DNA from: Embleya hyalina
Lineage (GTDB): Bacteria; Actinomycetota; Actinomycetes; Streptomycetales; Streptomycetaceae
NCBI RefSeq assembly: GCF_003967355.1
Contig: NZ_BIFH01000037.1
Span: 88,277 to 152,276, forward strand
Direction of reading: 5' to 3'
Length of the DNA stretch: 64,000 bases
Of the stretch, positions 1 to 64,000 are shown in pieces (positions within the stretch are counted from its first letter, which is position 1; each line of letters opens with the position of its first letter). A program made the position numbers and the translations under genes. A model generated the notes under the pieces. It was not told where the DNA came from and did no database searches. It was given only the letters and a program-made list of their open reading frames with translations.

Positions 1-849
1 TCCGGGCGATACCTGCCGGCGGGCCCGACGCCGACGCGCGGCCGGGTGGACGTACTCGGCGCCGCCCTCGTCACCGGCGGCGTCGCGCTGCTCAGCCTGG
101 GCCTGGTGGCCGTCGGCACACACGGCTGGCTCACCGTCGCCGTACTGCTCCCGATCGGCGCCGGACTCGTGCTCCTGCTCGGCTTCGGGGTGGCCGAGAA
201 CCGGATCGCCGCGCCGCTGATGCCGCTGCGCTTCCTGGCCTCGGGGCGTCGGGTCGGCGCGCTGGCCACCGGCATGCTCGCGCCGATCGCCGGATCGTCG
301 GCGGCGTTCCTGATGTCGCTGTACTTCCAGCGGGTGCTCGGCTGGTCCGCGTTGCGCTCCGCGCTGGGCTTCGTCCCGTACACCCTCGCGCTGATCGTAG
401 TCAGCGCCGCCGGCGTGGCGATCGTGGCCCGGCTCGGCGCCCGGCGGACCGCGTCCCTCGGCCTGATCACGATGGCGATCGCGTTCCTGCTGTTCGGCCG
501 GATCGACGCGGAATCCGCCTACGTCGGCGCGCCGTTGTCGGGAATGCTCGTCCTTCCCGTCGGGATCGCACTGACCGCTGCCTCGGCGGTGGTCGGCGCG
601 ACGCGGGGCGTGTCGGCCGGGGACGCCGCGTTGGCCGGCGGTGCGTTCAACACCTCGATGCTGATGGGCCCGACCATCGGCATGGCCCTGTTCGCCTCGC
701 TCGCCGACGCGCACACCGGCGCCGGCCCGTCCCCGGAGCAGGCCGCCACCGACGGCTACGTCTTCGCCTTCCACGCCGCGGCGGCGCTGTTCGCGGTCGC
801 CGCGGTCGCCGTGGCGGTCCTGCGGGGGAGCCGGACGGCGCGGGCCTGA
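1..849 (+). CDS. MFS drug-efflux transporter, C-terminal part (5' end outside window)
   Basis: The reading frame is open to base 1, so the N-terminal half lies outside the window. The visible part has about eight hydrophobic helices with short basic loops (for example GRRVGAL and ARLGARRTAS). This matches the C-terminal half of a 14-helix EmrB/QacA-type proton-coupled exporter of the cytoplasmic membrane. It ends in a short basic tail. The next gene starts 76 bp downstream on the same strand with its own strong ribosome site, so co-transcription is possible. The substrate cannot be told. Confidence 0.85.
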   Translation, partial: SGRYLPAGPTPTRGRVDVLGAALVTGGVALLSLGLVAVGTHGWLTVAVLLPIGAGLVLLLGFGVAENRIAAPLMPLRFLASGRRVGALATGMLAPIAGSSAAFLMSLYFQRVLGWSALRSALGFVPYTLALIVVSAAGVAIVARLGARRTASLGLITMAIAFLLFGRIDAESAYVGAPLSGMLVLPVGIALTAASAVVGATRGVSAGDAALAGGAFNTSMLMGPTIGMALFASLADAHTGAGPSPEQAATDGYVFAFHAAAALFAVAAVAVAVLRGSRTARA

Positions 850-925
850 TCGGGCTCGCCCGAGCGCACGACCACCCCTCGTCCGGCCCATCGACCACCC
901 TCATCCGTCAAGGAGTTCACCGATC

Positions 926-2104
926 ATGATCAGCGTCGACACGACCGCCGCCCCCGCCCCCGCTTCCGCCCCCGCCACCACCTGGGTCGCGGGCTTCCGC
1001 TCCGCCGTGCTCGGCGGGTACGAGGAGATCCGGATCCAGCCCTCACGCGCCTTCCGTGACCAGACACTGCGACAGATCCTGCACATGGACGGCGGCGGCA
1101 CCACGTTGCGGGTGTTGCTGAGCAACGAATACGGCAGGGAGCCCCTGGTGATCGGGGCGGCGCGGGTCGGCTCGGCCGGCGCGGGCGGTCCCGTGGATCC
1201 GGCGGGGGAGGCCGTACTGCGGTTCGACGGGGCGGCCGAGGTGACCATCCCGGTCGGCGCCCGGATCCGGAGCGACCCGGTCGAGTTCGCCACCGAGGCC
1301 GGCACCGACCTGGCGCTGACCCTGTACTTCCCGGAGGACACCGGCCTGGCGACCTACGCGCACACCCCTTCCCAGAATGCCTACCTGGTCGCCGGCAACG
1401 CCTCGGGGCGGGCCGCGTTCGACGACGCGGAGGAGATCGACGGGCGGTACTACGTGGCCGGGGTCGACGTCCTGGCCCCCGAGGGCACCGCGATCGCCGT
1501 GGCGTTCGGGGACTCCTGGTTCGGCGGCGGTGGCACCACCGTCGGGGCCAACCTACGCTTCCCGAACCAGCTGAACCGGCGACTGGCCCGGGGCTGGGTG
1601 GTCAACCAGGGGCTCGGCGGCAACCGGCTGCTCACCGACGAGGTCGGGTTGCACGGGCTCGCGCGGTTCGAACGTGATGTGCTGTCCGTGCCGGGCGTCA
1701 CCCACGTGCTCTTCCACTTCGGCCTCAACGACCTGGGCCTGCCGGGCATGTCCGGGAAGCCGCCGGCCCGCGCGGCGGACCTGATCGAGGGCTTCATCGC
1801 GCTGGCGGCGCAGGCCCGCGCGGCCGGGCTGACCTCCATCGGCGCCACGATGGGCCCGTACGGCGGCACCATCTACCCGGGCGTGGACAGCGCCCAGGGG
1901 CGGGCGGAACGCCGTCGGGTGAACGACTGGATCCGTACCTCGGACGTCTTCGACGCGGTCGTCGACGTGGCCGCCGCGGTCCGGGACCCCGACGCCCCGG
2001 ACTTCATCCGGGCCGATCTCGACAGCGGCGACCACCTGCACCTCAACGACGCGGGCGTCCGCGCGATGGCCGACGCCTACGACCCGGCCCACCTACGGCT
2101 GTGA
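926..2104 (+). CDS. SGNH/GDSL-family hydrolase
   Basis: A 392-residue protein with a beta-rich N-terminal part (about residues 1-180) and an SGNH hydrolase domain after it. Block I is AFGDSWF with the nucleophilic Ser, block II is NQGLGGNRLL (Gly), block III is HFGLNDLG (Asn), and block V is DHLHLND with the catalytic Asp and His. Such enzymes hydrolyse esters of lipids or polysaccharide acetyl groups. No signal peptide is seen: the N-terminus is Ala/Pro-rich rather than hydrophobic. The ATG is preceded by AAGGAG at good spacing. A strong hairpin follows the stop. Substrate unknown. Confidence 0.88.
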   Translation: MISVDTTAAPAPASAPATTWVAGFRSAVLGGYEEIRIQPSRAFRDQTLRQILHMDGGGTTLRVLLSNEYGREPLVIGAARVGSAGAGGPVDPAGEAVLRFDGAAEVTIPVGARIRSDPVEFATEAGTDLALTLYFPEDTGLATYAHTPSQNAYLVAGNASGRAAFDDAEEIDGRYYVAGVDVLAPEGTAIAVAFGDSWFGGGGTTVGANLRFPNQLNRRLARGWVVNQGLGGNRLLTDEVGLHGLARFERDVLSVPGVTHVLFHFGLNDLGLPGMSGKPPARAADLIEGFIALAAQARAAGLTSIGATMGPYGGTIYPGVDSAQGRAERRRVNDWIRTSDVFDAVVDVAAAVRDPDAPDFIRADLDSGDHLHLNDAGVRAMADAYDPAHLRL

Positions 2105-2134
2105 GGGGCGTGCGCCCGAGCGCGCCCGCCGCCT

Positions 2135-2176
2135 GTCACCCGCCGCCCGGTCCCCGGACCGGGACCGGCGGGTGAC
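2135..2176 (+). terminator. Hairpin terminator after the SGNH hydrolase gene
   Basis: Inverted repeat beginning GTCACCCG and ending CGGGTGAC, with an inner CCGGTCCC/GGGACCGG arm. It is a very stable stem 30 bases after the stop, with no U-tract, as is usual in high-GC actinomycetes. Confidence 0.65.
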
Positions 2177-2218
2177 GCCGTTCCGGGTGGTGTCGGGGTG
2201 ATCGGATAGCGTGCCGCG

Positions 2219-2917
2219 ATGACGGATTTCGTGTTGGTCGCAGGTGCGTGGTTGGGGTCCCCCGCGTGGGACGAGGTGGTGCCGGACCTGCGAGCCGCGG
2301 GGCACGGAGCGTATCCGTTGACGCTTTCCGGCCTGGCCGAGAAGCGGGGCGCGCCGGCGGGGCGGCGTACGCACGTCCGGGACATCGTGGACGAGGTCGA
2401 GGGGCGGGACCTGCGCGATGTGGTCCTGGTCGGACACAGCTACTCGGGCATCCCGGTGGGTCGGGCTGCCGAGCGGATCGGCGACCGGCTGCGAAGGATG
2501 GTCCTGGTCGATGCGAACGTCGCCGTCCACGGCGAGTCGTTCGCGTCCGGCTTCTGGTCCGGCGAGGCGGCGATCACCGCCGCGATCGTCGCCGCCGACG
2601 GCTTCTGGGCGGTGCCGCCGGCGGCGGAGTTCGCCGGACAGGGCCTCACCGACGGGCAGATCGCCCGACTCGTGGCCGACGCGACGCCGCATCCCGGTGA
2701 CACCCTGACCGAACGGGCCGAGTTGGCGGGGTCGTTGGGTGACATCCCGACGACCTACCTCAAGTGCCTCCTCGACGGCCCGGAACCGAGCGACGCCGTG
2801 GCGAAGCTGCTGACGAGCGAACGGTGGCGGCTGGTCGAGATGGATACGGGCCACTGGCCGATGTACTCCCAACCGCACGAACTGGCCCGGATCCTCCTGG
2901 CGGAGGCCGGCCGGTAG
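2219..2917 (+). CDS. Alpha/beta-fold hydrolase
   Basis: A 232-residue cytosolic alpha/beta hydrolase. The strand FVLVAGAWLGSPAWDEV at residues 3-19 supplies the oxyanion region, VLVGHSYSGI holds the nucleophile elbow (G-H-S-Y-S), and DTGHWPMYSQP near the C-terminus supplies the catalytic His. The pattern is that of the plant methylesterase/EstC-like group, which cleaves small esters. A C39-like gene starts 15 bp after its stop on the same strand, so the two are probably one transcription unit. The true substrate is unknown. Confidence 0.85.
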   Translation: MTDFVLVAGAWLGSPAWDEVVPDLRAAGHGAYPLTLSGLAEKRGAPAGRRTHVRDIVDEVEGRDLRDVVLVGHSYSGIPVGRAAERIGDRLRRMVLVDANVAVHGESFASGFWSGEAAITAAIVAADGFWAVPPAAEFAGQGLTDGQIARLVADATPHPGDTLTERAELAGSLGDIPTTYLKCLLDGPEPSDAVAKLLTSERWRLVEMDTGHWPMYSQPHELARILLAEAGR

Positions 2918-2932
2918 CCGGAAGGATTCCCT

Positions 2933-3553
2933 GTGTTCCTTCGACACACGCGTCATCCGATACCCGCGATCACCCAGTACGCGAGCCCGGGTCTGATCGA
3001 CGCGATCGTCTACGCCGGTCGTCCGCCGGGCGACGACGACGCCTGGGCGGAGAGCGGGGCGCCGGATCGGGCCGCCTACGGCTACTGGGCCGGGCGGTGG
3101 TGCGGGATGGCCTGCCTGCGGATGGCGCTGTTCGCGCGCGACGGCGAGGCGCCTTCGTTGTACGAGCTGATGGTCGGCTGCGCGGCGCACGGCGGGTATG
3201 TGCGTCGCGAGGACGGCGGGGTCGACGGTCTCTACTACCGGCCGTTCGTCGAGTACGTGCGGGAGGCGCACGGGTTGCGGGCGGAGGTGGTCACCGAGCT
3301 GGGGCCGGACCGGCTCGCCGACGAACTCGACCGGGGCCGCCTGGTGATGGCGTCCGTGCATCGGGAGATTCGCCGCCCCGAGCGACCGGCACCGGGGCGC
3401 GGCGGTCACCTCGTCCTGGTCACCGGTCGGCGGGACGACGCGGTCACCTTCCACAATCCGTCCGGACACACCCCGGAGGCGGTGTCCGCCACGCTCGCGC
3501 CGCACCGCTTCGACGAGTTCGCGGCACGGCGCGGCATCGTGCTACACCTGTGA
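2933..3553 (+). CDS. C39-like (papain-fold) peptidase-family protein
   Basis: A 206-residue protein with a papain-like arrangement: Cys in RWCGMACLRMAL (about residue 60), His in GGHLVLVTG, and Asn in FHNPSG. This is the Cys-His-Asn order of peptidase_C39_2 domains. No ABC-transporter or membrane segment is attached and there is no signal peptide, so it is probably a free cytosolic cysteine peptidase or amidase-like enzyme. It starts with GTG 15 bp after the hydrolase gene. The substrate is unknown, and a lanthipeptide-leader role is not supported because the LanKC-like gene nearby is broken. Confidence 0.7.
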   Translation: MFLRHTRHPIPAITQYASPGLIDAIVYAGRPPGDDDAWAESGAPDRAAYGYWAGRWCGMACLRMALFARDGEAPSLYELMVGCAAHGGYVRREDGGVDGLYYRPFVEYVREAHGLRAEVVTELGPDRLADELDRGRLVMASVHREIRRPERPAPGRGGHLVLVTGRRDDAVTFHNPSGHTPEAVSATLAPHRFDEFAARRGIVLHL

Positions 3554-3641
3554 GGCGTGCGGTGTGTCGTCGGCCGATGCCCGGGTCGCGACCCGGTACT
3601 ACGCTGGGCGCAAACGTCTGTTCGGCGAGGGAGTACCGACC

Positions 3642-4076
3642 GTGATCCTGAGTGCGCTTACGTTCTCGCTCACGCCGAAGCCGTGGGACACGATGTCGTG
3701 GGTGGAGGTACCCGACGGACTCGAGTTCGTGCGCTACGAGATCACCACGATCCCCGCGCCCAGGCGTCCCGAGGTGGAGGCCACCCCGGACGAGGAGCAC
3801 CGGTGGACGCTGGCCGCGCACGACTTCGAGAAGGAGTTGCTGGACGCCCAGTCCGACGTGCGCTGGGAGCACGGCATGCGTACGAAGCCACGCTTCATGG
3901 CCGACACCGCCACGGTGCGACTGTGGCGCTACTCGTGGTTCCCGAACCGGCGGGCCCGCTCCCGCCGCTCGTGGGAGCGCTGCGTGGCCCGCATGCGCGC
4001 GGCCGAGGAACGCTACCGCCCGGTACGCGAGGAGATCGAGGCCCGGGTGGCGGCGACGAAGGCGCGGGAGAACTAG
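3642..4076 (+). CDS. Hypothetical protein, Trp-rich with charged C-terminus
   Basis: A 144-residue protein of no family I recognise. It has a Trp/Phe-rich N-terminal part (LTPKPWDTMSWVEV) and a strongly basic, probably helical C-terminal third with many Arg and Glu. No signal peptide or membrane segment is seen. I chose the GTG at 3642 because GAGGGAG lies at normal spacing upstream; the same frame is open to a GTG at 3564, which lacks such a site. Confidence 0.6.
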   Translation: MILSALTFSLTPKPWDTMSWVEVPDGLEFVRYEITTIPAPRRPEVEATPDEEHRWTLAAHDFEKELLDAQSDVRWEHGMRTKPRFMADTATVRLWRYSWFPNRRARSRRSWERCVARMRAAEERYRPVREEIEARVAATKAREN

Positions 4077-4259
4077 CGGATCACCCCACCCCGTCGTCCG
4101 GAACCGGCGCGGTCCGCCGTCGATGCCGCGTCCGCCCGGGCAGTTCCGCGCGCCGCGCGTCGCGAAGGCACGGATGAGCGTGGTGCGGTAGCAGGCCATC
4201 CCCGCTTCGCACCACGCCCACGGGACCGGCTCGCCGGGCCCGGCAAGGGAGACCGGGTA

Positions 4260-4468
4260 GGCCGGGCTTCACGGAATCGGCCCTGTCCATGGCGGTCATC
4301 ACGACGCCACTGGAGAATCGCCGTCTGCGCGGGCTGTTCCTGGACTTGCGAGATGCGGCGTTGGATCCTGTCGACAGCCACACAATGATCCGGAGCCGGG
4401 CTCGGTTACCCACACCGACCGAGCACGTCTCATGGGATATGCCGCAGCCGACGCATCGATGTTGGTGA
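4260..4468 (+). pseudogene. Remnant of an XRE-family regulator (DUF5753 C-terminus)
   Basis: The frame reads ENRRLRGLFLDLRDAALDP followed by VDSHTMIRSRA. This resembles the last helices of DUF5753, the C-terminal domain of actinobacterial Scr1-type XRE regulators, which are normally encoded just upstream of a DUF397 gene. No helix-turn-helix or upstream DUF5753 sequence could be found in any frame back to 4077, so most of the gene has been lost. The damaged DUF397 gene that follows supports this reading. Confidence 0.5.
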
Positions 4469-4679
4469 ACGCGCCTTGGCGTACCAGCAGTTACACGGCG
4501 AACAACACGAACTGCGTGGAGGCCGCCCCGCTGTCGGGGACGGTCGCCGTGCGGGACTCGAAGGTACCCGGGGGCCGGCCCTCGTCTTCGGCGCCGCCGC
4601 CTTCGAACGGTGCGTCGCGGCGATCGCGTTGGGCGCCGCGAGTGTGCGTCCTCGGCCCTCGCGTCGGTGGGCCGCGTGA
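4432..4679 (+). pseudogene. DUF397-family gene, frameshifted
   Basis: The first frame gives WRTSSYTANNTNCVEAAPL and then VAVRDSKVPGG, the typical DUF397 core. At about 4570-4580 the match moves to another frame, which continues PALVFGAAAFERCVAAIALG, the typical DUF397 end. A single-base indel in the G/C run ACCCGGGGGCC explains the break. DUF397 proteins are small partners of XRE/DUF5753 regulators in actinomycetes. A sequencing error in the G-run is possible, but the partner regulator beside it is also degraded. Confidence 0.7.
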
Positions 4680-4788
4680 GGGGGATCCCCATGACTCGGG
4701 TGGTTGTGCTGCGGCAGCCTGACGGCCTGTCACGTCGCTTGGCGGATGTTCCCGTCGGGGACGAGCCTCCCGGAAGGAACCATTCTTC

Positions 4789-5553
4789 ATGCCGTTTCGT
4801 GCCCGCTTCGCTGCCGCCGTCATACCACCCCTCCTCGTGATGACCGCCGCGTGCGGCGGGTCGGGCGACAAGAAGGACGATGCGAAGGCGCTCGATCCGG
4901 GCAGCACTGTGGGCGCGACCACCGGTGCCCCGGGCGGTGGTTCCGTGACCGGCGGTGCGGTCGCCGCCGGCACCAAGGGTTACAAGCTCGTCGTCCCGGA
5001 GTCGATCGACGCCTACACGAAGTCGAGCACCGGCACCACGCCCGACGCGAAGGAGGCCGAGGACCTCGGGGTGAAGAACGCCCAAACGGTGTCCGGCGTC
5101 TACAACGCGCCCAATCCCGACCCCGACAACCGGGCGAGGCTGGGCGGCACTCGGCTGAACTTCCACGGTTTCCACGGCGAGATCACCGACCCCGCCAAGG
5201 CACTCGACGCCTACCTGGCCAACGTCGGCAACAAAGGCATGAAGGGCGCCGGGAAGGCGCCGGGGACCGACATACAGCCCATCGGAGGCGCCAAGACCGT
5301 CAAGCCCGCCGGCTTCGAGGGCGCGCTGATGAAGTGCCAGGTCATGCAGTTCACCCACGGCAAGGGCGACGGGGCCGCGAAGGCCCCTGCCGATTTCCGG
5401 TTCCCGGTCTGTGCCTGGGCCGACTACGCAACCCTCGGCGGCGTCGACGTCGCCGTCTTGACGGAAATGAAGACGGGCGGCGAGGGCATCTCCCCGGACG
5501 AGGCAGCCACGCTGACCGCCAAGCTCTACACCCTGGCCCGCCAAAAGCCCTGA
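4789..5553 (+). CDS. Putative lipoprotein
   Basis: A 254-residue secreted lipoprotein. It has a basic N-terminus (MPFRARF), a hydrophobic stretch and a lipobox ending VMTAAC-G, then a Gly/Thr/Lys-rich linker and a soluble domain of about 190 residues. Two further Cys (in MKCQVM and FPVCAWADYA) could form a disulfide. I do not recognise the domain; small actinobacterial lipoproteins of this build are common and mostly uncharacterised. GGAAGGAA lies upstream of the ATG. Confidence 0.75.
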   Translation: MPFRARFAAAVIPPLLVMTAACGGSGDKKDDAKALDPGSTVGATTGAPGGGSVTGGAVAAGTKGYKLVVPESIDAYTKSSTGTTPDAKEAEDLGVKNAQTVSGVYNAPNPDPDNRARLGGTRLNFHGFHGEITDPAKALDAYLANVGNKGMKGAGKAPGTDIQPIGGAKTVKPAGFEGALMKCQVMQFTHGKGDGAAKAPADFRFPVCAWADYATLGGVDVAVLTEMKTGGEGISPDEAATLTAKLYTLARQKP

Positions 5554-5645
5554 CCCACGACGCGGCCCGCCCGATCCCTCCCGGAAACCCACACCCCCGA
5601 GCCGACCCAAGCCGGCTTCTCCGAATGACTCTTCTCGGACACCCT

Positions 5646-6701
5646 TCAGCGAAATGTGGTGCGATACCCGCGCAGCCGAGGAGCGCGTATGGCGGGCAAT
5701 CTGACCAGGGTGTACGCGAACGCACCGGAATGGGGCGTCAGTGACTGCCAAGGGTGTGGCGGCAGCGGGTAGTCGTCGCGCAGGACGCCCTCCGGGAGCA
5801 CCCCGGTCGCGGGCATCGGCGACGTCTCGCCCGGGTGGTGCGCGAGGTATCCCCAGACCCCGCCATCCATCGGCACCACGACGCCCTCGTCGCCGAGCGG
5901 GCGCCAGGGCGCACCCGTGAGGGGGTGGCGGGGGACGAGCAGGACGTCGGGCCGGGGATGCGGCAGGCGGATTCCCGGGCCGGCCAACCCCACGGACCGG
6001 GCGCCGGGCCCGTCCGGGAGGTACCGCTCGACGGCGTGGCCCAGCAGTTCGGCGACCGGGCCGGCGGGGAGGGTCACCGGCCGGCCCTCCGTGGCCGCCA
6101 CGAGGTGGGCCAGTGCGACCCCGACCGCCGCCTCCCAGCGGCGGCTCCACGACCCGTCGGGTTCGACGGGTGGGACACGGTGTTCGGCGCGTTCCAGGTC
6201 GTCCCAGTCGGGAGCCGGGCCGGCCGGGCGCCCCGAGGGACGGCGTACGACCGCGTCGGGCTCCAACCAGACCGTCTGCCACGATCCACAGTCGTCGACG
6301 CGGGTCGCCGCAGCCCGCCCGCACTCCACGCAGGCCAGGTTGGGGCCGGCCCGGCCGTCCACCCCCCGGCAGTAGCCCTCGCACTTCTCGACGATCAGGG
6401 TCATGGACCGGGAGTCCCCGGGAGCGATGACGATCCTGTCCCGCGCGCCGAACGAGACCGCGTACACCGGCGCGTAGACGCCTTGCCGGGCAGCCGTGTC
6501 CTCCCCGACCTCCTCCCACAACCGCCAGGGCGGTCCGGTGGGTTGGGGGTCGACGGCATACGTCGAGGGCTCCATCAGCGGAGGATGAAGTTCCTCCCAC
6601 GCCCCGTGGTGGGTGTGGACGGGGAGGGCGACCCGGGATACCGGCGCCGTCAACACTGTTCCGCACCCGACACACCCGAACACGTCCAAGTCGGCTCCCA
6701 T
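5646..6701 (-). CDS. Hypothetical protein with Cys-rich zinc-ribbon-like N-terminus
   Basis: A 351-residue protein of no family I can name. The N-terminal half carries paired cysteines (FGCVGCG near residue 10, CEGYCRG, CVECG) suited to one or two zinc-ribbon sites. The rest is Pro/Trp-rich and soluble. There is no signal peptide or membrane helix. It stands alone, facing away from the LanKC-like pseudogene. A conserved streptomycete hypothetical is the most I can say. Confidence 0.65.
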   Translation of the reverse strand: MGADLDVFGCVGCGTVLTAPVSRVALPVHTHHGAWEELHPPLMEPSTYAVDPQPTGPPWRLWEEVGEDTAARQGVYAPVYAVSFGARDRIVIAPGDSRSMTLIVEKCEGYCRGVDGRAGPNLACVECGRAAATRVDDCGSWQTVWLEPDAVVRRPSGRPAGPAPDWDDLERAEHRVPPVEPDGSWSRRWEAAVGVALAHLVAATEGRPVTLPAGPVAELLGHAVERYLPDGPGARSVGLAGPGIRLPHPRPDVLLVPRHPLTGAPWRPLGDEGVVVPMDGGVWGYLAHHPGETSPMPATGVLPEGVLRDDYPLPPHPWQSLTPHSGAFAYTLVRLPAIRAPRLRGYRTTFR

Positions 6702-7076
6702 CAGCTCAGGTTCCCTGCGGATTGTGCCTCGCTCACGGCAGCGGAGCCACCGAGATTCGAACGGCTCCGGGGCGCTCCCCTCCTCGTGCCGCCGTCGGCC
6801 GGAACCCGAAGTTCTGGTCCGACGCGCGATGGGGCGGGTGTACGGCGGTCACCTCGGCGGGCCCGATCGGCAAGGGCAACTTTTCCCGTCCTGCCGCGAC
6901 TTCTTCGGCTCGGGGCGGTTCGACGGGCCGGGTGGTCCGAGCTGCGGCGGCTGGCCGGCCGGTGACGTGGCGATGTCATCTGATGGTTCGGCGCAACGGT
7001 GGACGTGGTCGGCCGGCCACGAGGGGCGCCCCCGAGTGGTGCGTGGGTTCGGGAACGTGGTTCGAGGTGTCACTGA
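6702..7076. other. Divergent intergenic region, no gene seen
   Basis: About 375 bases between the Cys-rich hypothetical gene and the LanKC-type pseudogene. I looked for a short Ser/Cys-rich lanthipeptide precursor on both strands and found none. A tRNA-like 3'-end string occurs near 6745-6775, but no cloverleaf can be built around it. Confidence 0.5.
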
Positions 7077-8440
7077 GTGACTCGGGTGAGTGGTTCGGGG
7101 GGATGTGCGGTGGCACTTCCGTTGGCGGTCGCGCAGGTTTTGGCGGAGGTGGACGACACCGGAGCGTGGCGGTTGTGGCCCGGGGATCCCTGGTGCATGG
7201 TGGCGCCGCCCAAGCACATTCGGCGGCGGCAGGGTTGGAAGTTGCATCTGTCGTCGACGGTTCGATCCGCGCCTCGGGTGTTGGAGAACGCGGCGCGGGT
7301 GTTGGTCGCGCACGGCTGTGCGTTCAAGTTCGCGGTGACGCCGAAGGCCGCCGCCGAGCTGAACGCGGTGCGGGCGGTGCGGGCGATGTCCGGCACGTTC
7401 ATCACCGCCTATCCGGCCGACGATGAGCAACTGGCCATGCTCAACGCCAAGTTGCATGCGGCGACCGAGGGGCTGCCGGGGCCGGCCATACTCTCCGATC
7501 GGCGGTATCGGCCGGGCAGCCCGGTCCACTACCGGTTCGGCTGCTTCGCCCACCCCCGGGAGTTGACCGACGAGGGCTTCTACGAGGGTCGCCTCCAGGC
7601 GCCCGACGGCACGTTCGTACCGGACCGACGCGAGGCCTGGTTCGCGGCTCGCGGACCGCTACCGGGTCCGGGAGGCGATCAACCACTCCAACCGGGGCGG
7701 TGTGTACCGGGCCCGGGACGAGCGCGCCGGCGAGGACGTGCTGATCAAGGAGGCCCGTCCGCACGTGGCTTCCGGGCCGGACGGGCGTGACGCCCGGGAC
7801 TGGCTTCGTTACGAGGCGAAGGAGCTCGAACGACTCGCGCCCGGCGGGATCGTGCCGGCGGTGCGCGAGGTGTTCGAGCAGGGTGGGCACGTCTTCCTCG
7901 TCGAGGACCTGATCGACGGCGACACGCTCCAGCGGTGGACCACGGACCGGTTGGAGCGCCGGCACGGCGACGACGGCCGGATCCCGGTCCCGGTCGCGTG
8001 GCAACTGGCCCGCGAGCTGGTGCGGTTGGTGGTACGCGTCCACGAGGAATCGTTGGTGCTACGGGACTTCAAGCCGAGCAACATGATGATCACGCCGCAG
8101 GGCCGGCCCGTGCTCGTGGACCTGGAGGGCGCGGTGCCGCGACGGTCGCGCGCCCGTGATCGGTACTCGTGGGTTCGGCGCGCCCGAATACCTCACCGTG
8201 AGCGGGTCCGCGCCGCCCGCGCCCGGTCCTCGCCACGGAAGACGCGCCGGCGCGGTCGACCGGCGAGCGGATCGCGGCGATCGTCGGCGCCGCGGCCCCC
8301 GGGATCCCGGCGCTCGACGCGTTGGCGCCGCTGGTCGTCGGACTCACCGCCGACGTCCCGGAGCGATGGACGTTGGCGCACGCCGCCGACTTCCTGCGGG
8401 CGGACCCGGACCCGGCCCGCCCACGCGCTCAGGCCGGGCC
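7077..8440 (+). pseudogene. Broken LanKC-type kinase (lanthipeptide synthetase-like), cyclase domain missing
   Basis: The frame from 7077 shows the N-terminal domain of RamC/LanKC-type proteins (GWKLHLSSTVRSAPRVLENA; GTFITAYPAD; SDRRYRPGSPVHYRFG). At about 7640-7655 the match moves to a second frame (ADRYRVREAINHSNRGGVYR, then IKEAR and the catalytic loop LRDFKPSNMM). At about 8140-8155 it moves to a third (VIGTRGFGAPEYL), and by about 8260 to a fourth stretch (RWTLAHAADFLRADP-like). The sequence then runs into the exporter gene with no lanthionine cyclase. Three frame changes plus the loss of a domain make this a pseudogene rather than a sequencing error. Its decayed end abuts the left edge of the biosynthetic operon. 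Confidence 0.75.
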
Positions 8441-9751
8441 GGCGGTTGCGCGGGTTGGGGTGTCGGTGGGGTCGGTGTCGGTCGGGGTCGGTGGTGTCGT
8501 GGGTGGCCGGTCCCGTACCGAGACCAGCACCAGCACGATCGACAACGCCGAGCCCACGGTCAGTACGGGCCACACCCCGTGTCCGAACCGGATGAACAGC
8601 CACCCGCCCACGACCGGTCCGACCGCCGCGCCCAGGCTCCAGGCGAAGTGGAAGCCGGCGATGTAGTGGCTCTTGAGCCGCGCCGGCCCGGCCACCACCG
8701 GATAGGCCGTGGTCGCCGGCCCGCCCAGGATCTCGCCGACGGACCAGATCAGCGTGCCGAGCAGGATCACGGCCGGGCCCAGCGGCAGGCCGTACACGCC
8801 CACGCCGACGCCCACCAGGACCAGCGCCCACGCCATGGTGAGCCGTTGCGACCACGCCTGCGCGTACTTGGTCATCAACAGTTCGAACGCGATGACGATG
8901 AAGCCGTTCAGCGACACGGCCAGGGTGTACCAGAAGATCGCCACGCCGCTGTCCTTGACGTCGAGCGGCAGCGTGGACAGGTACTGCACGTAGACGACCC
9001 CGAAGAAGAAGATCGCGGTCAGGTACAACATGTAGCGTCGATCGCGGATCATGGCCCGATACCCGCCGCGCCCGACCCGCTCGCCCTCCTCGCCGGCCTC
9101 CGGGTTCGTGTCGCCGGCCGCGCCCGGCTCGGCGGATCGCGGCGGCAGCGTCACCCACGCGAGGGCCGCGTAGCACAGCGCGACCGCCGCCTCGACCCAG
9201 AAGACCAGGGCGTAGCTGTGCCCGGCCAGGTTGTACAGCGCGAACCCGAACAGCGGCGCGACGGTGACGCCGAGGTTCAGCCCGAACCGGTACATCGCGA
9301 AGATCATCACCTGGCGGTTCGCCGGGGTGAGGTCGGACAGCAGGGTGGCCGACGCCGGACGGTACAACTGCCCGGCCATGCTGACCAGCGCCACCGCGAC
9401 CAGGATCAGCCCGAACGAGGGCAGGTACAGGATGGCCGCCAGCGGCACGCTCGCGCCGACCATGCTCACCACGCTCGCGTTGCGCGCGCCGAGCCGGATC
9501 GACAGCGCCCCGCCGAGCAGCACCCCCACGATCGCGCCGCCGCCGTACACGCCCAGCGCGAACGCCGCCTGCGCGTCCGAGTAGTCCCGCGAGGTCAGGA
9601 ACAACACCAGGAAGATGTTCAGGAAGGCCCCGAGGCGGTTGATGAACGCCCCGGTGAGCAGCGTCTTCGCCGGGAGCGAGGCCTGCCGGAAGGTGGCCAC
9701 CACGGTCGCCTCGTCGCTGTCGTGGCCCTTGTCGCGGGCGACGTCGACCAT
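8429..9751 (-). CDS. MFS exporter of the biosynthetic operon
   Basis: A 440-residue, 12-helix major facilitator protein with the loop motif GVYGGGAIVGVLLGG in helix 2 and the basic loop IRLGARN. It ends in an unusual Pro/Thr/Asp-rich tail. It is the last gene of the 16-gene operon, 5 bp after the ATP-grasp gene, and probably exports the product or gives self-resistance. The ATG at 9751 was chosen because the frame upstream runs into the preceding gene. Its stop touches the end of the LanKC-like pseudogene. Confidence 0.85.
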   Translation of the reverse strand: MVDVARDKGHDSDEATVVATFRQASLPAKTLLTGAFINRLGAFLNIFLVLFLTSRDYSDAQAAFALGVYGGGAIVGVLLGGALSIRLGARNASVVSMVGASVPLAAILYLPSFGLILVAVALVSMAGQLYRPASATLLSDLTPANRQVMIFAMYRFGLNLGVTVAPLFGFALYNLAGHSYALVFWVEAAVALCYAALAWVTLPPRSAEPGAAGDTNPEAGEEGERVGRGGYRAMIRDRRYMLYLTAIFFFGVVYVQYLSTLPLDVKDSGVAIFWYTLAVSLNGFIVIAFELLMTKYAQAWSQRLTMAWALVLVGVGVGVYGLPLGPAVILLGTLIWSVGEILGGPATTAYPVVAGPARLKSHYIAGFHFAWSLGAAVGPVVGGWLFIRFGHGVWPVLTVGSALSIVLVLVSVRDRPPTTPPTPTDTDPTDTPTRATAGPA

Positions 9752-9756
9752 GTCGG

Positions 9757-11091
9757 TCAGCCGACGACGACGCGGATGGCGGCCCGCACGCGCCGCTCCA
9801 GGGCATCGAGCCCGTCGGGCGTCGGGGCGTCGATGAAGAACGTGACGGACCGGTCGTCGGAGTCGGCGAGCGGGGTCAGCGCCGCGCCGCGCTCGCGCAG
9901 GACCAGCACGGCCCGCAGCGTCGGTTCCTCGCCCGGCCCGCCGGGCTTGATGTCGGGCCACACACCGCTGGCGCCGATCCACTCCGGCCGCACGTCCGGC
10001 CAGTCGAGGACCACATCCTCCAGCGTGCCGGGCCGGTGCTCCAGGTAGACCTGGCGGGCATAGCGGTACGGCCGGGGGTAGTTCGCCGGTTCGCCGAGCG
10101 CGACGCGCAGGATCTCCGGCTCCAGCGGTCGTCCGGTGGCCAGTTGATACAGCGTCAGCAGCCCGTCGCCGGGGGTGCGCGCCGCCACCTCGATCAGGCG
10201 CGGGCGACCGTCGTCGCCGACCCGCCACTCGGAGTGGGCGATGCCGTGCTCGAACGCGAGCGCCGCCACCAGTTCCCGGTTGGCGCCCAGGAGCGCCGCG
10301 CGCAGGTCCTCGCGCACGCTCGGCACGCTGTGCGCCATCTCCACGAAGGTGTGCGTGTGGCTGTCGGTGGTGACCTTGTCGGTCACCGAGGCGAAGACCA
10401 CCTCGCCGTCCTGGATCAGGCTCTCCACGGAGAACTCCGGGCCCGACACCTTCTCCTCGACGAGGACGACCTCGTGGTCGGGGTACGTCGCCAATCTCGC
10501 GCGCAGCCCCGCCACGTCCGCCACCGTCTCGACGCCGGAACTGGACGCGCGCGAGGCGGGTTTGACCACGGCCGGGAAACGCACCGCGTCCAGGTCGACC
10601 CGCTCGCGCTCGCCGGCGGGAATGGTCAGCGACGCCGGGCCCAGGCCCGGGGCGTACCAGCGCTGGAGGTACTTGCTGCGGCAGGCGCGGCTGGCGCGCA
10701 GCCCGGGCGAACGCACGCCGAGCCCGTCGGCGAGCAGGCCGGTCGGCTCGGCGAGGTAGTCGCCCACCGCGTAGGCGCCCACGATGGTGTACGCCTCGCG
10801 CCAGGCCGAGGTGCGCGCGATCGCGCCCGCGACGAACGCGCCCTGCACGGTGAAGTCGCCGGTGACATAGGCGATTTCGGTGATCTGCGCGGCGGGGTTG
10901 GAGGTGTCGGCCATGGCCTCCGTCGCCTGCGCGCGGTAGGACTCCGCGGTGATGACCAGGATCTTGAGCCCACGCCCGGAGAGTTCGGTCAGGTAGAGCG
11001 GATTGCGGCGGATCACGGGAAACGAGCCGGTCAGGATGAACGCCTGGGGCCGGTCGGCCGATTCCCGCGACTCGAACGGTGCCTGGGTCAT
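9757..11091 (-). CDS. ATP-grasp carboxylate-amine ligase
   Basis: A 444-residue protein of the ATP-grasp superfamily (biotin carboxylase/PurK-like). Visible parts are the nucleotide-binding strand VVKPASRASSSGVETV, the hinge VVLVEEKVSGPEFSVESLI, and the metal-binding strand RPRLIEVAARTPGDG. Family members activate a carboxylate as acyl phosphate and join it to an amine, thiol or hydroxyl group. In this operon it may form an amide or dipeptide bond late in the pathway, or attach an amino acid to the N-N building block (inference). The ATG at 11091 gives a normal N-terminal Rossmann-like domain. LYS9-like gene lies 131 bp upstream. Confidence 0.85.
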   Translation of the reverse strand: MTQAPFESRESADRPQAFILTGSFPVIRRNPLYLTELSGRGLKILVITAESYRAQATEAMADTSNPAAQITEIAYVTGDFTVQGAFVAGAIARTSAWREAYTIVGAYAVGDYLAEPTGLLADGLGVRSPGLRASRACRSKYLQRWYAPGLGPASLTIPAGERERVDLDAVRFPAVVKPASRASSSGVETVADVAGLRARLATYPDHEVVLVEEKVSGPEFSVESLIQDGEVVFASVTDKVTTDSHTHTFVEMAHSVPSVREDLRAALLGANRELVAALAFEHGIAHSEWRVGDDGRPRLIEVAARTPGDGLLTLYQLATGRPLEPEILRVALGEPANYPRPYRYARQVYLEHRPGTLEDVVLDWPDVRPEWIGASGVWPDIKPGGPGEEPTLRAVLVLRERGAALTPLADSDDRSVTFFIDAPTPDGLDALERRVRAAIRVVVG

Positions 11092-11222
11092 GGTTCCGTG
11101 TCCTCCTGGATCGGGCGGTTCGGGTGGTCCGGGTGGTTCGGGCGGGCCGGATGGTGCGGGACGGGCCGGAGCGAGGTGCCGAGTGGATCGCGGCGACGAG
11201 CGGTGCTGCGGTGCTGCGGCGC

Positions 11223-12383
11223 TCAGGCCGTCCGGTGCCGCTCGTCGAAGCGCGGCTCGACGCCGTTCGTGCTCAGGAACTCCAGCCACCGGCGGGCGTC
11301 CTCGGCACCCTGGGCGGCCTGGCGCAGGCCCGCGGGCACCCGTCCGGCGAGGATCTCGGTGATCCCGTACGCCAGCGGCAGGGACACGCACCGCGCCATC
11401 GCGCTCTCCTCGGCGTCGCCGACCGTGTCCAGGACGTATTCGCCGCGCCAGCCGGTGCCGTTCGCGCCCTCGATGTCGAGCGCGACGGCGAGGACGACGC
11501 GGTCCCGGTCGGCGTCGGTGGTCGGATACCGGGCGGCGAGTTCGTCGGCGAGGGCGGCGATGCGGTCGCCGTCGCCGGTGCGCACGGTGGTGAACACGTC
11601 CTCCCACGCCCGCGACCAGCCGTCCAGGCGCAGCGTGCCCCGGACGAACACGCGGGCCCGCCAGTCGGTCGGGAACGCGTACTGGGTGAGGTAGGGGAGG
11701 CTGTCGCGGTTGGGGTACGCCTCGAACGTCTCGCCGTCGAGCACGAGCGCGCGCGTCGCCGTCCACGGGAGGTCGACCACCTGCTCGACGTCGCCGTCGA
11801 GGTAGCGGGCCGGCGCGCGCAGCGCGTTCAACACCCCGCGCGGCGCCCAGCTGAAGCGGTAGCGGAACTCGTTGGATTCGGCGGGGACTCCGCCGCAGTA
11901 CGAGGTGAACTCGACGGTCGCCGGGCCGTCGCCGACGACCTCGCGGCCCCTGGCCACCAGCAGGTCGGCGAACAGATGGTCGATGCCCGGGTCCAGGCCC
12001 GCCTCGGTCAGCACGACCAGACCGGCCTTCGTCGCGGCCGGCGCCTCGGTGACGATCTCCTCGGACACGTAACTGCTGCACGCGAAGTGGGCGTCGCGCT
12101 CGATACACAACCGCAGCAGCGCGGGGTGTTCGCTCGCGGGCAACATCGACACGACGATGTCGCCCTTGTGCAACTCCGCGCTCAACCGGTCGAGATCGTA
12201 CGCGCGGGCGGCGGCGCGACCGGTCAGGTCCAACCGGGCCAGGCACCGCTCGGCCTTGGTGTCGGTACGGCCCCAGACCAGCAGCCGCTCGGCCCGGTCG
12301 GCCACCACCCGCACCCCGCTGCCGGTGGACAGGCCGGTGCCGATCCAGTGCACGGTTCCGCCGGCGGGTATCGCGTCAGACAT
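11223..12383 (-). CDS. Saccharopine reductase (LYS9)-like dehydrogenase
   Basis: A 386-residue protein with a degenerate N-terminal Rossmann segment (WIGTGLSTGSGVRVVAD), then DIVVSMLPASEHPALLRLCI, and the motif LVVLTEAGLDPGIDHLFADLL. That motif is typical of the saccharopine dehydrogenase/reductase (LYS9) and homospermidine synthase group. LYS9 interconverts saccharopine with 2-aminoadipate 6-semialdehyde (AASA) plus glutamate using NADP(H). It overlaps the LYS1-like gene by 8 bp, so the two fungal-type enzymes are translated together. I infer that they rebuild lysine from AASA left by hydrazinoacetate release. A direct role on the hydrazine lysine adduct, itself a saccharopine analogue, is the alternative. 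Confidence 0.8.
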   Translation of the reverse strand: MSDAIPAGGTVHWIGTGLSTGSGVRVVADRAERLLVWGRTDTKAERCLARLDLTGRAAARAYDLDRLSAELHKGDIVVSMLPASEHPALLRLCIERDAHFACSSYVSEEIVTEAPAATKAGLVVLTEAGLDPGIDHLFADLLVARGREVVGDGPATVEFTSYCGGVPAESNEFRYRFSWAPRGVLNALRAPARYLDGDVEQVVDLPWTATRALVLDGETFEAYPNRDSLPYLTQYAFPTDWRARVFVRGTLRLDGWSRAWEDVFTTVRTGDGDRIAALADELAARYPTTDADRDRVVLAVALDIEGANGTGWRGEYVLDTVGDAEESAMARCVSLPLAYGITEILAGRVPAGLRQAAQGAEDARRWLEFLSTNGVEPRFDERHRTA

Positions 12384-13461
12384 GGACGTTCTCCGTTTCC
12401 AGGCCGTTCGCCTCGCATGCCTCGCGGAAGACCCGCAGGCAGCGCTGCCAGGGTTGACCCGGTTCTCCCAGGGTCAGTAGATGGGGCGTCAGTTCGGCGG
12501 AGAAGGCGGTACTGGCCTCGCCGGGAAGCAGCGACGGCAGGTTGTCGATGGCGATCACCCCTAGCGGGTCACCGACATCGGTCAACGCGCGGACCGGTTC
12601 GCGCCAATCGGTGATGTCGTCGTAGACGGGCAACACATTGTTCCGGGACGTGACATCACAGGTGACGTCCACGATCAGGGACAGTCGCCGAGGCCCGGAC
12701 CGGAGCGACGCGAGGGTCACGAACGGCGGGGTCGGCGCGGTCACCAGCACGGCGTTGACGAGGATGTCGTGATCGAGCAGGGCCGCGTGATCCAGCGACC
12801 TGGTCTCGGCCACGTCCCAGCAGGTCGGCTCGATTCCGGCGACCGCCAGCGCGTCGCGCGCGCCGCGCCCGCACCGGCCCAGCGCCCCGATGACCAGCAC
12901 CCTCGGCCGCGCGCCGCTCGACGTCTCGCGCAACACCCGGTCCAGGTCCTCCTTCGGGCGCGGGCGCAGCGGCGGATCGAGCCGGCCCCGATGCCGGAGC
13001 ACCGCGAGCGCGGCGCCCACATATCCGGCCCAGTAGCCGAAAGCGGCCAGCCGCCGACCGTCCGCGTCGGTGAGGTATTCCAGGTCGAGCAGCGCGCCGG
13101 CGCCCGCCGTGAAGCGCCGCAGCAGCGCCCGGGCGTCGCGCTGGCCCTTGTACGCGTGGCCGAAGAACACGTGCCGGTGCCGCAACGCGGGCGGCTCGTC
13201 GGGGAGTTCCTTCAGGCCCACGACGAACTCCGCGGCTGGCGCGGCGCGCCAGCTCCCGGCGTCGGCGGCCACGCAACCGGCGTCGAGGTAGTCCCCGATC
13301 GGGAACACGCGCTGCGGCGAGTGCTCGACGGTGACCGTGATGCCGTGCGCGACGAGCCGCGCGGCGTCGGCCGGCACGATCGGCGCGCGCCGCTCGCTCT
13401 CGCGCGTCTCGTGCCGCATCGTGATCCCGACATCGGTCGTGCGCGGGCGGGGATCGGCCAT
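12376..13461 (-). CDS. Saccharopine dehydrogenase, lysine-forming (LYS1)-like
   Basis: A 361-residue protein of the alanine dehydrogenase/LYS1 family. It shows the N-terminal signature MRHETRESERRAPIVPADAA, the conserved HVFFGHAYKGQ (HAYK with the catalytic His/Lys pair), LLDLEYLTDADGRRLAAFG and the dinucleotide-binding segment VLVIGALGRCGRGARDA. LYS1 interconverts saccharopine with lysine and 2-oxoglutarate using NAD(H). Most bacteria make lysine by the diaminopimelate route and lack this enzyme, so its presence beside a LYS9-like gene in a lysine-consuming operon is telling. Length is close to fungal LYS1 (about 370). Confidence 0.87.
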   Translation of the reverse strand: MADPRPRTTDVGITMRHETRESERRAPIVPADAARLVAHGITVTVEHSPQRVFPIGDYLDAGCVAADAGSWRAAPAAEFVVGLKELPDEPPALRHRHVFFGHAYKGQRDARALLRRFTAGAGALLDLEYLTDADGRRLAAFGYWAGYVGAALAVLRHRGRLDPPLRPRPKEDLDRVLRETSSGARPRVLVIGALGRCGRGARDALAVAGIEPTCWDVAETRSLDHAALLDHDILVNAVLVTAPTPPFVTLASLRSGPRRLSLIVDVTCDVTSRNNVLPVYDDITDWREPVRALTDVGDPLGVIAIDNLPSLLPGEASTAFSAELTPHLLTLGEPGQPWQRCLRVFREACEANGLETENVHV

Positions 13462-13509
13462 GTGCTGTCCTCCGGTTTCCGGTTCGTGGTCGCGCGGGGG
13501 CGGGCCGAC

Positions 13510-15855
13510 TCAGATGACCAGGTCGGCCAGGTCGTCGGCCGCGCCGGGGGCGGAAGGATCGGGGGACGGGGTATCGGGGTCCGCGGTGTCGCGGGGCGCG
13601 GTGTCGGCGGGCGCGCCCTCGGCTCCGGCGACCGGATCGCCGGTGGCGGATATGCGCTTGAGCATGGGCTGTTCGAGAAAGTACGCGAAGGAGGCGTAGC
13701 CGCGCCAGACCCGGCGCCACTGCTCGGCCACCGCCGCCTCGCCCGCGGTGCGCCGCACCCGGTCGAGGAATCCGACGATGATGTCGGCGGCCTGTTTGGC
13801 GTGCCCGGCGGAGAAGTTGTCGATGGTCAGGTGGGCCTGTTCGTAGCAGTCGTCGATGCCGTGGTGGCGCAACTTCTGTATCTCGTGCAGCCGCATCTCG
13901 CCGGAGCCGAACATCTCGATCGCCAGGTTGTAGCCCAGGATCTCGTTGTGGAAACGATCGGGGAACAGGCACATGCACAGCTGCTGGATCGCGAACCCGT
14001 AGAGGTCGTCCGGAAGTTCGTCCTGCTCGACGAACGCCTCGTCGCGAATGTGCGGCAGTTCGATGCCCGCGCTGGCCAATACCCGGTGGGTCAGTGTGAT
14101 GTGGTTCTTGCGCAGGTCGCCGTTGCCCATCTCGTCGGCGTAGATCGCGAACAGCATGGCGTCGGTCTCGCGCTCGTCGTGCCCGAGGTTGCCGAGGCGG
14201 TGCAGCCACGCGCCGTCGATGAGGTAGGTGAGGTAGTAGGTGGACTGCCGGAACAACACCTCGTCGCGGTCCGGGATCTCGCGCAGCGGTTCGTAGGGGT
14301 CGACCAGCTTGTCCCAGTAGACCCGCTCGGCCCGCTCGTACAGGGCCCGCGGGCTGTAGTCGAACCAGGTCGCGTCGGTGTACCGGCCGCCGGCCCCGTG
14401 TACGAACAGGATCTCCGCGTCCCGGAAGCATCGTTCGGCCCGTTCGGCGGCGATCGGCAGCGTGTTGGCGAAGTTCTCGATGTTCACCAGGTGGTGGAAC
14501 AGCTCGCGGTGGTCGCGGGGTTCGGCCTCGGCGATCACCACGTCGGCCGGGGCGCTGCGGATGATCGCGGCGCGTCGGCGCTCGGCGGCCGCGTCGCCGG
14601 CGGTCTCGGCGGAGATCTCGACGGTGGGCCGCTCGCCCGCCTGTACGCTCACCGCCCACGCCCGGAACGTGGCCGCCTCGTGCTCGTCGAAGATCCCGAA
14701 CATCGGCCCGCCGAAGCGCATCGCGTCCAGGAGTCGGCAGTCGCCGTTGCCGGGCCCGCGCAGATATCCGGACTCGCGCAGATCGGTGAGGAATCCCACG
14801 AGGTCGATCCGGGCCGCGCCGAAGACGTCCGTCAGCGCCCGGCCGCCGACCCGGGTGCCGCCGTGTTGGCGGCCGGCCAGCGGGGCGTGGCGCGCGATGA
14901 TCGCGGCGACCCGCGACTCCAGGGTGCGGCCGGCGCGCCAGGCCGCGTGTTCGGCGAGCATCGCGACGTGCTCCCGCTCCAGCTCCAGGGTCAGCCGCAC
15001 GGCCGTGTACAACCGGCGGCGCGCGGCCGGTCCGGCCACGGCCAGGTGCTCGGCCAGCACTTCGCGCAGGGCCGGCTCCGGCAGCAGCGGTGCGGTGTCG
15101 GCGAGCAGGTCGTCCACGCCGAGCGCGAGGAAGGCGTAGTGCACGCCCGAGACCTCGGGCAGGAAGTTGGCCGGCAGCCGGGACAGGGCCAGGTAGAAGG
15201 CGGCGTGCAGGGCGGTGAGCGGGCGTGTGCGGGCCCGGTCCGCGAAGTCGGCGGCGGCGATCTCCGGCAGGAGCACACCCGCGTCCTCCAGCGCGCGCCG
15301 GCGCGACCGGGCCTGGCCGCGCTCGGGGTTGCCGCCGCCGCGCAGCGTCAGGTGGTGCGCGAAGAGCCGGTTGACCACGACGGACGGCTGGGTCGCGGGC
15401 TGGGAGAGCGTGTCCAGCCAGCAACCGGCCGCCAGTGCCAGCGGCGCGCGCCCGCGCAGGGCGTCCGCGCGGGCGTTCGGACCCGATCGGATCAGCGCCT
15501 CCAGGACCTCGGCCGCCTCGGCCCGGGCGGCCCGCACGTCGGCGGCGATCGCCCCGGCGAGGACATCGGCCTCGGCGTCGATGCCACCCGTCGGGTCGCC
15601 GGGCCCGGGGCGGCCCGCGTCGGTCAGGAACGCGTCCAGCACGTGGCGGGCGACCAGGAGCGTCGACTCCGACTCCTGGTCGCGCAGCAGCAGGCGGAAC
15701 AGCTCGTCCGGCTCCGCGCGTACCGCCGCCCGGGCCCGGTCCCGGGCGGCGCGGCCGAAGACGAAGGGCCGGTGCGGCAGCGCGTCGACGGTGTCGGGCA
15801 GCACGAAGGGCACGAAGGCGCGGTCGGGACCCGGGGTACGCGGTGCGGTGGTCAT
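13510..15855 (-). CDS. Haem-oxygenase-like di-iron protein (iron-containing redox enzyme family), two-part
   Basis: A 781-residue protein. The C-terminal half (about 430-720) has the marks of Haem_oxygenas_2-type di-iron oxidases: ADEMGNGDLRKNH (about 577-590), FHNEILGYNLAIEMFG (about 633-648) and HLTIDNFSAGH (about 673-683), which carry the Glu/Asp/His ligand pattern. The N-terminal about 400 residues are helical and Ala/Arg/Leu-rich with no motif I recognise. A Pro/Asp-rich tail follows. Family members such as UndA, BesC and SznF activate oxygen for C-C cleavage or N-oxidation. Here it may oxidise the hydrazine or hydrazone nitrogen, or act on the carrier-bound unit (inference). It is much longer than single-domain relatives. 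Confidence 0.8.
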   Translation of the reverse strand: MTTAPRTPGPDRAFVPFVLPDTVDALPHRPFVFGRAARDRARAAVRAEPDELFRLLLRDQESESTLLVARHVLDAFLTDAGRPGPGDPTGGIDAEADVLAGAIAADVRAARAEAAEVLEALIRSGPNARADALRGRAPLALAAGCWLDTLSQPATQPSVVVNRLFAHHLTLRGGGNPERGQARSRRRALEDAGVLLPEIAAADFADRARTRPLTALHAAFYLALSRLPANFLPEVSGVHYAFLALGVDDLLADTAPLLPEPALREVLAEHLAVAGPAARRRLYTAVRLTLELEREHVAMLAEHAAWRAGRTLESRVAAIIARHAPLAGRQHGGTRVGGRALTDVFGAARIDLVGFLTDLRESGYLRGPGNGDCRLLDAMRFGGPMFGIFDEHEAATFRAWAVSVQAGERPTVEISAETAGDAAAERRRAAIIRSAPADVVIAEAEPRDHRELFHHLVNIENFANTLPIAAERAERCFRDAEILFVHGAGGRYTDATWFDYSPRALYERAERVYWDKLVDPYEPLREIPDRDEVLFRQSTYYLTYLIDGAWLHRLGNLGHDERETDAMLFAIYADEMGNGDLRKNHITLTHRVLASAGIELPHIRDEAFVEQDELPDDLYGFAIQQLCMCLFPDRFHNEILGYNLAIEMFGSGEMRLHEIQKLRHHGIDDCYEQAHLTIDNFSAGHAKQAADIIVGFLDRVRRTAGEAAVAEQWRRVWRGYASFAYFLEQPMLKRISATGDPVAGAEGAPADTAPRDTADPDTPSPDPSAPGAADDLADLVI

Positions 15856-15898
15856 CCTGAGCCTCCAGCTCGGGCGTTCGGTGGTGTCTCGGCCGCGC

Positions 15899-16816
15899 TC
15901 ATGCGCCGGCTCGGCGCAGCAGCACCCCGATCCGCTGCCCGGGGACGCCGGCGGCCAACAGGTAGTGCCGGCCCGGTTGTACGTGCCCCGCCTCGGCCCG
16001 GTCGACCAGGTTGATCAGCGGGTCGGCGGCGAAGCAGTGGCCCACCCGGGTGATGTTGTCCAGATGGAGCTGGGCCGGGGTGAAGCCGGCCTGTCGTTCC
16101 TTCATCACGATCACGGGTTTGAAGATGTTCGCGTGCATCAGGCCCGCGATGTCGCCCGGCTTCATGCCCAGGGGGGTGAGCAGGCGCTCGTTCACGGTGC
16201 GGGCCAGGTCCGCGCTGATCTCGTTGGAGTGCGCCAGCCTGCTCCGGTCCTCGGCGCTCGCGCAGGCCAGGATCTCGTAGCCGCCCTCGATCTCGCCGTC
16301 GGCCGTCACCAGGCAACTCGCCGCCCCGTCGCTGAACAGCGCGTAGCTCGCCATGCGGTCGTCCTCGTGCGCGGCGCTGTCGGTGGTGACCACCAGCACC
16401 CGCCGGTGGCGGCCGGCGCGGACGAACGCGGTCGCGGTGTCGATCGCGGCCAGCAGGTTGACGCAGCGGTTCATGTTCTGCCCGTAGAAGGGCACGTCGC
16501 CCAGGCCCGCCTCGGCCAGGAACGTCTCCATGAACGCGCCGTGCCCTTCCGAGGGCCCGGGCACGCGGGTGGAGCACAGCACGACGGCGTCGGCGTCGCT
16601 CGCGCCGGCGCGCAGCGTGGCCGCGGCGCTCTCCGCGGCCAGCTCGGCCAGGCCGCGCTCGGTCCGGCGCACGCTGCCCCAGCCCCACAGGTCGGGCGTC
16701 GGTGCCATCCTGAACTCGGCGGCGCGCGCGGGCAGATTGCCGATGCTCGTGTGCGCGACCTCGAACTCGCCCAGGACGTAGCGTGGTGCGTGCAGGTGGG
16801 CGGCCGGTGCGCTCAC
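15899..16816 (-). CDS. KAS III-like acyltransferase with Cys-His-His site
   Basis: A 305-residue thiolase-fold protein of the beta-ketoacyl-ACP synthase III class. Cys118 lies in QNMNRCVNLLAA and His228 in GLMHANIF. The usual active-site Asn (in GNTSAAS) aligns with His260 in RVGHCFAADP. FabH enzymes condense acyl-CoA with malonyl-ACP using Cys-His-Asn. Relatives with altered triads, such as CerJ, instead form esters or amides. The operon has no ketosynthase-extending partner enzymes, so acyl transfer from a carrier to an O or N nucleophile is more likely than chain extension (inference). The GTG start overlaps the stop of the preceding gene by 4 bp. Confidence 0.8.
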   Translation of the reverse strand: MSAPAAHLHAPRYVLGEFEVAHTSIGNLPARAAEFRMAPTPDLWGWGSVRRTERGLAELAAESAAATLRAGASDADAVVLCSTRVPGPSEGHGAFMETFLAEAGLGDVPFYGQNMNRCVNLLAAIDTATAFVRAGRHRRVLVVTTDSAAHEDDRMASYALFSDGAASCLVTADGEIEGGYEILACASAEDRSRLAHSNEISADLARTVNERLLTPLGMKPGDIAGLMHANIFKPVIVMKERQAGFTPAQLHLDNITRVGHCFAADPLINLVDRAEAGHVQPGRHYLLAAGVPGQRIGVLLRRAGA

Positions 16817-17676
16817 GCGTCCTCCTCCGATGCGCCGGCCGGCGCGGACATCAGCGTGTTCGCCTCGGCGTAGGGCACGGCCTCGGCGACGAACGTGAAC
16901 GTCCCGTGCTCGTGCACCTCGCGCGCGGCGCGCAGGAAACCGCCCAGCGCGGCCCGGGCGAACGCCGAGCCCAGGCTGATCCGTCGGGCGCCCAGCTTCT
17001 CCAACTCCGGTACGGACAAAGCCGGTCCGACTCCCGCGAGCACGTTGACGGGCCGGTCGAGCACCGAGCACACGGTGCGGATCGCCTCCACGTCGGGCAG
17101 GCACGGCGCGTACAGCACGTCGGCGCCCGCCTCCTCGTACGCCCGAAGCCGTGCGAGGGTGTCCGCGAAGTCGCGGCGGCCGTGCAGGAAGTTCTCCGCC
17201 CGCGCGGTCAGCGTGAACGGGAACGGCAGCGCCCGGGCCGCCGCCACGGCGGCCGTCACCCGCTCCACGGCCACATCGATCGGCAGGATCGGGTCGGCCG
17301 GATCGCCGGTGGCGTCCTCGATGGAGGCACCGACCAGGCCCGCCTCGGCGGCCAGGCGGATCGTCTCGGCGATCTCCTCGCCCGAGGCGCCGTAGCAACT
17401 CTCCAGGTCGGCGCTGACCGGGTGCGGCGTCGCGGCCACGATCGCGCGCGCGTTGTCCAGCGCCTGACCACGATCCAGCAGGTTCACGCCGTCGGTGTGG
17501 CCCAGCGCGAAGGCCAGTCCCGCGCTCGTGGTCGCCAGCGCGGTGAAGCCGAGCCCCGTCAGCAGGCGGGCGCTGCCCGCGTCCCACGCGTTCGCCACCA
17601 CGAACGCTCCCGGGCTCTCGTGCGCCTCCTTGAAGGCGAGGCCCCTGCGGTACTGGTCAGCCGGGTCGAGCAGCAT
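16813..17676 (-). CDS. PEP mutase/isocitrate lyase-family protein
   Basis: A 287-residue TIM-barrel protein of the ICL/PEPM superfamily. It has FVVANAWDAGSARLL at the first strand, the metal-binding region SADLESCYG (DxDxGYG-like), GASIEDATG, TARAENFL and LGVG-like RISLGSAFARAA near the end. Members include methylisocitrate lyase, PEP mutase and oxaloacetate hydrolase. The ICL signature K-K-C-G-H is not present, so it is not a standard isocitrate lyase. No partner enzymes of phosphonate biosynthesis are nearby. A role in making a small 2-oxo acid or glycine/glyoxylate-type precursor is possible (inference). Confidence 0.75.
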   Translation of the reverse strand: MLLDPADQYRRGLAFKEAHESPGAFVVANAWDAGSARLLTGLGFTALATTSAGLAFALGHTDGVNLLDRGQALDNARAIVAATPHPVSADLESCYGASGEEIAETIRLAAEAGLVGASIEDATGDPADPILPIDVAVERVTAAVAAARALPFPFTLTARAENFLHGRRDFADTLARLRAYEEAGADVLYAPCLPDVEAIRTVCSVLDRPVNVLAGVGPALSVPELEKLGARRISLGSAFARAALGGFLRAAREVHEHGTFTFVAEAVPYAEANTLMSAPAGASEEDA

Positions 17677-17691
17677 TGCCGTTCCTTCCGA

Positions 17692-17720
17692 TGTGTCGAC
17701 GCGCCGGTGTGTCGACGCGC
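17692..17720. repeat. 13-bp direct repeat in the thioesterase/PEPM-like gap
   Basis: TGTGTCGACGCGC occurs at 17692-17704 and again at 17708-17720, in the 70-bp gap between two operon genes. Each copy contains the palindrome GTCGAC. It could be a slip duplication or a weak regulatory site. Confidence 0.5.
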
Positions 17721-17746
17721 TCGTGTGGTGAGGCGCTGTTGGAATG

Positions 17747-18541
17747 TCAGATCACTTCGACGTGCTGGTCGGCCCGAACAGCGCTCAGCAGCAGGTCGAT
17801 CACCGCCGAGGGGCCCGTGTCGCGAAAGTGGAAGTGGCCGCCGTCGACCCAGTGGCACTCGGGCGGGCGCACACACTCCCCCTCCCACAACGCGACCTTG
17901 TCGGCGGACAGATAGGGGTCGTCGCGCCCGGCGATCACCGTGACGCCCACCGACAACGGTGCGGCGGCCGTGTACTCGTATCCGGCGGCCATCCGGAAGT
18001 CGGCGATCACGCCGGGCAGCAGCAGGTCCAGGACCTCCTCCTGGGCCAGGACCTCCGGGGGCAGCCCCTCGAAGAACTCCAGTGCCTCGGCGAACGCGCG
18101 GCCCTCCAGGGCGGCGAGCCGACACACCCGCTCCGAGGGCGCGAGCGAGGGGGCCGAGACCCCGGAGACGAACAACCGGCGCAGCGCGGGTACATCGCGC
18201 AACCGCCGCGCGGTCTCGAACGCGACGAGGCTGCCCAGGCTGTGCCCGAACAGGTACACCGGCCGCGTGCCGTCGGCGCCCGCCGCGCCGGCCCGGGCCC
18301 GGATCGCCGAGGCCGCGCCGTCCGCGAACCCCGCCAGCGTCGGTCGGGCCTCCCGGGCCCGGTGCGCGCGGCCGGGTGGGCACACCGCGACCAGTTCGGC
18401 CTCGTCGCCCAATTCCTCCTGCCAGGCCAGGAACGACCGCGAGTCGCCGCCGGCGTGCGCGAAGCAGTAGACGAGCGGGGTGTGCGCGGCGGCGTCGTCG
18501 CGCGAGACGAACCAGCCGTCGCCGGTCACGGACACACTCAC
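17747..18541 (-). CDS. Type II thioesterase (alpha/beta hydrolase)
   Basis: A 264-residue stand-alone thioesterase of the GrsT/RifR type. VYCFAHAGGDSRSF forms the N-terminal region, LFGHSLGSL carries the nucleophile Ser101, and VDGGHFHF the catalytic His. Such enzymes remove wrong or stalled acyl groups from carrier domains. Because the NRPS here ends in a carrier without its own thioesterase, this protein might also release the product (inference). The GTG start overlaps the stop of the C45 gene by 4 bp (GTGA). Confidence 0.88.
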   Translation of the reverse strand: MSVSVTGDGWFVSRDDAAAHTPLVYCFAHAGGDSRSFLAWQEELGDEAELVAVCPPGRAHRAREARPTLAGFADGAASAIRARAGAAGADGTRPVYLFGHSLGSLVAFETARRLRDVPALRRLFVSGVSAPSLAPSERVCRLAALEGRAFAEALEFFEGLPPEVLAQEEVLDLLLPGVIADFRMAAGYEYTAAAPLSVGVTVIAGRDDPYLSADKVALWEGECVRPPECHWVDGGHFHFRDTGPSAVIDLLLSAVRADQHVEVI

Positions 18542-19635
18542 GAGGTCACCTCCGCCGACGCGGACCCGCCGAGCGTCGCGGGCGCGCCCAGTGCGAACGA
18601 GTGGGTGCGGTTCAGCGCCGGATCGCCCGGCCGCACGTGCAGTTCGCCGAGGTCCGGCCGCAACACCGCGGCCGCCACCGTGCGTTCCCGGCGGATGTCG
18701 CCGTTGCCCTCGACCCGGATCGGCGCCCGCGACAGCAGCGCGAAGTGTTCCTCGACGCCGGCGTCGGGCGGCAACTCGCCCACCCGGGCCCGGCAGGCGT
18801 CCAGCCGCTGCCGGGAGAAGTTCCGGGCGAAGACGTTGAGCTCGTCGTGGGCGAGGAAGTCCGGGTGCAGGAAGTGGTTGGTGTGCATGCTCGTCGAGGA
18901 CTCGCTCACCCGCTGCTCGTCGTCCAGGATCTCCACCCACGCCGTCTTGCGGGCGTCGCACAACACCAGGTTGCGCGAACTCGCGAGCCTGAGGGTGCGC
19001 AGGATCCGCACCGCCTCGTCCACGTCGGCGGCGCTGTCCAACAGATGACGGATGGCCAGGTACGGCGGCAGACCCGGCCGCCACCGGCCGCCGAGCACGA
19101 GGTTGAGCCCGACCGCCAGGCCGTCGCTGTTGATCCCGAGATAGCCCAGGAGGCCACCGAAGCCGAGCACCAGGACCCGGCGGGGCGAGCCGGTCCGCGC
19201 GATGTCCAGGACACAGATCTGGTCGTCGAGGTCGCCGTTGAGATCGACCGTCTGCGCCAGCACCGCACCGGCCGCGCCGGCGACGGCGTACGTCGTGCAG
19301 TCGCCCATGGTCGGGATGCGCCGGTACCCCATCACCTCGCGCCGGATCTGCAGCAGCAGCGCCTCGTCGGCATCGAGCCCCGCGCCCTCGGCCAGCCCGC
19401 GCAACTCCTCGGCCAGCAGCGGCGCCTGGGTCTCGATCTCGACCCGGTACGCGTCCAGCGTGGGCCGCAGCGTCGCCCACGACACCGGGGTCGACCCGAC
19501 CCGGTTCAGCCGGGCCAGTCCGTCGTCGAGGAAGGCCCGCAGGCTCTCGGCGCGTTCGACGCCGTGCCGCCGCCCGCACGCGAAGGCGTCGCCCCGGGCC
19601 CGCACCACCGGCACCGCGAGGGTGTCGGGGGTCAT
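18538..19635 (-). CDS. C45-family Ntn-hydrolase (acyl-CoA:6-APA acyltransferase-like)
   Basis: A 365-residue protein of the peptidase C45/IAT family. Gly-Asp before Cys113 in PTMGDCTTYAV marks the expected self-cleavage point that would expose an N-terminal Cys nucleophile. LGINSDGLAVGLNLVL and TSMHTNHFL are typical later motifs. Penicillin isopenicillin-N acyltransferase from this family removes and adds acyl groups on amines. In this operon a plausible job is removal or exchange of a protecting acyl group put on by the GNAT protein next to it (inference). ATGA overlap with the GNAT gene sets the start at 19635. Confidence 0.82.
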   Translation of the reverse strand: MTPDTLAVPVVRARGDAFACGRRHGVERAESLRAFLDDGLARLNRVGSTPVSWATLRPTLDAYRVEIETQAPLLAEELRGLAEGAGLDADEALLLQIRREVMGYRRIPTMGDCTTYAVAGAAGAVLAQTVDLNGDLDDQICVLDIARTGSPRRVLVLGFGGLLGYLGINSDGLAVGLNLVLGGRWRPGLPPYLAIRHLLDSAADVDEAVRILRTLRLASSRNLVLCDARKTAWVEILDDEQRVSESSTSMHTNHFLHPDFLAHDELNVFARNFSRQRLDACRARVGELPPDAGVEEHFALLSRAPIRVEGNGDIRRERTVAAAVLRPDLGELHVRPGDPALNRTHSFALGAPATLGGSASAEVTS

Positions 19636-20246
19636 GCCTGCCCCGTCGGCCGGGTCACCTTGGGCCCGGCGAGCAACTGCTCCCGCACCGACGGCCATTC
19701 GCCGCGCAGCACGCTGTAGTAGATCGCGTCCCGGCGCCGCCCGCCGGGCATCGGATTGAAGCTGCGCAGCACCCCCTCCTCGGTGGCGCCGATGTTGCGC
19801 AGACCCGCCCGCGCCTGGAGGTTGAGCACGTCGGTCTTGAACTCCACCCGCTCGGCACCCAGTTGTTCGAACGCGTGCTCCAGCATGAGGAACTTCGCCC
19901 AGCGGTTGACGCCCCTGCCCCGGAACTCGGCGCCCAGCCACGACCACCCGATCTCCAGCCGCCCGTCCGGCTCGGCGATGCTGCAGAAGCTCATGCTGCC
20001 CGCCGTGCGGTCCACCGACTTGTCGATCACGTTGTAGACGACCCGGCGACCGGCGTCCTGATCGGCCAGCGCCGCGTCGAAGAACGCGTCGAACTCGGCG
20101 TCGGTGGCGATCACCAGCACGAAATAGCGCCAGATCTCGGGGTCCATCGCCTGTTTGCGGATCGCCTCGCGGTCCTCGGGGACGATCGGGCGCAGCAGGA
20201 CGTGCTCGTTCTCCAGTGTCGTCGAAGCGGTCCGCACCCAGGTCAT
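19632..20246 (-). CDS. GNAT-family N-acyltransferase
   Basis: A 204-residue GNAT protein of the RimJ/RimL-like group, with LLRPIVPEDREAI at the start, strand LEIGWSWLGAEFRGRGVNR containing the acyl-CoA pyrophosphate-binding RGRGVN motif, and AGLRNIGATEEGVLR. It sits 1 bp from the ACP gene, and the ligase is beside that. In triacsin biosynthesis a GNAT enzyme succinylates hydrazinoacetate before loading on a carrier, so the same masking step is the leading guess here. Self-protection by acylating the product is the alternative. Confidence 0.82.
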   Translation of the reverse strand: MTWVRTASTTLENEHVLLRPIVPEDREAIRKQAMDPEIWRYFVLVIATDAEFDAFFDAALADQDAGRRVVYNVIDKSVDRTAGSMSFCSIAEPDGRLEIGWSWLGAEFRGRGVNRWAKFLMLEHAFEQLGAERVEFKTDVLNLQARAGLRNIGATEEGVLRSFNPMPGGRRRDAIYYSVLRGEWPSVREQLLAGPKVTRPTGQA

Positions 20247-20247
20247 C

Positions 20248-20511
20248 TCAAGCCGCCTTTCCGGCGTGGCGCGACAGCGCCTCGGTGACGTCGCGCAGCG
20301 TGCTCATGGCCGCGACGTCGGGTTCGGTGAAACAGGCCAGGTCCACCCCGGCATCGTCGCAGGCGGCCATCAGGAACAAGACCTTGTTCAGTGAAGTCAA
20401 TCCGTACGTGCCGACCATGTCCTGGTCCGGGTCGATGTCCTGGGGGGCGACGTCGGACTCCAACACCCGGGCCAGGTTCGTCCTGGCCACGGTCTCAATC
20501 TCGGACTGCAT
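20248..20511 (-). CDS. Free-standing acyl carrier protein
   Basis: An 87-residue acidic helical protein with the phosphopantetheine site Ser40 in YGLTSLNKVLFL (DSL-like, here TSL). I chose the ATG at 20511; it overlaps the ligase gene end by 17 bp, so the pair is translationally coupled. It probably carries the acyl group activated by that ligase as a thioester while other operon enzymes act on it. Confidence 0.85.
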   Translation of the reverse strand: MQSEIETVARTNLARVLESDVAPQDIDPDQDMVGTYGLTSLNKVLFLMAACDDAGVDLACFTEPDVAAMSTLRDVTEALSRHAGKAA

Positions 20512-22045
20512 GGATGCCTCCCTCGGTGTCGTGGATCCGGGATCGGTAGGCGTCGAGAACGCGCCCACGCCTGGGCTTGAGCTGGGAGGTGAGCAGTCCG
20601 TTCCCGACACTGAACCGGGGACTGGCCACCACCACCGCGCGGATCTGCTCGTCGGGGCCGAACGCCGCGTTGGTAAGGGCCAGTTGCTCGGCGACGGCGC
20701 GCTCCAGGTCGGGTCCGCTCGCGTCCTCGGCCGGGGAGACCACGGCGACCAGCCGGGTCTGCGTCGGGCAGAACACCACACATTCCTCGATCGCGGGACT
20801 GGCCTTCATCCGCTCCTCCAGCGGCCGCACGACGACCTTGCGGCCGTTGTCCAGCACGATCACGTCGTCGGCGCGGCCGTGCACGAACAGGAAACCGTCC
20901 TCGTCCAAGTGGCCGATGTCGTTGGTACGCACCGTGCCGTCGGGGGCGAACACCCGCTCGGACACCCCGGGCGGCGCCTGCTCGTAACCCGCGCACACCG
21001 GGTGGTCGGCGTGTACGTGGATCACCCCTTCGGCGTCCAATATCACCCGTTTGCCCGGCAGTACGCGCCCGACGCTGCCCCGCCGATGCGCGCCGGGGTG
21101 GTTCTTGGTGACGATGCACGTCTCGTTGAGGCCGTAGCCCTCGAAGATCGGCAGTCCCGCGTCCTCGAAGAAGGCGAGCGTGCCGGTCGAGGCCGGCGCC
21201 GAACCGGTCCACAGATAGCGGATGCGGTCGCCGAACAACCGCCGCGCGCCGTCGCGGCGCGCCGTCGCCTCGTCCGTGTCGGCACCCGCGCCGCGCATCC
21301 GCGCCTCGATGTGCTTCCTGGCCGTCTCGAAGAACCCCGGCACGCCCATCACCACCGTCGGCCGGATCGCGCGCAGCGCCGGGAACGCGGCCTCGTAGGT
21401 GCAGATCGTGACGTCGTGGCCCCAACGCAGCGCGGAATACGTCCAGTAGCGCTGCTGGAGCACCGACAGCGGCAAAAACACGAGCAGGTTGTCCCCGTCG
21501 CCGTGCGCGAACATCTCCTGGACCGCGCGCAGATCGTCGTCGATGCTGCCGACGGACGCGGTGAGCGTCTTGGGCTCGCCGGTGCTGCCCGAGGTGAGCT
21601 TCAGCGACAACACGTCGTCGGGCGAGTAGACGACCGGCTCCAATACCCGGCCGTCGTCCGACAGGGCCGCCGCGACCTCGATCTCGGCGAGCGCCCTGCT
21701 GCCGGGGGCCCGCGCCGGGCCGTCGGTGAACAGCACACCCAGGCGGTAGCGTTCGCGCAGTCCGGTGTCGGTGTCGAACTTGGCCGGGTCGAAGCCCACC
21801 GTCACCGCGCCCAGGCGGATCGCCGCGAGATCGAGCAGCACCCATTCGAGGCCGTTCGCGGCGATGACACCGATCCGGTCGCCCCGCTCGATGCCCAGGT
21901 CGCGCAACCACAGCGCGAGGCGCCCGGCACGCGTGTGCAGTTCGGTCAGCTCCATCGTCCGGGTCCCGCCGAGCCGGAAGAAGGAGACGCGCCCGCCGGG
22001 GGAGGGGGCCCGGGAGGCGATGTGGTTGATCACCGAGTCGCTCAC
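20495..22045 (-). CDS. AMP-forming acyl-ACP/acyl-CoA ligase
   Basis: A 516-residue ANL-superfamily ligase of the FadD/long-chain type. Motifs are LTSGSTGEPKTLT (P-loop), EGYGLNETCIVTK, TNDIGHLDEDGFLFVHGRADD, and NGLLTSQLKPRRGRV holding the C-terminal catalytic Lys. It forms an acyl-adenylate and transfers it to a thiol, here most likely the ACP encoded next to it. The substrate could be hydrazinoacetate or its N-acyl form, as in triacsin, or a fatty acid. The GTG start overlaps the NRPS stop (GTGA, 4 bp). Confidence 0.85.
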   Translation of the reverse strand: MSDSVINHIASRAPSPGGRVSFFRLGGTRTMELTELHTRAGRLALWLRDLGIERGDRIGVIAANGLEWVLLDLAAIRLGAVTVGFDPAKFDTDTGLRERYRLGVLFTDGPARAPGSRALAEIEVAAALSDDGRVLEPVVYSPDDVLSLKLTSGSTGEPKTLTASVGSIDDDLRAVQEMFAHGDGDNLLVFLPLSVLQQRYWTYSALRWGHDVTICTYEAAFPALRAIRPTVVMGVPGFFETARKHIEARMRGAGADTDEATARRDGARRLFGDRIRYLWTGSAPASTGTLAFFEDAGLPIFEGYGLNETCIVTKNHPGAHRRGSVGRVLPGKRVILDAEGVIHVHADHPVCAGYEQAPPGVSERVFAPDGTVRTNDIGHLDEDGFLFVHGRADDVIVLDNGRKVVVRPLEERMKASPAIEECVVFCPTQTRLVAVVSPAEDASGPDLERAVAEQLALTNAAFGPDEQIRAVVVASPRFSVGNGLLTSQLKPRRGRVLDAYRSRIHDTEGGIHAVRD

Positions 22046-25000
22046 GGCGTGCTCGCCCCCGCCCCGGTGCGCTCGGCCAGGCCGCGTTCGATGTGCGCGG
22101 CCATCGTGCGGATCGTGTCCACCTCCGGCAGGCGGTCCAGCGTGATGGTCAGACCGAACCGTTTGCGCACCCCGGCCAGGATGCGCGCGGCCACCAGCGA
22201 GTCGCCGCCCAGGTCGTACAGCGGGCGCGTGACGTCCAGGTCGACGTCCGCGACGCGCAGCGGTTTGGCCCACAACCCGGCGACCACCAGCTCCAGTTCC
22301 GAATCGGCGGCGGTGGGCGCGGTCGAGGCCGGCCCGGCCGCCTCGGCGGCGGCCGCGAGCCCGGCCCGGTCGACCTTGCCGTTGCGGGTCAACGGCAGCG
22401 CGGCGTGCCAGTACACCGCGGCCGGGATCATGTACTGCGGCAGATGTTCGCGCAGCGCGGCGCGTACCGCCTCCACGTCCGGGCGTTCGTCGCCGGCGGG
22501 GACCAGATGGGCGACCAGCCGATCGCCCCGCGCGCCGGGCTGCCGGGAGACCACCGCGCGTTCCACGGCGGACAGCGCGACCAGTCGGGTCTCCACCTCG
22601 CCGGCCTCGATGCGGTAGCCGTTCACCTTGATCTGGAAGTCACCCCGACCGAGGATGTCGATCTCGCCGTCCGGCAGGTAGCGGCCCAAATCCCCGGTCC
22701 GGTACAGGCGTTCACCGCGTTCCGGATCGAGCACGAAGCGCGCGGCGGTCAACTCCGGGTCGTCCCAGTAGCCCCGGGCCAGACCCACCCCGGCGGCCCA
22801 GATCTCGCCGGTGACCCCGTCGGGCACGTCGCACCCGAACTCGTCGAGCAGGTAGGCCCGGTTGTTCGCGTTGGGCCGGCCGTAGGGGATGCTGCGCGAG
22901 CCGTCCTCGTCCGGGCCGATCGGGTGCGACACGTTCCAGATCGTGGTCTCCGTCGGCCCGCCCAACGAGACGATCCGCGCGTCCGGCACGAGCTTGCGCA
23001 GGTCCTGCGGCAACGTCGGCGGGATACGGTCGCCGCTCATCATCACCAGGCGCAGCGTGTCCAGCGCGTCCGTACCCTCCGCCGCCTGGTCGCGCAGCAG
23101 CGACACGATCGCCGGCACCGAGTTCCACACGCTCACGCGCGCCTCGGCGCACAACGACAACCAGTGCGCGGGATCGGCCGCGCGGTCCGCGTCCGGCAAC
23201 ACCACGGCCGCCCCGGCGCACAGGGCGCCGAAGACGTCGTAGACGGACAGGTCGAAGTTGAAGGCGCTGATGCCGAAGAATCGGTCCGTCGGCCCGATGC
23301 CGAAGCGCGTGTTGCAGTCGGCGACCACGTTGGCCACACTCCCGCGAGCGACCATGACGCCCTTGGGCTCGCCCGTGGTCCCCGACGTGTACAGCACGTA
23401 CGCCAGATGGTCGTCGTTGCTCGCACCGGGCACCGGACGCGGATCGGGCACCGGTCCCGGCGGCAGCGGGCGGCCGACGTCGAGCACGAGGACCTCGCGT
23501 CCCGCCTCGGCGCCCGCCCGCGCGTCGTTGGTCAACACCACCCGCGCCCGGCCGTTGTCCAGCATGTACGCGCGCCGCGCCGGCGGGAGCGCGGCGTCGA
23601 CGGGCAGGTACGCGGCCCCGGCGAGCATCGTCGCGAGGATGCCGACGACCTGCTCGGGCCCACGCCCCATCACCAGCCCGACCAACTCGTCCGGGACCAC
23701 GTCGTGGGCGCGCAACCAGGCGGCGGCGTGTGCCGCGTGCCCGTACACCTGCGCGTAGCTGAGCGAGGCACCCGCGGTCAGCACCGCCGGCGCGTCCGGC
23801 GCACGCTCCACGTGCGCCAGGAACGCGTCGATCAACATGCCCGGCGCGGGCGGCGCCGTCGCCGTCGCGTTGGCCGTCCGGCGGCGTTCGCGCTGCGCCT
23901 CGGGCAGCAGGTCGAACGTCCTCGCCGACCACGACTCCTCGGCGAGCAGCGCCTCCAGCAGGTGCTGGTAGCCCGATACCAGATCCGGTACCAGACCGTC
24001 CGGGAACAGCCCGTCGACACTGTCGAACTGCACCACGACGCCGCCGTGTTGCTCGAACGTGGAGACGTCGAGCCACACCTGCGGGGTCTGACTGGAGGTG
24101 TACACCTCCGGCCCGAACACCTCCAGGGCCGAGCCGTCGACGTCGGCGTGCGCGTAGCCGAGCGCGCTGTTGAACGTGTACGGCATCGGCCCGCGCGCCG
24201 CGCCGTCGCCGCGTCGGGCCGCCTCGCGCAACACCTCGATGCCGGTGAAATGCCGGTTGTCCAACCCCCGGCGCAGCCCGGCCTGCAACGCCCGGGCCCG
24301 CTCGACGAAGGGCAGGCGTCGGTCCACCTCGATCTCGACGAGCATCGTCTCGCAGAAGTTGCCGACGGCCTCGAAGATGCGCGGGTGGATCGGCGGACGG
24401 TTCGCCACCGTGGTGTTGATCGTGAACCGCGAACCGGCGCCCCAGGCCGCGAGGGTGTCCGCGTAGACCGCGAACAGCACCGCGGAGGGGGTGAGTCCGG
24501 CCGCCGCCGCCCGGGCCTTGAGCGCGCTCCACCGCGGCTCGGTCAGCCGGGCGAAGCGCGCCGAGAAGCGTGGTGCCACGATCGAGGAGGGGCTGGTACG
24601 CAGGGGCAGGTCCGGGGCGGGCGCGAGGTCGTCGAGCCGCTCCATCCAATACCCGCGGGCCCGCTTCGCCGGGGCCCGGGTACGCGCGGCCTCGACCGCG
24701 GCCACGTACGCCTCGAAGGACGCCTCCTCCGCCGGGCTTTCGGCGGCGTCCTCGCCCGCGTCGTAGGCCCGGCGCCAGTCGCGGAAGAACAGGAACATGG
24801 CGATCGCGTCCATGACCAGGCCGTCGTGGTCGACGTGCAGCACCATCCGATCGTCCGCCAGCACGGTGACGTCGACCGCCACGAGCGGCGCGCGGTCGGC
24901 GGGCAGCACACGGTGCGAGCGCGACGCGCGTTCGGCGCGCAGGTGTTCGTGCCGCGTCGCCTCGGACGCGTCGCGCAGGTCCATGCGCCCGACGCGCACC

Positions 25001-25383
25001 TCGACCTCGGCCTCCCGCACCTGTCGGCCGTCGGGGGTGAAGCGGGTGCGCAACGCGTCGTGGCGCGCCACCACCGCGCGCAGCGCGGCCTCCAGGCGGT
25101 CGAGGTCCCAGGCACCCTCGATCTCGTGGTAGACGTGACTGGCCACGTTGCCCATCTCGACGTGCTCGCCCCGCCCGACCAGGTAGCTGCGTTGCAGGTC
25201 GGTCATCGCGAAGCCGTCCGGCGGGTCCAGATGGGCGACCAGGGCCGCCTTGTGCTCCTTGATCAGGCGCAGCAGTTCGGGATCCATCCGTTCCCGGGGA
25301 CCCTGCAGGCGCAGATCGGCTCCGGAGGCCGAGATGGTCAGCCCTCTGGCCTCGATCTCGCGGAGAACCCCGAGGTGCTTCAC
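22042..25383 (-). CDS. NRPS module: TubC docking - Cy (cyclization) - A (predicted Cys) - PCP
   Basis: A 1113-residue single module. Residues 1-52 (KHLGVLREIEARG) are a TubC-type N-terminal docking domain. Residues about 58-480 match Cy domains: FAMTDLQRSYLVGR, D187-x4-D192-x2-A195 (the DxxxxDxxS motif with Ser changed to Ala), and SQTPQVWLDVS. The A domain (YTSGTTGEPKGVM, FDLSVYD, GGPTETTIW, NGYRIEAGEVE) gives the ten-residue code D-L-Y-N-M-S-L-I-W-K by alignment to PheA, a known cysteine code. The PCP has LGGDSL near the end. Cy plus Cys normally yields a thiazoline. No oxidase, epimerase or thioesterase domain is present. GTG start at 25383 overlaps the upstream stop (GTGA). Confidence 0.9.
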   Translation of the reverse strand: MKHLGVLREIEARGLTISASGADLRLQGPRERMDPELLRLIKEHKAALVAHLDPPDGFAMTDLQRSYLVGRGEHVEMGNVASHVYHEIEGAWDLDRLEAALRAVVARHDALRTRFTPDGRQVREAEVEVRVGRMDLRDASEATRHEHLRAERASRSHRVLPADRAPLVAVDVTVLADDRMVLHVDHDGLVMDAIAMFLFFRDWRRAYDAGEDAAESPAEEASFEAYVAAVEAARTRAPAKRARGYWMERLDDLAPAPDLPLRTSPSSIVAPRFSARFARLTEPRWSALKARAAAAGLTPSAVLFAVYADTLAAWGAGSRFTINTTVANRPPIHPRIFEAVGNFCETMLVEIEVDRRLPFVERARALQAGLRRGLDNRHFTGIEVLREAARRGDGAARGPMPYTFNSALGYAHADVDGSALEVFGPEVYTSSQTPQVWLDVSTFEQHGGVVVQFDSVDGLFPDGLVPDLVSGYQHLLEALLAEESWSARTFDLLPEAQRERRRTANATATAPPAPGMLIDAFLAHVERAPDAPAVLTAGASLSYAQVYGHAAHAAAWLRAHDVVPDELVGLVMGRGPEQVVGILATMLAGAAYLPVDAALPPARRAYMLDNGRARVVLTNDARAGAEAGREVLVLDVGRPLPPGPVPDPRPVPGASNDDHLAYVLYTSGTTGEPKGVMVARGSVANVVADCNTRFGIGPTDRFFGISAFNFDLSVYDVFGALCAGAAVVLPDADRAADPAHWLSLCAEARVSVWNSVPAIVSLLRDQAAEGTDALDTLRLVMMSGDRIPPTLPQDLRKLVPDARIVSLGGPTETTIWNVSHPIGPDEDGSRSIPYGRPNANNRAYLLDEFGCDVPDGVTGEIWAAGVGLARGYWDDPELTAARFVLDPERGERLYRTGDLGRYLPDGEIDILGRGDFQIKVNGYRIEAGEVETRLVALSAVERAVVSRQPGARGDRLVAHLVPAGDERPDVEAVRAALREHLPQYMIPAAVYWHAALPLTRNGKVDRAGLAAAAEAAGPASTAPTAADSELELVVAGLWAKPLRVADVDLDVTRPLYDLGGDSLVAARILAGVRKRFGLTITLDRLPEVDTIRTMAAHIERGLAERTGAGASTP

Positions 25384-27683
25384 GCCGGCACCCCCGTGCG
25401 TGCGGCGACGTCGTCCGGATCCAGGCCCTCGGCGATCAGCGCGCTCAGTTCGGCGACGGTGCGGGCGCCGAGCAGTTCCTCGATCGGCACGTCGGCGTCC
25501 ACCTGCTCGGTGAGTCGGTACTGCAGGGCGATCGCCTGGAGCGACGCCATGCCCAGCTGGATCAGCGAACGGTCGTGCACGGGCTCGTCGGCGGGCAACC
25601 GCAGGAGATCGCGCACCAGCGCGCTGAACCAGGGGAGCAGCGGCGGCGCCGGTCGGTCGGCGGTCGGGTCCGAGGATCGCGCGTCGGCCGTCCCGGGGAC
25701 GGCGAAGAACTCCCGACCGGCCAGGTCGACGGCGGTCCCGGCGGGCACCAGGTCGACCCGGGCGGGCCAGCGGGTGGGCGCGGGGATGCCGAGCGCGGCC
25801 GAGAGGCGATCCGCGAACCGGGGCATCACCGGGGCGCCGCACGTGGCGAGCAGTCGGGCGGCGGCCAGTTCGAGGGCGATCCCCGTGCGCGCCTCGTCCT
25901 TGAAGTCCGCCACGTCGGCGGCGGGGGCCTGGAGACGGGCGAAGGCGGTGACGTCGGTGACGATGCCGTCCAGCAGTTCGGCCGCGCGGTTGAGCGAGAA
26001 GCCGTCCTGTCCCAGGGCCCCGGTCAGCGCCGACCGGCGCGCCTCCAGGCGGGCCAGGAAGGCCGCGTGCTCGGGCCGCCAGACGCCGGCGTCGGGTGCC
26101 ACGCCGGCGTGCCGCTCGGCGACGCGCTCGCCCAGGTCGTTCAACCACCTCTGCCAGGTGCCGACCAGGGTGTCGCGGACGAAGGTCTCGTAGGTGTCGG
26201 GGGAGAAGCTGGTGCGCCGGCCCTCGGGGCGGGTCAGCGCGAGGTAGAAGCGGATCGAGTCGACCGTGCGGGGGTTCAGCACGTCCTTGCCCCAGATCGC
26301 GTGGCCGCGGCTGGTGGAGAACTTGCTGTCCTCCAGGAGGTAGAACTCGTTGATGTTGTAGTCGATGTCCGGCTGCCAGCGCGGATGCGCGACCCGATAC
26401 AGCGCCGGGATGAACATGGGGTGGAAGAAGCTGCCGTCCGAGCCCAGGAAGTGCACGATCTTCCAGTCGGGCGAGGGGGCGTCCGCGTCCCAGTCGCGGC
26501 CCAGGTCGCGGCCGAGTTCGCCGATGCCGTACAGGATGCTGAAGGCGTAGTCCAGCCAGGACCAGATCACCTGGCCCGGCACATCGGTCTCGGCGGGGGC
26601 GATGCCCCATTCGGCCACGTGCGTGACCGGGATGTGCAACTGCTCGCGGCGGCCCAGGCGTTCGGCCAGTTCCTTGACCGCCGCCGGGACCCGGCCGAGC
26701 CGGTGGTGGTCGGTGACCACCTTCCCGAACTCGTGCAGCGGGAAGGTGTAGCGCACCAGGGCCCGCTCGTGCGGAGGCGCGTCGCACGCCGCCGAGCGCG
26801 GCTCGATCAGGTCGGTGCACACGTTGGGTTCCAGGCACGTCTCGCAGATGTTGCCGCCGCTGTCGCCGTCGCACGTGGGGCAGCGGCCGGAGACCCCCGA
26901 CTCGTACAGGTATTCGCCGGTGTCGGCGGCGAACAGCGCGGCACTCTCGCGCGGCGCCACGGTTCCCGACGCGGTCAGTCGGGAGAAGAACGCCCGCAGC
27001 GCGGCCGGATAGGCGTCGTCGCGACTGGTCGCGGTGTACTGGTGGACGTCGATGTCCATCAGCTTCAGCGTGGCCAGGATCTCGGCGCTGTAGTGCGCGG
27101 CGGTCTGCGCCGGGGTGCGGCCCTCCCGACGGGCGGCGGCCACCACGTAGTTCTGGTAGTCGTCGCTGCCGGTGATGTGCCAGGCGTCGGCGCCGAGCAT
27201 GCGCTGGTGGCGCACGAACACGTCGGCGCCGAAGAACGGCCCCGACAGGTGGCCCAGATGCAGGTCGCCGTTGGGTGTGGGCGCGGAGGAGAAGACGAAC
27301 ACGGGACGGGTGCCGAACCCGCGGTGTCCGGTGTCGTGGGCGGCGTGCGTCGCCCGTTCGCCGTCGCGCCAGTACAGGCTGACGAACAGCAGGTCGGTGT
27401 CTCCCGTGTTCTCCACGGAGTGGGTCTCGAACGGTTCGAACTGGACCACGGTGGAGGCGGACACCGGATGGCGTTCGGCGTCCACGGTCAACTCCCCGGT
27501 GCCGGAGACGAACACCCATGTCTCCGTCTCGTCGTGCTGGTGCGCCTCCGAGCGCGCGCCGGGGGCGACACCGACCCAGGTCGCGCCGACACCCAGCCGC
27601 GTCGCGGAGCCCGCCTCCACGGCGGCCACGGCGACGCCGTCGGCGGCGTGGGGGGCGTCGGGGCGGTAGGTGCTGATCTTCAC
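25380..27683 (-). CDS. Hydrazine synthetase-like cupin/MetRS-like protein with fused C-terminal carrier domain
   Basis: A 767-residue protein. Residues about 1-115 are a cupin with G42-x5-H48-x-H50-x3-E54-x6-G61 and later H88-x3-N92. Residues about 125-640 resemble methionyl-tRNA synthetase: HLGH (142-145), a zinc knuckle C268/C271/C280/C283 and a KMSKS-like KFSTSRG (454-460). Spb40 in s56-p1 biosynthesis has this cupin-MetRS layout and joins N6-hydroxylysine to glycine through an N-N bond using ATP. Unlike the Spb40-type layout as I know it, residues about 675-760 form a carrier domain with Ser714 in LGMASLQAIAL. Its short tail runs to the NRPS start, whose product has a docking domain. Confidence 0.9.
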   Translation of the reverse strand: MKISTYRPDAPHAADGVAVAAVEAGSATRLGVGATWVGVAPGARSEAHQHDETETWVFVSGTGELTVDAERHPVSASTVVQFEPFETHSVENTGDTDLLFVSLYWRDGERATHAAHDTGHRGFGTRPVFVFSSAPTPNGDLHLGHLSGPFFGADVFVRHQRMLGADAWHITGSDDYQNYVVAAARREGRTPAQTAAHYSAEILATLKLMDIDVHQYTATSRDDAYPAALRAFFSRLTASGTVAPRESAALFAADTGEYLYESGVSGRCPTCDGDSGGNICETCLEPNVCTDLIEPRSAACDAPPHERALVRYTFPLHEFGKVVTDHHRLGRVPAAVKELAERLGRREQLHIPVTHVAEWGIAPAETDVPGQVIWSWLDYAFSILYGIGELGRDLGRDWDADAPSPDWKIVHFLGSDGSFFHPMFIPALYRVAHPRWQPDIDYNINEFYLLEDSKFSTSRGHAIWGKDVLNPRTVDSIRFYLALTRPEGRRTSFSPDTYETFVRDTLVGTWQRWLNDLGERVAERHAGVAPDAGVWRPEHAAFLARLEARRSALTGALGQDGFSLNRAAELLDGIVTDVTAFARLQAPAADVADFKDEARTGIALELAAARLLATCGAPVMPRFADRLSAALGIPAPTRWPARVDLVPAGTAVDLAGREFFAVPGTADARSSDPTADRPAPPLLPWFSALVRDLLRLPADEPVHDRSLIQLGMASLQAIALQYRLTEQVDADVPIEELLGARTVAELSALIAEGLDPDDVAARTGVPA

Positions 27684-27702
27684 GACGGCTCCTTCACTTC
27701 GG

Positions 27703-28809
27703 TCACGCGTGCGGAGGAATCGAGGACAGGTCCAGCAGATCCGCGGCCTCCGCCGCGATCGCCGGGGCGAGCCGATATCCGGACCCGTTGGCGGCGCCGG
27801 CGAAGACGACGCGGCCGTCGCCCAGCGCCCGCACCTGCGGTTCGCCGGTGGGGCTGTACGCGTCGCAGAACACCCGTCCCGAGACGCGGTGTTCGGCCAG
27901 CGCGGGGGCGTGGCGGCGCAGGCTCGCGCGCGCCTGGTCGACGTCGTCGGCGGACAGGCCGCCGGCCAGGTCGTCGGGATCGACGTCCCAGGTCGTACAG
28001 GTGTAGCTGAACAGCCAGTGCCCCGAGGCGTGCAGCGGCAGCAGGAAGGCGTCCTCGTCGTGGAAGACGACGGCCCGGTCGGTGCGGGTCGGAACCCGCT
28101 CGACGTGCAGCGCGACGATCTTCTTGACCCGGGCGCCGAGCGGGGCCAGCGACTCGCGCCAGGCGGGTTCGGCGAGCCAGGGTCCCGGGGCCAGCACGAC
28201 CCGATCCGCGGTCACCGTCTCCCCGGTGCCGAGGGCGAGTTCGACACCGCCCACGTCCGGCTCGCGGCCGGGGTCGGTGTGGCCGACGGCGCGCATCGTA
28301 TCCACGTGCACGCCCTCGCGCAGGGTCACCCGTGCCCGCAGTTCGCGGGTGAGGTCGCGCACCAGCGCGTAGACGTCGGCGTACTGGGCGCCCCGACACT
28401 CCCAGATCCGCGCGTGCTCGGGAAGTCGTAGATCGGGCGCGCCGGCTCGGTCCTCGGAAGGGTCGACGGGGGTCAACTCGGCGCTGTCGAGGTAGATCTC
28501 GTGCACGCGCGAGGCGTTCACGGGGGAGGCGACCACCGACATCGGGACCGCGTGAATCGGCAACTCGGGAGCGTTGTGCTTGAGTTCCGCGTAGTAGTCC
28601 TGGCTGTACGCCGTCATGCGCCGCACCCGCTCCGTCGCGCCGCGCGGACAGTGCAGTCCGGCCGACCGGCGGCTCGCGCCGGCACCGACGGTGTCCCGGT
28701 CCAGGAGCAGGACGGACGCCTCCGGCGCGCGGGCGACGATCTCCCGGGCGACCAGGCAGCCGACGATTCCGGCGCCGACGACCGCCACATCGGTGTGTTC
28801 CCGGTTCAC
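27703..28809 (-). CDS. FAD-dependent oxidase (DAO family), hydrazinoacetate-releasing type
   Basis: A 368-residue FAD protein of the D-amino-acid/glycine oxidase family. The dinucleotide site is VAVVGAGIVGCLVA at residues 8-21, followed by DTVGAGASRRSAGLHCPRG, and the C-terminal FAD segment is VVFAGAANGSGYRLAPAIA. In the s56-p1 and triacsin pathways the homologue oxidises the lysine-glycine hydrazine to release hydrazinoacetate and leave 2-aminoadipate 6-semialdehyde. Its place between the lysine hydroxylase and hydrazine synthetase genes supports the same role. GTG start overlaps the hydroxylase stop by 4 bp. Confidence 0.87.
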   Translation of the reverse strand: MNREHTDVAVVGAGIVGCLVAREIVARAPEASVLLLDRDTVGAGASRRSAGLHCPRGATERVRRMTAYSQDYYAELKHNAPELPIHAVPMSVVASPVNASRVHEIYLDSAELTPVDPSEDRAGAPDLRLPEHARIWECRGAQYADVYALVRDLTRELRARVTLREGVHVDTMRAVGHTDPGREPDVGGVELALGTGETVTADRVVLAPGPWLAEPAWRESLAPLGARVKKIVALHVERVPTRTDRAVVFHDEDAFLLPLHASGHWLFSYTCTTWDVDPDDLAGGLSADDVDQARASLRRHAPALAEHRVSGRVFCDAYSPTGEPQVRALGDGRVVFAGAANGSGYRLAPAIAAEAADLLDLSSIPPHA

Positions 28810-30158
28810 AGAGCGTCCAGGTCGTCGACGGGCGGTTTGGCGGACCACTCGACGAACGACGGCAATTGTTCGTCGGAGCCCACCCCCAGAAGCCGGTCGA
28901 GGATGCGCCGGCTGCGCCAGGCGGTCAGGCTCAGATTGGGGTCCGCCAGCCCGCGCTGACCGCGTGCCGCGTTCTGCATGAAGATGAGGCGGTCGCGGGG
29001 GCCGTCCCATTGCACGGCGAAATCCCGGTCGATGCGATACTCGTCGCCCTCGCGTTCCAGACGGCTCTCGATCGGCGCGAGGAATTCGGTCGACGCCGGA
29101 CGGAATCCGGTGGCCCACACGATGGTGTCCACATCCACGTACTCGACCACGTCCGGCCGGTCGTTGTGGCCCATCTCGATGGTCCACCCGCCGGACTCGT
29201 TCCCGCTCACGTCGGTGACCGCACGATTGGGCAGCAGCGCCAGCAGATCCTGCGTGCCCTCGATGAAGCGGTGCTCGTAGCAGCGCTGGTAGATGTCCCG
29301 CAACGTCGACTCGGAGATGCCGTCGCTGCTCAGCACATGACGACTGTTGAGCGACTCGCGAACCGCCCGGTCCACCCCGGCGAAATACTCCGAATAGCTG
29401 GGCGTGTAGTACTCGTTCGTGAACGGCGAGTCGTCGATGGGAAAGTAGTTCCCGCGCCGCGAGATCCAGGTGACACGCCGGGGCAGCTCCTTCGGCGCAC
29501 GGGATATCAGATCCAGAAACGCCTCGGCCCCGGACTGGCCGCCACCGACCACGGCGACCCGCTTTCCGGCAAGTCCGGGCCGTGTTCCGTCGATGAAATC
29601 GCTGACGTGGAACTGCGTGTCGCCGAGTTTGTCCCGGGCATGTGCGGGAACCCATGATCTGGTGCCCACGCCGACGCAGATGTTCTCCGCGGTGACGGTG
29701 CGCCTGCTGGTGTGCACGACGAACGAATCACGTACGTCGTCGAAATCCACGGCGACCACTTTTTCGCCGAAGACGATGTTCTCGTTGCGTCGGCTCGCCC
29801 ACTCCAGATAGTTCCTGAATTCCCGGCGGGGAACCGCGTCGTATTGGGCGTTGATGAAGTGGTAGATCTTGCCCTGCTCGTGCAGATACGAGAGGAAGGA
29901 AAACTCGTTGGTCGGGTCGGAGAGGATGACGAGATCCTTGAGCAACGACACCTGTAGCGACGCGCCGGGTATCTGCTGATTGTCGTGCCAACCGAATCTT
30001 TCCTTCTGGTCGAGAAAGAGGTTCGGTGTCTCCGAGCGCCCGTGCAGCAGTGACGCCAGGCTCAGGTTGGCGGGACCGACTCCGATGCCGACGCAGCGGT
30101 ACTGCGCCGATTGGGGTTCGCTGTTTCCCGAAACACGGTTTTCGACTGGTTTCCCCAC
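28806..30158 (-). CDS. L-lysine N6-hydroxylase (flavin N-monooxygenase)
   Basis: A 450-residue class B N-hydroxylating monooxygenase (IucD/SidA/PvdA type). FAD site GIGVGPANLSLASLL (about 24-38), the substrate-pocket stretch SLLKDLVILSDPTNEFSFLSYL, NADPH site VAVVGGGQSGAEAFLDL, and the C-terminal ATGFRP. It hydroxylates the side-chain amine of lysine using NADPH and O2. No siderophore synthetase is nearby; the hydrazine synthetase gene in the same operon makes lysine the likely substrate for N-N bond formation. It is the first gene of the 16-gene unit; the start is GTG and the Shine-Dalgarno match is weak. Confidence 0.9.
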   Translation of the reverse strand: MGKPVENRVSGNSEPQSAQYRCVGIGVGPANLSLASLLHGRSETPNLFLDQKERFGWHDNQQIPGASLQVSLLKDLVILSDPTNEFSFLSYLHEQGKIYHFINAQYDAVPRREFRNYLEWASRRNENIVFGEKVVAVDFDDVRDSFVVHTSRRTVTAENICVGVGTRSWVPAHARDKLGDTQFHVSDFIDGTRPGLAGKRVAVVGGGQSGAEAFLDLISRAPKELPRRVTWISRRGNYFPIDDSPFTNEYYTPSYSEYFAGVDRAVRESLNSRHVLSSDGISESTLRDIYQRCYEHRFIEGTQDLLALLPNRAVTDVSGNESGGWTIEMGHNDRPDVVEYVDVDTIVWATGFRPASTEFLAPIESRLEREGDEYRIDRDFAVQWDGPRDRLIFMQNAARGQRGLADPNLSLTAWRSRRILDRLLGVGSDEQLPSFVEWSAKPPVDDLDAL

Positions 30159-30875
30159 GGCTCGACGACACTCCCAGCACTCGCGCAGGATTGGTCATCC
30201 GGCGACATCCCCCGCTGGACGCGCGTAACTCGCGTCACGGCCGGGGGACAGCCCCGGGCGTCGGGAACGGCACGCACGGAGCTTCACGACGGATGCTTCT
30301 CGGAGGATGGCCGTCGGGCGCCGCGGCGGTGGAACGATGGTCCGCGGCGCGCGGCGGGTGGTGACAAGTGGTCGGATGGTGCGCGCATGGGATTCCCCGC
30401 CCGCCCGTTCTCGAATTTCGAGAATCGGCGGCCGGGGCGCGGAGACCGGGCCCCGGCCCGTCCGGTCGAGTCGATGCCGATGTCGACCGGAGGAGGGAGC
30501 GTCGGCTTCGCGGGAAGCTTCGGAATGGCTGGGTTCAGCTATTCATTTCTATTTAACCGAAGGTTCGGGTCATCAAATTTTCCCGTGCGACTTCGCGCGG
30601 ATTGATGACCGGGATTGACTGTATAGCAGGTCGGGGCGGCTTGGCTAGTGCGTCGCGGCGAACCCGGGAGAAGATCCATTTCCGGTCGACCGCGAGGAAA
30701 TGCGAAGATCGTATTCCGGTTCCCCAATCTGTGACAACTGGCGAGATGGCATTGATCGGATCGTTTGCCGTGGATATCGACGCGCACATGCGCAGGTCGG
30801 GCCATGGATGAACGAATTTGATCTTCGCCCGCCGACAAGATCGATGCGGGTATTTTCGCCACCGCATATCGTCGA
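30159..30875. other. Long, relatively AT-rich leader region upstream of the biosynthetic operon
   Basis: About 700 bases without a convincing gene on either strand. Parts around 30530-30620 and 30800-30860 are clearly lower in G/C than the flanking genes (for example ATTTCTATTTAACC). The promoter for the minus-strand operon must lie here. I see a CCGGGG-GACAG-CCCCGG hairpin at 30241-30257 but no clear -10/-35 pair or operator repeat. Confidence 0.6.
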
Positions 30876-30896
30876 GGCTCCCCGGGGAGGGGAGCC
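30876..30896 (-). terminator. Hairpin terminator after the small membrane peptide gene
   Basis: Perfect 8-bp stem GGCTCCCC/GGGGAGCC with a 5-base loop, 36 bases beyond the stop of the minus-strand small gene. No U-tract follows. Confidence 0.55.
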
Positions 30897-30931
30897 GTCG
30901 ATTTCGGGATCGTCCGCGTGCCGGCCGCGGA

Positions 30932-31087
30932 TCAGGTGCGCACGGCCGCCGAGGCGGTGGGCCTGGAAGCACGCTCCGGGCGGGGCCGGCTCATCGCGCG
31001 GGCGAGGTATCGACCCAGGGACAACAGCGCCCAGAGCGGTAGCCCGAGGAGGGTGAGGGCCAGGAACAGGCCGCCGATGAGGAACAT
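30932..31087 (-). CDS. Small membrane peptide (51 aa)
   Basis: A short gene with strong third-position G/C bias encodes MFLIGGLFLALTLLGLPLWA followed by LLSLGRYLARAMSRPRP and a Ser/Ala-rich end. This is one membrane helix with a positively charged cytosolic tail. I recognise no family. A strong hairpin follows it. It lies between the biosynthetic operon and the two-component system on the same strand as both, but the 373-bp gap upstream and the terminator downstream suggest its own transcription unit. Confidence 0.6.
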   Translation of the reverse strand: MFLIGGLFLALTLLGLPLWALLSLGRYLARAMSRPRPERASRPTASAAVRT

Positions 31088-31460
31088 GAATCGGAAGTAT
31101 GCCGGACGAGATGGGGCACGTCACCCTCTTCGGGCCGATCGACCCGGCCCCGCCCCGGGACGGACGCCGTTCCCGGGGCCGAGGGATCGTCCGGAGGGAC
31201 GATCTCCGGCCTGTCGGCAGGCCGCGCCCACCGGCCGCCGGGCCCGCCGTCGCCGACCGGGGAGCGGGTCCGGGCGTGGTCGGACAGTGTCCGGAATTCG
31301 GCTGCCGCAGCCGGGAATTCCCGCCGAGGACGAGATCCGCCGGCGGGTATGTGCGCCTCCCCGCCGGTGCGTCGGCAGGACATCGGCGCGGTACGGATCG
31401 TCGCCGCCTGCGGGCACGCCCCGCGCACCGCCCTGCCCGCCGGCTTCCACGCCTTCACCG
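31088..31460. other. Intergenic region, no confident gene
   Basis: About 370 bases between the small membrane gene and the histidine kinase stop. A short plus-strand stretch near 31370-31480 has coding-like third-position bias, but it has no credible start and runs antisense into the kinase gene, so I do not call it. Confidence 0.4.
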
Positions 31461-32972
31461 TCACGGGGGATCGAGCCTGCGGATCGGCCCGCCCGTCCCA
31501 CCGGCCCGGCCCGGCCCCGAGCCGGCCTCCGCATCCGCCTCCGCCAAGGCGGGCAACCGCACCTCGACCACCGTCCCTCCGCCGGGCGCCGGGCCGATGG
31601 TGATCGTGCCGTGGTGCATCTCCACGATCGCCGCGACGATGGACAACCCCAGGCCGCTGCCGCCCTGGGTGCGACTGCGGCTCTTGTCGGCCCGGTGGAA
31701 GCGGTCGAAGACGTGCGGCAGATCGGCGTCCGGGATGCCCGGACCGCGGTCGCGAACGATCAGCACCGCCTCCCCGTCCGCCGCGCGCAGTTCGACCTCG
31801 GCCGGGGTATGGACGGGCGTGTGCATCCGGACGTTTCCGAGCAGGTTGGCCACCAGCTGCCGCAACCGATCCTCGTCGCCGAGCACGCTCACCCGGTCCT
31901 CGTCCCCGAGCACGCCCACCCGATCCTCGGCGGGCCGGCCGGCGCAGGTCAGCGGTCGGTCGGGCTCCACCGCGGCGGCGTCGCGGCAGGAGTCGGCGAC
32001 CACCCGGGTCAGGTCGACCGGTTCCAGGTCGGTGTCCTGTTCCTCGTCCAGGCGCGCGAGCAGGAGCAGCGCCTCGACCAGGCCGTTCATCCGGCGTATC
32101 TCGGCCCGCATCCGGCTCACCGCGTCGTCCACCGCGGCCCGGTCCGGCAGTGCGCCGCGCTGGTACAACTCGGCGTATCCGCCGATGGACTGCAGCGGAT
32201 TGCGCAGTTCGTGCGAGGCGTCGGCGACGAATCGACGCAACCGTTCCCGGGAGGCGTCCCGGGCGGCCAGCGCGGCCTGGATCCCGTCGAGCATCCGGTC
32301 GAGCGCGATGGCCAGTCGACCGACCTCGGTGCGCGGGCCGATCAGCGGATCGTGCACGCGCCGTGCGTAGTCGCCGGCGGCGATCGTGTCGGCGACCCGG
32401 GCGGCGCGCTCCAGCGGCCGCAACTCCCGGCGCACGAACAGCGCGGCGAGCAGGGCCAGGGTCGGCAGCGCGATGCCGACGGTGGCCAGCACGACGTAGA
32501 GCGCGTGGTCGGCGGCCGCCTCGGTCTCGCGCACGCTCAGCGCGACCAGCGCGGTGCGTCCGTCGGTCAACTCCTGCACCCGCACCCGGAAGCTCTCCCG
32601 CGAACCCGGTTGCGCCGAGCCGGTGGTGAACGTGGCGCCGCTAGCGGGCAGCGGACCGCTCAACCGCGGCCCCGGACCCTGGGGTTGCCGATGCACGACG
32701 GCGAGCGCGACGTACAGGCCGCCCGGATACTCCAGCCAGACGCCCGGATCCAGGCTCATCGGCGCGTTGCTGCGCTCGCGGGTGTCCAGCGCGCGCAACG
32801 CGGCGGCCGTGGTGTCCAGTTGCTCGTCGAGGCGATCGAACAGCGAGTCGCGGAGCACCCCCACGGTCACCGCCGCGCAGGTGTTCAGCACGACCGTGCA
32901 CACCACGATGATCACCACGACCAGGCGGCGGTGCAGCGGTTGGGTGCGGATCCGGGCGCGCAGCCTCAGCAC
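31461..32972 (-). CDS. Sensor histidine kinase of a two-component system
   Basis: A 503-residue membrane kinase. Helix 1 is LVVVIIVVCTVVLNTCAAVTVGVL, followed by an extracytoplasmic loop of about 130 residues, helix 2 YVVLATVGIALPTLALLAALFV, HAMP, the H-box FVADASHELRNPLQSIGGYAEL with the phospho-acceptor His, an N-box-like NLLGNVRMHT, the G1 box DRGPGIP and the G2 box GGSGLGLSI. An unusual in-frame repeat, VGVLGDEDR then VSVLGDEDR, lies just before the N-box. The GTG start overlaps the response-regulator stop by 7 bp, so the pair is translated together. Confidence 0.92.
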   Translation of the reverse strand: MLRLRARIRTQPLHRRLVVVIIVVCTVVLNTCAAVTVGVLRDSLFDRLDEQLDTTAAALRALDTRERSNAPMSLDPGVWLEYPGGLYVALAVVHRQPQGPGPRLSGPLPASGATFTTGSAQPGSRESFRVRVQELTDGRTALVALSVRETEAAADHALYVVLATVGIALPTLALLAALFVRRELRPLERAARVADTIAAGDYARRVHDPLIGPRTEVGRLAIALDRMLDGIQAALAARDASRERLRRFVADASHELRNPLQSIGGYAELYQRGALPDRAAVDDAVSRMRAEIRRMNGLVEALLLLARLDEEQDTDLEPVDLTRVVADSCRDAAAVEPDRPLTCAGRPAEDRVGVLGDEDRVSVLGDEDRLRQLVANLLGNVRMHTPVHTPAEVELRAADGEAVLIVRDRGPGIPDADLPHVFDRFHRADKSRSRTQGGSGLGLSIVAAIVEMHHGTITIGPAPGGGTVVEVRLPALAEADAEAGSGPGRAGGTGGPIRRLDPP

Positions 32973-33700
32973 GGCGGGGTGCGCAGGCAGTAGCCGACGC
33001 CGCGTCGGGTGTGGATCAGCGGCGGACCCTGCCCGTCGTCGATCTTGCGGCGCAGGTAGCTGATGTAGGTGGCCACCACGGTGTCGTCGCCGTTGAAGTC
33101 GTAGGACCAGACGTGTTCCAGGAGCCGGGCCCGGGTCAGCACCCGGTCCGGGTGCAGCATCAGGTAGCGCAGCAGGCGGAATTCGGTGGGGGACAGGTCG
33201 ATGTGCCGGCCCGCGCGGCGCACCTGATGGGCGGAGGAGTCGAGTTCGAGGTCGGCCACGCGCAACACGTCGCCGCCGGGGTCGGCGCGGCGGGTGCGGC
33301 GCAGGACCGCCTCGACGCGTGCGGTGACCTCGTCCAGCCCGAAGGGTTTGGTGATGTAGTCGTCGCCGCCGGCGGTCAGCCCGCGCACCACGTCCCTGCG
33401 GGTGTCGCGTGCGGTGAGGAAGACCACGGCGACGGGCAGGCCGTCGGCACGCAGGCGGCGCAGCACCTCGAAGCCGTCGCCGTCGGGCAGCATGATGTCG
33501 AGCAGGACCAGTTCCGGTAGGAAGTCCCGGGCCACGGTGAGCGCTTGGCGCCCGGTGCCGGCGGTGCGCACGTCGTAGCCGACGAAGCGCAGGAACCGGG
33601 TCACGGTGTCCACGATCGCGGGTTCGTCGTCGACGACCAGGAGGCGGCCGCGCTCGGTCGGCGGCACGGACGAACCGGGCGATGGCTCCGCAGTGTTCAT
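32966..33700 (-). CDS. OmpR/PhoB-family response regulator
   Basis: A 244-residue regulator. The receiver domain has the acidic pair VVDDE, the phospho-acceptor Asp in LVLLDIMLPDGDG, the Thr in VFLTARD and Lys in YITKPFGLDE. The C-terminal winged helix carries LSPTEFRLLRYLM and VATYISYLRRKID. It is encoded directly before its kinase and divergent from the MMPL exporter gene 283 bp away, which is a likely target. The ATG at 33700 gives a normal family length. Confidence 0.93.
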   Translation of the reverse strand: MNTAEPSPGSSVPPTERGRLLVVDDEPAIVDTVTRFLRFVGYDVRTAGTGRQALTVARDFLPELVLLDIMLPDGDGFEVLRRLRADGLPVAVVFLTARDTRRDVVRGLTAGGDDYITKPFGLDEVTARVEAVLRRTRRADPGGDVLRVADLELDSSAHQVRRAGRHIDLSPTEFRLLRYLMLHPDRVLTRARLLEHVWSYDFNGDDTVVATYISYLRRKIDDGQGPPLIHTRRGVGYCLRTPPC

Positions 33701-33983
33701 CTGGTTCCTTCTCGATGCGCGTTTCGCCGGAGGGTCGCGGTCGGCGGTGGGCCGAGGGGGCGGGTGCCGTCCCGACATTACGGCGGCCGGCCGGGGCCGC
33801 GGGCGGGCCCCTGTCCGGTACCAGCGTGGCCCACGAACCCGCGCGCATTCCATGGGAGTCGTGTGTGAATGGGGCCTTTCGCGGCCCGGATCGCGGGGGT
33901 TGCGCGGCGGTCGGCTCCTAGCGTGGACGGGGTCGGGTCGACCCGATTCCCATCCCCGTGCCGTATCCGTCCGGGAGTTCGTG

Positions 33984-36194
33984 ATGTCCTCGCTGTTGTA
34001 TCGCCTCGGCCGCTTCGCCGTTCGCCGCCGCCGGCTCGTCATCGCCGCCTGGGTGCTGATCCTGGTGGCCTCGGCGGCGGCCGCGCTCACCCTGATGAAA
34101 CCCTTCGCGTCGCACAACGACATCCCGGGCACGGAGTCGCAGCGCTCCCTCGACGTGTTGCGGGACCGCTTCCCGACCGCCGACGGCGCCGAGGGCCGGA
34201 TCGTGTTCCACACGTCCAACGGGGAGCGGATCGACGCCGGCCCGGCCCGCGCCGCGGTCCTGGCGGCCACCGAACAGGCCGCGGCCGTACGCGGGGTGGC
34301 CGCCGCCGAGGCCCCCTACCCGGCCGGCGCGGTCTCGGCCGACCGCGGCACCGCGATCACCGCGCTGACCTTCGCGGCGAAGCGGCCGGAGGACGTGCCG
34401 GCGTCGGTGCGCGACGCGGTGGCGGAGGTCGCCGAGCGGGCGCGGGGCGCGGGGTTGACGGTGGAACTGGGCGGCGAGGCGTTCGTCGAGGAGACCGCGC
34501 CGTTCGGTGTCGCCGAGTTGGCCGGACTGTTCGTCACGCTGGGCGTGTTGGTGTTCGTCTTCCGCTCCTTGCGCGCGGCGGTGGTGCCGCTGGTGACCGC
34601 GCTCGTCGGGGTCGCGGTGGGGGTGCTTCTGGTGCTCGCGGGCGGGCATTTCGTGACCATGGACAGCAGTTCGCTGACCCTGGCGTTGATGCTGGGTCTG
34701 GCGGTGGGGGTCGACTACGCGCTGTTCATCGTCTCCCGGCACCGTGATCAGGTCCGGGCGGGCATGGAGCCTGCGGAGTCGGTGGGGCGGGCGGTGGGTA
34801 CGGCCGGGACGGCGGTGGTCTTCGCCGGTGCCACCGTGGTGATCGCGCTGGCCGCACTCGCCGTGGTGCGCATCCCCTTCCTGACCGTGATGGGGGTGGC
34901 GGCCGCGGTCACCGTCGTGGTGTCGGTACTGGTGGCGCTGACCCTGCTGCCGGCGCTGCTCGGGGTGCTGGGTGCGCGGGTGGCGTCCAGTGCGATCCCG
35001 GCACTGCGGCGGGCGGCGGATCGGGCCGACGGGGCCGGCCGGGCCGGGGGGCGGGCCGCGCCGGGCGCGCGGTGGGTGGGCGTGGTGATCCGCTCGCGGT
35101 GGGTGGTGCTGCCGCTGGGCGTGGCCGGCCTGGCCCTGTGCGCGTTGCCCGCCCTCGACCTGCGACCGGGCCTGCCCAAGGACCGCGGCGACACGACCGC
35201 GGTGCGGGCGCAGCGGCTGATCGACGCGGGCTTCGGGCCCGGGTACACCGGCGCGCTGGTGGTGGTCGTCCAGGGTTCGCCGGCGAGCGCGATGCCGGCG
35301 GCCGAGATGCTCGCCGCGAAGGTGGCCACGCTCGCCGACGTCGCCTCGGTGGCGAAGCCGGTTCCGGACGCGAGCGGCGGGACGGTGATGGTCCACGTGG
35401 TGCCGGCCGCCGGGCCCGACTCGACCCGTACCCGGGACCTGCTCGACGACATCCGGCACGCGCGCGACCCGATCGCCGGCGGCACCCGTACCCGGATCGA
35501 CGTGACCGGCGGCACGGCGGTGGATCTGGACGTGGCGAGCAGACTCGCCGCCGCGCTGCCGGTGTACTGCCTGGTGGTGATGGGCCTGGCCGTGCTGCTG
35601 CTCACGGTGGTGTTCCGGTCGGCGGTGGTGCCGGTGAAGGCGGCGCTGGGCTTCCTGCTGTCGGCGCTCGGCGCGCTGGGCGCGGTGGTCGCGGTCTTCC
35701 AGTGGGGCTGGTCGTCCGCGCTCGTGGGACTGGACGGCACCGGGCCGATCGTGAGCTTCCTGCCGATCCTGCTGATCGGCATCCTGTTCGGCCTGGCCAT
35801 GGACTACGAGGTGTTCCTGGTCTCGCGGATGCGCGAGGAGTACACCCGCGGCCGGCCCGCGCTCGACGCGCTGCGGGTGGGCTACGGGCACAGCGCCAAG
35901 GTGGTCACCGCCGCCGCGTTGATCATGGTGTCCGTGTTCGGGTCGTTCGTGTTGTCCGACAACGTGGTGGTCAAGGGCATGGGGTTCGCGCTGGCCGCGG
36001 GCGTGTTGTTCGACGCGTTCGTGGTCCGGATGACGCTGGTGCCGGCCGTCCTGGCGGTGCTCGGCGATCGGGCCTGGTGGTTGCCCCGGGCCCTCGACCG
36101 CCTCCTGCCGGACGTGGACCTGGAAGGCGCCGGACCGACGCGCCGACTCGACGGCGCCGCTGCCGTGCCGCCGGAGCGGGTGAACACGTGCTGA
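33984..36194 (+). CDS. MMPL-family RND transporter
   Basis: A 736-residue membrane protein of the MmpL/ActII-ORF3 type. A first helix (LVIAAWVLILVASAAAALTL) is followed by an extracytoplasmic domain, then a five-helix block with GLAVGVDYALFIVSRHRDQ, and a repeat of this layout in the second half with LFGLAMDYEVFLVSRMREEY. The two Asp-Tyr motifs in helices 4 and 10 are the proton-relay sites. Such pumps export lipids or drugs across the membrane. Its divergent placement from the two-component system suggests control by it. ATG at 33984 was chosen as the first Met before the helix. Confidence 0.9.
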   Translation: MSSLLYRLGRFAVRRRRLVIAAWVLILVASAAAALTLMKPFASHNDIPGTESQRSLDVLRDRFPTADGAEGRIVFHTSNGERIDAGPARAAVLAATEQAAAVRGVAAAEAPYPAGAVSADRGTAITALTFAAKRPEDVPASVRDAVAEVAERARGAGLTVELGGEAFVEETAPFGVAELAGLFVTLGVLVFVFRSLRAAVVPLVTALVGVAVGVLLVLAGGHFVTMDSSSLTLALMLGLAVGVDYALFIVSRHRDQVRAGMEPAESVGRAVGTAGTAVVFAGATVVIALAALAVVRIPFLTVMGVAAAVTVVVSVLVALTLLPALLGVLGARVASSAIPALRRAADRADGAGRAGGRAAPGARWVGVVIRSRWVVLPLGVAGLALCALPALDLRPGLPKDRGDTTAVRAQRLIDAGFGPGYTGALVVVVQGSPASAMPAAEMLAAKVATLADVASVAKPVPDASGGTVMVHVVPAAGPDSTRTRDLLDDIRHARDPIAGGTRTRIDVTGGTAVDLDVASRLAAALPVYCLVVMGLAVLLLTVVFRSAVVPVKAALGFLLSALGALGAVVAVFQWGWSSALVGLDGTGPIVSFLPILLIGILFGLAMDYEVFLVSRMREEYTRGRPALDALRVGYGHSAKVVTAAALIMVSVFGSFVLSDNVVVKGMGFALAAGVLFDAFVVRMTLVPAVLAVLGDRAWWLPRALDRLLPDVDLEGAGPTRRLDGAAAVPPERVNTC

Positions 36195-36376
36195 ACGAGA
36201 CACGATTCCCGCGGTACGGGCCGGGGTTCGAAGGAATCCGCGGATGCCCCGGACGCGACGTGGCGGACGTGCCGCGGGCGCGCCACGGGGGTACCCGAGG
36301 CGGGTGGTACGCCCGATGGGTCGCCCGAACACCCGATGGGAACACACGTTCGAATTCGGGTTCGATCGGGGCTACC

Positions 36377-36775
36377 ATGATCGGCATGACCGAGCCACCG
36401 GACGTCGACGCACTGGAGGCGTCGTTCTCCGGTGGCCGAGCGACCCTGGGGCAACGCGTCGACGCCACCCGCGCCCAGGCGGCCCGCGCCGCCGAGTCGC
36501 CGCGCCACGCCCAGCCGGGACCCCCACCACCGGCGGAGGGCACGTGGGTGTGGGTCCGGCAGCCGGAGGACCGCGGCGTACTGCTGTGTCGTGTGGTGCG
36601 CTGGGAGCGCACGGCGTCCGGTGCCTGGGCGCTGCGCGTCGACCTGCCGATCTGGGCCGGATACCGGGTCCCGGGCGGGTACGAGATCGACGGGTCGCAT
36701 CACCTGCAGATCGCGCCGACGCACGCGCTGATCGAGATCCCGGGCCAGGACTACAGCCGCATCCCGCGCCCGTAG
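36377..36775 (+). CDS. Hypothetical protein
   Basis: A 132-residue soluble protein of no known family. It has an Ala/Arg-rich helical N-terminal part and a compact C-terminal part with many Trp (GTWVWVRQPEDRGVLLCRVVRWER) that may form a small beta barrel. A second in-frame ATG at 36386 is an equally possible start. It lies 183 bp after the MMPL gene and ends at a strong convergent terminator. Confidence 0.6.
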   Translation: MIGMTEPPDVDALEASFSGGRATLGQRVDATRAQAARAAESPRHAQPGPPPPAEGTWVWVRQPEDRGVLLCRVVRWERTASGAWALRVDLPIWAGYRVPGGYEIDGSHHLQIAPTHALIEIPGQDYSRIPRP

Positions 36776-36814
36776 GGCGGGCGGGCGCGCGTCGCGGCCA
36801 CCGAATCGCACGTC

Positions 36815-36858
36815 GGCGGTCGGTGCGCGGGGCCGCGATGCCCGCCGCACCGACCGCC
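36815..36858. terminator. Convergent hairpin terminator
   Basis: Perfect 13-bp inverted repeat GGCGGTCGGTGCG / CGCACCGACCGCC with an 18-base loop, between two converging genes that end at 36775 and 36873. It can serve both strands. Confidence 0.75.
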
Positions 36859-36872
36859 GTGGGGCGACCCGG

Positions 36873-37769
36873 TCAGCGCGTGAGCACGCTCGGGTCGATC
36901 CCGGCCAGCCGCTCCGGATCGGTGAGGATGTCCAGGGCGGTGATCCGCCCGTCCTCGATCGTGAACGCCATCACCGACAGCGGCGTGCCGTCGGACGCCA
37001 GCGCGACCACGCCCGGCGTGCCGTTGATCAGCGCCGGGAGCGCGATCTCGGCGAAACGGGCGAAGGTGATCGCCTGCGACGCGACATCACCGGCACCGCG
37101 CCGGAGCAGGCGCGGGCGCAGCGTGCCGCCGTCGGAGCGGGCCACCACCTCGGGGTGGAGCACCGCGACCAGGGCCTCGAAGTCGCCGCCGCGCGAGGCG
37201 GCGAGGAACGCGTCGACCACCGCGCGGCGCCGACCCGGGTCGGGCTCCGGGGCGGGCGAGGCGCCCTCGACCCGGCGCCGGGCCCGACTGGCGAGCTGCC
37301 GGGTGGAGGCGAGCGTACGGTCCAGGACCGGGGCGATCTCGTCGAAGGGCACGCCGAACATGTCGTGCAGGACGAAGGCCAGCCGCTCGTCGGGGGCCAG
37401 CGTCTCCAGCACCACGAGAAGCGCGAAGCCGACCGAGTCGGCCAGCAGGATCTCCTGCTCGGGATCCACGCCGTCGGGACCGCTGACGATCGGATCGGGC
37501 AGGCGGACGAGTCCGTCGTCGTCCTGCAGCGGATCCTCACGGCGCGCGACCCGCGACCGCAACATGTCCAGGCACACCCGACCGACCACCGTGGTCAGCC
37601 AGCCGCCCAGGTTCCGCACCTCGGAGACGTCGGACCGACTCAGCCGCAACCAGGCCTCCTGAACCGCGTCGTCGGCCTCGCCGAGCGAGCCCAGCATCCG
37701 GTAGGCCACCGCCCGCAGATGCGGCCGGGTCTCCTCGAACCGCAGCGCCAGGAAATCTTCTTCGCTCAC
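36873..37769 (-). CDS. ECF41-type RNA polymerase sigma factor with SnoaL-like C-terminal domain
   Basis: A 298-residue extracytoplasmic-function sigma factor. Region 2 is VAYRMLGSLGEADDAVQEAW, region 4 is RLAFVLHDMFGVPFDEIAP, and a SnoaL/NTF2-like domain of about 100 residues follows (VVDAFLAASRGGDFEALVAVL). The linker RLPDPIV and ARSDGGTL correspond to the ECF41 linker and C-terminal motifs. In this group the C-terminal domain itself tunes activity, in place of an anti-sigma factor. It is divergent from an AhpD/carboxymuconolactone decarboxylase-like gene, the usual ECF41 partner. The GTG start lies one base from the partner's promoter -35 box. Confidence 0.92.
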   Translation of the reverse strand: MSEEDFLALRFEETRPHLRAVAYRMLGSLGEADDAVQEAWLRLSRSDVSEVRNLGGWLTTVVGRVCLDMLRSRVARREDPLQDDDGLVRLPDPIVSGPDGVDPEQEILLADSVGFALLVVLETLAPDERLAFVLHDMFGVPFDEIAPVLDRTLASTRQLASRARRRVEGASPAPEPDPGRRRAVVDAFLAASRGGDFEALVAVLHPEVVARSDGGTLRPRLLRRGAGDVASQAITFARFAEIALPALINGTPGVVALASDGTPLSVMAFTIEDGRITALDILTDPERLAGIDPSVLTR

Positions 37770-37770
37770 C

Positions 37771-37797
37771 TGTCACATCTCCATCGGCTGTTTCGTC
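37771..37797 (+). promoter_or_regulatory. ECF41-type promoter for the AhpD-like gene
   Basis: TGTCACA at 37771-37777 and CGTC at 37794-37797, separated by exactly 16 bases, match the published ECF41 promoter consensus. The start point should fall about 65 bases before the ATG at 37871. The sigma factor gene diverges from this point. Confidence 0.85.
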
Positions 37798-37870
37798 AGT
37801 GGAGTGAAGGACGATAACCGGCCGGTACACAAACGAACCGACCGCCCACGATCGGAAAGAAGAAGACATC

Positions 37871-38332
37871 ATGAGCGCTCGGATGAAGAACCCCGCCATG
37901 GTCCTGCCCGACGCGGTGAAGGGCATCCAGAACATCTACAAGGCGATGTATTCCAGCGGCGTGTCGCAGGAGATCCTGGAACTGGTCCACCTGCGCGCCA
38001 GTCAGATCAACGGCTGCAGCGCCTGTGTGTTCGCCGGTGTCGCCGGCGCGAAGAAGGCGGGTACCACCGACGAGCGGCTGCACGCCGTCGCGGCCTGGCG
38101 CGAGACTCCCTTCTTCTCCGACGCCGAGCGCGCCGCGCTGGCCCTGACCGAGGCATCCACCCGGCTCGCCGACCACAGCGGCCAGGCCGTACCGGACGCG
38201 CTGTGGGACGAGGTCGCCGACCACTTCGACGAGCGGCAGCTGTCCGCGATCATCCTGATGATCTCGATCACCAACTTCTTCAACCGGATCAACACCACGA
38301 TCGAGGAGCCGGCCGGCGCCTCCTGGGGCTGA
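37871..38332 (+). CDS. AhpD/carboxymuconolactone decarboxylase-like protein
   Basis: A 153-residue all-helical protein of the CMD/AhpD family. The redox pair is in QINGCSACVFAG (C-x-x-C), and the pattern continues with ALTEASTRLAD and ISITNFFNRINTT. Family members reduce peroxiredoxin partners or remove peroxides with the Cys pair. Such genes are the standard neighbour and target of ECF41 sigma factors, and the ECF41 promoter sits in front of it. A purine-rich stretch (GAAAGAAGAAG) supplies the ribosome site. Confidence 0.9.
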   Translation: MSARMKNPAMVLPDAVKGIQNIYKAMYSSGVSQEILELVHLRASQINGCSACVFAGVAGAKKAGTTDERLHAVAAWRETPFFSDAERAALALTEASTRLADHSGQAVPDALWDEVADHFDERQLSAIILMISITNFFNRINTTIEEPAGASWG

Positions 38333-38378
38333 GCCGCCGCGGCACGGGGCGGTACCCGGGATCCGGCGACGGTCCCGG

Positions 38379-38417
38379 GGCCGACACCACGCGCGGAGGG
38401 CGTGCGTGGTGTCGGCC
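38379..38417. terminator. Convergent hairpin terminator
   Basis: Perfect 14-bp inverted repeat GGCCGACACCACGC / GCGTGGTGTCGGCC with an 11-base loop, between the AhpD-like gene (+) and the hydrolase gene (-). Confidence 0.8.
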
Positions 38418-38489
38418 GAACGGGGGTCGAAGGCGTGGGCGGACACACCTTCGGCGGTCGCCCGGGACGGGCAGGGCTCGGGGCGGCGC

Positions 38490-39269
38490 TCAGGTGCGCA
38501 CGGGCAGGAACGCGTCGAGGATCGGGAGCAGCAGGTCGGTGCGCCCGGGCACGCCCATGTGCGTGGTGTCCGGCAGGACCGCGAGCCGGGACGAGGGGAT
38601 CAACTCGTGCATGCGCGCGGCGTGTTCCACCCGGATGAAGTCGGTGTCGCCGATCACCAGGAGGGTGGGTGCGGCGATCGCGCGCAACTCGTCGTCGGTC
38701 CATTCGGTGAAGCCGTGCGCGACGGGCTGGAGCTTGGCCAGGGTGGCCTCGAAGGCGGTCGGGTCGGGGGCGACCCGGGCGTACGCCTCGACCATCGCCT
38801 TGAAGTCGGCCTCGGTCGGCAGACGCGGTGAGGTCTGCTCGGGGGCGGCGATCTCCGGGAAGTAGCCGTCGTGCCGGTAGTGCGTGGCCAACAGGGCCAG
38901 CCGGTTCACCCGTTCCGGCGCGCGCACCGCGGCACGCAGCGCGGTCAGGCCGCCGAGACTGTAGCCGAGCAGGTCGGCCCGATCGACGTCGAGGTGGTCG
39001 AGCAGCGCGATCACGTCGTCGGCGAACACCTCCAGCGACATCTCGCGGTCGGTGTCGGCGGTGTGCCCGTGCCCCTGCAACTCGACGCCGATCACCCGAC
39101 GGTGCGCGGCGAGCGCGGGCAGCAGCGCGCCGAAGGACAGGTCGATGGTCTGCGCCCCACCGTGGAGCAGAACCAACGGGGGTACGGCTCCCTCGACTCC
39201 GTGCTCCTCGTGGTACATCTCGATCCCGTTGACCGGCGCGTAGCCGGCGGTGCGTGCACTGATCGTCAT
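38490..39269 (-). CDS. Alpha/beta hydrolase
   Basis: A 259-residue hydrolase of the haloperoxidase/esterase-like group. VLLHGGAQTID carries the oxyanion motif, LLGYSLGGLTA the nucleophile Ser (G-Y-S-L-G), VIGDTDF the Asp region and PDTTHMG the catalytic His. It is cytosolic with no signal peptide. The ATG at 39269 begins the conserved region; the upstream frame is open but not protein-like. Substrate unknown. Confidence 0.87.
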   Translation of the reverse strand: MTISARTAGYAPVNGIEMYHEEHGVEGAVPPLVLLHGGAQTIDLSFGALLPALAAHRRVIGVELQGHGHTADTDREMSLEVFADDVIALLDHLDVDRADLLGYSLGGLTALRAAVRAPERVNRLALLATHYRHDGYFPEIAAPEQTSPRLPTEADFKAMVEAYARVAPDPTAFEATLAKLQPVAHGFTEWTDDELRAIAAPTLLVIGDTDFIRVEHAARMHELIPSSRLAVLPDTTHMGVPGRTDLLLPILDAFLPVRT

Positions 39270-39456
39270 CCCACTGCTCTCCTGACCCTCGTCCGAGTGA
39301 ATACGCGACGTCACACTCATTGGACCGCCCGGGCCGGCAAAACTCATCGCGGGCACGCGGGCACGCGGGCACGCTTGGGCCGCCGGTGTCGGGTTTTGAG
39401 GCGGACTTGGGGGTGTTCTCAGGTTGTCTTCATCTGCGGGATCGAGAGTCTCGGGT

Positions 39457-40413
39457 ATGACGGAAGACAATGCGGGGAGTGCGGAGTCCACCGGGATCGA
39501 GACGCGGGCCCCGGGCCGGCGGCGGGTGAAGCGGGCCTTCCTGGTGCCGGCCGTGGCGGTCGTGGTGGCCGGCCTGGTCGGCGGGTTGTCGGGGGTGGTC
39601 GTGGTGCGGCACTTCGAGGACTCCGACCACGCGCCGCCGGCGGCGGTCGGCGGGGTGCCGGTGCACAACGCCTCCGCGAGCGGGGGCGCGGGGTCGGTGT
39701 CGGCGGTGGCGGCGGCCGTCCGGTCGAGTGTGGTCGAGTTGCGGGTGACCTCACGGCGCGGCTCGGTGACGGGTTCGGGGGTGGTCCTGGACACCGCCGG
39801 CCGGATCCTGACCAACGATCACGTGGTGGCCGGGGCGGGTTCCGGCGGCGTCACGGTGGTCTTCGCCGACGGTCGCGCCGCCGCCGGTACCGTGTCGGCG
39901 AGCGATGCCGCCCACGATCTCGCGGTGGTCCGGGTGAGCGGCGTCGGCGGCCTCACCCCGGCCGTGCTCGGCGACTCGGCGTCGTTGCAAGTGGGCGACG
40001 GGGTGGTCGCGTTCGGGTCGCCCCTCGGCCTGGGCGGCACGGTCACCTCCGGCGTGGTCGGCGCGCTGAACCGGCCCATCACGACGTCCGGGGAGAGTGC
40101 GGTCGTGCCCGACGACGCGAGTGGCGCGCGTACCTCGCCCATCGCGGCGACCGACTCGAACACGGTGACCTACCCGGCGATCCAGACCGACGTCGCGTTC
40201 GGCTCGGGCAGCTCGGGCGGCCCGCTCGTGGACCTGTCCGGCCGGGTCGTGGGCATCGACTCGGCCATCTACGACACCACCTCCGAGGGCGGCGACGACC
40301 TTCCCCGGGGCGGGAGCGGCGTCGAGGCCGACGCCGGCAGTGTCGGCATCACCTTCGCGATCCCGATCGATGTGGCCAAGACCTTCCTGAACACCCTCGG
40401 CCCCGACGCCTGA
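39457..40413 (+). CDS. Membrane-anchored trypsin-like serine protease (HtrA type, no PDZ)
   Basis: A 318-residue protein with an N-terminal cytosolic tail, one membrane helix (FLVPAVAVVVAGLVGGLSG) and an outside protease domain. The triad is His in LTNDHVVAGAG, Asp in AAHDLAVVRV and Ser in GSGSSGGPLVDLSG. HtrA/DegP proteases degrade misfolded exported proteins. The C-terminal PDZ domain usual in DegP is absent, so substrate choice must differ. I chose the ATG at 39457; it is the first Met before the basic stretch and helix. Confidence 0.88.
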   Translation: MTEDNAGSAESTGIETRAPGRRRVKRAFLVPAVAVVVAGLVGGLSGVVVVRHFEDSDHAPPAAVGGVPVHNASASGGAGSVSAVAAAVRSSVVELRVTSRRGSVTGSGVVLDTAGRILTNDHVVAGAGSGGVTVVFADGRAAAGTVSASDAAHDLAVVRVSGVGGLTPAVLGDSASLQVGDGVVAFGSPLGLGGTVTSGVVGALNRPITTSGESAVVPDDASGARTSPIAATDSNTVTYPAIQTDVAFGSGSSGGPLVDLSGRVVGIDSAIYDTTSEGGDDLPRGGSGVEADAGSVGITFAIPIDVAKTFLNTLGPDA

Positions 40414-40618
40414 CATCACCCCGGTCGCGCGCGGGTCGGGCATCGGGTGGCGGACCCGAACGTTCGGCTCGACGTACACCGCGTGGTCGTTCGCGGTGCC
40501 GCGGTGCACCGGGACCGGCGCGCCCGGCACCTCGACGGCGCCGACGTGCGTGGGGGAACCCGTTCGGAGCGGCCTGCGTCCATTCGCCGGATGTGCCGAC
40601 GGAAGGGGAGTCCGGGCG

Positions 40619-41254
40619 ATGGGTGGACGGCGGGTCACCGTGGGGACGGCGTGGATGCGCGGGGTGGTCGTACCGGTTGTGATGGCCGTGGCGGCGACCG
40701 CGTGCGGCGGTTCGGGTGGGGGCGGGTATCGGCGGCCCCACGCGGACGAGACACCCTCCGCGCTGCCGTGGACCGGGGAGGGGGCTCGGTTGACCCTGGC
40801 GACCGTACGCACCCGGGTCGCGGTGTTCCGGCTGCGGGTGCCCACCGACCGCTGGGTGCAGGGCGATTCGGCGGCGGTGTCCGGCTCGTTCTGCCCGGGC
40901 GTGCGGGTCGTGGTCAATCGGGGTACGGCCGGTCCGGACCTGGTGATCCAGTCCTTCGGTACGGCCTGCGACCCGCGCACCATGCCGGGATGGGAGCGGC
41001 TGAGCCCGAAGGACCTCTACCGCACCGAGTCCGACATCCCGACGGACCGCCCGGTCGAAACCGTGACCACTTCGCTCGGCCGAGCCGTGATGTTCGCCGG
41101 CACGGGCGGGGAACCGACGGCCGTCGTCTTCCTCGCCTCCCCGCTCCTGCCCGACCACCCGACCCTGGTGATCCGCACCGGCGGCCAACCCGGACTCTTC
41201 GCCACGACCCAACTCGCCGACCTCCTCCGCAACGGCCTGCTCCCGGCGACGTAG
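40619..41254 (+). CDS. Putative lipoprotein
   Basis: A 211-residue exported lipoprotein. The signal is GVVVPVVMAVAATAC-G with the lipidated Cys near residue 28, followed by a Gly-rich linker and a soluble domain of about 170 residues with two Cys (SFCPGV and GTACDP). I do not recognise the domain. The ATG was chosen for the GGAAGGGGAG site just upstream. It lies 205 bp after the protease gene on the same strand. Confidence 0.75.
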   Translation: MGGRRVTVGTAWMRGVVVPVVMAVAATACGGSGGGGYRRPHADETPSALPWTGEGARLTLATVRTRVAVFRLRVPTDRWVQGDSAAVSGSFCPGVRVVVNRGTAGPDLVIQSFGTACDPRTMPGWERLSPKDLYRTESDIPTDRPVETVTTSLGRAVMFAGTGGEPTAVVFLASPLLPDHPTLVIRTGGQPGLFATTQLADLLRNGLLPAT

Positions 41255-41482
41255 GCCCGAGCCGCGCGGGTCGGCGGGCGGGGTCGGGTCGGCGTTCAAT
41301 GTGCGCGGAGCGGGGTCGCCCGGCGTGTGCCGCCCGTGCCCGACGTCGGCATCGTGGTCGGCGACCGCGCGGCCCCGGTCGTCGACACCGACCCGGGCCC
41401 GCGCAACGTCTCGCCCACGTCCGCGCCGAGATCGGGCGCCCGCACGCGGCGGGCGTCGCCGTCGGCGCGACGGCGGCCACGA

Positions 41483-42664
41483 TCACCACGTCCTCTGCTC
41501 CGGCAAGTGCCCGGGCGGGTCCGGGAGTCGGCCCGTGCCGATGCGCAGCGGGCGGTCGAGCGAGCGCAGGCCGGTGGGTGGCGGGGCGCCGCCGCTCAGG
41601 CGGATGGCGAGCATCCGGGCGGTCAGCGGCGCGAACTTGAACGACCCGCCGGCCGACGCCGCGTCGGCGAACACCTCGCCGTCCGCCAGGTCGAGCAGCA
41701 GCGCGCCGCCCGTGACGGCGTCGGCGACGAAATAGCAGTCGCGCGCGCCGGTGATCCAGCCGGGATGGAAGCCGGGCACCAGCGGCGCGAACCGCTCGCG
41801 CAGGGTCCGGGTCCAGCGGACGGCGGCATCGCGGCCGGCCAACGAGGGCACCACGCGCGCGACTTCGTGCGCGGACAACCCGAGCGGGGCATCCGCGACC
41901 GGCGGCACCAGCCAGGCGCCGGACCCGGCGTCCAGAGCGGCCACCGCCGGCGTTCCCGTCCACGCGTGGTGCTGCTCGCGCGGCACCGCGCAGTACAGCA
42001 CGGTCTGCCGATGCAGGACGAGCCGATCGGCCGCGACCGGCGGCAGCAGCGTGCGGGCCCACGCCCCGGCCGCGACCAGCAGTCGGTCGCCGCGCAGGAC
42101 GCGCCCGTCGGCCAGGATCACCGAGCGGTCGGCGACGTCCAGGCGGACGACGGCGGTGTGCGCGAGCAGTTGTACGCGGGGATGGTGCCGCAGTCGGTGG
42201 ACGGCCGCCTCCAGGATGCGGTCCGCGAGCAGTACGCCGGCCCGCTCCTCGTACACCGCGCCCGCGCCGGCGGGGAAGCACAGATGGGGCCAGCGCCGGG
42301 CGAGCGCGATCGGGTCCAGCGCGTGCCCGCCACCGCCGGCGGCGGCGAGCAGGGCGCGGGCGCTGTCCACCCGGTGCGGTGCCAACCCGGTGAGCGCGCC
42401 CACCTGGTGGTAGCAGCGCACCCCCAGATACGCCTCCCACACCCGCCAGGCGTGATGCGCGGCGACCCCGGCCCGGGTGGCCCCGGGATCGTCCGGGTGC
42501 AGGGCGCGCAGCACCCGGTGCCGGTCGTGCGAGGCCGCGTGCGGATTGGGCAGGCGGCCCTGTTCGACGAGGGTGACCCGATGGCCGGCCCGGGCGCACT
42601 CCAGGGCGGTGAGCAGGCCGACGACGCCGCCGCCGACGATCACGGTACGCATCACCGTCCCCAT
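41483..42664 (-). CDS. FAD-dependent oxidoreductase (DAO/N-methyl amino acid oxidase-like)
   Basis: A 393-residue protein with the FAD site TVIVGGGVVGLLTALECARAG at the start and VLRGDRLLVAAGAWARTLLPP in the middle. The family (sarcosine, N-methyltryptophan and glycine oxidases) oxidises amines with O2. The usual C-terminal covalent-flavin Cys motif is not obvious, although YFVADAVTGGALLLDLADGEVF corresponds to the final FAD-binding loop. Starts at 42664 or 42652 are equally possible. It is isolated, so the substrate is unknown. Confidence 0.8.
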   Translation of the reverse strand: MGTVMRTVIVGGGVVGLLTALECARAGHRVTLVEQGRLPNPHAASHDRHRVLRALHPDDPGATRAGVAAHHAWRVWEAYLGVRCYHQVGALTGLAPHRVDSARALLAAAGGGGHALDPIALARRWPHLCFPAGAGAVYEERAGVLLADRILEAAVHRLRHHPRVQLLAHTAVVRLDVADRSVILADGRVLRGDRLLVAAGAWARTLLPPVAADRLVLHRQTVLYCAVPREQHHAWTGTPAVAALDAGSGAWLVPPVADAPLGLSAHEVARVVPSLAGRDAAVRWTRTLRERFAPLVPGFHPGWITGARDCYFVADAVTGGALLLDLADGEVFADAASAGGSFKFAPLTARMLAIRLSGGAPPPTGLRSLDRPLRIGTGRLPDPPGHLPEQRTW

Positions 42665-43286
42665 GCCGGCGCCGCCTCCGGCCCCGCCTCGGTGCCGCCG
42701 CCTAGCGGTTTCGATGGACGGCCCTTTTCGGGGCGCCGCCCTGCATCGCCCACCGCCCGGGAAAAGTGAGTCCGGAAAGCCAGGGATTTGAATTCGGACG
42801 TCGCCACCGACCGTCTCCCGGATGTAAACGATCATTTCAGGGATGCCAGGCACTCCGGATCGAACATACGGCGCCATCGGACGGCAATCAAGCCTTCTTT
42901 CGCGGGCGACCCGGAAAGCGGATCGGCGTATTCCCGTTGGTTGTGGATCAGGGGTGAATCCCGATCGATATCGACGGAGAAATGGTTCGCGATACTTCGC
43001 GGCGGAGACGAGGGAATTCACCGGGGCCGCTCGAATCGGTCCGTCCCACGGCCGCCCGGGCCGCCCCGGCCGCGACGGCCCGCCGTCCCGGTCGATCACC
43101 CGGACGGGCCAATCCCGCCCCGCCCGTCTCGACGGCCGACCGCGTGCCGGTGACCTCGCACTCCGTGTCCCCGCACGCGGATCGGGACCGTCCGGCCCGG
43201 CTCGCGGCGGGCCCGGCCCGGATGCGCGCGGGACCGCCCCCGGATTGCATGGTGAGGCCGGTGAATCCCAGCACACGGGAGCGGAA
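42665..43286. other. Long intergenic region, no gene seen
   Basis: About 620 bases between divergent genes. The part near 42770-43020 is lower in G/C than its surroundings. No frame shows the expected codon bias over a useful length, and I see no tRNA or clear hairpin. Confidence 0.5.
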
Positions 43287-43490
43287 ATGCATGTGATGCG
43301 AGCGGTCGAAGGTCCGGACAATGTGGTGTGGCACGCGATGGAGGGCGAGGACACCGCGTTGTGCGGCGAGACCCTGCCGAACTTTCGTGAAGTGCACGGC
43401 AGTCGCCGGCGGGAGACGTTCTGTGTGGCGTGCATGGTCGAGATCGAACAGATCGCGGCGCCCGGCGCGACACCGACCTCCCGACACTGA
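43287..43490 (+). CDS. Small Cys/His-containing protein (67 aa)
   Basis: A 67-residue protein with His in VVWHAMEG, Cys in ALCGETLP and a C-x-x-C pair in TFCVACMVEIEQ, a set that could bind zinc. GGGAGCGG lies before the ATG. Similar tiny proteins with a His-Cys...C-x-x-C pattern are common next to regulatory genes in streptomycetes and have no known role. It converges on the HATPase gene. Confidence 0.65.
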   Translation: MHVMRAVEGPDNVVWHAMEGEDTALCGETLPNFREVHGSRRRETFCVACMVEIEQIAAPGATPTSRH

Positions 43491-43594
43491 ATCTCCTACC
43501 GGTCCGTCCCACCAGTCTTTCCCACCCCGCGGCCCCGACCTCACCCGCCCGCTCCTCGGGGCGAAAGAGGTCGGGGCCGCCGCGCGTCGACCGA

Positions 43595-44518
43595 TCAGTC
43601 CGACACCCGAAGGCGCAGCCGCACGGTGGTGCCGGTTTCGGTGGAGCGGATCTGGACCAGGTCGCAGATCTGGTTGGCGATCCACAGGCCGCGGCCGCCG
43701 TCCTGTTCGGCGGTGGGGCGGTGTCGGCCGGCGAGCGGGTCGGTGATCCGGCCGGCGTCGTGGACGTCGCAGAGCAGGTGGGCCCCCTCGGACCACAGCA
43801 CGATCGTGCCGGCCGCACCGCCGTGCACGACGCTGTTGCCGGTGATCTCTCCGATCGCGAGCAGCGCGTGATCGACCCGGGGGCCGGTCGCGTCGGGCAG
43901 TATCCGGCGGACCAGGGACCGGACACCGGCCAGTTCGCCCGCCCGGAAGGCCAGGCGTTCGGCGTGCCCCGGGGCGGCCGGCAGCGGCGGGCCGCGCAGG
44001 GTCGCCGCGTACGCGGCGGCGTCCGGGCGCGAGTACCGCCCGCCGACGGTGCCGGTCGGCGGGCGGGAGTGGGTGCGACGCGCTTCGGCGATCACGTCGG
44101 GGTGCAGGCCGAAGACGTCGTACGGACACAGCAGCCGCCACGGCTCGCCGGCGAAGGCCAGGTTCAGCAACATCTCGTGGTGGCCGCACTCGACCAGTTC
44201 GGCGGCGTCGCGGCCGACCCAGATCGGCTCGCCGACGCCGCGCCGCCCCCGCGAGCCCTGCCCCGCCGTCCACTCCCGCCAGGTCGGAATGATCCGCGCC
44301 GGATTGCGGCCGACCCGCTCCATGTCGATCCAGGTCACCAGGTCGGCGTCGGCGGCCAATTCCTTGCGCAGCGCGCCGGCGCGCGGTTCGATCACCGCGA
44401 CGGCGACCGCCTCGTCCGCGCGCAACCCGGCACGCACGAACGCCGCCGTGCGCTCGACGAAGTCGTCGAGTCCCGCGTACAGCAGTGCCTCGTGGCGAAA
44501 CCTCGGGGCCGCGTCCAT
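43595..44518 (-). CDS. MEDS domain / anti-sigma-type HATPase protein
   Basis: A 307-residue regulator. Residues about 1-165 (FRHEALLYAGLDDFVERTAAF onward) match MEDS, a sensor domain with methanogen/methylotroph DcmR-like fold. Residues about 185-305 are a HATPase_c_2 domain as in RsbW/SpoIIAB anti-sigma kinases, with ALLAIGEITGNSVVHGG (N-box), CDVHDAGRI and GGRGLWIANQICD. Such proteins bind and phosphorylate anti-anti-sigma factors, controlling stress sigma factors. I chose the ATG at 44518, behind GGAG; the open frame upstream is not protein-like. Confidence 0.85.
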   Translation of the reverse strand: MDAAPRFRHEALLYAGLDDFVERTAAFVRAGLRADEAVAVAVIEPRAGALRKELAADADLVTWIDMERVGRNPARIIPTWREWTAGQGSRGRRGVGEPIWVGRDAAELVECGHHEMLLNLAFAGEPWRLLCPYDVFGLHPDVIAEARRTHSRPPTGTVGGRYSRPDAAAYAATLRGPPLPAAPGHAERLAFRAGELAGVRSLVRRILPDATGPRVDHALLAIGEITGNSVVHGGAAGTIVLWSEGAHLLCDVHDAGRITDPLAGRHRPTAEQDGGRGLWIANQICDLVQIRSTETGTTVRLRLRVSD

Positions 44519-44789
44519 CCGGTCGTCACCTTCTCCACCGCCGGGCGGGCAGCCGTTCCCGACCGGCCGGTTCCCAGTGAACCTACCCGATGGCCGCAAA
44601 TGCCCCGAAGCACCGCCGGGCGGCCGCGCGGGCGAGCGATACGGCACGCGACCGACCGGATACCGAAGGTCATTGGTATGGTGTCCGCGCCGTACCCGCC
44701 CGATCGCGCCGGTCCGCTCGCCTCGGCCGGGTTACCCCGAACGGGCGGTCCGAGGAGTCGGGGCGCGGTCGGCCGGACAGAGGCGAACA

Positions 44790-45365
44790 ATGAGCTTCCG
44801 CACCGCTCCCGGCGCGCACGGCACGGCCCTCGTCTACGGGCCCGAGGACCTCGCCCGCTGTCTGGACCTCTACGCCGACCCGCGCTGCCCGTTCTGCCGA
44901 CGCATGGAGGTGGGGCTCGGGCCGGTGTTCCGGCGACTGGCGGACGAGGGCCGGTTCGTACTGCGGTACCACTTCGCCACCTTCCTGGACGGACGGCTGG
45001 GCGGCGAGGGTTCGCATCGGGCGGTGAACGCCCTGCGCGGCGCGGCGGACGTCGGCCAGGGAGCCTTCCTGGACTACCTGCGCGTGCTGTACGCACGGCA
45101 GCCGGACGAGTCGACGGACTCCTTCGCCGATCCCGACTTCCTGCTGGACGCCGCCGGCGAGGTGCCGGCGCTGCGCGGTGCCGACTTCGACCACGTCGTG
45201 CGCCGATTCACCCACCGGGCCTGGGTGGATCGGGTGCAGGCGGACTTCGCCGATTCCGGGGTGACCGGGACGCCGACCGTGCTGCGCGACGGCACCCCGC
45301 TGACCGTCCTGGACGCCGCGGGCAAGGCGCTGCGCCCGAAGGTGTTCCTGGCCCAACTGCACTGA
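44790..45365 (+). CDS. DsbA-like thioredoxin-fold protein
   Basis: A 191-residue protein with the active site DPRCPFCRRME (C-P-F-C) near residue 33, a helical insert typical of DsbA, and the cis-Pro loop GVTGTPTVL. No signal peptide is present, so it works in the cytosol, as do FrnE- or 2-hydroxychromene isomerase-like actinobacterial members. It probably reduces or oxidises a small-molecule or protein dithiol. A hairpin lies between its end and the converging MFS gene. Confidence 0.85.
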   Translation: MSFRTAPGAHGTALVYGPEDLARCLDLYADPRCPFCRRMEVGLGPVFRRLADEGRFVLRYHFATFLDGRLGGEGSHRAVNALRGAADVGQGAFLDYLRVLYARQPDESTDSFADPDFLLDAAGEVPALRGADFDHVVRRFTHRAWVDRVQADFADSGVTGTPTVLRDGTPLTVLDAAGKALRPKVFLAQLH

Positions 45366-45391
45366 CCGCGTGCGGTGTTCGACCGGCGAAG

Positions 45392-45433
45392 ACCTCGTGC
45401 GCGCGGCCTCCGGAGAGGGCGCGCCCACGAGGT
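45392..45433. terminator. Convergent hairpin terminator
   Basis: Inverted repeat ACCTCGTG / CACGAGGT with an inner GCGCG/CGCGC arm, placed between the DsbA-like gene (+) and the MFS gene (-). Confidence 0.6.
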
Positions 45434-45450
45434 GCCGGTGGTGCGGGAGG

Positions 45451-46887
45451 TCAGACGCCGATCGGTACCTTGGGCGCCGGGGCCCGCGTCGCCGCGTCCG
45501 CGTGGACGCGCGGGATCAGCGCGGCGGTGACCGAGCCGACGCCGGCGAGGGCGACGCCGACCCACAGCGCCGGTACGAGGCCGTCGACGAAGCTCTGCGG
45601 CGAGCCGAAGCCGCCGTTGCCGCCGAAGACCGAGGCGAGCACCGCCACGCCGAGGACGCCGCCGAGTTCGCGCATCGCGTTGTTGGCGCCGGAGGCGACG
45701 CCCTGCTGGTCCGTACGGACCACGGACATCAGCAGGCTCGCGGTGGGGATGAAGTACAGCGACATCCCCAGCCCGCTCAGGATCAGGGCGGGAATCTGCT
45801 GCGCGTAGGTGACGTCGGTCGACGCGGTGAGCGCGAACCAGGCCAGACCCGCCGCGCTCAGGGCGAGACCCGCGACGACCAGCGGCCGGCCGCCGATCCG
45901 CGCGGACAGCGGGCCGGCGAGCGGGGCGATGACCACGGGCATCATCGTCCACGGCAGGATCCGCAGCCCCGCGTCGAGCGGCGAGTAGCCCTGGACACCC
46001 TGGAGGTATTGGGTGAGCAGGAAGATCGAGCCGAAGACGCCCGCGAACATGAGCAGCCCGGAGAAGGTCAGGGCGGTGAAGGCGCGGTTGCGGAAGATCG
46101 CCATGGGCAGCATGGGCTGTGCGGCGCGGCGCTCGTAGCCGACGAACGCGGCGATCAGGGCGACGCCGACGGCGATCGGGGCGATGACGCCGGCACTGGA
46201 CCAGCCGTGGCCCTCACCGCGGACCAGCCCGAAGACGAGGCCGAGCAGGCCGAGGCTGACCAGGACGGTGCCGACCAGGTCGAGGCGGCTGTTGGGGCCG
46301 TGGCTCTCGTCCACCCTGAGCAGCGTGAGCGGGACCAGGATCAGGCCGAGGGGGACGTTCAGCCAGAAGATCCACTGCCAGGAGCCGTGTTCGACGACGG
46401 CGCCGCCGACCAGCGGGCCCAGAGCCACCGCGAGCCCGTTGATGCCGCCCCACAGACCCAGGGCCATGGGGCGCTTCTCGGGGGCGACCGCGCGGGTCAG
46501 GATGGTGAGACTGAGCGGGAGGATCGCGGCGGCCCCGGCGCCCTGCAGGGCGCGGGCGACGATCAGCGTCTCGGAGTTCGGGGCGATCGCGGCGATCGCG
46601 GAGGCGACCGTGAAGATCCCGATACCGGTCGCGAAGATCCGGCGGCGGCCGAACCGGTCGCCCAGCGCGGCGCCCAGCATGAGCAGCACCGCGAAGCTGA
46701 GGGTGTAGGCGTTCACCGTCCATTCCAGCTCGGATATCCCGGCGTCGAGGTCCTCGCGGATGGACGGCAGCGCGGTGGTGACGACGAGGTTGTCGAGCGA
46801 GGCCATGAAGAGGGCGAAGCTCGAGGCGAGGAAGGTCCACAGGACGGTGCGCGATCCGGTCGCGGGTCGCGCCTGCTGCTGGCTCAT
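45451..46887 (-). CDS. MFS multidrug exporter, EmrB/QacA (DHA2) type
   Basis: A 478-residue, 14-helix transporter. Helix 1 carries FALFMASLDNLVVTTALPSI with the Asp typical of DHA2 pumps. Motif A is LGDRFGRRRIF and motif C-like ALQGAGAAAILPLSLTIL. It exports cationic or lipophilic drugs by proton antiport. The TetR gene lies upstream on the same strand, with two operator copies in the 172-bp gap, so expression is probably induced by the pump substrate. The start is supported by AAGGGA upstream. Confidence 0.92.
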   Translation of the reverse strand: MSQQQARPATGSRTVLWTFLASSFALFMASLDNLVVTTALPSIREDLDAGISELEWTVNAYTLSFAVLLMLGAALGDRFGRRRIFATGIGIFTVASAIAAIAPNSETLIVARALQGAGAAAILPLSLTILTRAVAPEKRPMALGLWGGINGLAVALGPLVGGAVVEHGSWQWIFWLNVPLGLILVPLTLLRVDESHGPNSRLDLVGTVLVSLGLLGLVFGLVRGEGHGWSSAGVIAPIAVGVALIAAFVGYERRAAQPMLPMAIFRNRAFTALTFSGLLMFAGVFGSIFLLTQYLQGVQGYSPLDAGLRILPWTMMPVVIAPLAGPLSARIGGRPLVVAGLALSAAGLAWFALTASTDVTYAQQIPALILSGLGMSLYFIPTASLLMSVVRTDQQGVASGANNAMRELGGVLGVAVLASVFGGNGGFGSPQSFVDGLVPALWVGVALAGVGSVTAALIPRVHADAATRAPAPKVPIGV

Positions 46888-46912
46888 GGGATCCCTTGGG
46901 TCGAGTCCGGGT

Positions 46913-46933
46913 GTAGTGATCGATTACTAACTT
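46913..46933. promoter_or_regulatory. TetR operator copy 1 (MFS promoter)
   Basis: GTAGTGATCGATTACTAAC plus TT; its right half is identical to that of copy 2, which starts 33 bases away (three helical turns). It lies 25 bases upstream of the MFS start codon. Confidence 0.65.
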
Positions 46934-46945
46934 TGACGTGCCGGA

Positions 46946-46966
46946 TTAGTTATTGATTACTAACTT
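46946..46966. promoter_or_regulatory. TetR operator copy 2 (MFS promoter)
   Basis: Palindrome core TTAGTTATTGATTACTAA (arms TTAGT/ACTAA) followed by CTT. The same sequence, with four changes in 21 bases, stands in front of the tetR gene. The A/T content is striking against the surrounding G/C-rich DNA. Confidence 0.75.
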
Positions 46967-47059
46967 CTACGGGCAGGGCTCTGCCCATCGGCGACGGGTG
47001 CGCGGAGAACGGGTGCGCGGAGAAGGGCCCGCGAGTGGTGCGGGTCGGGCGGGTGGGGA

Positions 47060-47689
47060 TCAGGCGGGCGGCGCGGACGCGGGCGGCTCGTCGAACCGCT
47101 CGGAGTCCTCGCACAGGTCGCAGCGGAGCAACTTGCCGTCCGCAGAGAGGACGTCGTCGAAGTACCGCTCGCGGGGCAGGTCGAGCGAGGCGATGACGTT
47201 GCAGAGCATGCCGCGCGCGAAAAAGTTGGTGAGTTCCTCGCCGTCGACTCCGGTGACCTCGCGGGCGAACGCGTCCAGCCGGTTCCAGAACCCGCGGATT
47301 TCGGAACGCAGTTCGGAGTCCTCGGCCGCGGCGTAGGCCTGTAGCTGGATGCGCAGCAGATCGGTGTCGGTGTCGAGGAAGTCGTGGTAGGCGTGCGCCA
47401 TCGCATGCATTGCCGGGTAGCCGGTAAGGCCCTCGGTGGCGCGGCGGAAGCGCTCCTCGACCCGGTCGAAGGCGTATTCCACGGTGGCGAGGAACAGTGC
47501 CCTCTTGTCGTCGAACAGGCGGAACAGATATGGCTGCGAGACGCCGACGCGCTTGGCGATCGACGCGGTGGAGGTGCCGTTCAGGCCGCCCTTGGCGAAC
47601 TCGGTGACGGCGGCGCGGATGACCGCGGCGCGACGCTCGTCCGCGCTCATCCGGACGGTGCCGGCCGTGTGGTTCGCAGGGGCTGCCAT
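47060..47689 (-). CDS. TetR-family repressor of the MFS exporter
   Basis: A 209-residue TetR protein. The helix-turn-helix is in TSTASIAKRVGVSQPYLFRLFDDK, and the ligand-binding domain follows, with a Cys-rich end (LLRCDLCEDSERF). I chose the ATG at 47689: an upstream ATG at 47710 would place coding sequence across the operator at 47697-47717. The ATG has no clear ribosome site, so a leaderless transcript is possible. It should repress both itself and the pump through the three matching operators. Confidence 0.9.
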   Translation of the reverse strand: MAAPANHTAGTVRMSADERRAAVIRAAVTEFAKGGLNGTSTASIAKRVGVSQPYLFRLFDDKRALFLATVEYAFDRVEERFRRATEGLTGYPAMHAMAHAYHDFLDTDTDLLRIQLQAYAAAEDSELRSEIRGFWNRLDAFAREVTGVDGEELTNFFARGMLCNVIASLDLPRERYFDDVLSADGKLLRCDLCEDSERFDEPPASAPPA

Positions 47690-47696
47690 GCGAAGT

Positions 47697-47717
47697 AAGT
47701 TATTACTCAATACCTAA
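47697..47717. promoter_or_regulatory. TetR operator copy 3 (tetR promoter)
   Basis: On the minus strand it reads TTAGGTATTGAGTAATAAC plus TT, matching copy 2 at 17 of 21 positions. It lies 8 bases upstream of the tetR start codon, as expected for autorepression. Confidence 0.7.
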
Positions 47718-47779
47718 GCCGTCAACCTCCGGCCCCGCCCCCTCTTCGGGCGCGGGCGCGGGGCGGGGGTGGTGGTGCG

Positions 47780-49336
47780 TCAGAGCGGGGGGCGGGCGTC
47801 GGCCAGTTCGCGGAGCGACTTCTTGAGGACCTTGTCGAGGGTGCCGAGGGGGAAGGCGTCGACGAAGTACACCGCGCGCGGCACCTTGTAGTCGGACAAC
47901 CGCTCACGGCAGGCCGCCAGGATGTCCTTCTCCAGGGTGTCCTCGTCCGGCGCGTTCGCCGCGCGGATCACGAACGCCACCACGACCTCGCTGAGGAAGT
48001 CGTGCTGCTTGCCGACCACCGCGACCGACGCGACGCCGGGGATCGCGCCGACCACGTCCTCGACCTCGCGGGCCGAGACGTTCTCGCCGCCGACCTTGAG
48101 CAGGTCCTTGTCCCGCTCGCGGTAGAACACGTTGCCGCCGGCGCCCAGCAGGACCATGTCGCCGGTGCGGAACCAGTCGCCGACGAACGCGGCCTCGGTG
48201 GCCTGCGGATCGCCGTGGTACTCCAGGAACAGCTGCACGCCGCGTTGTCCGCGCAGCCACAACTCGCCCACCTCGCCCTCGGCGCACTCCCGGCCCGTCT
48301 CGGGGTCGACCACCGCGCAGGCGTACCCGGGTGCGGGGCGGCCCATGGAGCGGGCGGGCAGGTGCTCGGCGGGTTTGCCGGTGATCGCGTGGGTGACCGT
48401 CTCGGTCATCCCGAACGCGGCGTACACGCGCAGCCCGAGCATCGTGTCCAGGGCCGGGGCGACCTGACCGAACACGCCCACGCGCAGCGCGCTTTCCGGG
48501 CGGTTCGGGGCGGCGAGGACGCCGAAGCAGAACGGCATCAGCGACATGTGGGTGATCCCGTGCCGGGTGACCACGTCCCAGAACCGGCTGGTCGACCACT
48601 TGGGCGTCAGTACCGCGGTGGCGCCCACGCCGAGCACCGAGAAGAACGACCAACTCTGCGCGTTGACATGGAAGAAGGGCAGGTGGATCAGGTAGCGGTC
48701 GTCGGGGCCCAGGTCGATGCCGCGCGGACCCGACCGGCTCGCCCAGATCGCGTTGGCGTGCGTGTGTACGACGGCCTTGGGACGGCTGGTGGTACCGGAG
48801 GTGAACATGATCCCGAACGGGAGCATCGGTTCGATCGGCCGACCGGTCCAGGTCGCGGCGTCGCCGTACAGGTCGGCGAAGGCGAACGTGTCCGGGGCGG
48901 TGCCGTCGATGACCGCGACCCATTCCAACGCGGCGCCGGACCGGGCCAGTGGGGCGGCCAGGTGGGGTTGGGTGACGGCGGCCACGCAGCCGGCGCGTTC
49001 GACGAAGTAGGCGATCTCGGCGGGGGTGGCCCGGGTGTTCGTGGTCACCGCCACCGCGCCGACGGTCGCGCAGGCCAGCCAGGCCAGCACCATCTCGGGG
49101 CAGTTCTCGCTGTGTATCAGGACCTTGGCGCCGCGACCGATGCCGCGCCCGGTCAGGCCGGCGGCCAATCGTTCGGTGTCGCGCAGCAGTTCGGCGTAGG
49201 TCCAGATGCGGCCGGTGCCCTCGGCCGGCTCCCAGACCAGGGCCGGATGTTCGGGGCGGTGCTCGGCCCAGTGCCGGAGCAGCCAGGGGATGTCCTGTCC
49301 GTGCACCTGGAATCCGTCGATCGTGCCGCCCGCCAT
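47780..49336 (-). CDS. AMP-forming acyl-CoA ligase
   Basis: A 518-residue ANL-superfamily enzyme. Motifs are IMFTSGTTSRPKAVVHTH (P-loop), AAFGMTETVTHAITGK, WFRTGDMVLLGAGGNVFYRERDKD and LGTLDKVLKKSLRE with the catalytic C-terminal Lys. The pattern is closest to the crotonobetaine/carnitine-CoA ligase or short-chain acyl-CoA synthetase groups. AGGGGATCACC before the ATG at 49336 fixes the start. A palindrome TTGACGACGTCAA lies in the upstream region. Substrate unknown; not linked to the biosynthetic operon. Confidence 0.87.
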   Translation of the reverse strand: MAGGTIDGFQVHGQDIPWLLRHWAEHRPEHPALVWEPAEGTGRIWTYAELLRDTERLAAGLTGRGIGRGAKVLIHSENCPEMVLAWLACATVGAVAVTTNTRATPAEIAYFVERAGCVAAVTQPHLAAPLARSGAALEWVAVIDGTAPDTFAFADLYGDAATWTGRPIEPMLPFGIMFTSGTTSRPKAVVHTHANAIWASRSGPRGIDLGPDDRYLIHLPFFHVNAQSWSFFSVLGVGATAVLTPKWSTSRFWDVVTRHGITHMSLMPFCFGVLAAPNRPESALRVGVFGQVAPALDTMLGLRVYAAFGMTETVTHAITGKPAEHLPARSMGRPAPGYACAVVDPETGRECAEGEVGELWLRGQRGVQLFLEYHGDPQATEAAFVGDWFRTGDMVLLGAGGNVFYRERDKDLLKVGGENVSAREVEDVVGAIPGVASVAVVGKQHDFLSEVVVAFVIRAANAPDEDTLEKDILAACRERLSDYKVPRAVYFVDAFPLGTLDKVLKKSLRELADARPPL

Positions 49337-49401
49337 GGTGATCCCCTCGTGCTCGTCGTTCGCGCGACCCGCGTCGGCACGGGAACGATAGGCAAGGGTT
49401 T

Positions 49402-49414
49402 TTGACGACGTCAA
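49402..49414. promoter_or_regulatory. Perfect palindrome upstream of the acyl-CoA ligase gene
   Basis: TTGACGACGTCAA (arms TTGAC/GTCAA around three bases), 66 bases before the ligase start. It could be a repressor site; no matching copy was noticed elsewhere in the window. Confidence 0.4.
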
Positions 49415-49574
49415 GGATATGGCGAAAACAGGTTCTCGTGCGGATCGTGCGCGCCTCCTTCTTTCGGGAGGCTTCACCGACCCGCCCTCACCCGTACGCA
49501 GATCCGCGAAGTCGTCCCCCGGGTCGCGTCACGCCGGCATGCTGACTGGTGCCGAGGGTGGGGAGCGGGTCCCG

Positions 49575-52500
49575 GTGGAGGCTGACGCGCGTGCCGTGGT
49601 GGTGGGGATCGGCCGGTTCGACGCGGTCGGTTCGGATGGGGGCGGAGGGGGCGCGCCGGCGTGGCCGGAGGTTGTCGCTGCGCTGACTCGGCTCGGGTAC
49701 CGCACGGAGGTCCACCCCGGCGTTCGGGGCGCGGAGTCGGGTGGTGATCGGGCGGATACGATCGCCGCGGCCCGGGTGGTTTACGTTGCCGGGCACGGGC
49801 ACGGGTGCGGGTGCGCCGACGCCGACGACCCGCGCGGGCCGGACGTGGTGCCGGGTGACGGGCGGATCGGTCCCGGTGTCGAGGTCGGGCGGTGGATCGC
49901 CGACGCGGAGCGGGCCGACGCGCCGACGCTTTTTCTCCTCGATCCGTGTTGGGCCGATGCGACTCGGGCCGATGCCAGCGCGGTGCGGGAGTCGGTGGAT
50001 CGCTCGGGTACGTCCGGGCGGGTGTGGGTGATCGCCGCCGGCGAGGGTGAGCCGGGGGTTTGCGACGGGCGGTTCGGACGAGTCCTCGCCCGGGTCCTCG
50101 ACGAGGTCGCGGATACCGGACTCGATGCCGACCCCGCGCGCTCGCACGTCGCCTTCTCCGTGGTGGCCCGGCGGATCCGGCGGGTGATGGCGGAACCGCC
50201 CGGTCGCGGCCGTCCCGTATACAGCACGGCGACACCAGCGGCTCCGGACGAACCGACCCCGCCGTTCTTTCCCAACCCACGTTTCGACCCGACCGCGCCC
50301 GGTCTCGCCGGCGTCGATCCGGCGTTACGGGTGTTCCTCGAATCCGGGGTCGTCGGGTGTGGCGTGGTCGACGGCCGCGCCCGCGTCGGGTTCGTGGGGC
50401 GGCGCTCCGCGCTGCGGGCGTTGGTGGGCTGGTCGGACGATGTCGAGATGGGCGGGCTGCGGGTGGTCGCCGGTGGCCCCGGGGTGGGCAAGTCGGCGCT
50501 GCTGTCGATGCTTGCGTGTGCGGCGCACCCCGTATTGGTCGCCGCCGCTCCGCAGGTGCGGCGGCGGTTGCTCGCCGACGATCCTCGATGTTGTCCGGCC
50601 GCGGCCGCGCACATGGCGGCCGTGCACGCGCGGGGGCGTACCCGGCACGAGATTCTGGCCGCGATCGTTCGGCAACTCGTGCCCGACGATCCGCGCCCGG
50701 ACGACCTGCTCGATGCGGGGGCGTTGGCTCGGCTGCTCGGGGACGGGCCGCACACCCCGGCGATTTTGGTCGACGCTCTCGACGAGGCCCTCGAACCCGC
50801 CGCCACCTGCGCGGACCTGGCCGATCTGGCGTGGATTCGGCGTGCCGACCGCCGTCCGGCGGTGCGTCTGATCGTGGCCGCCCGGCGCCGGCCGATGTTC
50901 GACCGACTGTTCGAACTCGCCCGCGCCCAGGGCGGATTGCTCGACCTGGACGCCGCCGACCCGGACGAGGTGCGGGCGGACCTGGCCGCGTATCTGCGGG
51001 GTCGGCTGGCCGAGGTGCCCGGGTATCGGCCGCCCGCGATGGGGGCGATCCGGGAGGCCCTGGCCCGAGCCGTCGCCGATCGGCTCGCGTCGCGCGGCGC
51101 GGAGGGGGCCGAGTGGGGGGCGTTCCTGATCGCCGACGTGTTCGCCCACCACGTGGCCGCCGTCCCGCCGCCCGCCGACCCGGACGAGGCGGCTCGACGG
51201 GGCGTCCTGGTGCCGACCGAGCTGCCGGCCGTGCTCGACCTGGACCTGGGCGTGCGCGCCGACGGCGAGCACGTCCGGGCGGTCCTGGCCGCACTGGCAC
51301 ACGCGCGTGGCGAGGGCATGCCGGCGGAGGTCGCACTGCCCCTGGCCGGACTGTTCGCGCCCGACCTCGACCCCGAGCGGGCCCGCGCGCTGCCGCCGGA
51401 CGCGCTGTTCCACGTGCGGGCGACCCCCGACCACGACGGCACGCTCCTGTACCGGCTCCGCCACCGGGCACTCGTCGACCATCTCGTCCGCCGCCCGCGA
51501 CCGGACGCCGATCCGGGTGCGCCGTCTCCCGGCACCGGTGTGCCGACGGCCGGGGCCGTGCTGGATCGGCTGCTGGAGTGTGTCGGGCGCGCCGGCGCGC
51601 GGCGTGGGTGGGATGCGGCTTCGCCGTATGTGCTGCGGCATGTCCTCGGGTATGCCGAGGCGGCCGGGCGGCTGGGCGAGTTGTTGGCCGATGACGCGTA
51701 CCTGGCGTGCGGCGACCCCGCCGATCTGCTGGCCGCGTTCGCTCGGGCCGGGATGGCGGAGCGGTGGATGGCCGCCGTCGTGCGTCCGACGCCGCCGCCG
51801 CACGGGGCCGTTCCGCCCGCCCGGCGGCGGCTGCTCGCGCTGGAGGCGCATCGGCGCGGCGCCCCCGCGTTGGCCGCATGGCTCAATCGCACGACCGCGC
51901 CCGGTGCGTGGAAGCCGATCGCGGCCGGTGGTACCGGGCTCGCCGACGAACCGCGTGGGCCCCGGCACGGGCATGGGCGCGCGGTGTGGGCGGTGGCCTT
52001 CGCCACGGTCGCCGGCCGGCCGGTCGTGGTCACCGGCGGGCAGGACGACCGGATCCGGATCCGTCGCCTCGACATCCCCGACCCGCTCGGCGCGACCCTG
52101 GCCGAACCCGTCTGGTGGGTGCACGCGATCGCCTGCGCCACCGTGCGCGGCCGGCCGATCGCGGCCACGGGATCGCGCGACAACGCGGTCCGGCTCTGGG
52201 ACCTGACCAGCCGGGCCCGACTCGGCGAGCCGCTGACCGGACACACCGGGTGGGTGACGGCGCTGGCGTGCGTCACGCTGCGCGGCCGGCCGATCGTGGT
52301 CAGCGGATCCGCCGACGCCACCGTCCGGATGTGGGACCCGCTCACGGGCCGGTCGATCGGGACGCCCCTGACCGGCCACACCGGACCGGTACACGCACTG
52401 GCCTGCACCGTCCTCGACGGCCGCCCCTTCGTGGTCAGCGGCTCCGCCGACGGCACCATACGGGTGTGGGACCCGGCGGACGGTCGGCCCGTCGGCGCCC

Positions 52501-52907
52501 CGATGACCGGCCACACGGGCGTGGTGCACGCGCTCGCCTGTACGACCGTGCGCGGCCGTCCCATCGTGGTCAGCGCCGCCGGCGACGCCACCGCGCGGGT
52601 GTGGGATCCGCGCGCGGGCACCTCGCTGGGCCGACCGCTGACCGGTCACGCGGACGGCGTGCACGCCGTCGCGTGCGCCACGGTCGGTGGCCGATCCGTC
52701 GCGGCCACCGGCGCCGACGACCACACCGCGCGGATCTGGGACCTGGACGCCGGCCGCCTCCTGGACCGCATCCTGCTCCCGGCCCCCTCCCGCGCGCTCA
52801 CCTTCACCCCGCGAGGTCTGCTGATCGCCTTCGACACGGACATCGGCCTGTGGGCCCGACAGCCCGCCGACACCTCGGGTCGGCGCGGGGCCGGGGGCGT
52901 CCCGTAG
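49575..52907 (+). CDS. Caspase-like - STAND NTPase - WD40 protein
   Basis: A 1110-residue signalling protein. Residues about 1-215 are a caspase/peptidase C14 fold with the catalytic His in VVYVAGHGHG (His74) and Cys in LFLLDPCWAD (Cys125). Residues about 270-650 form a STAND-type NTPase: VGFVGRRSAL, Walker A GGPGVGKSALLS, and Walker B AILVDALDEALEP. Residues about 790-1100 hold seven WD40 repeats (GHTGWVTAL, GHTGPVHAL, GHTGVVHAL, GHADGVHAV and degenerate ends). Such proteins sense a ligand with the propeller, oligomerise with ATP and trigger proteolysis, like apoptosome or phage-defence STAND proteins. I chose the GTG at 49575 for its GGGGAG site; the frame is open further upstream. Confidence 0.85.
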   Translation: MEADARAVVVGIGRFDAVGSDGGGGGAPAWPEVVAALTRLGYRTEVHPGVRGAESGGDRADTIAAARVVYVAGHGHGCGCADADDPRGPDVVPGDGRIGPGVEVGRWIADAERADAPTLFLLDPCWADATRADASAVRESVDRSGTSGRVWVIAAGEGEPGVCDGRFGRVLARVLDEVADTGLDADPARSHVAFSVVARRIRRVMAEPPGRGRPVYSTATPAAPDEPTPPFFPNPRFDPTAPGLAGVDPALRVFLESGVVGCGVVDGRARVGFVGRRSALRALVGWSDDVEMGGLRVVAGGPGVGKSALLSMLACAAHPVLVAAAPQVRRRLLADDPRCCPAAAAHMAAVHARGRTRHEILAAIVRQLVPDDPRPDDLLDAGALARLLGDGPHTPAILVDALDEALEPAATCADLADLAWIRRADRRPAVRLIVAARRRPMFDRLFELARAQGGLLDLDAADPDEVRADLAAYLRGRLAEVPGYRPPAMGAIREALARAVADRLASRGAEGAEWGAFLIADVFAHHVAAVPPPADPDEAARRGVLVPTELPAVLDLDLGVRADGEHVRAVLAALAHARGEGMPAEVALPLAGLFAPDLDPERARALPPDALFHVRATPDHDGTLLYRLRHRALVDHLVRRPRPDADPGAPSPGTGVPTAGAVLDRLLECVGRAGARRGWDAASPYVLRHVLGYAEAAGRLGELLADDAYLACGDPADLLAAFARAGMAERWMAAVVRPTPPPHGAVPPARRRLLALEAHRRGAPALAAWLNRTTAPGAWKPIAAGGTGLADEPRGPRHGHGRAVWAVAFATVAGRPVVVTGGQDDRIRIRRLDIPDPLGATLAEPVWWVHAIACATVRGRPIAATGSRDNAVRLWDLTSRARLGEPLTGHTGWVTALACVTLRGRPIVVSGSADATVRMWDPLTGRSIGTPLTGHTGPVHALACTVLDGRPFVVSGSADGTIRVWDPADGRPVGAPMTGHTGVVHALACTTVRGRPIVVSAAGDATARVWDPRAGTSLGRPLTGHADGVHAVACATVGGRSVAATGADDHTARIWDLDAGRLLDRILLPAPSRALTFTPRGLLIAFDTDIGLWARQPADTSGRRGAGGVP

Positions 52908-52971
52908 CGTCGGGATGCGGGCCCCCGTGGGTGCGGCCGGTGCCGCGGGCGTCGGGGGCGGCGGCGATACT

Positions 52972-52985
52972 CTACATAGGTGTAG
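52972..52985. promoter_or_regulatory. BlaI-type operator upstream of blaI
   Basis: CTACATAGGTGTAG, a perfect CTACA/TGTAG dyad with a 4-base centre, in an A/T-richer promoter stretch 150 bases upstream of the BlaI-like gene. The leader after it (52990-53130) is full of CGGCACGAC-like repeats. The same dyad recurs at 54792. Confidence 0.65.
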
Positions 52986-53134
52986 TAAGCACATGGGCGC
53001 GGAAGGCTCGGAGCACGGATGTGGAACGGCTGCGCGGCACCACCTCGGCGCCGTCTCGCCACCGCCTCGACGCCACCTCGGCACGACATCGGCACCAGTT
53101 CGGCACGACCCGCGGCACGACCTCCGGAGGCGAT

Positions 53135-53545
53135 ATGACGGTCCGTCCAAATCCCGGCAAACCGTCGGCGCGTGGGGTGCGGCGCGGGCCGGGGGAGTTG
53201 GAGTCGGAGGTGCTGGCGCTGCTGTGGGTCGCGCGCGGGCCCCGGACCGCGGCCTGGGTCCAGGCCGAACTGGCCGGTGGCCTCGCCTACACCACGGTGG
53301 TGACCATCCTGTCCCGCCTGCACGACAAGGGACTCCTCGCCCGGGCCCGTTCCGGGCGGGCGTACGCCTACACCCCGGTCACCGACGAGGCCGGCATCGT
53401 GGCCCGCCGCATGCGCGCGCTCCTCGACCACGAGGCCGACCGCCAGGCGGTGCTGGCCAGCTTCGTCTCCGAACTCTCGGCCGCCGACGAGTCGATCCTG
53501 CGCGCGCTGCTCGGTGCCGCCGGACCGGCCGAGAGCCGGGGTTGA
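53135..53545 (+). CDS. BlaI/MecI-family repressor
   Basis: A 136-residue winged-helix repressor. GELESEVLALLWVARGPRTAA opens the domain, and LAYTTVVTILSRLHDKGLLARAR is the recognition helix and wing typical of BlaI/MecI. The C-terminal helices mediate dimer formation. CCGGAGGCGAT gives a clear ribosome site. The M56 protease gene follows 2 bp after the stop, the standard pair in actinomycetes. BlaI proteins control themselves, the partner protease and other stress or cell-wall genes. Confidence 0.92.
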   Translation: MTVRPNPGKPSARGVRRGPGELESEVLALLWVARGPRTAAWVQAELAGGLAYTTVVTILSRLHDKGLLARARSGRAYAYTPVTDEAGIVARRMRALLDHEADRQAVLASFVSELSAADESILRALLGAAGPAESRG

Positions 53546-53547
53546 GC

Positions 53548-54477
53548 ATGCCGCTCGCGCTCTACCTGCCGCTGCTGCTGCCGCTCACCGCGTTCCCGGT
53601 GGCCCGACTGGCCGGCGACCACCTGCACCCGCGCACCGCCACCCGCCTGCTCACCGTCGTCTCGGTGGTCCTGTCCGTGTGCAGCACCCTGTGCCTGGCG
53701 CTGCTGGTCGTGGTCGGCACGGCGCAACTGCCCGGCAATCCGCTGCCCGACGGCTGGTCGGACGCGGAGGTACGCGACGCGATCCCGCACGTCAGCCTGT
53801 TCGGGATCCTGGCCATCCCCACCTTCCTGGCCATCCTGACCGCCGTCGCCGTCACCCACCGGCGCGACCGGGTCGAGCACCGCCTGGCGCTGAACGCCGT
53901 CGCGGGAGCACCCGCCGGCGGCGAACTGACCGTGCTGCCCGACCCGACGCCCTACGCCTACGCCCTGCGCGGGCCGCCCGACCGCATCGTGGTCTCCACC
54001 GGCATGCTCCTCCCGCTCGACGACGAGGAACGCCGCGCGCTGATCGCCCACGAACGGGCCCACCTGAGGGGCCGGCACCACCTCGCGCTCGCCGCCACCC
54101 GACTCGCGGCCTGCGCCCATCCCTTGTTGCGCCCGATCCACACCACCGTCGCCTACACGGTCGAACGCTGGGCCGACGAGGACGCCGCCGAGGCCCTCGG
54201 CGACCGGCGCACGATAGCCCGCGCGGTGGGGAAGGCGGCGCTGGCCGCCAAGGGCCGCCCGCCGTTCGCCGCACCCGCGTTCGCCGCGCCCGGACCGGTG
54301 CCGCGTCGGGTCGCCGCCCTGCTCGGTCCGCCGCCGCCGACCGCGTGGCCCACCCCTCGCTCCCGGGCGGGCGTCGCGGCCCTGGTCGCCGCGACCGGCA
54401 CCACGGTGTCGGTACTCGCCTCGCTCAACGCCGCGGTCGCGCTGGTCCTGCTCCTGATCGCCGCGACGCCGCTGTAG
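53548..54477 (+). CDS. BlaR1/M56-family membrane metalloprotease
   Basis: A 309-residue membrane protein with about four helices and the zinc site LIAHERAHLRGRHH (H-E-x-x-H) between helices 2 and 3 of the set, followed by the acidic RWADEDAAE ligand region. It lacks the outside penicillin-binding domain of BlaR1, so the signal it senses is unknown. In the mycobacterial BlaI/BlaR pair the protease cleaves BlaI to lift repression. It is 2 bp from blaI. Confidence 0.9.
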   Translation: MPLALYLPLLLPLTAFPVARLAGDHLHPRTATRLLTVVSVVLSVCSTLCLALLVVVGTAQLPGNPLPDGWSDAEVRDAIPHVSLFGILAIPTFLAILTAVAVTHRRDRVEHRLALNAVAGAPAGGELTVLPDPTPYAYALRGPPDRIVVSTGMLLPLDDEERRALIAHERAHLRGRHHLALAATRLAACAHPLLRPIHTTVAYTVERWADEDAAEALGDRRTIARAVGKAALAAKGRPPFAAPAFAAPGPVPRRVAALLGPPPPTAWPTPRSRAGVAALVAATGTTVSVLASLNAAVALVLLLIAATPL

Positions 54478-54504
54478 GCCCGGAACCGCGCCGCCGAACG
54501 CGCG

Positions 54505-54759
54505 CTACTCGCGGGCCGCGCGCTCGCGGGTGGCCGCGGAGGCGCGGTACATCCGGCGCCGTTGCCCGTCGACCGTCCGGTGCTCGGACACGAGCGTGCC
54601 GTCGCCCTCCATGCGGCGCAACATCGCGGACAACCGCTCGGCGGCGACCTCGAACCCCTGCCGCCGCAACTCGCCGAGCAGCCACGGCCCACAGAACTCC
54701 CGCTCGACCGCGACCCGAACGATCTGCCGCCACATGGCACTGCGCTGAGCCCTACCCAC
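54505..54759 (-). CDS. Small PadR-like regulator
   Basis: An 84-residue protein whose core GPWLLGELRRQGFEVAAERL and AMLRRMEGDGTLVSEHRTVD match the PadR winged helix (Y-x-L and L-x-x-L-E patterns). The C-terminal PadR helices that form the dimer are short or missing, as in the compact PadR-s1 type. GTG at 54759 has GGAAGGGGG upstream; an ATG at 54735 is the alternative. A CTACA-N4-TGTAG dyad, like the one before blaI, sits in its promoter. It ends 28 bp from the converging M56 gene. Confidence 0.7.
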   Translation of the reverse strand: MGRAQRSAMWRQIVRVAVEREFCGPWLLGELRRQGFEVAAERLSAMLRRMEGDGTLVSEHRTVDGQRRRMYRASAATRERAARE

Positions 54760-54791
54760 CGCGTCCGAGCCCCCTTCCACGACCAAAACTT

Positions 54792-54805
54792 CTACAACGA
54801 TGTAG
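54792..54805. promoter_or_regulatory. BlaI-type operator upstream of the PadR-like gene
   Basis: CTACAACGATGTAG, flanked by TT and AA so that the whole 18 bases TTCTACAACGATGTAGAA is a near-perfect palindrome. It has the same CTACA/TGTAG arms and 4-base centre as the site at 52972, 33 bases before the PadR-like start. Confidence 0.7.
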
Positions 54806-54927
54806 AAACCATACAGCTCACCTCCCGACCTCCACCGCCCCGGCCGCGGAACGTGCGGCGGTTTCGGGCCGAGACACGCGGGGTGGGAAAGTGACCCGGG
54901 GCGGGGTGGGTAACGGAGAATGTCGGG

Positions 54928-55368
54928 GTGCTTCCAGATGACGATTACCTGTTGAAGATCGGCCGACTGACCTATTCCGTGACGCTCGTCGAGGGGCTTG
55001 TGCTGTCCGAACTGTCCCGCCTGACCGGCCTGCCGCCCGGCCTGCGGGCGCGCAAGTTGGCCGGGCGATCGGCCGGGGCGATCGGCAAGGCGCTCCAGGA
55101 TCCGGGCAACATCGGCCACGTCACCGAACCCGCCGTGCGCGAGTGGTTGCGGGTGGCGGGCGAGGAACTCGCGGCGGTGGCCCGACTGAGCCACGCCCTG
55201 CTGCACGCGCGCCCCGCCGAGGCCGGCGAGGAACCGCGCCTGCATCGGTGGCCGGTCGAGGTGGGGGAGAGCTTCGACATCACCCACGAGTGGCTGGACA
55301 CCGCGCAGTCGACCGTCGACGACGCGATCCGCCAGGTCGACCGCTCCCGCGTACCCAGCCGGGTCTGA
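54928..55368 (+). CDS. Hypothetical helical protein
   Basis: A 146-residue soluble, helix-rich protein (DDYLLKIGRLTYSVTLVEGL; EWLRVAGEELAAVARLSHALLHARP). I recognise no family. It starts with GTG behind GGAGA and is divergent from the PadR-like gene, so the BlaI-type dyad could affect both. No membrane helix or signal peptide. Confidence 0.65.
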   Translation: MLPDDDYLLKIGRLTYSVTLVEGLVLSELSRLTGLPPGLRARKLAGRSAGAIGKALQDPGNIGHVTEPAVREWLRVAGEELAAVARLSHALLHARPAEAGEEPRLHRWPVEVGESFDITHEWLDTAQSTVDDAIRQVDRSRVPSRV

Positions 55369-55502
55369 CCCGACCACCGCGCCCCGCCCCTCAGCCGGCG
55401 GACCCGCCCCCGCGCCCCCGCCGGCCCATCCAGTCCCCGAGCCTGATCCCGGACGGTCTGCGCCGACCGCCCTATGCCGCCACGTGGTTGGCCCTGCTCG
55501 GC

Positions 55503-55823
55503 ATGGCCTGTCCGTTCCCGGCCGGCGTGATGGTCGTCGGCGCCGGCGTGGCGGCGTTCCGGGTCGCGCTCGGCGCGGGCGGGGTGACGGTCGGCACGTT
55601 CCTGGTGCCGCACCTCGTCGACCTCGCGGGCGGCGGCACGCTCGGCCGGCTCGACCCGCAGGGCCTGCTCGTGCTCGGCGCGGGTCTGCTCACCTCGGCC
55701 TGTGCGGCGTACTGCCTGTGGCGCCCGGTCGCCCGCCCGGGACCATGGCCCGCCGTCCCGGTCGGACAGGCGCCCCTGGTGCCCGGTCGTCGCGGCGCCG
55801 ACACCGGCGGCCTCCTCGGCTGA
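55503..55823 (+). CDS. Possible small membrane protein
   Basis: A 106-residue frame with strong codon bias and two or three hydrophobic stretches (AGVMVVGAGVAAFRVALG; LLVLGAGLLTSACAAYCLW) and a Pro/Gly-rich tail. The start is doubtful: the protein-like sequence extends a little upstream of the ATG at 55503 (PYAATWLALLG), but I see no in-frame start there. No family recognised. It ends at a strong terminator. Confidence 0.45.
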   Translation: MACPFPAGVMVVGAGVAAFRVALGAGGVTVGTFLVPHLVDLAGGGTLGRLDPQGLLVLGAGLLTSACAAYCLWRPVARPGPWPAVPVGQAPLVPGRRGADTGGLLG

Positions 55824-55852
55824 CCCGAACCCCGCCCCACCCCACACGACAC

Positions 55853-55895
55853 GGCCGACGCCGGTCGCCGGAACCCCCGGCGACCGGCTTCGGCC
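55853..55895. terminator. Convergent hairpin terminator
   Basis: 18-bp inverted repeat GGCCGACGCCGGTCGCCG / CGGCGACCGGCTTCGGCC with one mismatch and a 7-base loop, between the small membrane gene (+) and the epimerase gene (-). Confidence 0.75.
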
Positions 55896-55918
55896 GTCGC
55901 GCGCACGGCTCGGGCGGC

Positions 55919-57055
55919 TCAGGCCGCCATCGGCGCCGCCACCCCGGCCAGCAGTCCGGTCGAGCGGGCGATCCGCGCCGACGCGAGGCCGTCCCCGTAC
56001 GGACTGGCCGTCTCGGCCAACCGGGCCAGCCGCTCCCCGGAGTCGGCCAGCCACGACCGCGCCGTGTCGCCCAACTCCGGTCCCGGCCGGACCAGCACGG
56101 CGAAGCCCGCGTCGACCGCCTCCGGACGCTCGGTGGAGCGACGCACGACCAGCAGCGGCCGGCCCAGCACCGTGCACTCCTCCTGGACGCCGCCCGAGTC
56201 GGAGACCAGCAGCGCGGCATGCCGGGCCAGGGCCAGGAACTCGCCGTAGCCCACCGGCTCGACGGCGGTGATCCGCCCGAGCAGCGCGGCCAGATCGAAG
56301 CGTTCGACGGCGGCGCGGGTACGCGGATGCATCGGGAACAGCACCGGCGTGCCGGCCCGGGCGATGGCGTCGAGTTCGGTCAGCACGGCCCGCAGCGCCT
56401 CGGCGGTGTCCGTGTTCTCGGGGCGGTGCACGGTGGCCAGGACGTAGCCGTCGGGCCGCAGACCGTACCCGGCGAGCAGCGCGGCCCGCGCGGCCCGGTC
56501 GGGGAGTTGGCGCCGGACCACCTCGACCACCGTGTTGCCGGTGATCTCGATGCGGCTCTCGTCGACCGACTCGGCGCGCAGGTTGGCCGCGTTGGTGGCG
56601 GTGGCGGCGCACAGGACGTCGGCGACGTGGTCGACCATGACCCGGTTGTGCTCCTCGGGCATCGCCCGGTCGAAGCTGCGCAGCCCGGCCTCGACGTGGA
56701 CGAGCGGGATGTCGCGCGCGTTGGCCGCCAGCGCGCCGGCGAGGGTGGCGTTGGTGTCGCCCTGGACGATCACCGCGACCGGCCGCCGCTCGGCGAAGGC
56801 GTCGTCGAGCTGGTCCAGCGAGTGGGCGATCTGCCCGGCGCGCGGACGCCCGCCGACACCGGTCAGCAGCTCGGGGCGGGGCAGGTCCAGGTCGCGCAGG
56901 AAACGCCCGGACATCGCCTCGTCCCAGTGCTGGCCGGTGTGCACCAGCCGGGCGGCGGGGCCGAGTTCGTGGATCAGCGGGGCGAGCTTGACCAGCTCGG
57001 GGCGGGTGCCGAGGACGACGGCGACACTGGCGGCGGGCAGGTGGGGCACGTTCAC
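55919..57055 (-). CDS. wecB: UDP-N-acetylglucosamine 2-epimerase (non-hydrolysing)
   Basis: A 378-residue GT-B fold enzyme. VAVVLGTRPELVKLAPLIHEL opens the protein, VHTGQHWDEAMS is the conserved second motif, DTNATLAGALAA and HVEAGLRSFDRAMPEEHNRV follow, and VSDSGGVQEECTVLGRPLLV closes the UDP site. It interconverts UDP-GlcNAc and UDP-ManNAc for cell-wall or capsule polysaccharides. GTG start with GGAG at good spacing. The family-2 glycosyltransferase gene directly upstream is probably in the same operon and may use the product. Confidence 0.9.
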   Translation of the reverse strand: MNVPHLPAASVAVVLGTRPELVKLAPLIHELGPAARLVHTGQHWDEAMSGRFLRDLDLPRPELLTGVGGRPRAGQIAHSLDQLDDAFAERRPVAVIVQGDTNATLAGALAANARDIPLVHVEAGLRSFDRAMPEEHNRVMVDHVADVLCAATATNAANLRAESVDESRIEITGNTVVEVVRRQLPDRAARAALLAGYGLRPDGYVLATVHRPENTDTAEALRAVLTELDAIARAGTPVLFPMHPRTRAAVERFDLAALLGRITAVEPVGYGEFLALARHAALLVSDSGGVQEECTVLGRPLLVVRRSTERPEAVDAGFAVLVRPGPELGDTARSWLADSGERLARLAETASPYGDGLASARIARSTGLLAGVAAPMAA

Positions 57056-57101
57056 GTACGGATCTCCGAGCCGGGGGGCGGGGGTATCGAAAGAGTGGGG
57101 G

Positions 57102-58556
57102 TCAGGCTTCGAGCGCGGTGGGTACGCCCGCCGGTTCGACCTCGGCGTTGCGCCGGGTCTTGGCCCAACCGTTGCGGCCGAGCGCGAGCCGGAAGGCGGC
57201 CCGGGTGGCGACCACGAACAGGTGGTACGTGTACAGCCACATCAGGACGCCCCACCCCAGTCCGGTGAGCCATCCGCGGTCGGCGTGCACCCGTTTGCGA
57301 TAGGCCAGACCCCACGCCACCATCGGCACCGCGGCGAGTACGAACGCGGCGGCCATCACCGGCCCGAAGCGGAACTGGAAGTCGGCCGTCTCGTCGGGGA
57401 ACAGGATCAGCCCGACCCCGGTGATCGCCAGCGACAGCGGCGTGAGCAGCACGAGCAGGACACACACCAGCGGCTGGAGGAAGGTGTAGAGCACCTCGGC
57501 CTTGCCCGACCACCGGTAGTGCGGGGACGCCAGTACACGCCGCGTGTAGCGCAGGCACTGGAGGTTGCCCTGGGCCCAGCGGGTGCGCTGGGTCAGGAAG
57601 CGGCGGGAGAAGGGCAGTGCCTCCTGGGAGACCTGCGCCTCGGCGACGTGGGTGAGCCGCCAGCCCGCCAGGCGCAGTTCGAGGCCGGATTCGTAGTCCT
57701 CGAGCAACGCGCGCTCGGGCCACGGCCGACCGTCGTCGCCCGCGAGCGAGTCGAGCGCGGTGAGCCGGACGAACTGACCGTTGCCGCCCAGTCCGACACT
57801 GCCGGTACGCCGCCGCAGCAACTGCATGCCGGTGTTGTTGGCGCGGAACTCGATGTCCTGCATGCGGACCAGGAGCCGGGCCCGGGCGTTGGCGAACCGG
57901 CCGCGCTCGGGCAGCGGACGCGGGTCGTCGACGTTGCGCATCCGTACGCCGATCTGCACGGCACCGGTGTCGGGGCGGCCCATCGCCTTGTCGGTGCAGA
58001 CCATCGCGAGGGCGCCGGGGTCGAGCCGGCCGTCGGCGTCGATCACGCCGACGATCGTGCGCGCGGGGTCGGCGTCGGCGGGGAGCCGGGCGCGGATCTC
58101 GCGGTAGGCGGCGTTGAGCGCGGCGCCCTTGCCGATGCGGGCGTCCGGGCGCCGGCGGCGGACCAGGTGCACCCGCTCGTCGTGCTCGGCGGCGGCGAGG
58201 ACCAGTTCGCCGGTGCGGTCGTCGCTGTGGTCGTCGACGATCCACAGGTGCGCGTGCGGGGCGGAGCGACGCAGACCGGCGAGGGTCTGCGCGACCACGG
58301 CCTCCTCGTCGCGGCAGGGGACGACCAGGTGCCATTCGAAGGCGGTCGGGTCGCCGGGATCGGCCGGCCGGTTGTGCCGGAAGGCGTGTCGGGTGCCGGC
58401 CCAATAGACGAGGAAGCGGCCGAACACCAACAACATGTAGACGAGCAGACCGAGGGACAGCGCGGTGGCCGCCCAGAGAATGCCGGTCTGGTGGGCCAGG
58501 ACGTACTCACGCACAGCGCCGGGGATGAAACTACCTCCAGTTCGAATCCAAGGCAC
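57102..58556 (-). CDS. Membrane family-2 glycosyltransferase (cellulose/hyaluronan synthase-like)
   Basis: A 484-residue processive-type GT2. One N-terminal helix (ATALSLGLLVYMLLVFG), then the catalytic domain with VVPCRDEEAVV, IVDDHSDDRTGE, GVIDADGRLDPG (D-x-D), YESGLELRLAGW and the Q-x-x-R-W motif QRTRWAQGN, followed by four C-terminal helices. It polymerises a nucleotide sugar across the membrane. GGAGGTAG lies inside the annotated N-terminus, so the true start may be the GTG at 58514 or a non-standard codon. Likely partner of the epimerase gene 46 bp downstream. Confidence 0.88.
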   Translation of the reverse strand: MPWIRTGGSFIPGAVREYVLAHQTGILWAATALSLGLLVYMLLVFGRFLVYWAGTRHAFRHNRPADPGDPTAFEWHLVVPCRDEEAVVAQTLAGLRRSAPHAHLWIVDDHSDDRTGELVLAAAEHDERVHLVRRRRPDARIGKGAALNAAYREIRARLPADADPARTIVGVIDADGRLDPGALAMVCTDKAMGRPDTGAVQIGVRMRNVDDPRPLPERGRFANARARLLVRMQDIEFRANNTGMQLLRRRTGSVGLGGNGQFVRLTALDSLAGDDGRPWPERALLEDYESGLELRLAGWRLTHVAEAQVSQEALPFSRRFLTQRTRWAQGNLQCLRYTRRVLASPHYRWSGKAEVLYTFLQPLVCVLLVLLTPLSLAITGVGLILFPDETADFQFRFGPVMAAAFVLAAVPMVAWGLAYRKRVHADRGWLTGLGWGVLMWLYTYHLFVVATRAAFRLALGRNGWAKTRRNAEVEPAGVPTALEA

Positions 58557-58795
58557 ATGTGCTCACGTGGTTGTCATTCGGTGCACAAAACGCCTCACGC
58601 ACCATTGAATCTAAGGCAAATTCGGACAAATTCCAACCCGAAAGCCAAGTGGCGCGCCTCACCCCGGCCGGTCCGCCGGCGCCGGCACCCGTGCCGACGC
58701 CCGCCTGCCGCTCACCCACCGCCCGCCCGACACACCGACCCCCGCCGCGCGCCCGAAGACACGGAGAAGGCCATCCGACGGGTTAGTTTCGTCTC
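58557..58795. other. Divergent promoter region
   Basis: 239 bases between the GT2 gene (-) and the GT87 gene (+). The part at 58557-58640 is A/T-rich relative to the rest and should hold the GT2 promoter. No operator repeat stands out. Confidence 0.4.
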
Positions 58796-60097
58796 ATGAG
58801 ACGACCCATCGGGTCCGGTTCACATCCCATGGTTCGCCGAGACGCGGCCGCACCCCCACGCTTCGGACCGGCCGGGGCATGGGCGCAGTGGGGAAGACTC
58901 GGGGAACGACGGCGGATCGTCGGATGGACCCTCGCGTGCGCGTGCTCGATCGCCGTGTATCTGTACGTGCGACACCTCAGCCACCCGTCCATGGTCGACC
59001 TCGTCGTCTACCGCGCCGAGGGGCTGGCGGTGCGCGAGGGGATCGACCTGTACGGACCGCTGAACACGCCGCACGGCCTCGGCGCCACCTACCCGCCGTT
59101 CGCCGCGATCCTGTTCGTGCCGTTCACCTACCTGCCGCTGCGGGCGCTGCTCGGGGTCGGCGTCGCGGTGAACCTGCTGCTCGTCGCGGTCGTGGTGCGT
59201 TTGTCGATGCGGCTCGTGGATCCCGAGGGGCGTCGGCTCGGGCCGGCGGTGGTGCCGGCGGCCACGACCTTCGCCATCTGGTTCGAGCCGGTGTTCACGA
59301 CCATGCGGTACGGGCAGGTCAATCTCGCCGTGGCGGCCATGGTCCTGTGGGACTTCACCCGGCCGCGCGGGGCTCCGCTGCGCGGGGCGGTGCTCGGGAT
59401 CGCGACCGGGATCAAGGTCACCCCGGCGGTCTTCGTCGTGTACCTCCTCCTCACCGGGCGGCGCCGCGAGGCGGGCACGGCGCTGGCGACGGCGGCGGCG
59501 ACCGTGGCGTTCTCCGCGATGATGCTGCCGGGGGTCACCCGACGGTTCTGGACCGACCTGGTCTTCGATCCGGATCGGGTCGGTCGGCTGGAGAACGCCG
59601 CGAACCAGTCGATCCGCGGCCTGCTCACCCGGCTCGCCGGCACCCGGGACCTCGGCCTCGGCTGGAGCGCGGTGATCGTCGGGCTGAGCCTGCTCGGCCT
59701 GTGCGGCGCGCTGATCGCGTACCGGCGGCGCGGGGACGCGTGGGGCCTGCCCGCGTGCGCGGCGACCGGGTTGCTGGCCAGTCCGATCTCCTGGAGTCAC
59801 CACTGGGTGTGGTGCGTACCCATCGCCCTGCTGCTGTGGACCACCGTGCACGGCCCGCACACCCGGGCGCACACCGCGCTGTTCGCCGGTCTCCTGGTCT
59901 TCCCGAGTTTCCTGGTCTGGTCGGTGCCGCACCTGCCCGACCAGGAATGGCACATGACGGATTTCGAACTGTTCCGCTCGTCCTGCTACGTGGCGTACGG
60001 CGTGGCCTTCGTGCTGGTGGCGGCCGGTACGGCCCGGGTACGACCGACGCGTGTACCGCGCTCCGCGGCCGAGTTGACTGCCGGGATCCGGCAATGA
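58796..60097 (+). CDS. GT87-family (DUF2029) membrane mannosyltransferase
   Basis: A 433-residue polytopic protein with about ten helices. The first outside loop carries DLVVYRAEGLAVREGIDLYG with the acidic pair typical of polyprenyl-phosphate-mannose-dependent GT-C transferases (PimE/AftC type), followed by ATYPPFAAILFVPFTYLP, and later SPISWSHHWVWCVPIALLL. It transfers a sugar from a lipid donor on the outer face of the membrane. It is divergent from the GT2/epimerase pair, which suggests a shared cell-envelope role. Confidence 0.87.
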   Translation: MRRPIGSGSHPMVRRDAAAPPRFGPAGAWAQWGRLGERRRIVGWTLACACSIAVYLYVRHLSHPSMVDLVVYRAEGLAVREGIDLYGPLNTPHGLGATYPPFAAILFVPFTYLPLRALLGVGVAVNLLLVAVVVRLSMRLVDPEGRRLGPAVVPAATTFAIWFEPVFTTMRYGQVNLAVAAMVLWDFTRPRGAPLRGAVLGIATGIKVTPAVFVVYLLLTGRRREAGTALATAAATVAFSAMMLPGVTRRFWTDLVFDPDRVGRLENAANQSIRGLLTRLAGTRDLGLGWSAVIVGLSLLGLCGALIAYRRRGDAWGLPACAATGLLASPISWSHHWVWCVPIALLLWTTVHGPHTRAHTALFAGLLVFPSFLVWSVPHLPDQEWHMTDFELFRSSCYVAYGVAFVLVAAGTARVRPTRVPRSAAELTAGIRQ

Positions 60098-60177
60098 CCC
60101 ACGCGCGGGCGGACCCTAGGCTCGCCGGATGATCATCGGGCCGATCCCGGGGGGATCGGCCGAGGTACGGAGGACGC

Positions 60178-60858
60178 ATGGGCAGGATCCGCATACGCTC
60201 GGTGGCCGTCGCCGCGCTGGCCCTCGGACTGGCCGCGGCCGGGTGTTCCACGTCGGAGGACGAATCCGGCGACACCCCCACCCGGGTGAACACGGTGATG
60301 GGCGCGACCACGTTCCACGCCAAGGGGTCGACCACGGCGGTGGCCGGCGGCACCCAGGAGATCTGGTTCGACCCCCGCCAGGGCCTGCACATCGTGATCA
60401 CGATCGGCGGGACCGAACGGGCCGGCGAGATGTTCTGCCACGGCACGGACCTGTACACGAGCACCGACCTCGCGGTGGAATCGCTGCGCAAGGCGGGCGG
60501 TTCGGCCTACGACGTACCCGCGGACCTGAAGCAGTCCTTCGTGCGGACGCCCGCCGGGGACGGATGCGGCACGTTCTACGAGGTCGCCTCCTCGGCCAAG
60601 GAGGACAAGAAGCTCGCCGCCCCCGTCGGCGGCGTGCCGACCACCGCGATCGTCGCCCACCAGGGCACCACCACCGACACGTACTTCATCGCCACCGGGG
60701 ACAAGCCCTACGTGCTGCGCCTGGACTCCAACCGCGCCGGCCACGTCTCCAGCACGACCTACGACTCCTTCGGCGCCCCGGTGAGCATTTCGCTGCCGAC
60801 CGAGGACCGGATCGTCTCCATGACGGACTTCCGCACCAAAGCCACCCTCCCGCGGTGA
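60178..60858 (+). CDS. Putative lipoprotein
   Basis: A 226-residue exported lipoprotein with signal VAVAALALGLAAAGC-S (Cys near residue 22) and a soluble domain of about 190 residues. FHAKGSTTAVAGGTQEIWFD and later TYDSFGAPVSI suggest a LppX/LprG-like beta-sheet fold, but the match is weak. Two Cys (MFCHG, DGCGT) may pair. GGAGG before the ATG sets the start. Confidence 0.8.
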   Translation: MGRIRIRSVAVAALALGLAAAGCSTSEDESGDTPTRVNTVMGATTFHAKGSTTAVAGGTQEIWFDPRQGLHIVITIGGTERAGEMFCHGTDLYTSTDLAVESLRKAGGSAYDVPADLKQSFVRTPAGDGCGTFYEVASSAKEDKKLAAPVGGVPTTAIVAHQGTTTDTYFIATGDKPYVLRLDSNRAGHVSSTTYDSFGAPVSISLPTEDRIVSMTDFRTKATLPR

Positions 60859-60917
60859 CCGGTGGGGCGGGCGGCGATCGTGCCGGCCGCCGACGGCACG
60901 CGCATTAGGGTGGCGGC

Positions 60918-61496
60918 ATGGTGAAGCGTGGCCCGTATGGGAAGGGTGAGGCGAAGCGGCGGGAGATTCTTCGGGTCGCGCTGGAGGTATTCGCCGAGGA
61001 GGGGTACCGGGGGACCTCGCTGCGCAAGGTGGCGGCGCGTTGTGATCTGAGCCTGCCGGGGTTGATGCACTACTTCGCGTCCAAGGAAGACCTGTTGACG
61101 CAGGTGCTTCGGGCTCGGGACGAGGAGAACGGGCGGCTCTGGAACGAGTACGAGGGGCCCGATCCGCATCTGGAGATGGTGCGCGCGGGTGCGCGGGCGG
61201 CCGGGTTGATCGAGTTGTTCGTGTCGATGGCGGCGGCCGGCAGCGACCCGGAGCATCCGGCGCACGCGTTCTTCGCCGAGCGTTACCCGCGGGTGCGCGG
61301 GCAGATCCGTGAGTTGTTGGCCCGGCAGGCGCGCAACGGCGTGATCGAGAGCACGATTCCGCCGGAGCGGCTGGCGGCGCTGGTGCTCGCGGTGGCCGAC
61401 GGCATCCAGTTGCAGTGGCTCAACGATCGTTCGGTGGACATGGAGCAGGCGCTCGAAGACCTGTTGGAACTGATCGCGCCGCCGCGCCCCGAATAG
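60918..61496 (+). CDS. TetR-family regulator
   Basis: A 192-residue TetR protein with the N-terminal DNA-binding domain KRREILRVALEVFAEEGYRG and the helix-turn-helix TSLRKVAARCDLSLPGLMHYFASKEDL, then a ligand-binding domain of about 140 residues. It converges on the GH3 glucosidase gene. TetR proteins of this subgroup often control sugar or drug genes nearby. The palindrome at 63924 in front of the glucosidase gene is a candidate target (inference). Confidence 0.9.
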   Translation: MVKRGPYGKGEAKRREILRVALEVFAEEGYRGTSLRKVAARCDLSLPGLMHYFASKEDLLTQVLRARDEENGRLWNEYEGPDPHLEMVRAGARAAGLIELFVSMAAAGSDPEHPAHAFFAERYPRVRGQIRELLARQARNGVIESTIPPERLAALVLAVADGIQLQWLNDRSVDMEQALEDLLELIAPPRPE

Positions 61497-61550
61497 CCGT
61501 CGCCTCACGCGTGGCGGTCGCGCCCGGCCGGCGCCCGCGTTCGCGGGCAG

Positions 61551-61592
61551 GGGTGGGCGGGGAGCCCACGGGGAAGGGGTCCCCGCCCACCC
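61551..61592. terminator. Convergent hairpin terminator
   Basis: Perfect 13-bp inverted repeat GGGTGGGCGGGGA / TCCCCGCCCACCC with a 16-base loop between the TetR gene (+) and the glucosidase gene (-). Confidence 0.8.
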
Positions 61593-61604
61593 GACTCGCC
61601 GCCC

Positions 61605-63863
61605 TCAGCCGACGGGGGCGGCCACGCGGGCGGCGAGTTCCGCGAGTCGGTCGTGGGGGATGATGCCGCCGGCGAAGTCGGCGATCACCTCCAGCGGGAC
61701 GCCCTGCGCCGCGCGCAGCAACATCGGGTCGTCCGCCAGGCGCGAGGCGATCGCGTGCTCGGTCGCGGCCAGGCATTCCAGGAGCAGCGGTCCGCCGACG
61801 GGGTGGGCCAGCCATTCGCCGAGCGTGCTGCGCTGGTCCAGGCCGGTGCGCGAGGAGTCCTCGACGTCGACCTCGACGGACAGGCGCACGTCCCGCGAGG
61901 ACGCCGCGGCCTCGATCCGGTAGGTGCCGCCCTCCACCCGCCAACCGTCCTCGCGCACGCTGTAGTAGGCGAGGTCGGCCCGGGCGAACGACACCACCAC
62001 CTCGCGGCTCTCGCCCGCCTCCAGCCGCACCGACGCGAAGCCGCGCAACTCGCGCACCGGCCGCTCCACCCGGGACTCGGCCGGCGCGGCCGAGTAGATC
62101 TGTACGACCTCGCGCCCGGCCCGGTCGCCGATGTTGGTCACGGTGACCCGGACCGTGAACCCGGCACCCTCGTCGGTGCTCTCCACACGCAGGTCGCCGT
62201 AGTCGAACGTGGTGTAGGACAGGCCGTGCCCGAACGGGAAGGCGACCTCGCGGCGGGCGGCGTCGTAGCCCCGGTAGCCGACGAAGACGCCCTCGGCGTA
62301 GCGCACATGGCCCTCGGAGCCGGGGAAGGACAGGAAGCTCGGCGCGTCCTCCAGACGCAGCGGCACGGTCTCGGCGAGCTTGCCGGAGGGGTTGACCGCG
62401 CCGAACAGCACCCGGGCGAGGGCGCCGCCGCCGGCCTGCCCGAGCAGGAAACCCTCGACCAGCGCGGGCACCCGGTCGTGCCAGGGGGCGGTGCGCACCA
62501 CGCCGCCGTTGGACAGCACCACCACCACCCGCGGATTGACCGTCGAAACCCGGTCCAGCAGCGCGAGTTGGTCTGCGGGCAGGTCGATGTGCGCGCGGTC
62601 GAAGCCCTCCGACTCGTCCTGGCGGGCCAGGCCGAGGAAGAGTACGACGGTGTCGCTCGCGGCGGCCACGCGCACCGCCTCGTCGGCCAACACGGCCGGA
62701 TCGGCGTCGGGTTCGGGACCGTCCGGCAGCGGATAGCCGGCGGCGAACTCGACCCGGGCGCCGTCGGCCAGCGCGCGCAGCCGGTCCAGTGGTACGTCCA
62801 CCCGGGTCGGCGTCACCTGGGAGCTGCCGCCGCCCTGGAAGCGCGGCGTGCGGGCCAGTTCGCCGAGCACCGCGATGCGCCCGGCGGTCGGATCCAGGGG
62901 CAGCAGCCGGTCGTCGTTGCGCAGCAACACCACGCAGTTGTCGGCGGCTTCGCCGGCGAGGCGGTGGTGGTCGTCGTAGGGCGCGGTCGAGCCGTCGCCG
63001 GCCGGCCGGGCACCCCGGTGGGCGAAGCGGATCAGCCGGGCGACCGAGCGATCCAGTACGGCCTCGTCCAACTCGCCGGATTCGACGGCGGCGACCACCT
63101 CGCGGTCGGTGCGGCCGCCGGTCGGGGGCATCTCCAGGTCGAGGCCGGCGCGCAGCGCGGCGACCCGGTCGCGGACCGCTCCCCAGTCGGACATCACCAG
63201 GCCCTCGTAGCCCCATTCGGCGCGCAGGATGTCGGTGAGCAGCCGGGTGTTCTCGGACAGGGTCACGCCGTTGACGCCGTTGTACGCGCACATCACCGCC
63301 CACGGATCGTCGTCGCGGACGATGCGTTCGAAGGCGCGCAGGTAGATCTCGCGCAGCGGGCGCTCGTCGATGTCCGCGCTGACCCGCATACGTTCGGTTT
63401 CCTGGTTGTTGGCCGCGTAGTGCTTCAGGGTGGCCCCGACGCCGGCGTCCTGGAGGCCGCGCACCATCGCGCCGCCGAGCGCGGCGGAGTGGGTGGGGTC
63501 CTCGGAGAAGTACTCGAAGTTGCGTCCGCACAACGGCGATCGTTTGATGTTGATGCCGGGTCCCAGGAGAACACCGATGCCGTGCGCGGCGGCCTCGACG
63601 GCGATCGCGCCGGCGACGCGGTGGGCGAGTTCGACGTCCCAGCTGCTGCCCAGGGCGACGGCGGGCGGAAAGCACGTCGCGGGGGCGGCAGGGCGCAGGT
63701 CGAGCTGGCCGTTCTGCGGGTCCTCGCTCTGGAGCCGCAGTCCGTGCGGGCCGTCGGACATGGTGACCGACGGGATGCCGGCCGCGTCGAGCCCCTTGGT
63801 GGTCATCTGTCCCGCACCGCTGGTCAGCGCGGCCTTGTCGGCGAGGGTGAGGTCGTGCTCCAC
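61605..63863 (-). CDS. GH3-family beta-glucosidase
   Basis: A 752-residue glycoside hydrolase family 3 enzyme. The N-terminal barrel holds KHYAANNQETERM and the nucleophile Asp in GLVMSDWGAVRD. The alpha/beta sandwich has VVVLSNGGVV, and the fibronectin-III-like C-terminal domain follows (VTVTNIGDRAGREVVQIY). There is no signal peptide, so it works in the cytosol on imported beta-glucosides. The start is GTG with GGAG upstream. A palindrome lies just before it. Confidence 0.92.
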   Translation of the reverse strand: MEHDLTLADKAALTSGAGQMTTKGLDAAGIPSVTMSDGPHGLRLQSEDPQNGQLDLRPAAPATCFPPAVALGSSWDVELAHRVAGAIAVEAAAHGIGVLLGPGINIKRSPLCGRNFEYFSEDPTHSAALGGAMVRGLQDAGVGATLKHYAANNQETERMRVSADIDERPLREIYLRAFERIVRDDDPWAVMCAYNGVNGVTLSENTRLLTDILRAEWGYEGLVMSDWGAVRDRVAALRAGLDLEMPPTGGRTDREVVAAVESGELDEAVLDRSVARLIRFAHRGARPAGDGSTAPYDDHHRLAGEAADNCVVLLRNDDRLLPLDPTAGRIAVLGELARTPRFQGGGSSQVTPTRVDVPLDRLRALADGARVEFAAGYPLPDGPEPDADPAVLADEAVRVAAASDTVVLFLGLARQDESEGFDRAHIDLPADQLALLDRVSTVNPRVVVVLSNGGVVRTAPWHDRVPALVEGFLLGQAGGGALARVLFGAVNPSGKLAETVPLRLEDAPSFLSFPGSEGHVRYAEGVFVGYRGYDAARREVAFPFGHGLSYTTFDYGDLRVESTDEGAGFTVRVTVTNIGDRAGREVVQIYSAAPAESRVERPVRELRGFASVRLEAGESREVVVSFARADLAYYSVREDGWRVEGGTYRIEAAASSRDVRLSVEVDVEDSSRTGLDQRSTLGEWLAHPVGGPLLLECLAATEHAIASRLADDPMLLRAAQGVPLEVIADFAGGIIPHDRLAELAARVAAPVG

Positions 63864-63923
63864 CTGGCGACTCCGATCGATGGCTCCGTGGGTGGGCCGG
63901 GGAGGGCACCACCCGGTTCGAAA

Positions 63924-63949
63924 ACCATAAGGTGATCGGTTTTTATGGT
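63924..63949. promoter_or_regulatory. Palindrome in the glucosidase promoter
   Basis: ACCATAA at 63924-63930 and TTATGGT at 63943-63949, with a 12-base centre, about 60 bases upstream of the GH3 start. It is A/T-rich in a G/C-rich setting, as expected for a promoter overlapped by a repressor site. Confidence 0.55.
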
Positions 63950-64000
63950 CAAGGGTGCCCGACGACCTCCGGCGCGCCGTCGAATGGGCGTTCGGCGCGG

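Follow-up and report, generated by a model that had tools for sequence, protein, structure and literature searches.

The 64,000-nucleotide stretch of Embleya hyalina DNA analysed here (the window; contig NZ_BIFH01000037.1, positions 88,277 to 152,276) carries a gene for a hydrazine synthetase that ends in a carrier domain. The locus raises the question of what this fused carrier does and what compound the genes around it make. A preliminary description of the sequence had singled out the fusion as unusual. However, the carrier fusion is already known, and the unusual part is the gene cluster around the synthetase gene, which lacks two genes of the azaserine cluster.

A probable AzsN-type hydrazine synthetase with a fused carrier domain

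The synthetase gene (25380–27683, minus strand, GTG start) encodes a protein of 767 aa. Two other readings of this stretch were rejected: the plus-strand frame across 25380–27683 is open yet meaningless, and the minus-strand ORF 22042–27519 (1825 aa) is the frame of the neighboring NRPS extended upstream through the synthetase gene. The protein comprises a cupin domain (residues 36–103, 27375–27578; Cupin_2 PF07883, 1.6e-13), a MetRS-like catalytic domain with HLGH and KFSTS motifs (residues 130–510, 26154–27296; tRNA-synt_1g PF09334, 2.3e-56), an anticodon-binding-like domain (residues 530–652, 25728–26096; Anticodon_3 PF19303, 3.3e-6), and a C-terminal carrier domain (residues 686–750, 25434–25628; PP-binding PF00550, 6.7e-8), and all four exceed the curated Pfam cut-offs. 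The cupin residues His48, His50, and His88 are invariant in a six-sequence alignment, and HLGH and KFSTS are aligned in 14 orthologues.

This domain order, together with a position directly upstream of a Cy-A-carrier NRPS gene, is that of AzsN (also named SFaza12), which belongs to the azaserine pathway of Streptomyces fragilis (PMC10445470, PMC11705231). Judged from its sequence, the gene is very probably an azsN orthologue, encoding an N-N bond-forming enzyme with a fused C-terminal carrier. A three-domain hydrazine synthetase with a carrier, NngM, is also found in the homologous N-nitroglycine cluster of Streptomyces noursei and was produced in a phosphopantetheinylating host (PMC13274452). 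Spb40 (s56-p1) and Tri28 (triacsin) share the cupin and MetRS-like domains; unlike the window protein, they lack the carrier domain, and their downstream pathways differ.

The preliminary description had proposed the carrier domain and its Ser714 and had suggested an HMM search, which bore the domain out with 33.1 bits to PF00550 against a cut-off of 20.8. Ser714, the predicted phosphopantetheine site in LGMASLQA (25542–25544), is invariant in the six aligned sequences, and Ser occupies the same column in all 14 carrier-bearing orthologues, in which the SLQ/SIQ motif is likewise aligned. The domain also gives a profile match to the solved PCP 4neo (7.9e-5). Carrier dN/dS values were 0.05, 0.31, and 0.34 in comparisons with three relatives (0.43–0.53 for the preceding linker), and the carrier is under purifying selection. 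In structure prediction, the full-length model built from six sequences had a mean pLDDT of 41. A carrier-only model (pLDDT 61) contained helices at 9–19, 29–34, 38–53, 59–63, 68–76, and 81–88, with the Ser one residue into the long helix. A Foldseek search with this low-confidence carrier model returned no match with E below 1; ACPs took the top two places (E 1.1 and 1.3). Because the models are of low pLDDT and the Foldseek search gave no significant match, the carrier assignment rests on the HMM.

Distribution and history of the carrier fusion

The preliminary description named Spb40 and Tri28 as family members that end after the MetRS-like part, and such proteins do exist: 22 carrier-less relatives of 657–699 aa are 54%–59% identical over the shared domains. 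The idea that the fusion is unusual had to be given up, however. The survey of cupin-MetRS proteins for C-terminal carriers that had been proposed found the fusion in 14 of 24 strong matches among 392 Streptomyces-genus genomes, and it had been published as AzsN in 2023 and as NngM in 2026.

PMC10445470 put forward the hypothesis that the carrier was fused once and late. This was rejected by a tree of 51 hydrazine synthetase cores, before which nine distant sequences (31%–38% identity) among the 36 of a first tree had been removed. Carrier-bearing sequences do not form one group in the larger tree; the carrier state changes five times, with at least three changes forced by well supported branches. 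An AU test against a single carrier-bearing group gave p 5e-5, a value that is not fully blind, as a smaller earlier tree had already nested one carrier-less sequence among carrier-bearing ones. An old fusion that was later lost in some lineages, or swapping of the synthetase part, would fit the tree better than a single late fusion. Given at least three switches of carrier state on the tree, loss may happen, and a carrier could in principle be caught as a decaying remnant; given the Ser and SLQ/SIQ alignment in 14/14 orthologues and the dN/dS range of 0.05–0.34, this is exceedingly improbable for the window protein.

The gene cluster and its NRPS

Sixteen window genes, all on the minus strand, match azaserine-type L, M, N, O, P, Q, S, T, B, C, D, E, H, I, J, and K, so that the synthetase gene has the same 15 companions as in the S. 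fragilis azaserine cluster. L, M, N, S, T, Q, O, B, and E, which are part of the minimal azaserine set of PMC10445470, are all in the window. The N-O pair is placed as in the annotated pSA3239 cluster of S. lavendulae, whose gene order is the published azs order. The azsL homologue (28806–30158; PF13434, 1.7e-93) belongs to the lysine/ornithine N-monooxygenase family, and the azsM homologue (27703–28809, start uncertain; PF01266, 7.8e-32 on a longer ORF) encodes an FAD oxidoreductase. Beyond the NRPS gene lie homologues of azsP, an AMP-binding loader (20495–22045; PF00501, 9.9e-41), azsQ, a free carrier protein of 87 aa (20248–20511), azsS, a GNAT acyltransferase (19632–20246; PF13302, 6.7e-20), azsT, a C45 peptidase (18538–19635; PF03417, 1.2e-18; NF040521, 3.3e-67), and azsB, a thioesterase (17747–18541; PF00975, 1.4e-30, longer ORF). 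The azsQ homologue has tblastn matches in all 30 cluster rows compared (53%–99% identity to those outside the window) and no Pfam match on the longer ORF. The remaining homologues are those of azsC, of the isocitrate lyase/PEP mutase family (16813–17676; PF13714, 2.2e-71), azsD, a ketoacyl-ACP synthase III (15899–16816; PF08545, 8.9e-9, longer ORF), azsE, a haem-oxygenase-like iron redox enzyme (13510–15855; PF14518, 2.4e-15), azsH, saccharopine/alanine dehydrogenase-like (12376–13461; PF05222, 3.2e-21), azsI, a saccharopine dehydrogenase (11223–12383; PF16653, 8.9e-35), azsJ, an ATP-grasp protein (9757–11223; PF13535, 2.6e-15), and azsK, an MFS transporter (8429–9751; PF07690, 5e-34, longer ORF).

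Directly downstream of the synthetase gene, the azsO homologue (22042–25383) encodes an NRPS with Cy, A, and carrier domains; its docking-like region scores 21.9 bits with TubC_N, below the cut-off of 26. The 4 bp overlap between the two genes reported in the preliminary description was confirmed, with the GTG start of the NRPS gene (first base 25383) overlapping the TGA of the synthetase gene. The Cy DxxxxD motif is present in 14/14, and the Thr to Asn signature of AzsO (Asn405 in the window) is kept in all 30 cluster rows. S. fragilis AzsO additionally carries an Asp to Asn change in Cy, although some homologues keep the Asp (PMC10445470), as does the window NRPS (Asp439). This natural Asp is the same state as in AzsO N447D, in which ester formation was abolished (PMC10445470), and it is counted against the carrier role proposed below. 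The A-domain code is DLYNMSLIWK.

Two types of cluster

Neither AzsF (acyl-CoA dehydrogenase) nor AzsG (cytochrome P450) was found in the 97 kb around the synthetase gene. No orthologue of either turned up in the whole genome: the best match to AzsF reached 151.5 bits (33%), compared with 542–633 bits for orthologues, and the best match to AzsG reached 61.4 bits (30%), compared with 452 bits for the orthologue of genome G194. The same absence defines a group of ten clusters, including that of the window (Embleya lineage): all ten lack AzsF and AzsG, keep the Cy Asp, and have Tyr239 in the A domain. In contrast, all 20 azaserine-type rows have AzsF, AzsG, Cy Asn, and Trp239; these represent 19 distinct clusters, as G783 and Streptomyces sp. 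NBC_01276 are one record. The compared rows also include the genomes of E. scabrispora (G020, = G394) and S. sporangiiformans (G939 and G395). The window synthetase is 53%–59% identical to those of the 20 azaserine-type rows and 62%–97% identical to those of the nine other window-type clusters. With no AzsF or AzsG, a Cy Asp, and Tyr239, the window is not to be classed as a plain azaserine cluster.

An E homologue is present in all 30 rows, 20 with and ten without F and G; besides E, the ten window-type clusters all share just two redox genes, L and M. Either AzsE alone performs the late oxidations in these clusters, or their product differs from azaserine. On balance, the ten clusters, which come from Embleya, Streptomyces, and Amycolatopsis, probably represent a pathway that is sister to that of azaserine, runs without acyl-CoA dehydrogenase and P450, would rely on E alone for late oxidation, and has an adjusted NRPS. 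Such a pathway would yield azaserine in fewer steps or a new amino acid bearing a hydrazine, hydrazone, or diazo group.

A proposed role for the fused carrier

In azaserine biosynthesis, free hydrazinoacetic acid is succinylated (AzsS), loaded onto a separate carrier (AzsP, AzsQ), desuccinylated (AzsT), oxidised (AzsF), and passed to the AzsN carrier via AzsD after these steps. In vitro, AzsD took the hydrazonoacetyl group off the free carrier AzsQ and placed it on the carrier of AzsN, and AzsO then coupled it to serine (PMC10445470). Of these enzymes, S, P, Q, T, and D have homologues in the window, and AzsF is missing. The window has conserved homologues of L, M, N, Q, D, O, and B, and the carrier with its Ser is conserved too; we infer that the same transfers take place in E. 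hyalina. By this analogy, the cupin and MetRS-like domains, with the L and M homologues, would help form the N-N adduct that leads to hydrazinoacetic acid. The fused carrier would have a second, later job, taking the N-N-containing acetyl group from free carrier Q via the ketosynthase-III-like D and offering it to the Cy domain of NRPS O, which would couple an amino acid before release of the product by B. With neither AzsF nor AzsG in the cluster, the carried group may be a hydrazine or a hydrazone and need not be azaserine's hydrazone.

The preliminary description had proposed that the carrier holds the N-N product, or the amino acid entering it, as a thioester for the next NRPS. In outline, this agrees with AzsN in vitro; loading in cis by the cupin/MetRS site does not, as the AzsN carrier is charged by AzsD (PMC10445470). 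The carrier is attached to a domain of a kind that activates amino acids, and one could suppose that the MetRS-like site charges it with the glycine entering the N-N bond. This is very unlikely, considering the charging by AzsD, the 22 carrier-less relatives that share the other domains, and reviews, which describe an ester linkage between the second amino acid and the hydroxylamine substrate.

The product of the cluster

It is possible, if somewhat short of probable, that the cluster makes azaserine, with the E homologue alone replacing the oxidations of AzsF and perhaps AzsG. Consistent with this, E is kept with or without F and G, the H, E, and D residues of its domain are conserved in both cluster types, no redox genes other than L, M, and E are shared by all ten window-type clusters, and related haem-oxygenase-like enzymes perform multi-step N-oxidations (PMC13274452). 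However, no E-type enzyme is known to oxidise a hydrazine as far as hydrazone or diazo, AzsE and AzsG were inactive on HDA-Ser in vitro (PMC10445470), and azaserine as product would need no changes in the Cy and A signatures. These changes, which together with the lack of F and G separate the ten clusters without exception from the 20 azaserine-type rows, would instead fit a different N-N compound, a reading that is possible but likewise somewhat short of probable. Its acyl group could remain a hydrazine or hydrazone, cysteine could take the place of serine, or Cy could make another bond. The loss of ester formation in AzsO N447D fits this reading, as does the listing of DLYNMSLIWK among cysteine-type codes (PMC12283262). 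Still, Asn405, the proposed ester-forming signature, is retained, and both Tyr and Trp occur at position 239 in the cysteine group (PMC12283262). The code is suggestive of a cysteine substrate, not decisive, since AzsO was itself predicted to use cysteine and actually uses serine (PMC10445470).

N-nitroglycine is disfavoured as the product because its pathway requires the P450 NngS, along with the hydrolase NngA (PMC13274452), and none of the 16 cluster genes of the window was recognized as a P450. The Dob pathway of Nocardia ninae resembles the window in its equivalent gene set, with a carrier-bound hydrazonoacetyl intermediate; unlike the window, it has a dehydrogenase step that depends on FAD (DobM), a PKS, and a ferritin-like enzyme that forms the diazo group (PMC13061610).

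The window cluster is a little-noticed sister of the azaserine cluster and could help identify the diazo-making enzyme. According to PMC13061610, no enzyme has been assigned to azaserine's hydrazone to diazo step, for which AzsE and AzsG are the candidates (PMC10445470). Clusters that keep E and lack F and G are a natural deletion experiment on this step: azaserine from such clusters would make G and F dispensable and E the likely oxidase, and its absence would hint at a new N-N product. The genome mining in PMC13061610 required PF02770, so window-like clusters would, going by the methods given there, be filtered out.

The fused carrier domain and its precedents

The azsN-type hydrazine synthetase gene lies at window positions 25380-27683 on the minus strand and encodes cupin, MetRS-like, anticodon-like and PP-binding domains (Pfam). 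The preliminary description had proposed a C-terminal carrier with Ser714 in LGMASLQA, and a Pfam profile search bears this out: the PP-binding domain spans residues 686-750, and its score of 33.1 bits exceeds the cut-off (20.8). Ser714 does not vary in an alignment of six sequences, and its column is Ser in all 14 carrier-bearing orthologues aligned. By the Nei-Gojobori method, dN/dS of the carrier is 0.05 against G004 (an Embleya genome), 0.31 against Embleya scabrispora and 0.34 against Streptomyces sporangiiformans, with linker values of 0.53, 0.43 and 0.46, respectively. Structure models of the protein and its carrier are weak and contribute nothing to the carrier assignment. The 4-bp overlap with the NRPS gene encoded next was also described correctly, as seen at the stop and start codons.

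Contrary to what had been supposed, the fusion is not new. AzsN of azaserine biosynthesis bears the same kind of C-terminal fused carrier (PMC10445470), and NngM of N-nitroglycine biosynthesis likewise has a carrier domain (PMC13274452). In the azaserine pathway, hydrazinoacetic acid is succinylated by AzsS and loaded onto AzsQ by AzsP, AzsT and AzsF produce the hydrazonoacetyl group, and AzsD transfers it to the AzsN carrier; AzsO then couples it to serine and AzsB releases the product (PMC10445470; restated in a review, PMC11705231). The authors state that every carrier-bearing AzsN homologue sits directly upstream of an azsO homologue (PMC10445470).

The fusion is also common. Counting as carrier-bearing any match in which the azsN-type query aligned to residue 753 or further, such matches occur in 10 of 394 genomes of the family, 2 of 394 of the class and 14 of 392 of Streptomyces (the genus of genome G118; the set includes S. 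sporangiiformans). Among the 24 Streptomyces matches with E < 1e-200, 14 have the carrier. Across 51 hydrazine synthetase cores, the window's included, carrier-bearing synthetases do not form a single group (AU p 5e-5), and the carrier was probably gained or lost several times.

Clusters without AzsF and AzsG

The cluster genes run on the minus strand from 30158 down to 8429 as homologues of azsL, M, N, O, P, Q, S, T, B, C, D, E, H, I, J and K (Pfam family and tblastn). Its limits are set by blastn conservation with E. scabrispora, which stops at about 8505 and 30305. The azsN-type protein is 97% identical to that of G004 and 84% to that of E. scabrispora, both Embleya; the gene shares 90.5% DNA identity with Embleya sp. 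NBC_00888.

Thirty carrier-bearing cluster rows (29 distinct) were compared. Homologues of AzsF (an acyl-CoA dehydrogenase by Pfam) and AzsG (a cytochrome P450) occur together in all 20 azaserine-type rows, and neither was found in the stretches of 26.8-97 kb searched for the 10 window-type clusters. The latter are those of the window, G004, E. scabrispora, Embleya NBC_00888 and NBC_00896, S. sporangiiformans, Streptomyces sp. cf386 and MMG1121, Amycolatopsis rhizosphaerae and genome G871. The AzsG homologue scores 21.6 bits against the P450 profile in G118, just below the cut-off of 22.8, and 26.7 bits, above it, in genome G194; in the annotated cluster of S. lavendulae, the genes in the corresponding places are labelled as an acyl-CoA dehydrogenase and a cytochrome P450. 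Genome-wide searches of eight window-type genomes found no AzsF orthologue, the best match (at most 255 bits) being close to a paralogue within G118 (249 bits) and orthologues scoring 542-633 bits (552 in G194). Nor was an AzsG orthologue found there (best 66 bits versus 452 for an orthologue). For NBC_00888 and NBC_00896, the search covered a 38 kb stretch.

All 10 window-type clusters share L, M, N, O, P, Q, S, T, B, D, E and J. H and I are absent from two, C from two and K from one, which leaves L, M and E as the only redox enzymes common to all 10. In a third cluster, that of S. sporangiiformans (locus L003), azsC is represented by a short 47-bit match between B and D that looks like a remnant. 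In a 36-row tree, the window-type synthetases form one group (7 rows, support 100/100).

In the texts examined on cupin/MetRS hydrazine enzymes, azaserine, N-nitroglycine, A-domain codes, AzsN/AzaE and haem-oxygenase-like enzymes, no description of clusters lacking F and G was found, nor any paper joining azaserine with Embleya. A 2026 genome-mining study in Nature was limited to neighbourhoods with PF02770 (PMC13061610), a requirement that would leave such clusters out.

NRPS signatures and the likely product

Differences in the adjoining NRPS (the AzsO homologue) run in step with the absence of F and G across the 30 rows. A Thr of the Cy domain is replaced by Asn in all 30, whereas a second Cy residue is Asp in 10/10 window-type and Asn in 20/20 azaserine-type rows, and A-domain code position 239 is Tyr in the former and Trp in the latter. 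The window's ten-letter code, with positions mapped by way of the GrsA motifs, reads DLYNMSLIWK. This code is listed among cysteine-type codes, as is one with Trp239, in PMC12283262.

The window carrier very probably acts as in azaserine biosynthesis. Of the later steps, the haem-oxygenase-like iron redox enzyme AzsE, present in every window-type cluster, may perform the late oxidation alone, azaserine still being made; a product other than azaserine is equally likely. The N447D change in AzsO abolishes ester formation (PMC10445470), so window-type enzymes, with their natural Asp, must either compensate for it or catalyse another reaction. As PMC10445470 mentions that some AzsO homologues retain the Cy Asp, its authors may have encountered window-type clusters.

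Other observations

Azaserine-type clusters lie on linear plasmids in S. lavendulae (pSA3239) and two further Streptomyces. After the cluster, at about 27.8-34 kb of these loci, all three conserve serS, an APC permease, a VlmB-like protein, a flavin reductase and a second acyl-CoA dehydrogenase, a block that looks like an adjoining azoxy (valanimycin-like) cluster. In genome G391 (L065, L066), a hydrazine synthetase is accompanied by an L homologue, but the nearby P match is only 27% identical and none was found there for M, Q, S, T or D, so this may be an N-N cluster of another kind. Outside the window's cluster, an ORF at 49419-52907 (plus strand) encodes 1162 aa, with numerous WD40 repeats and a weak match of AAA type.
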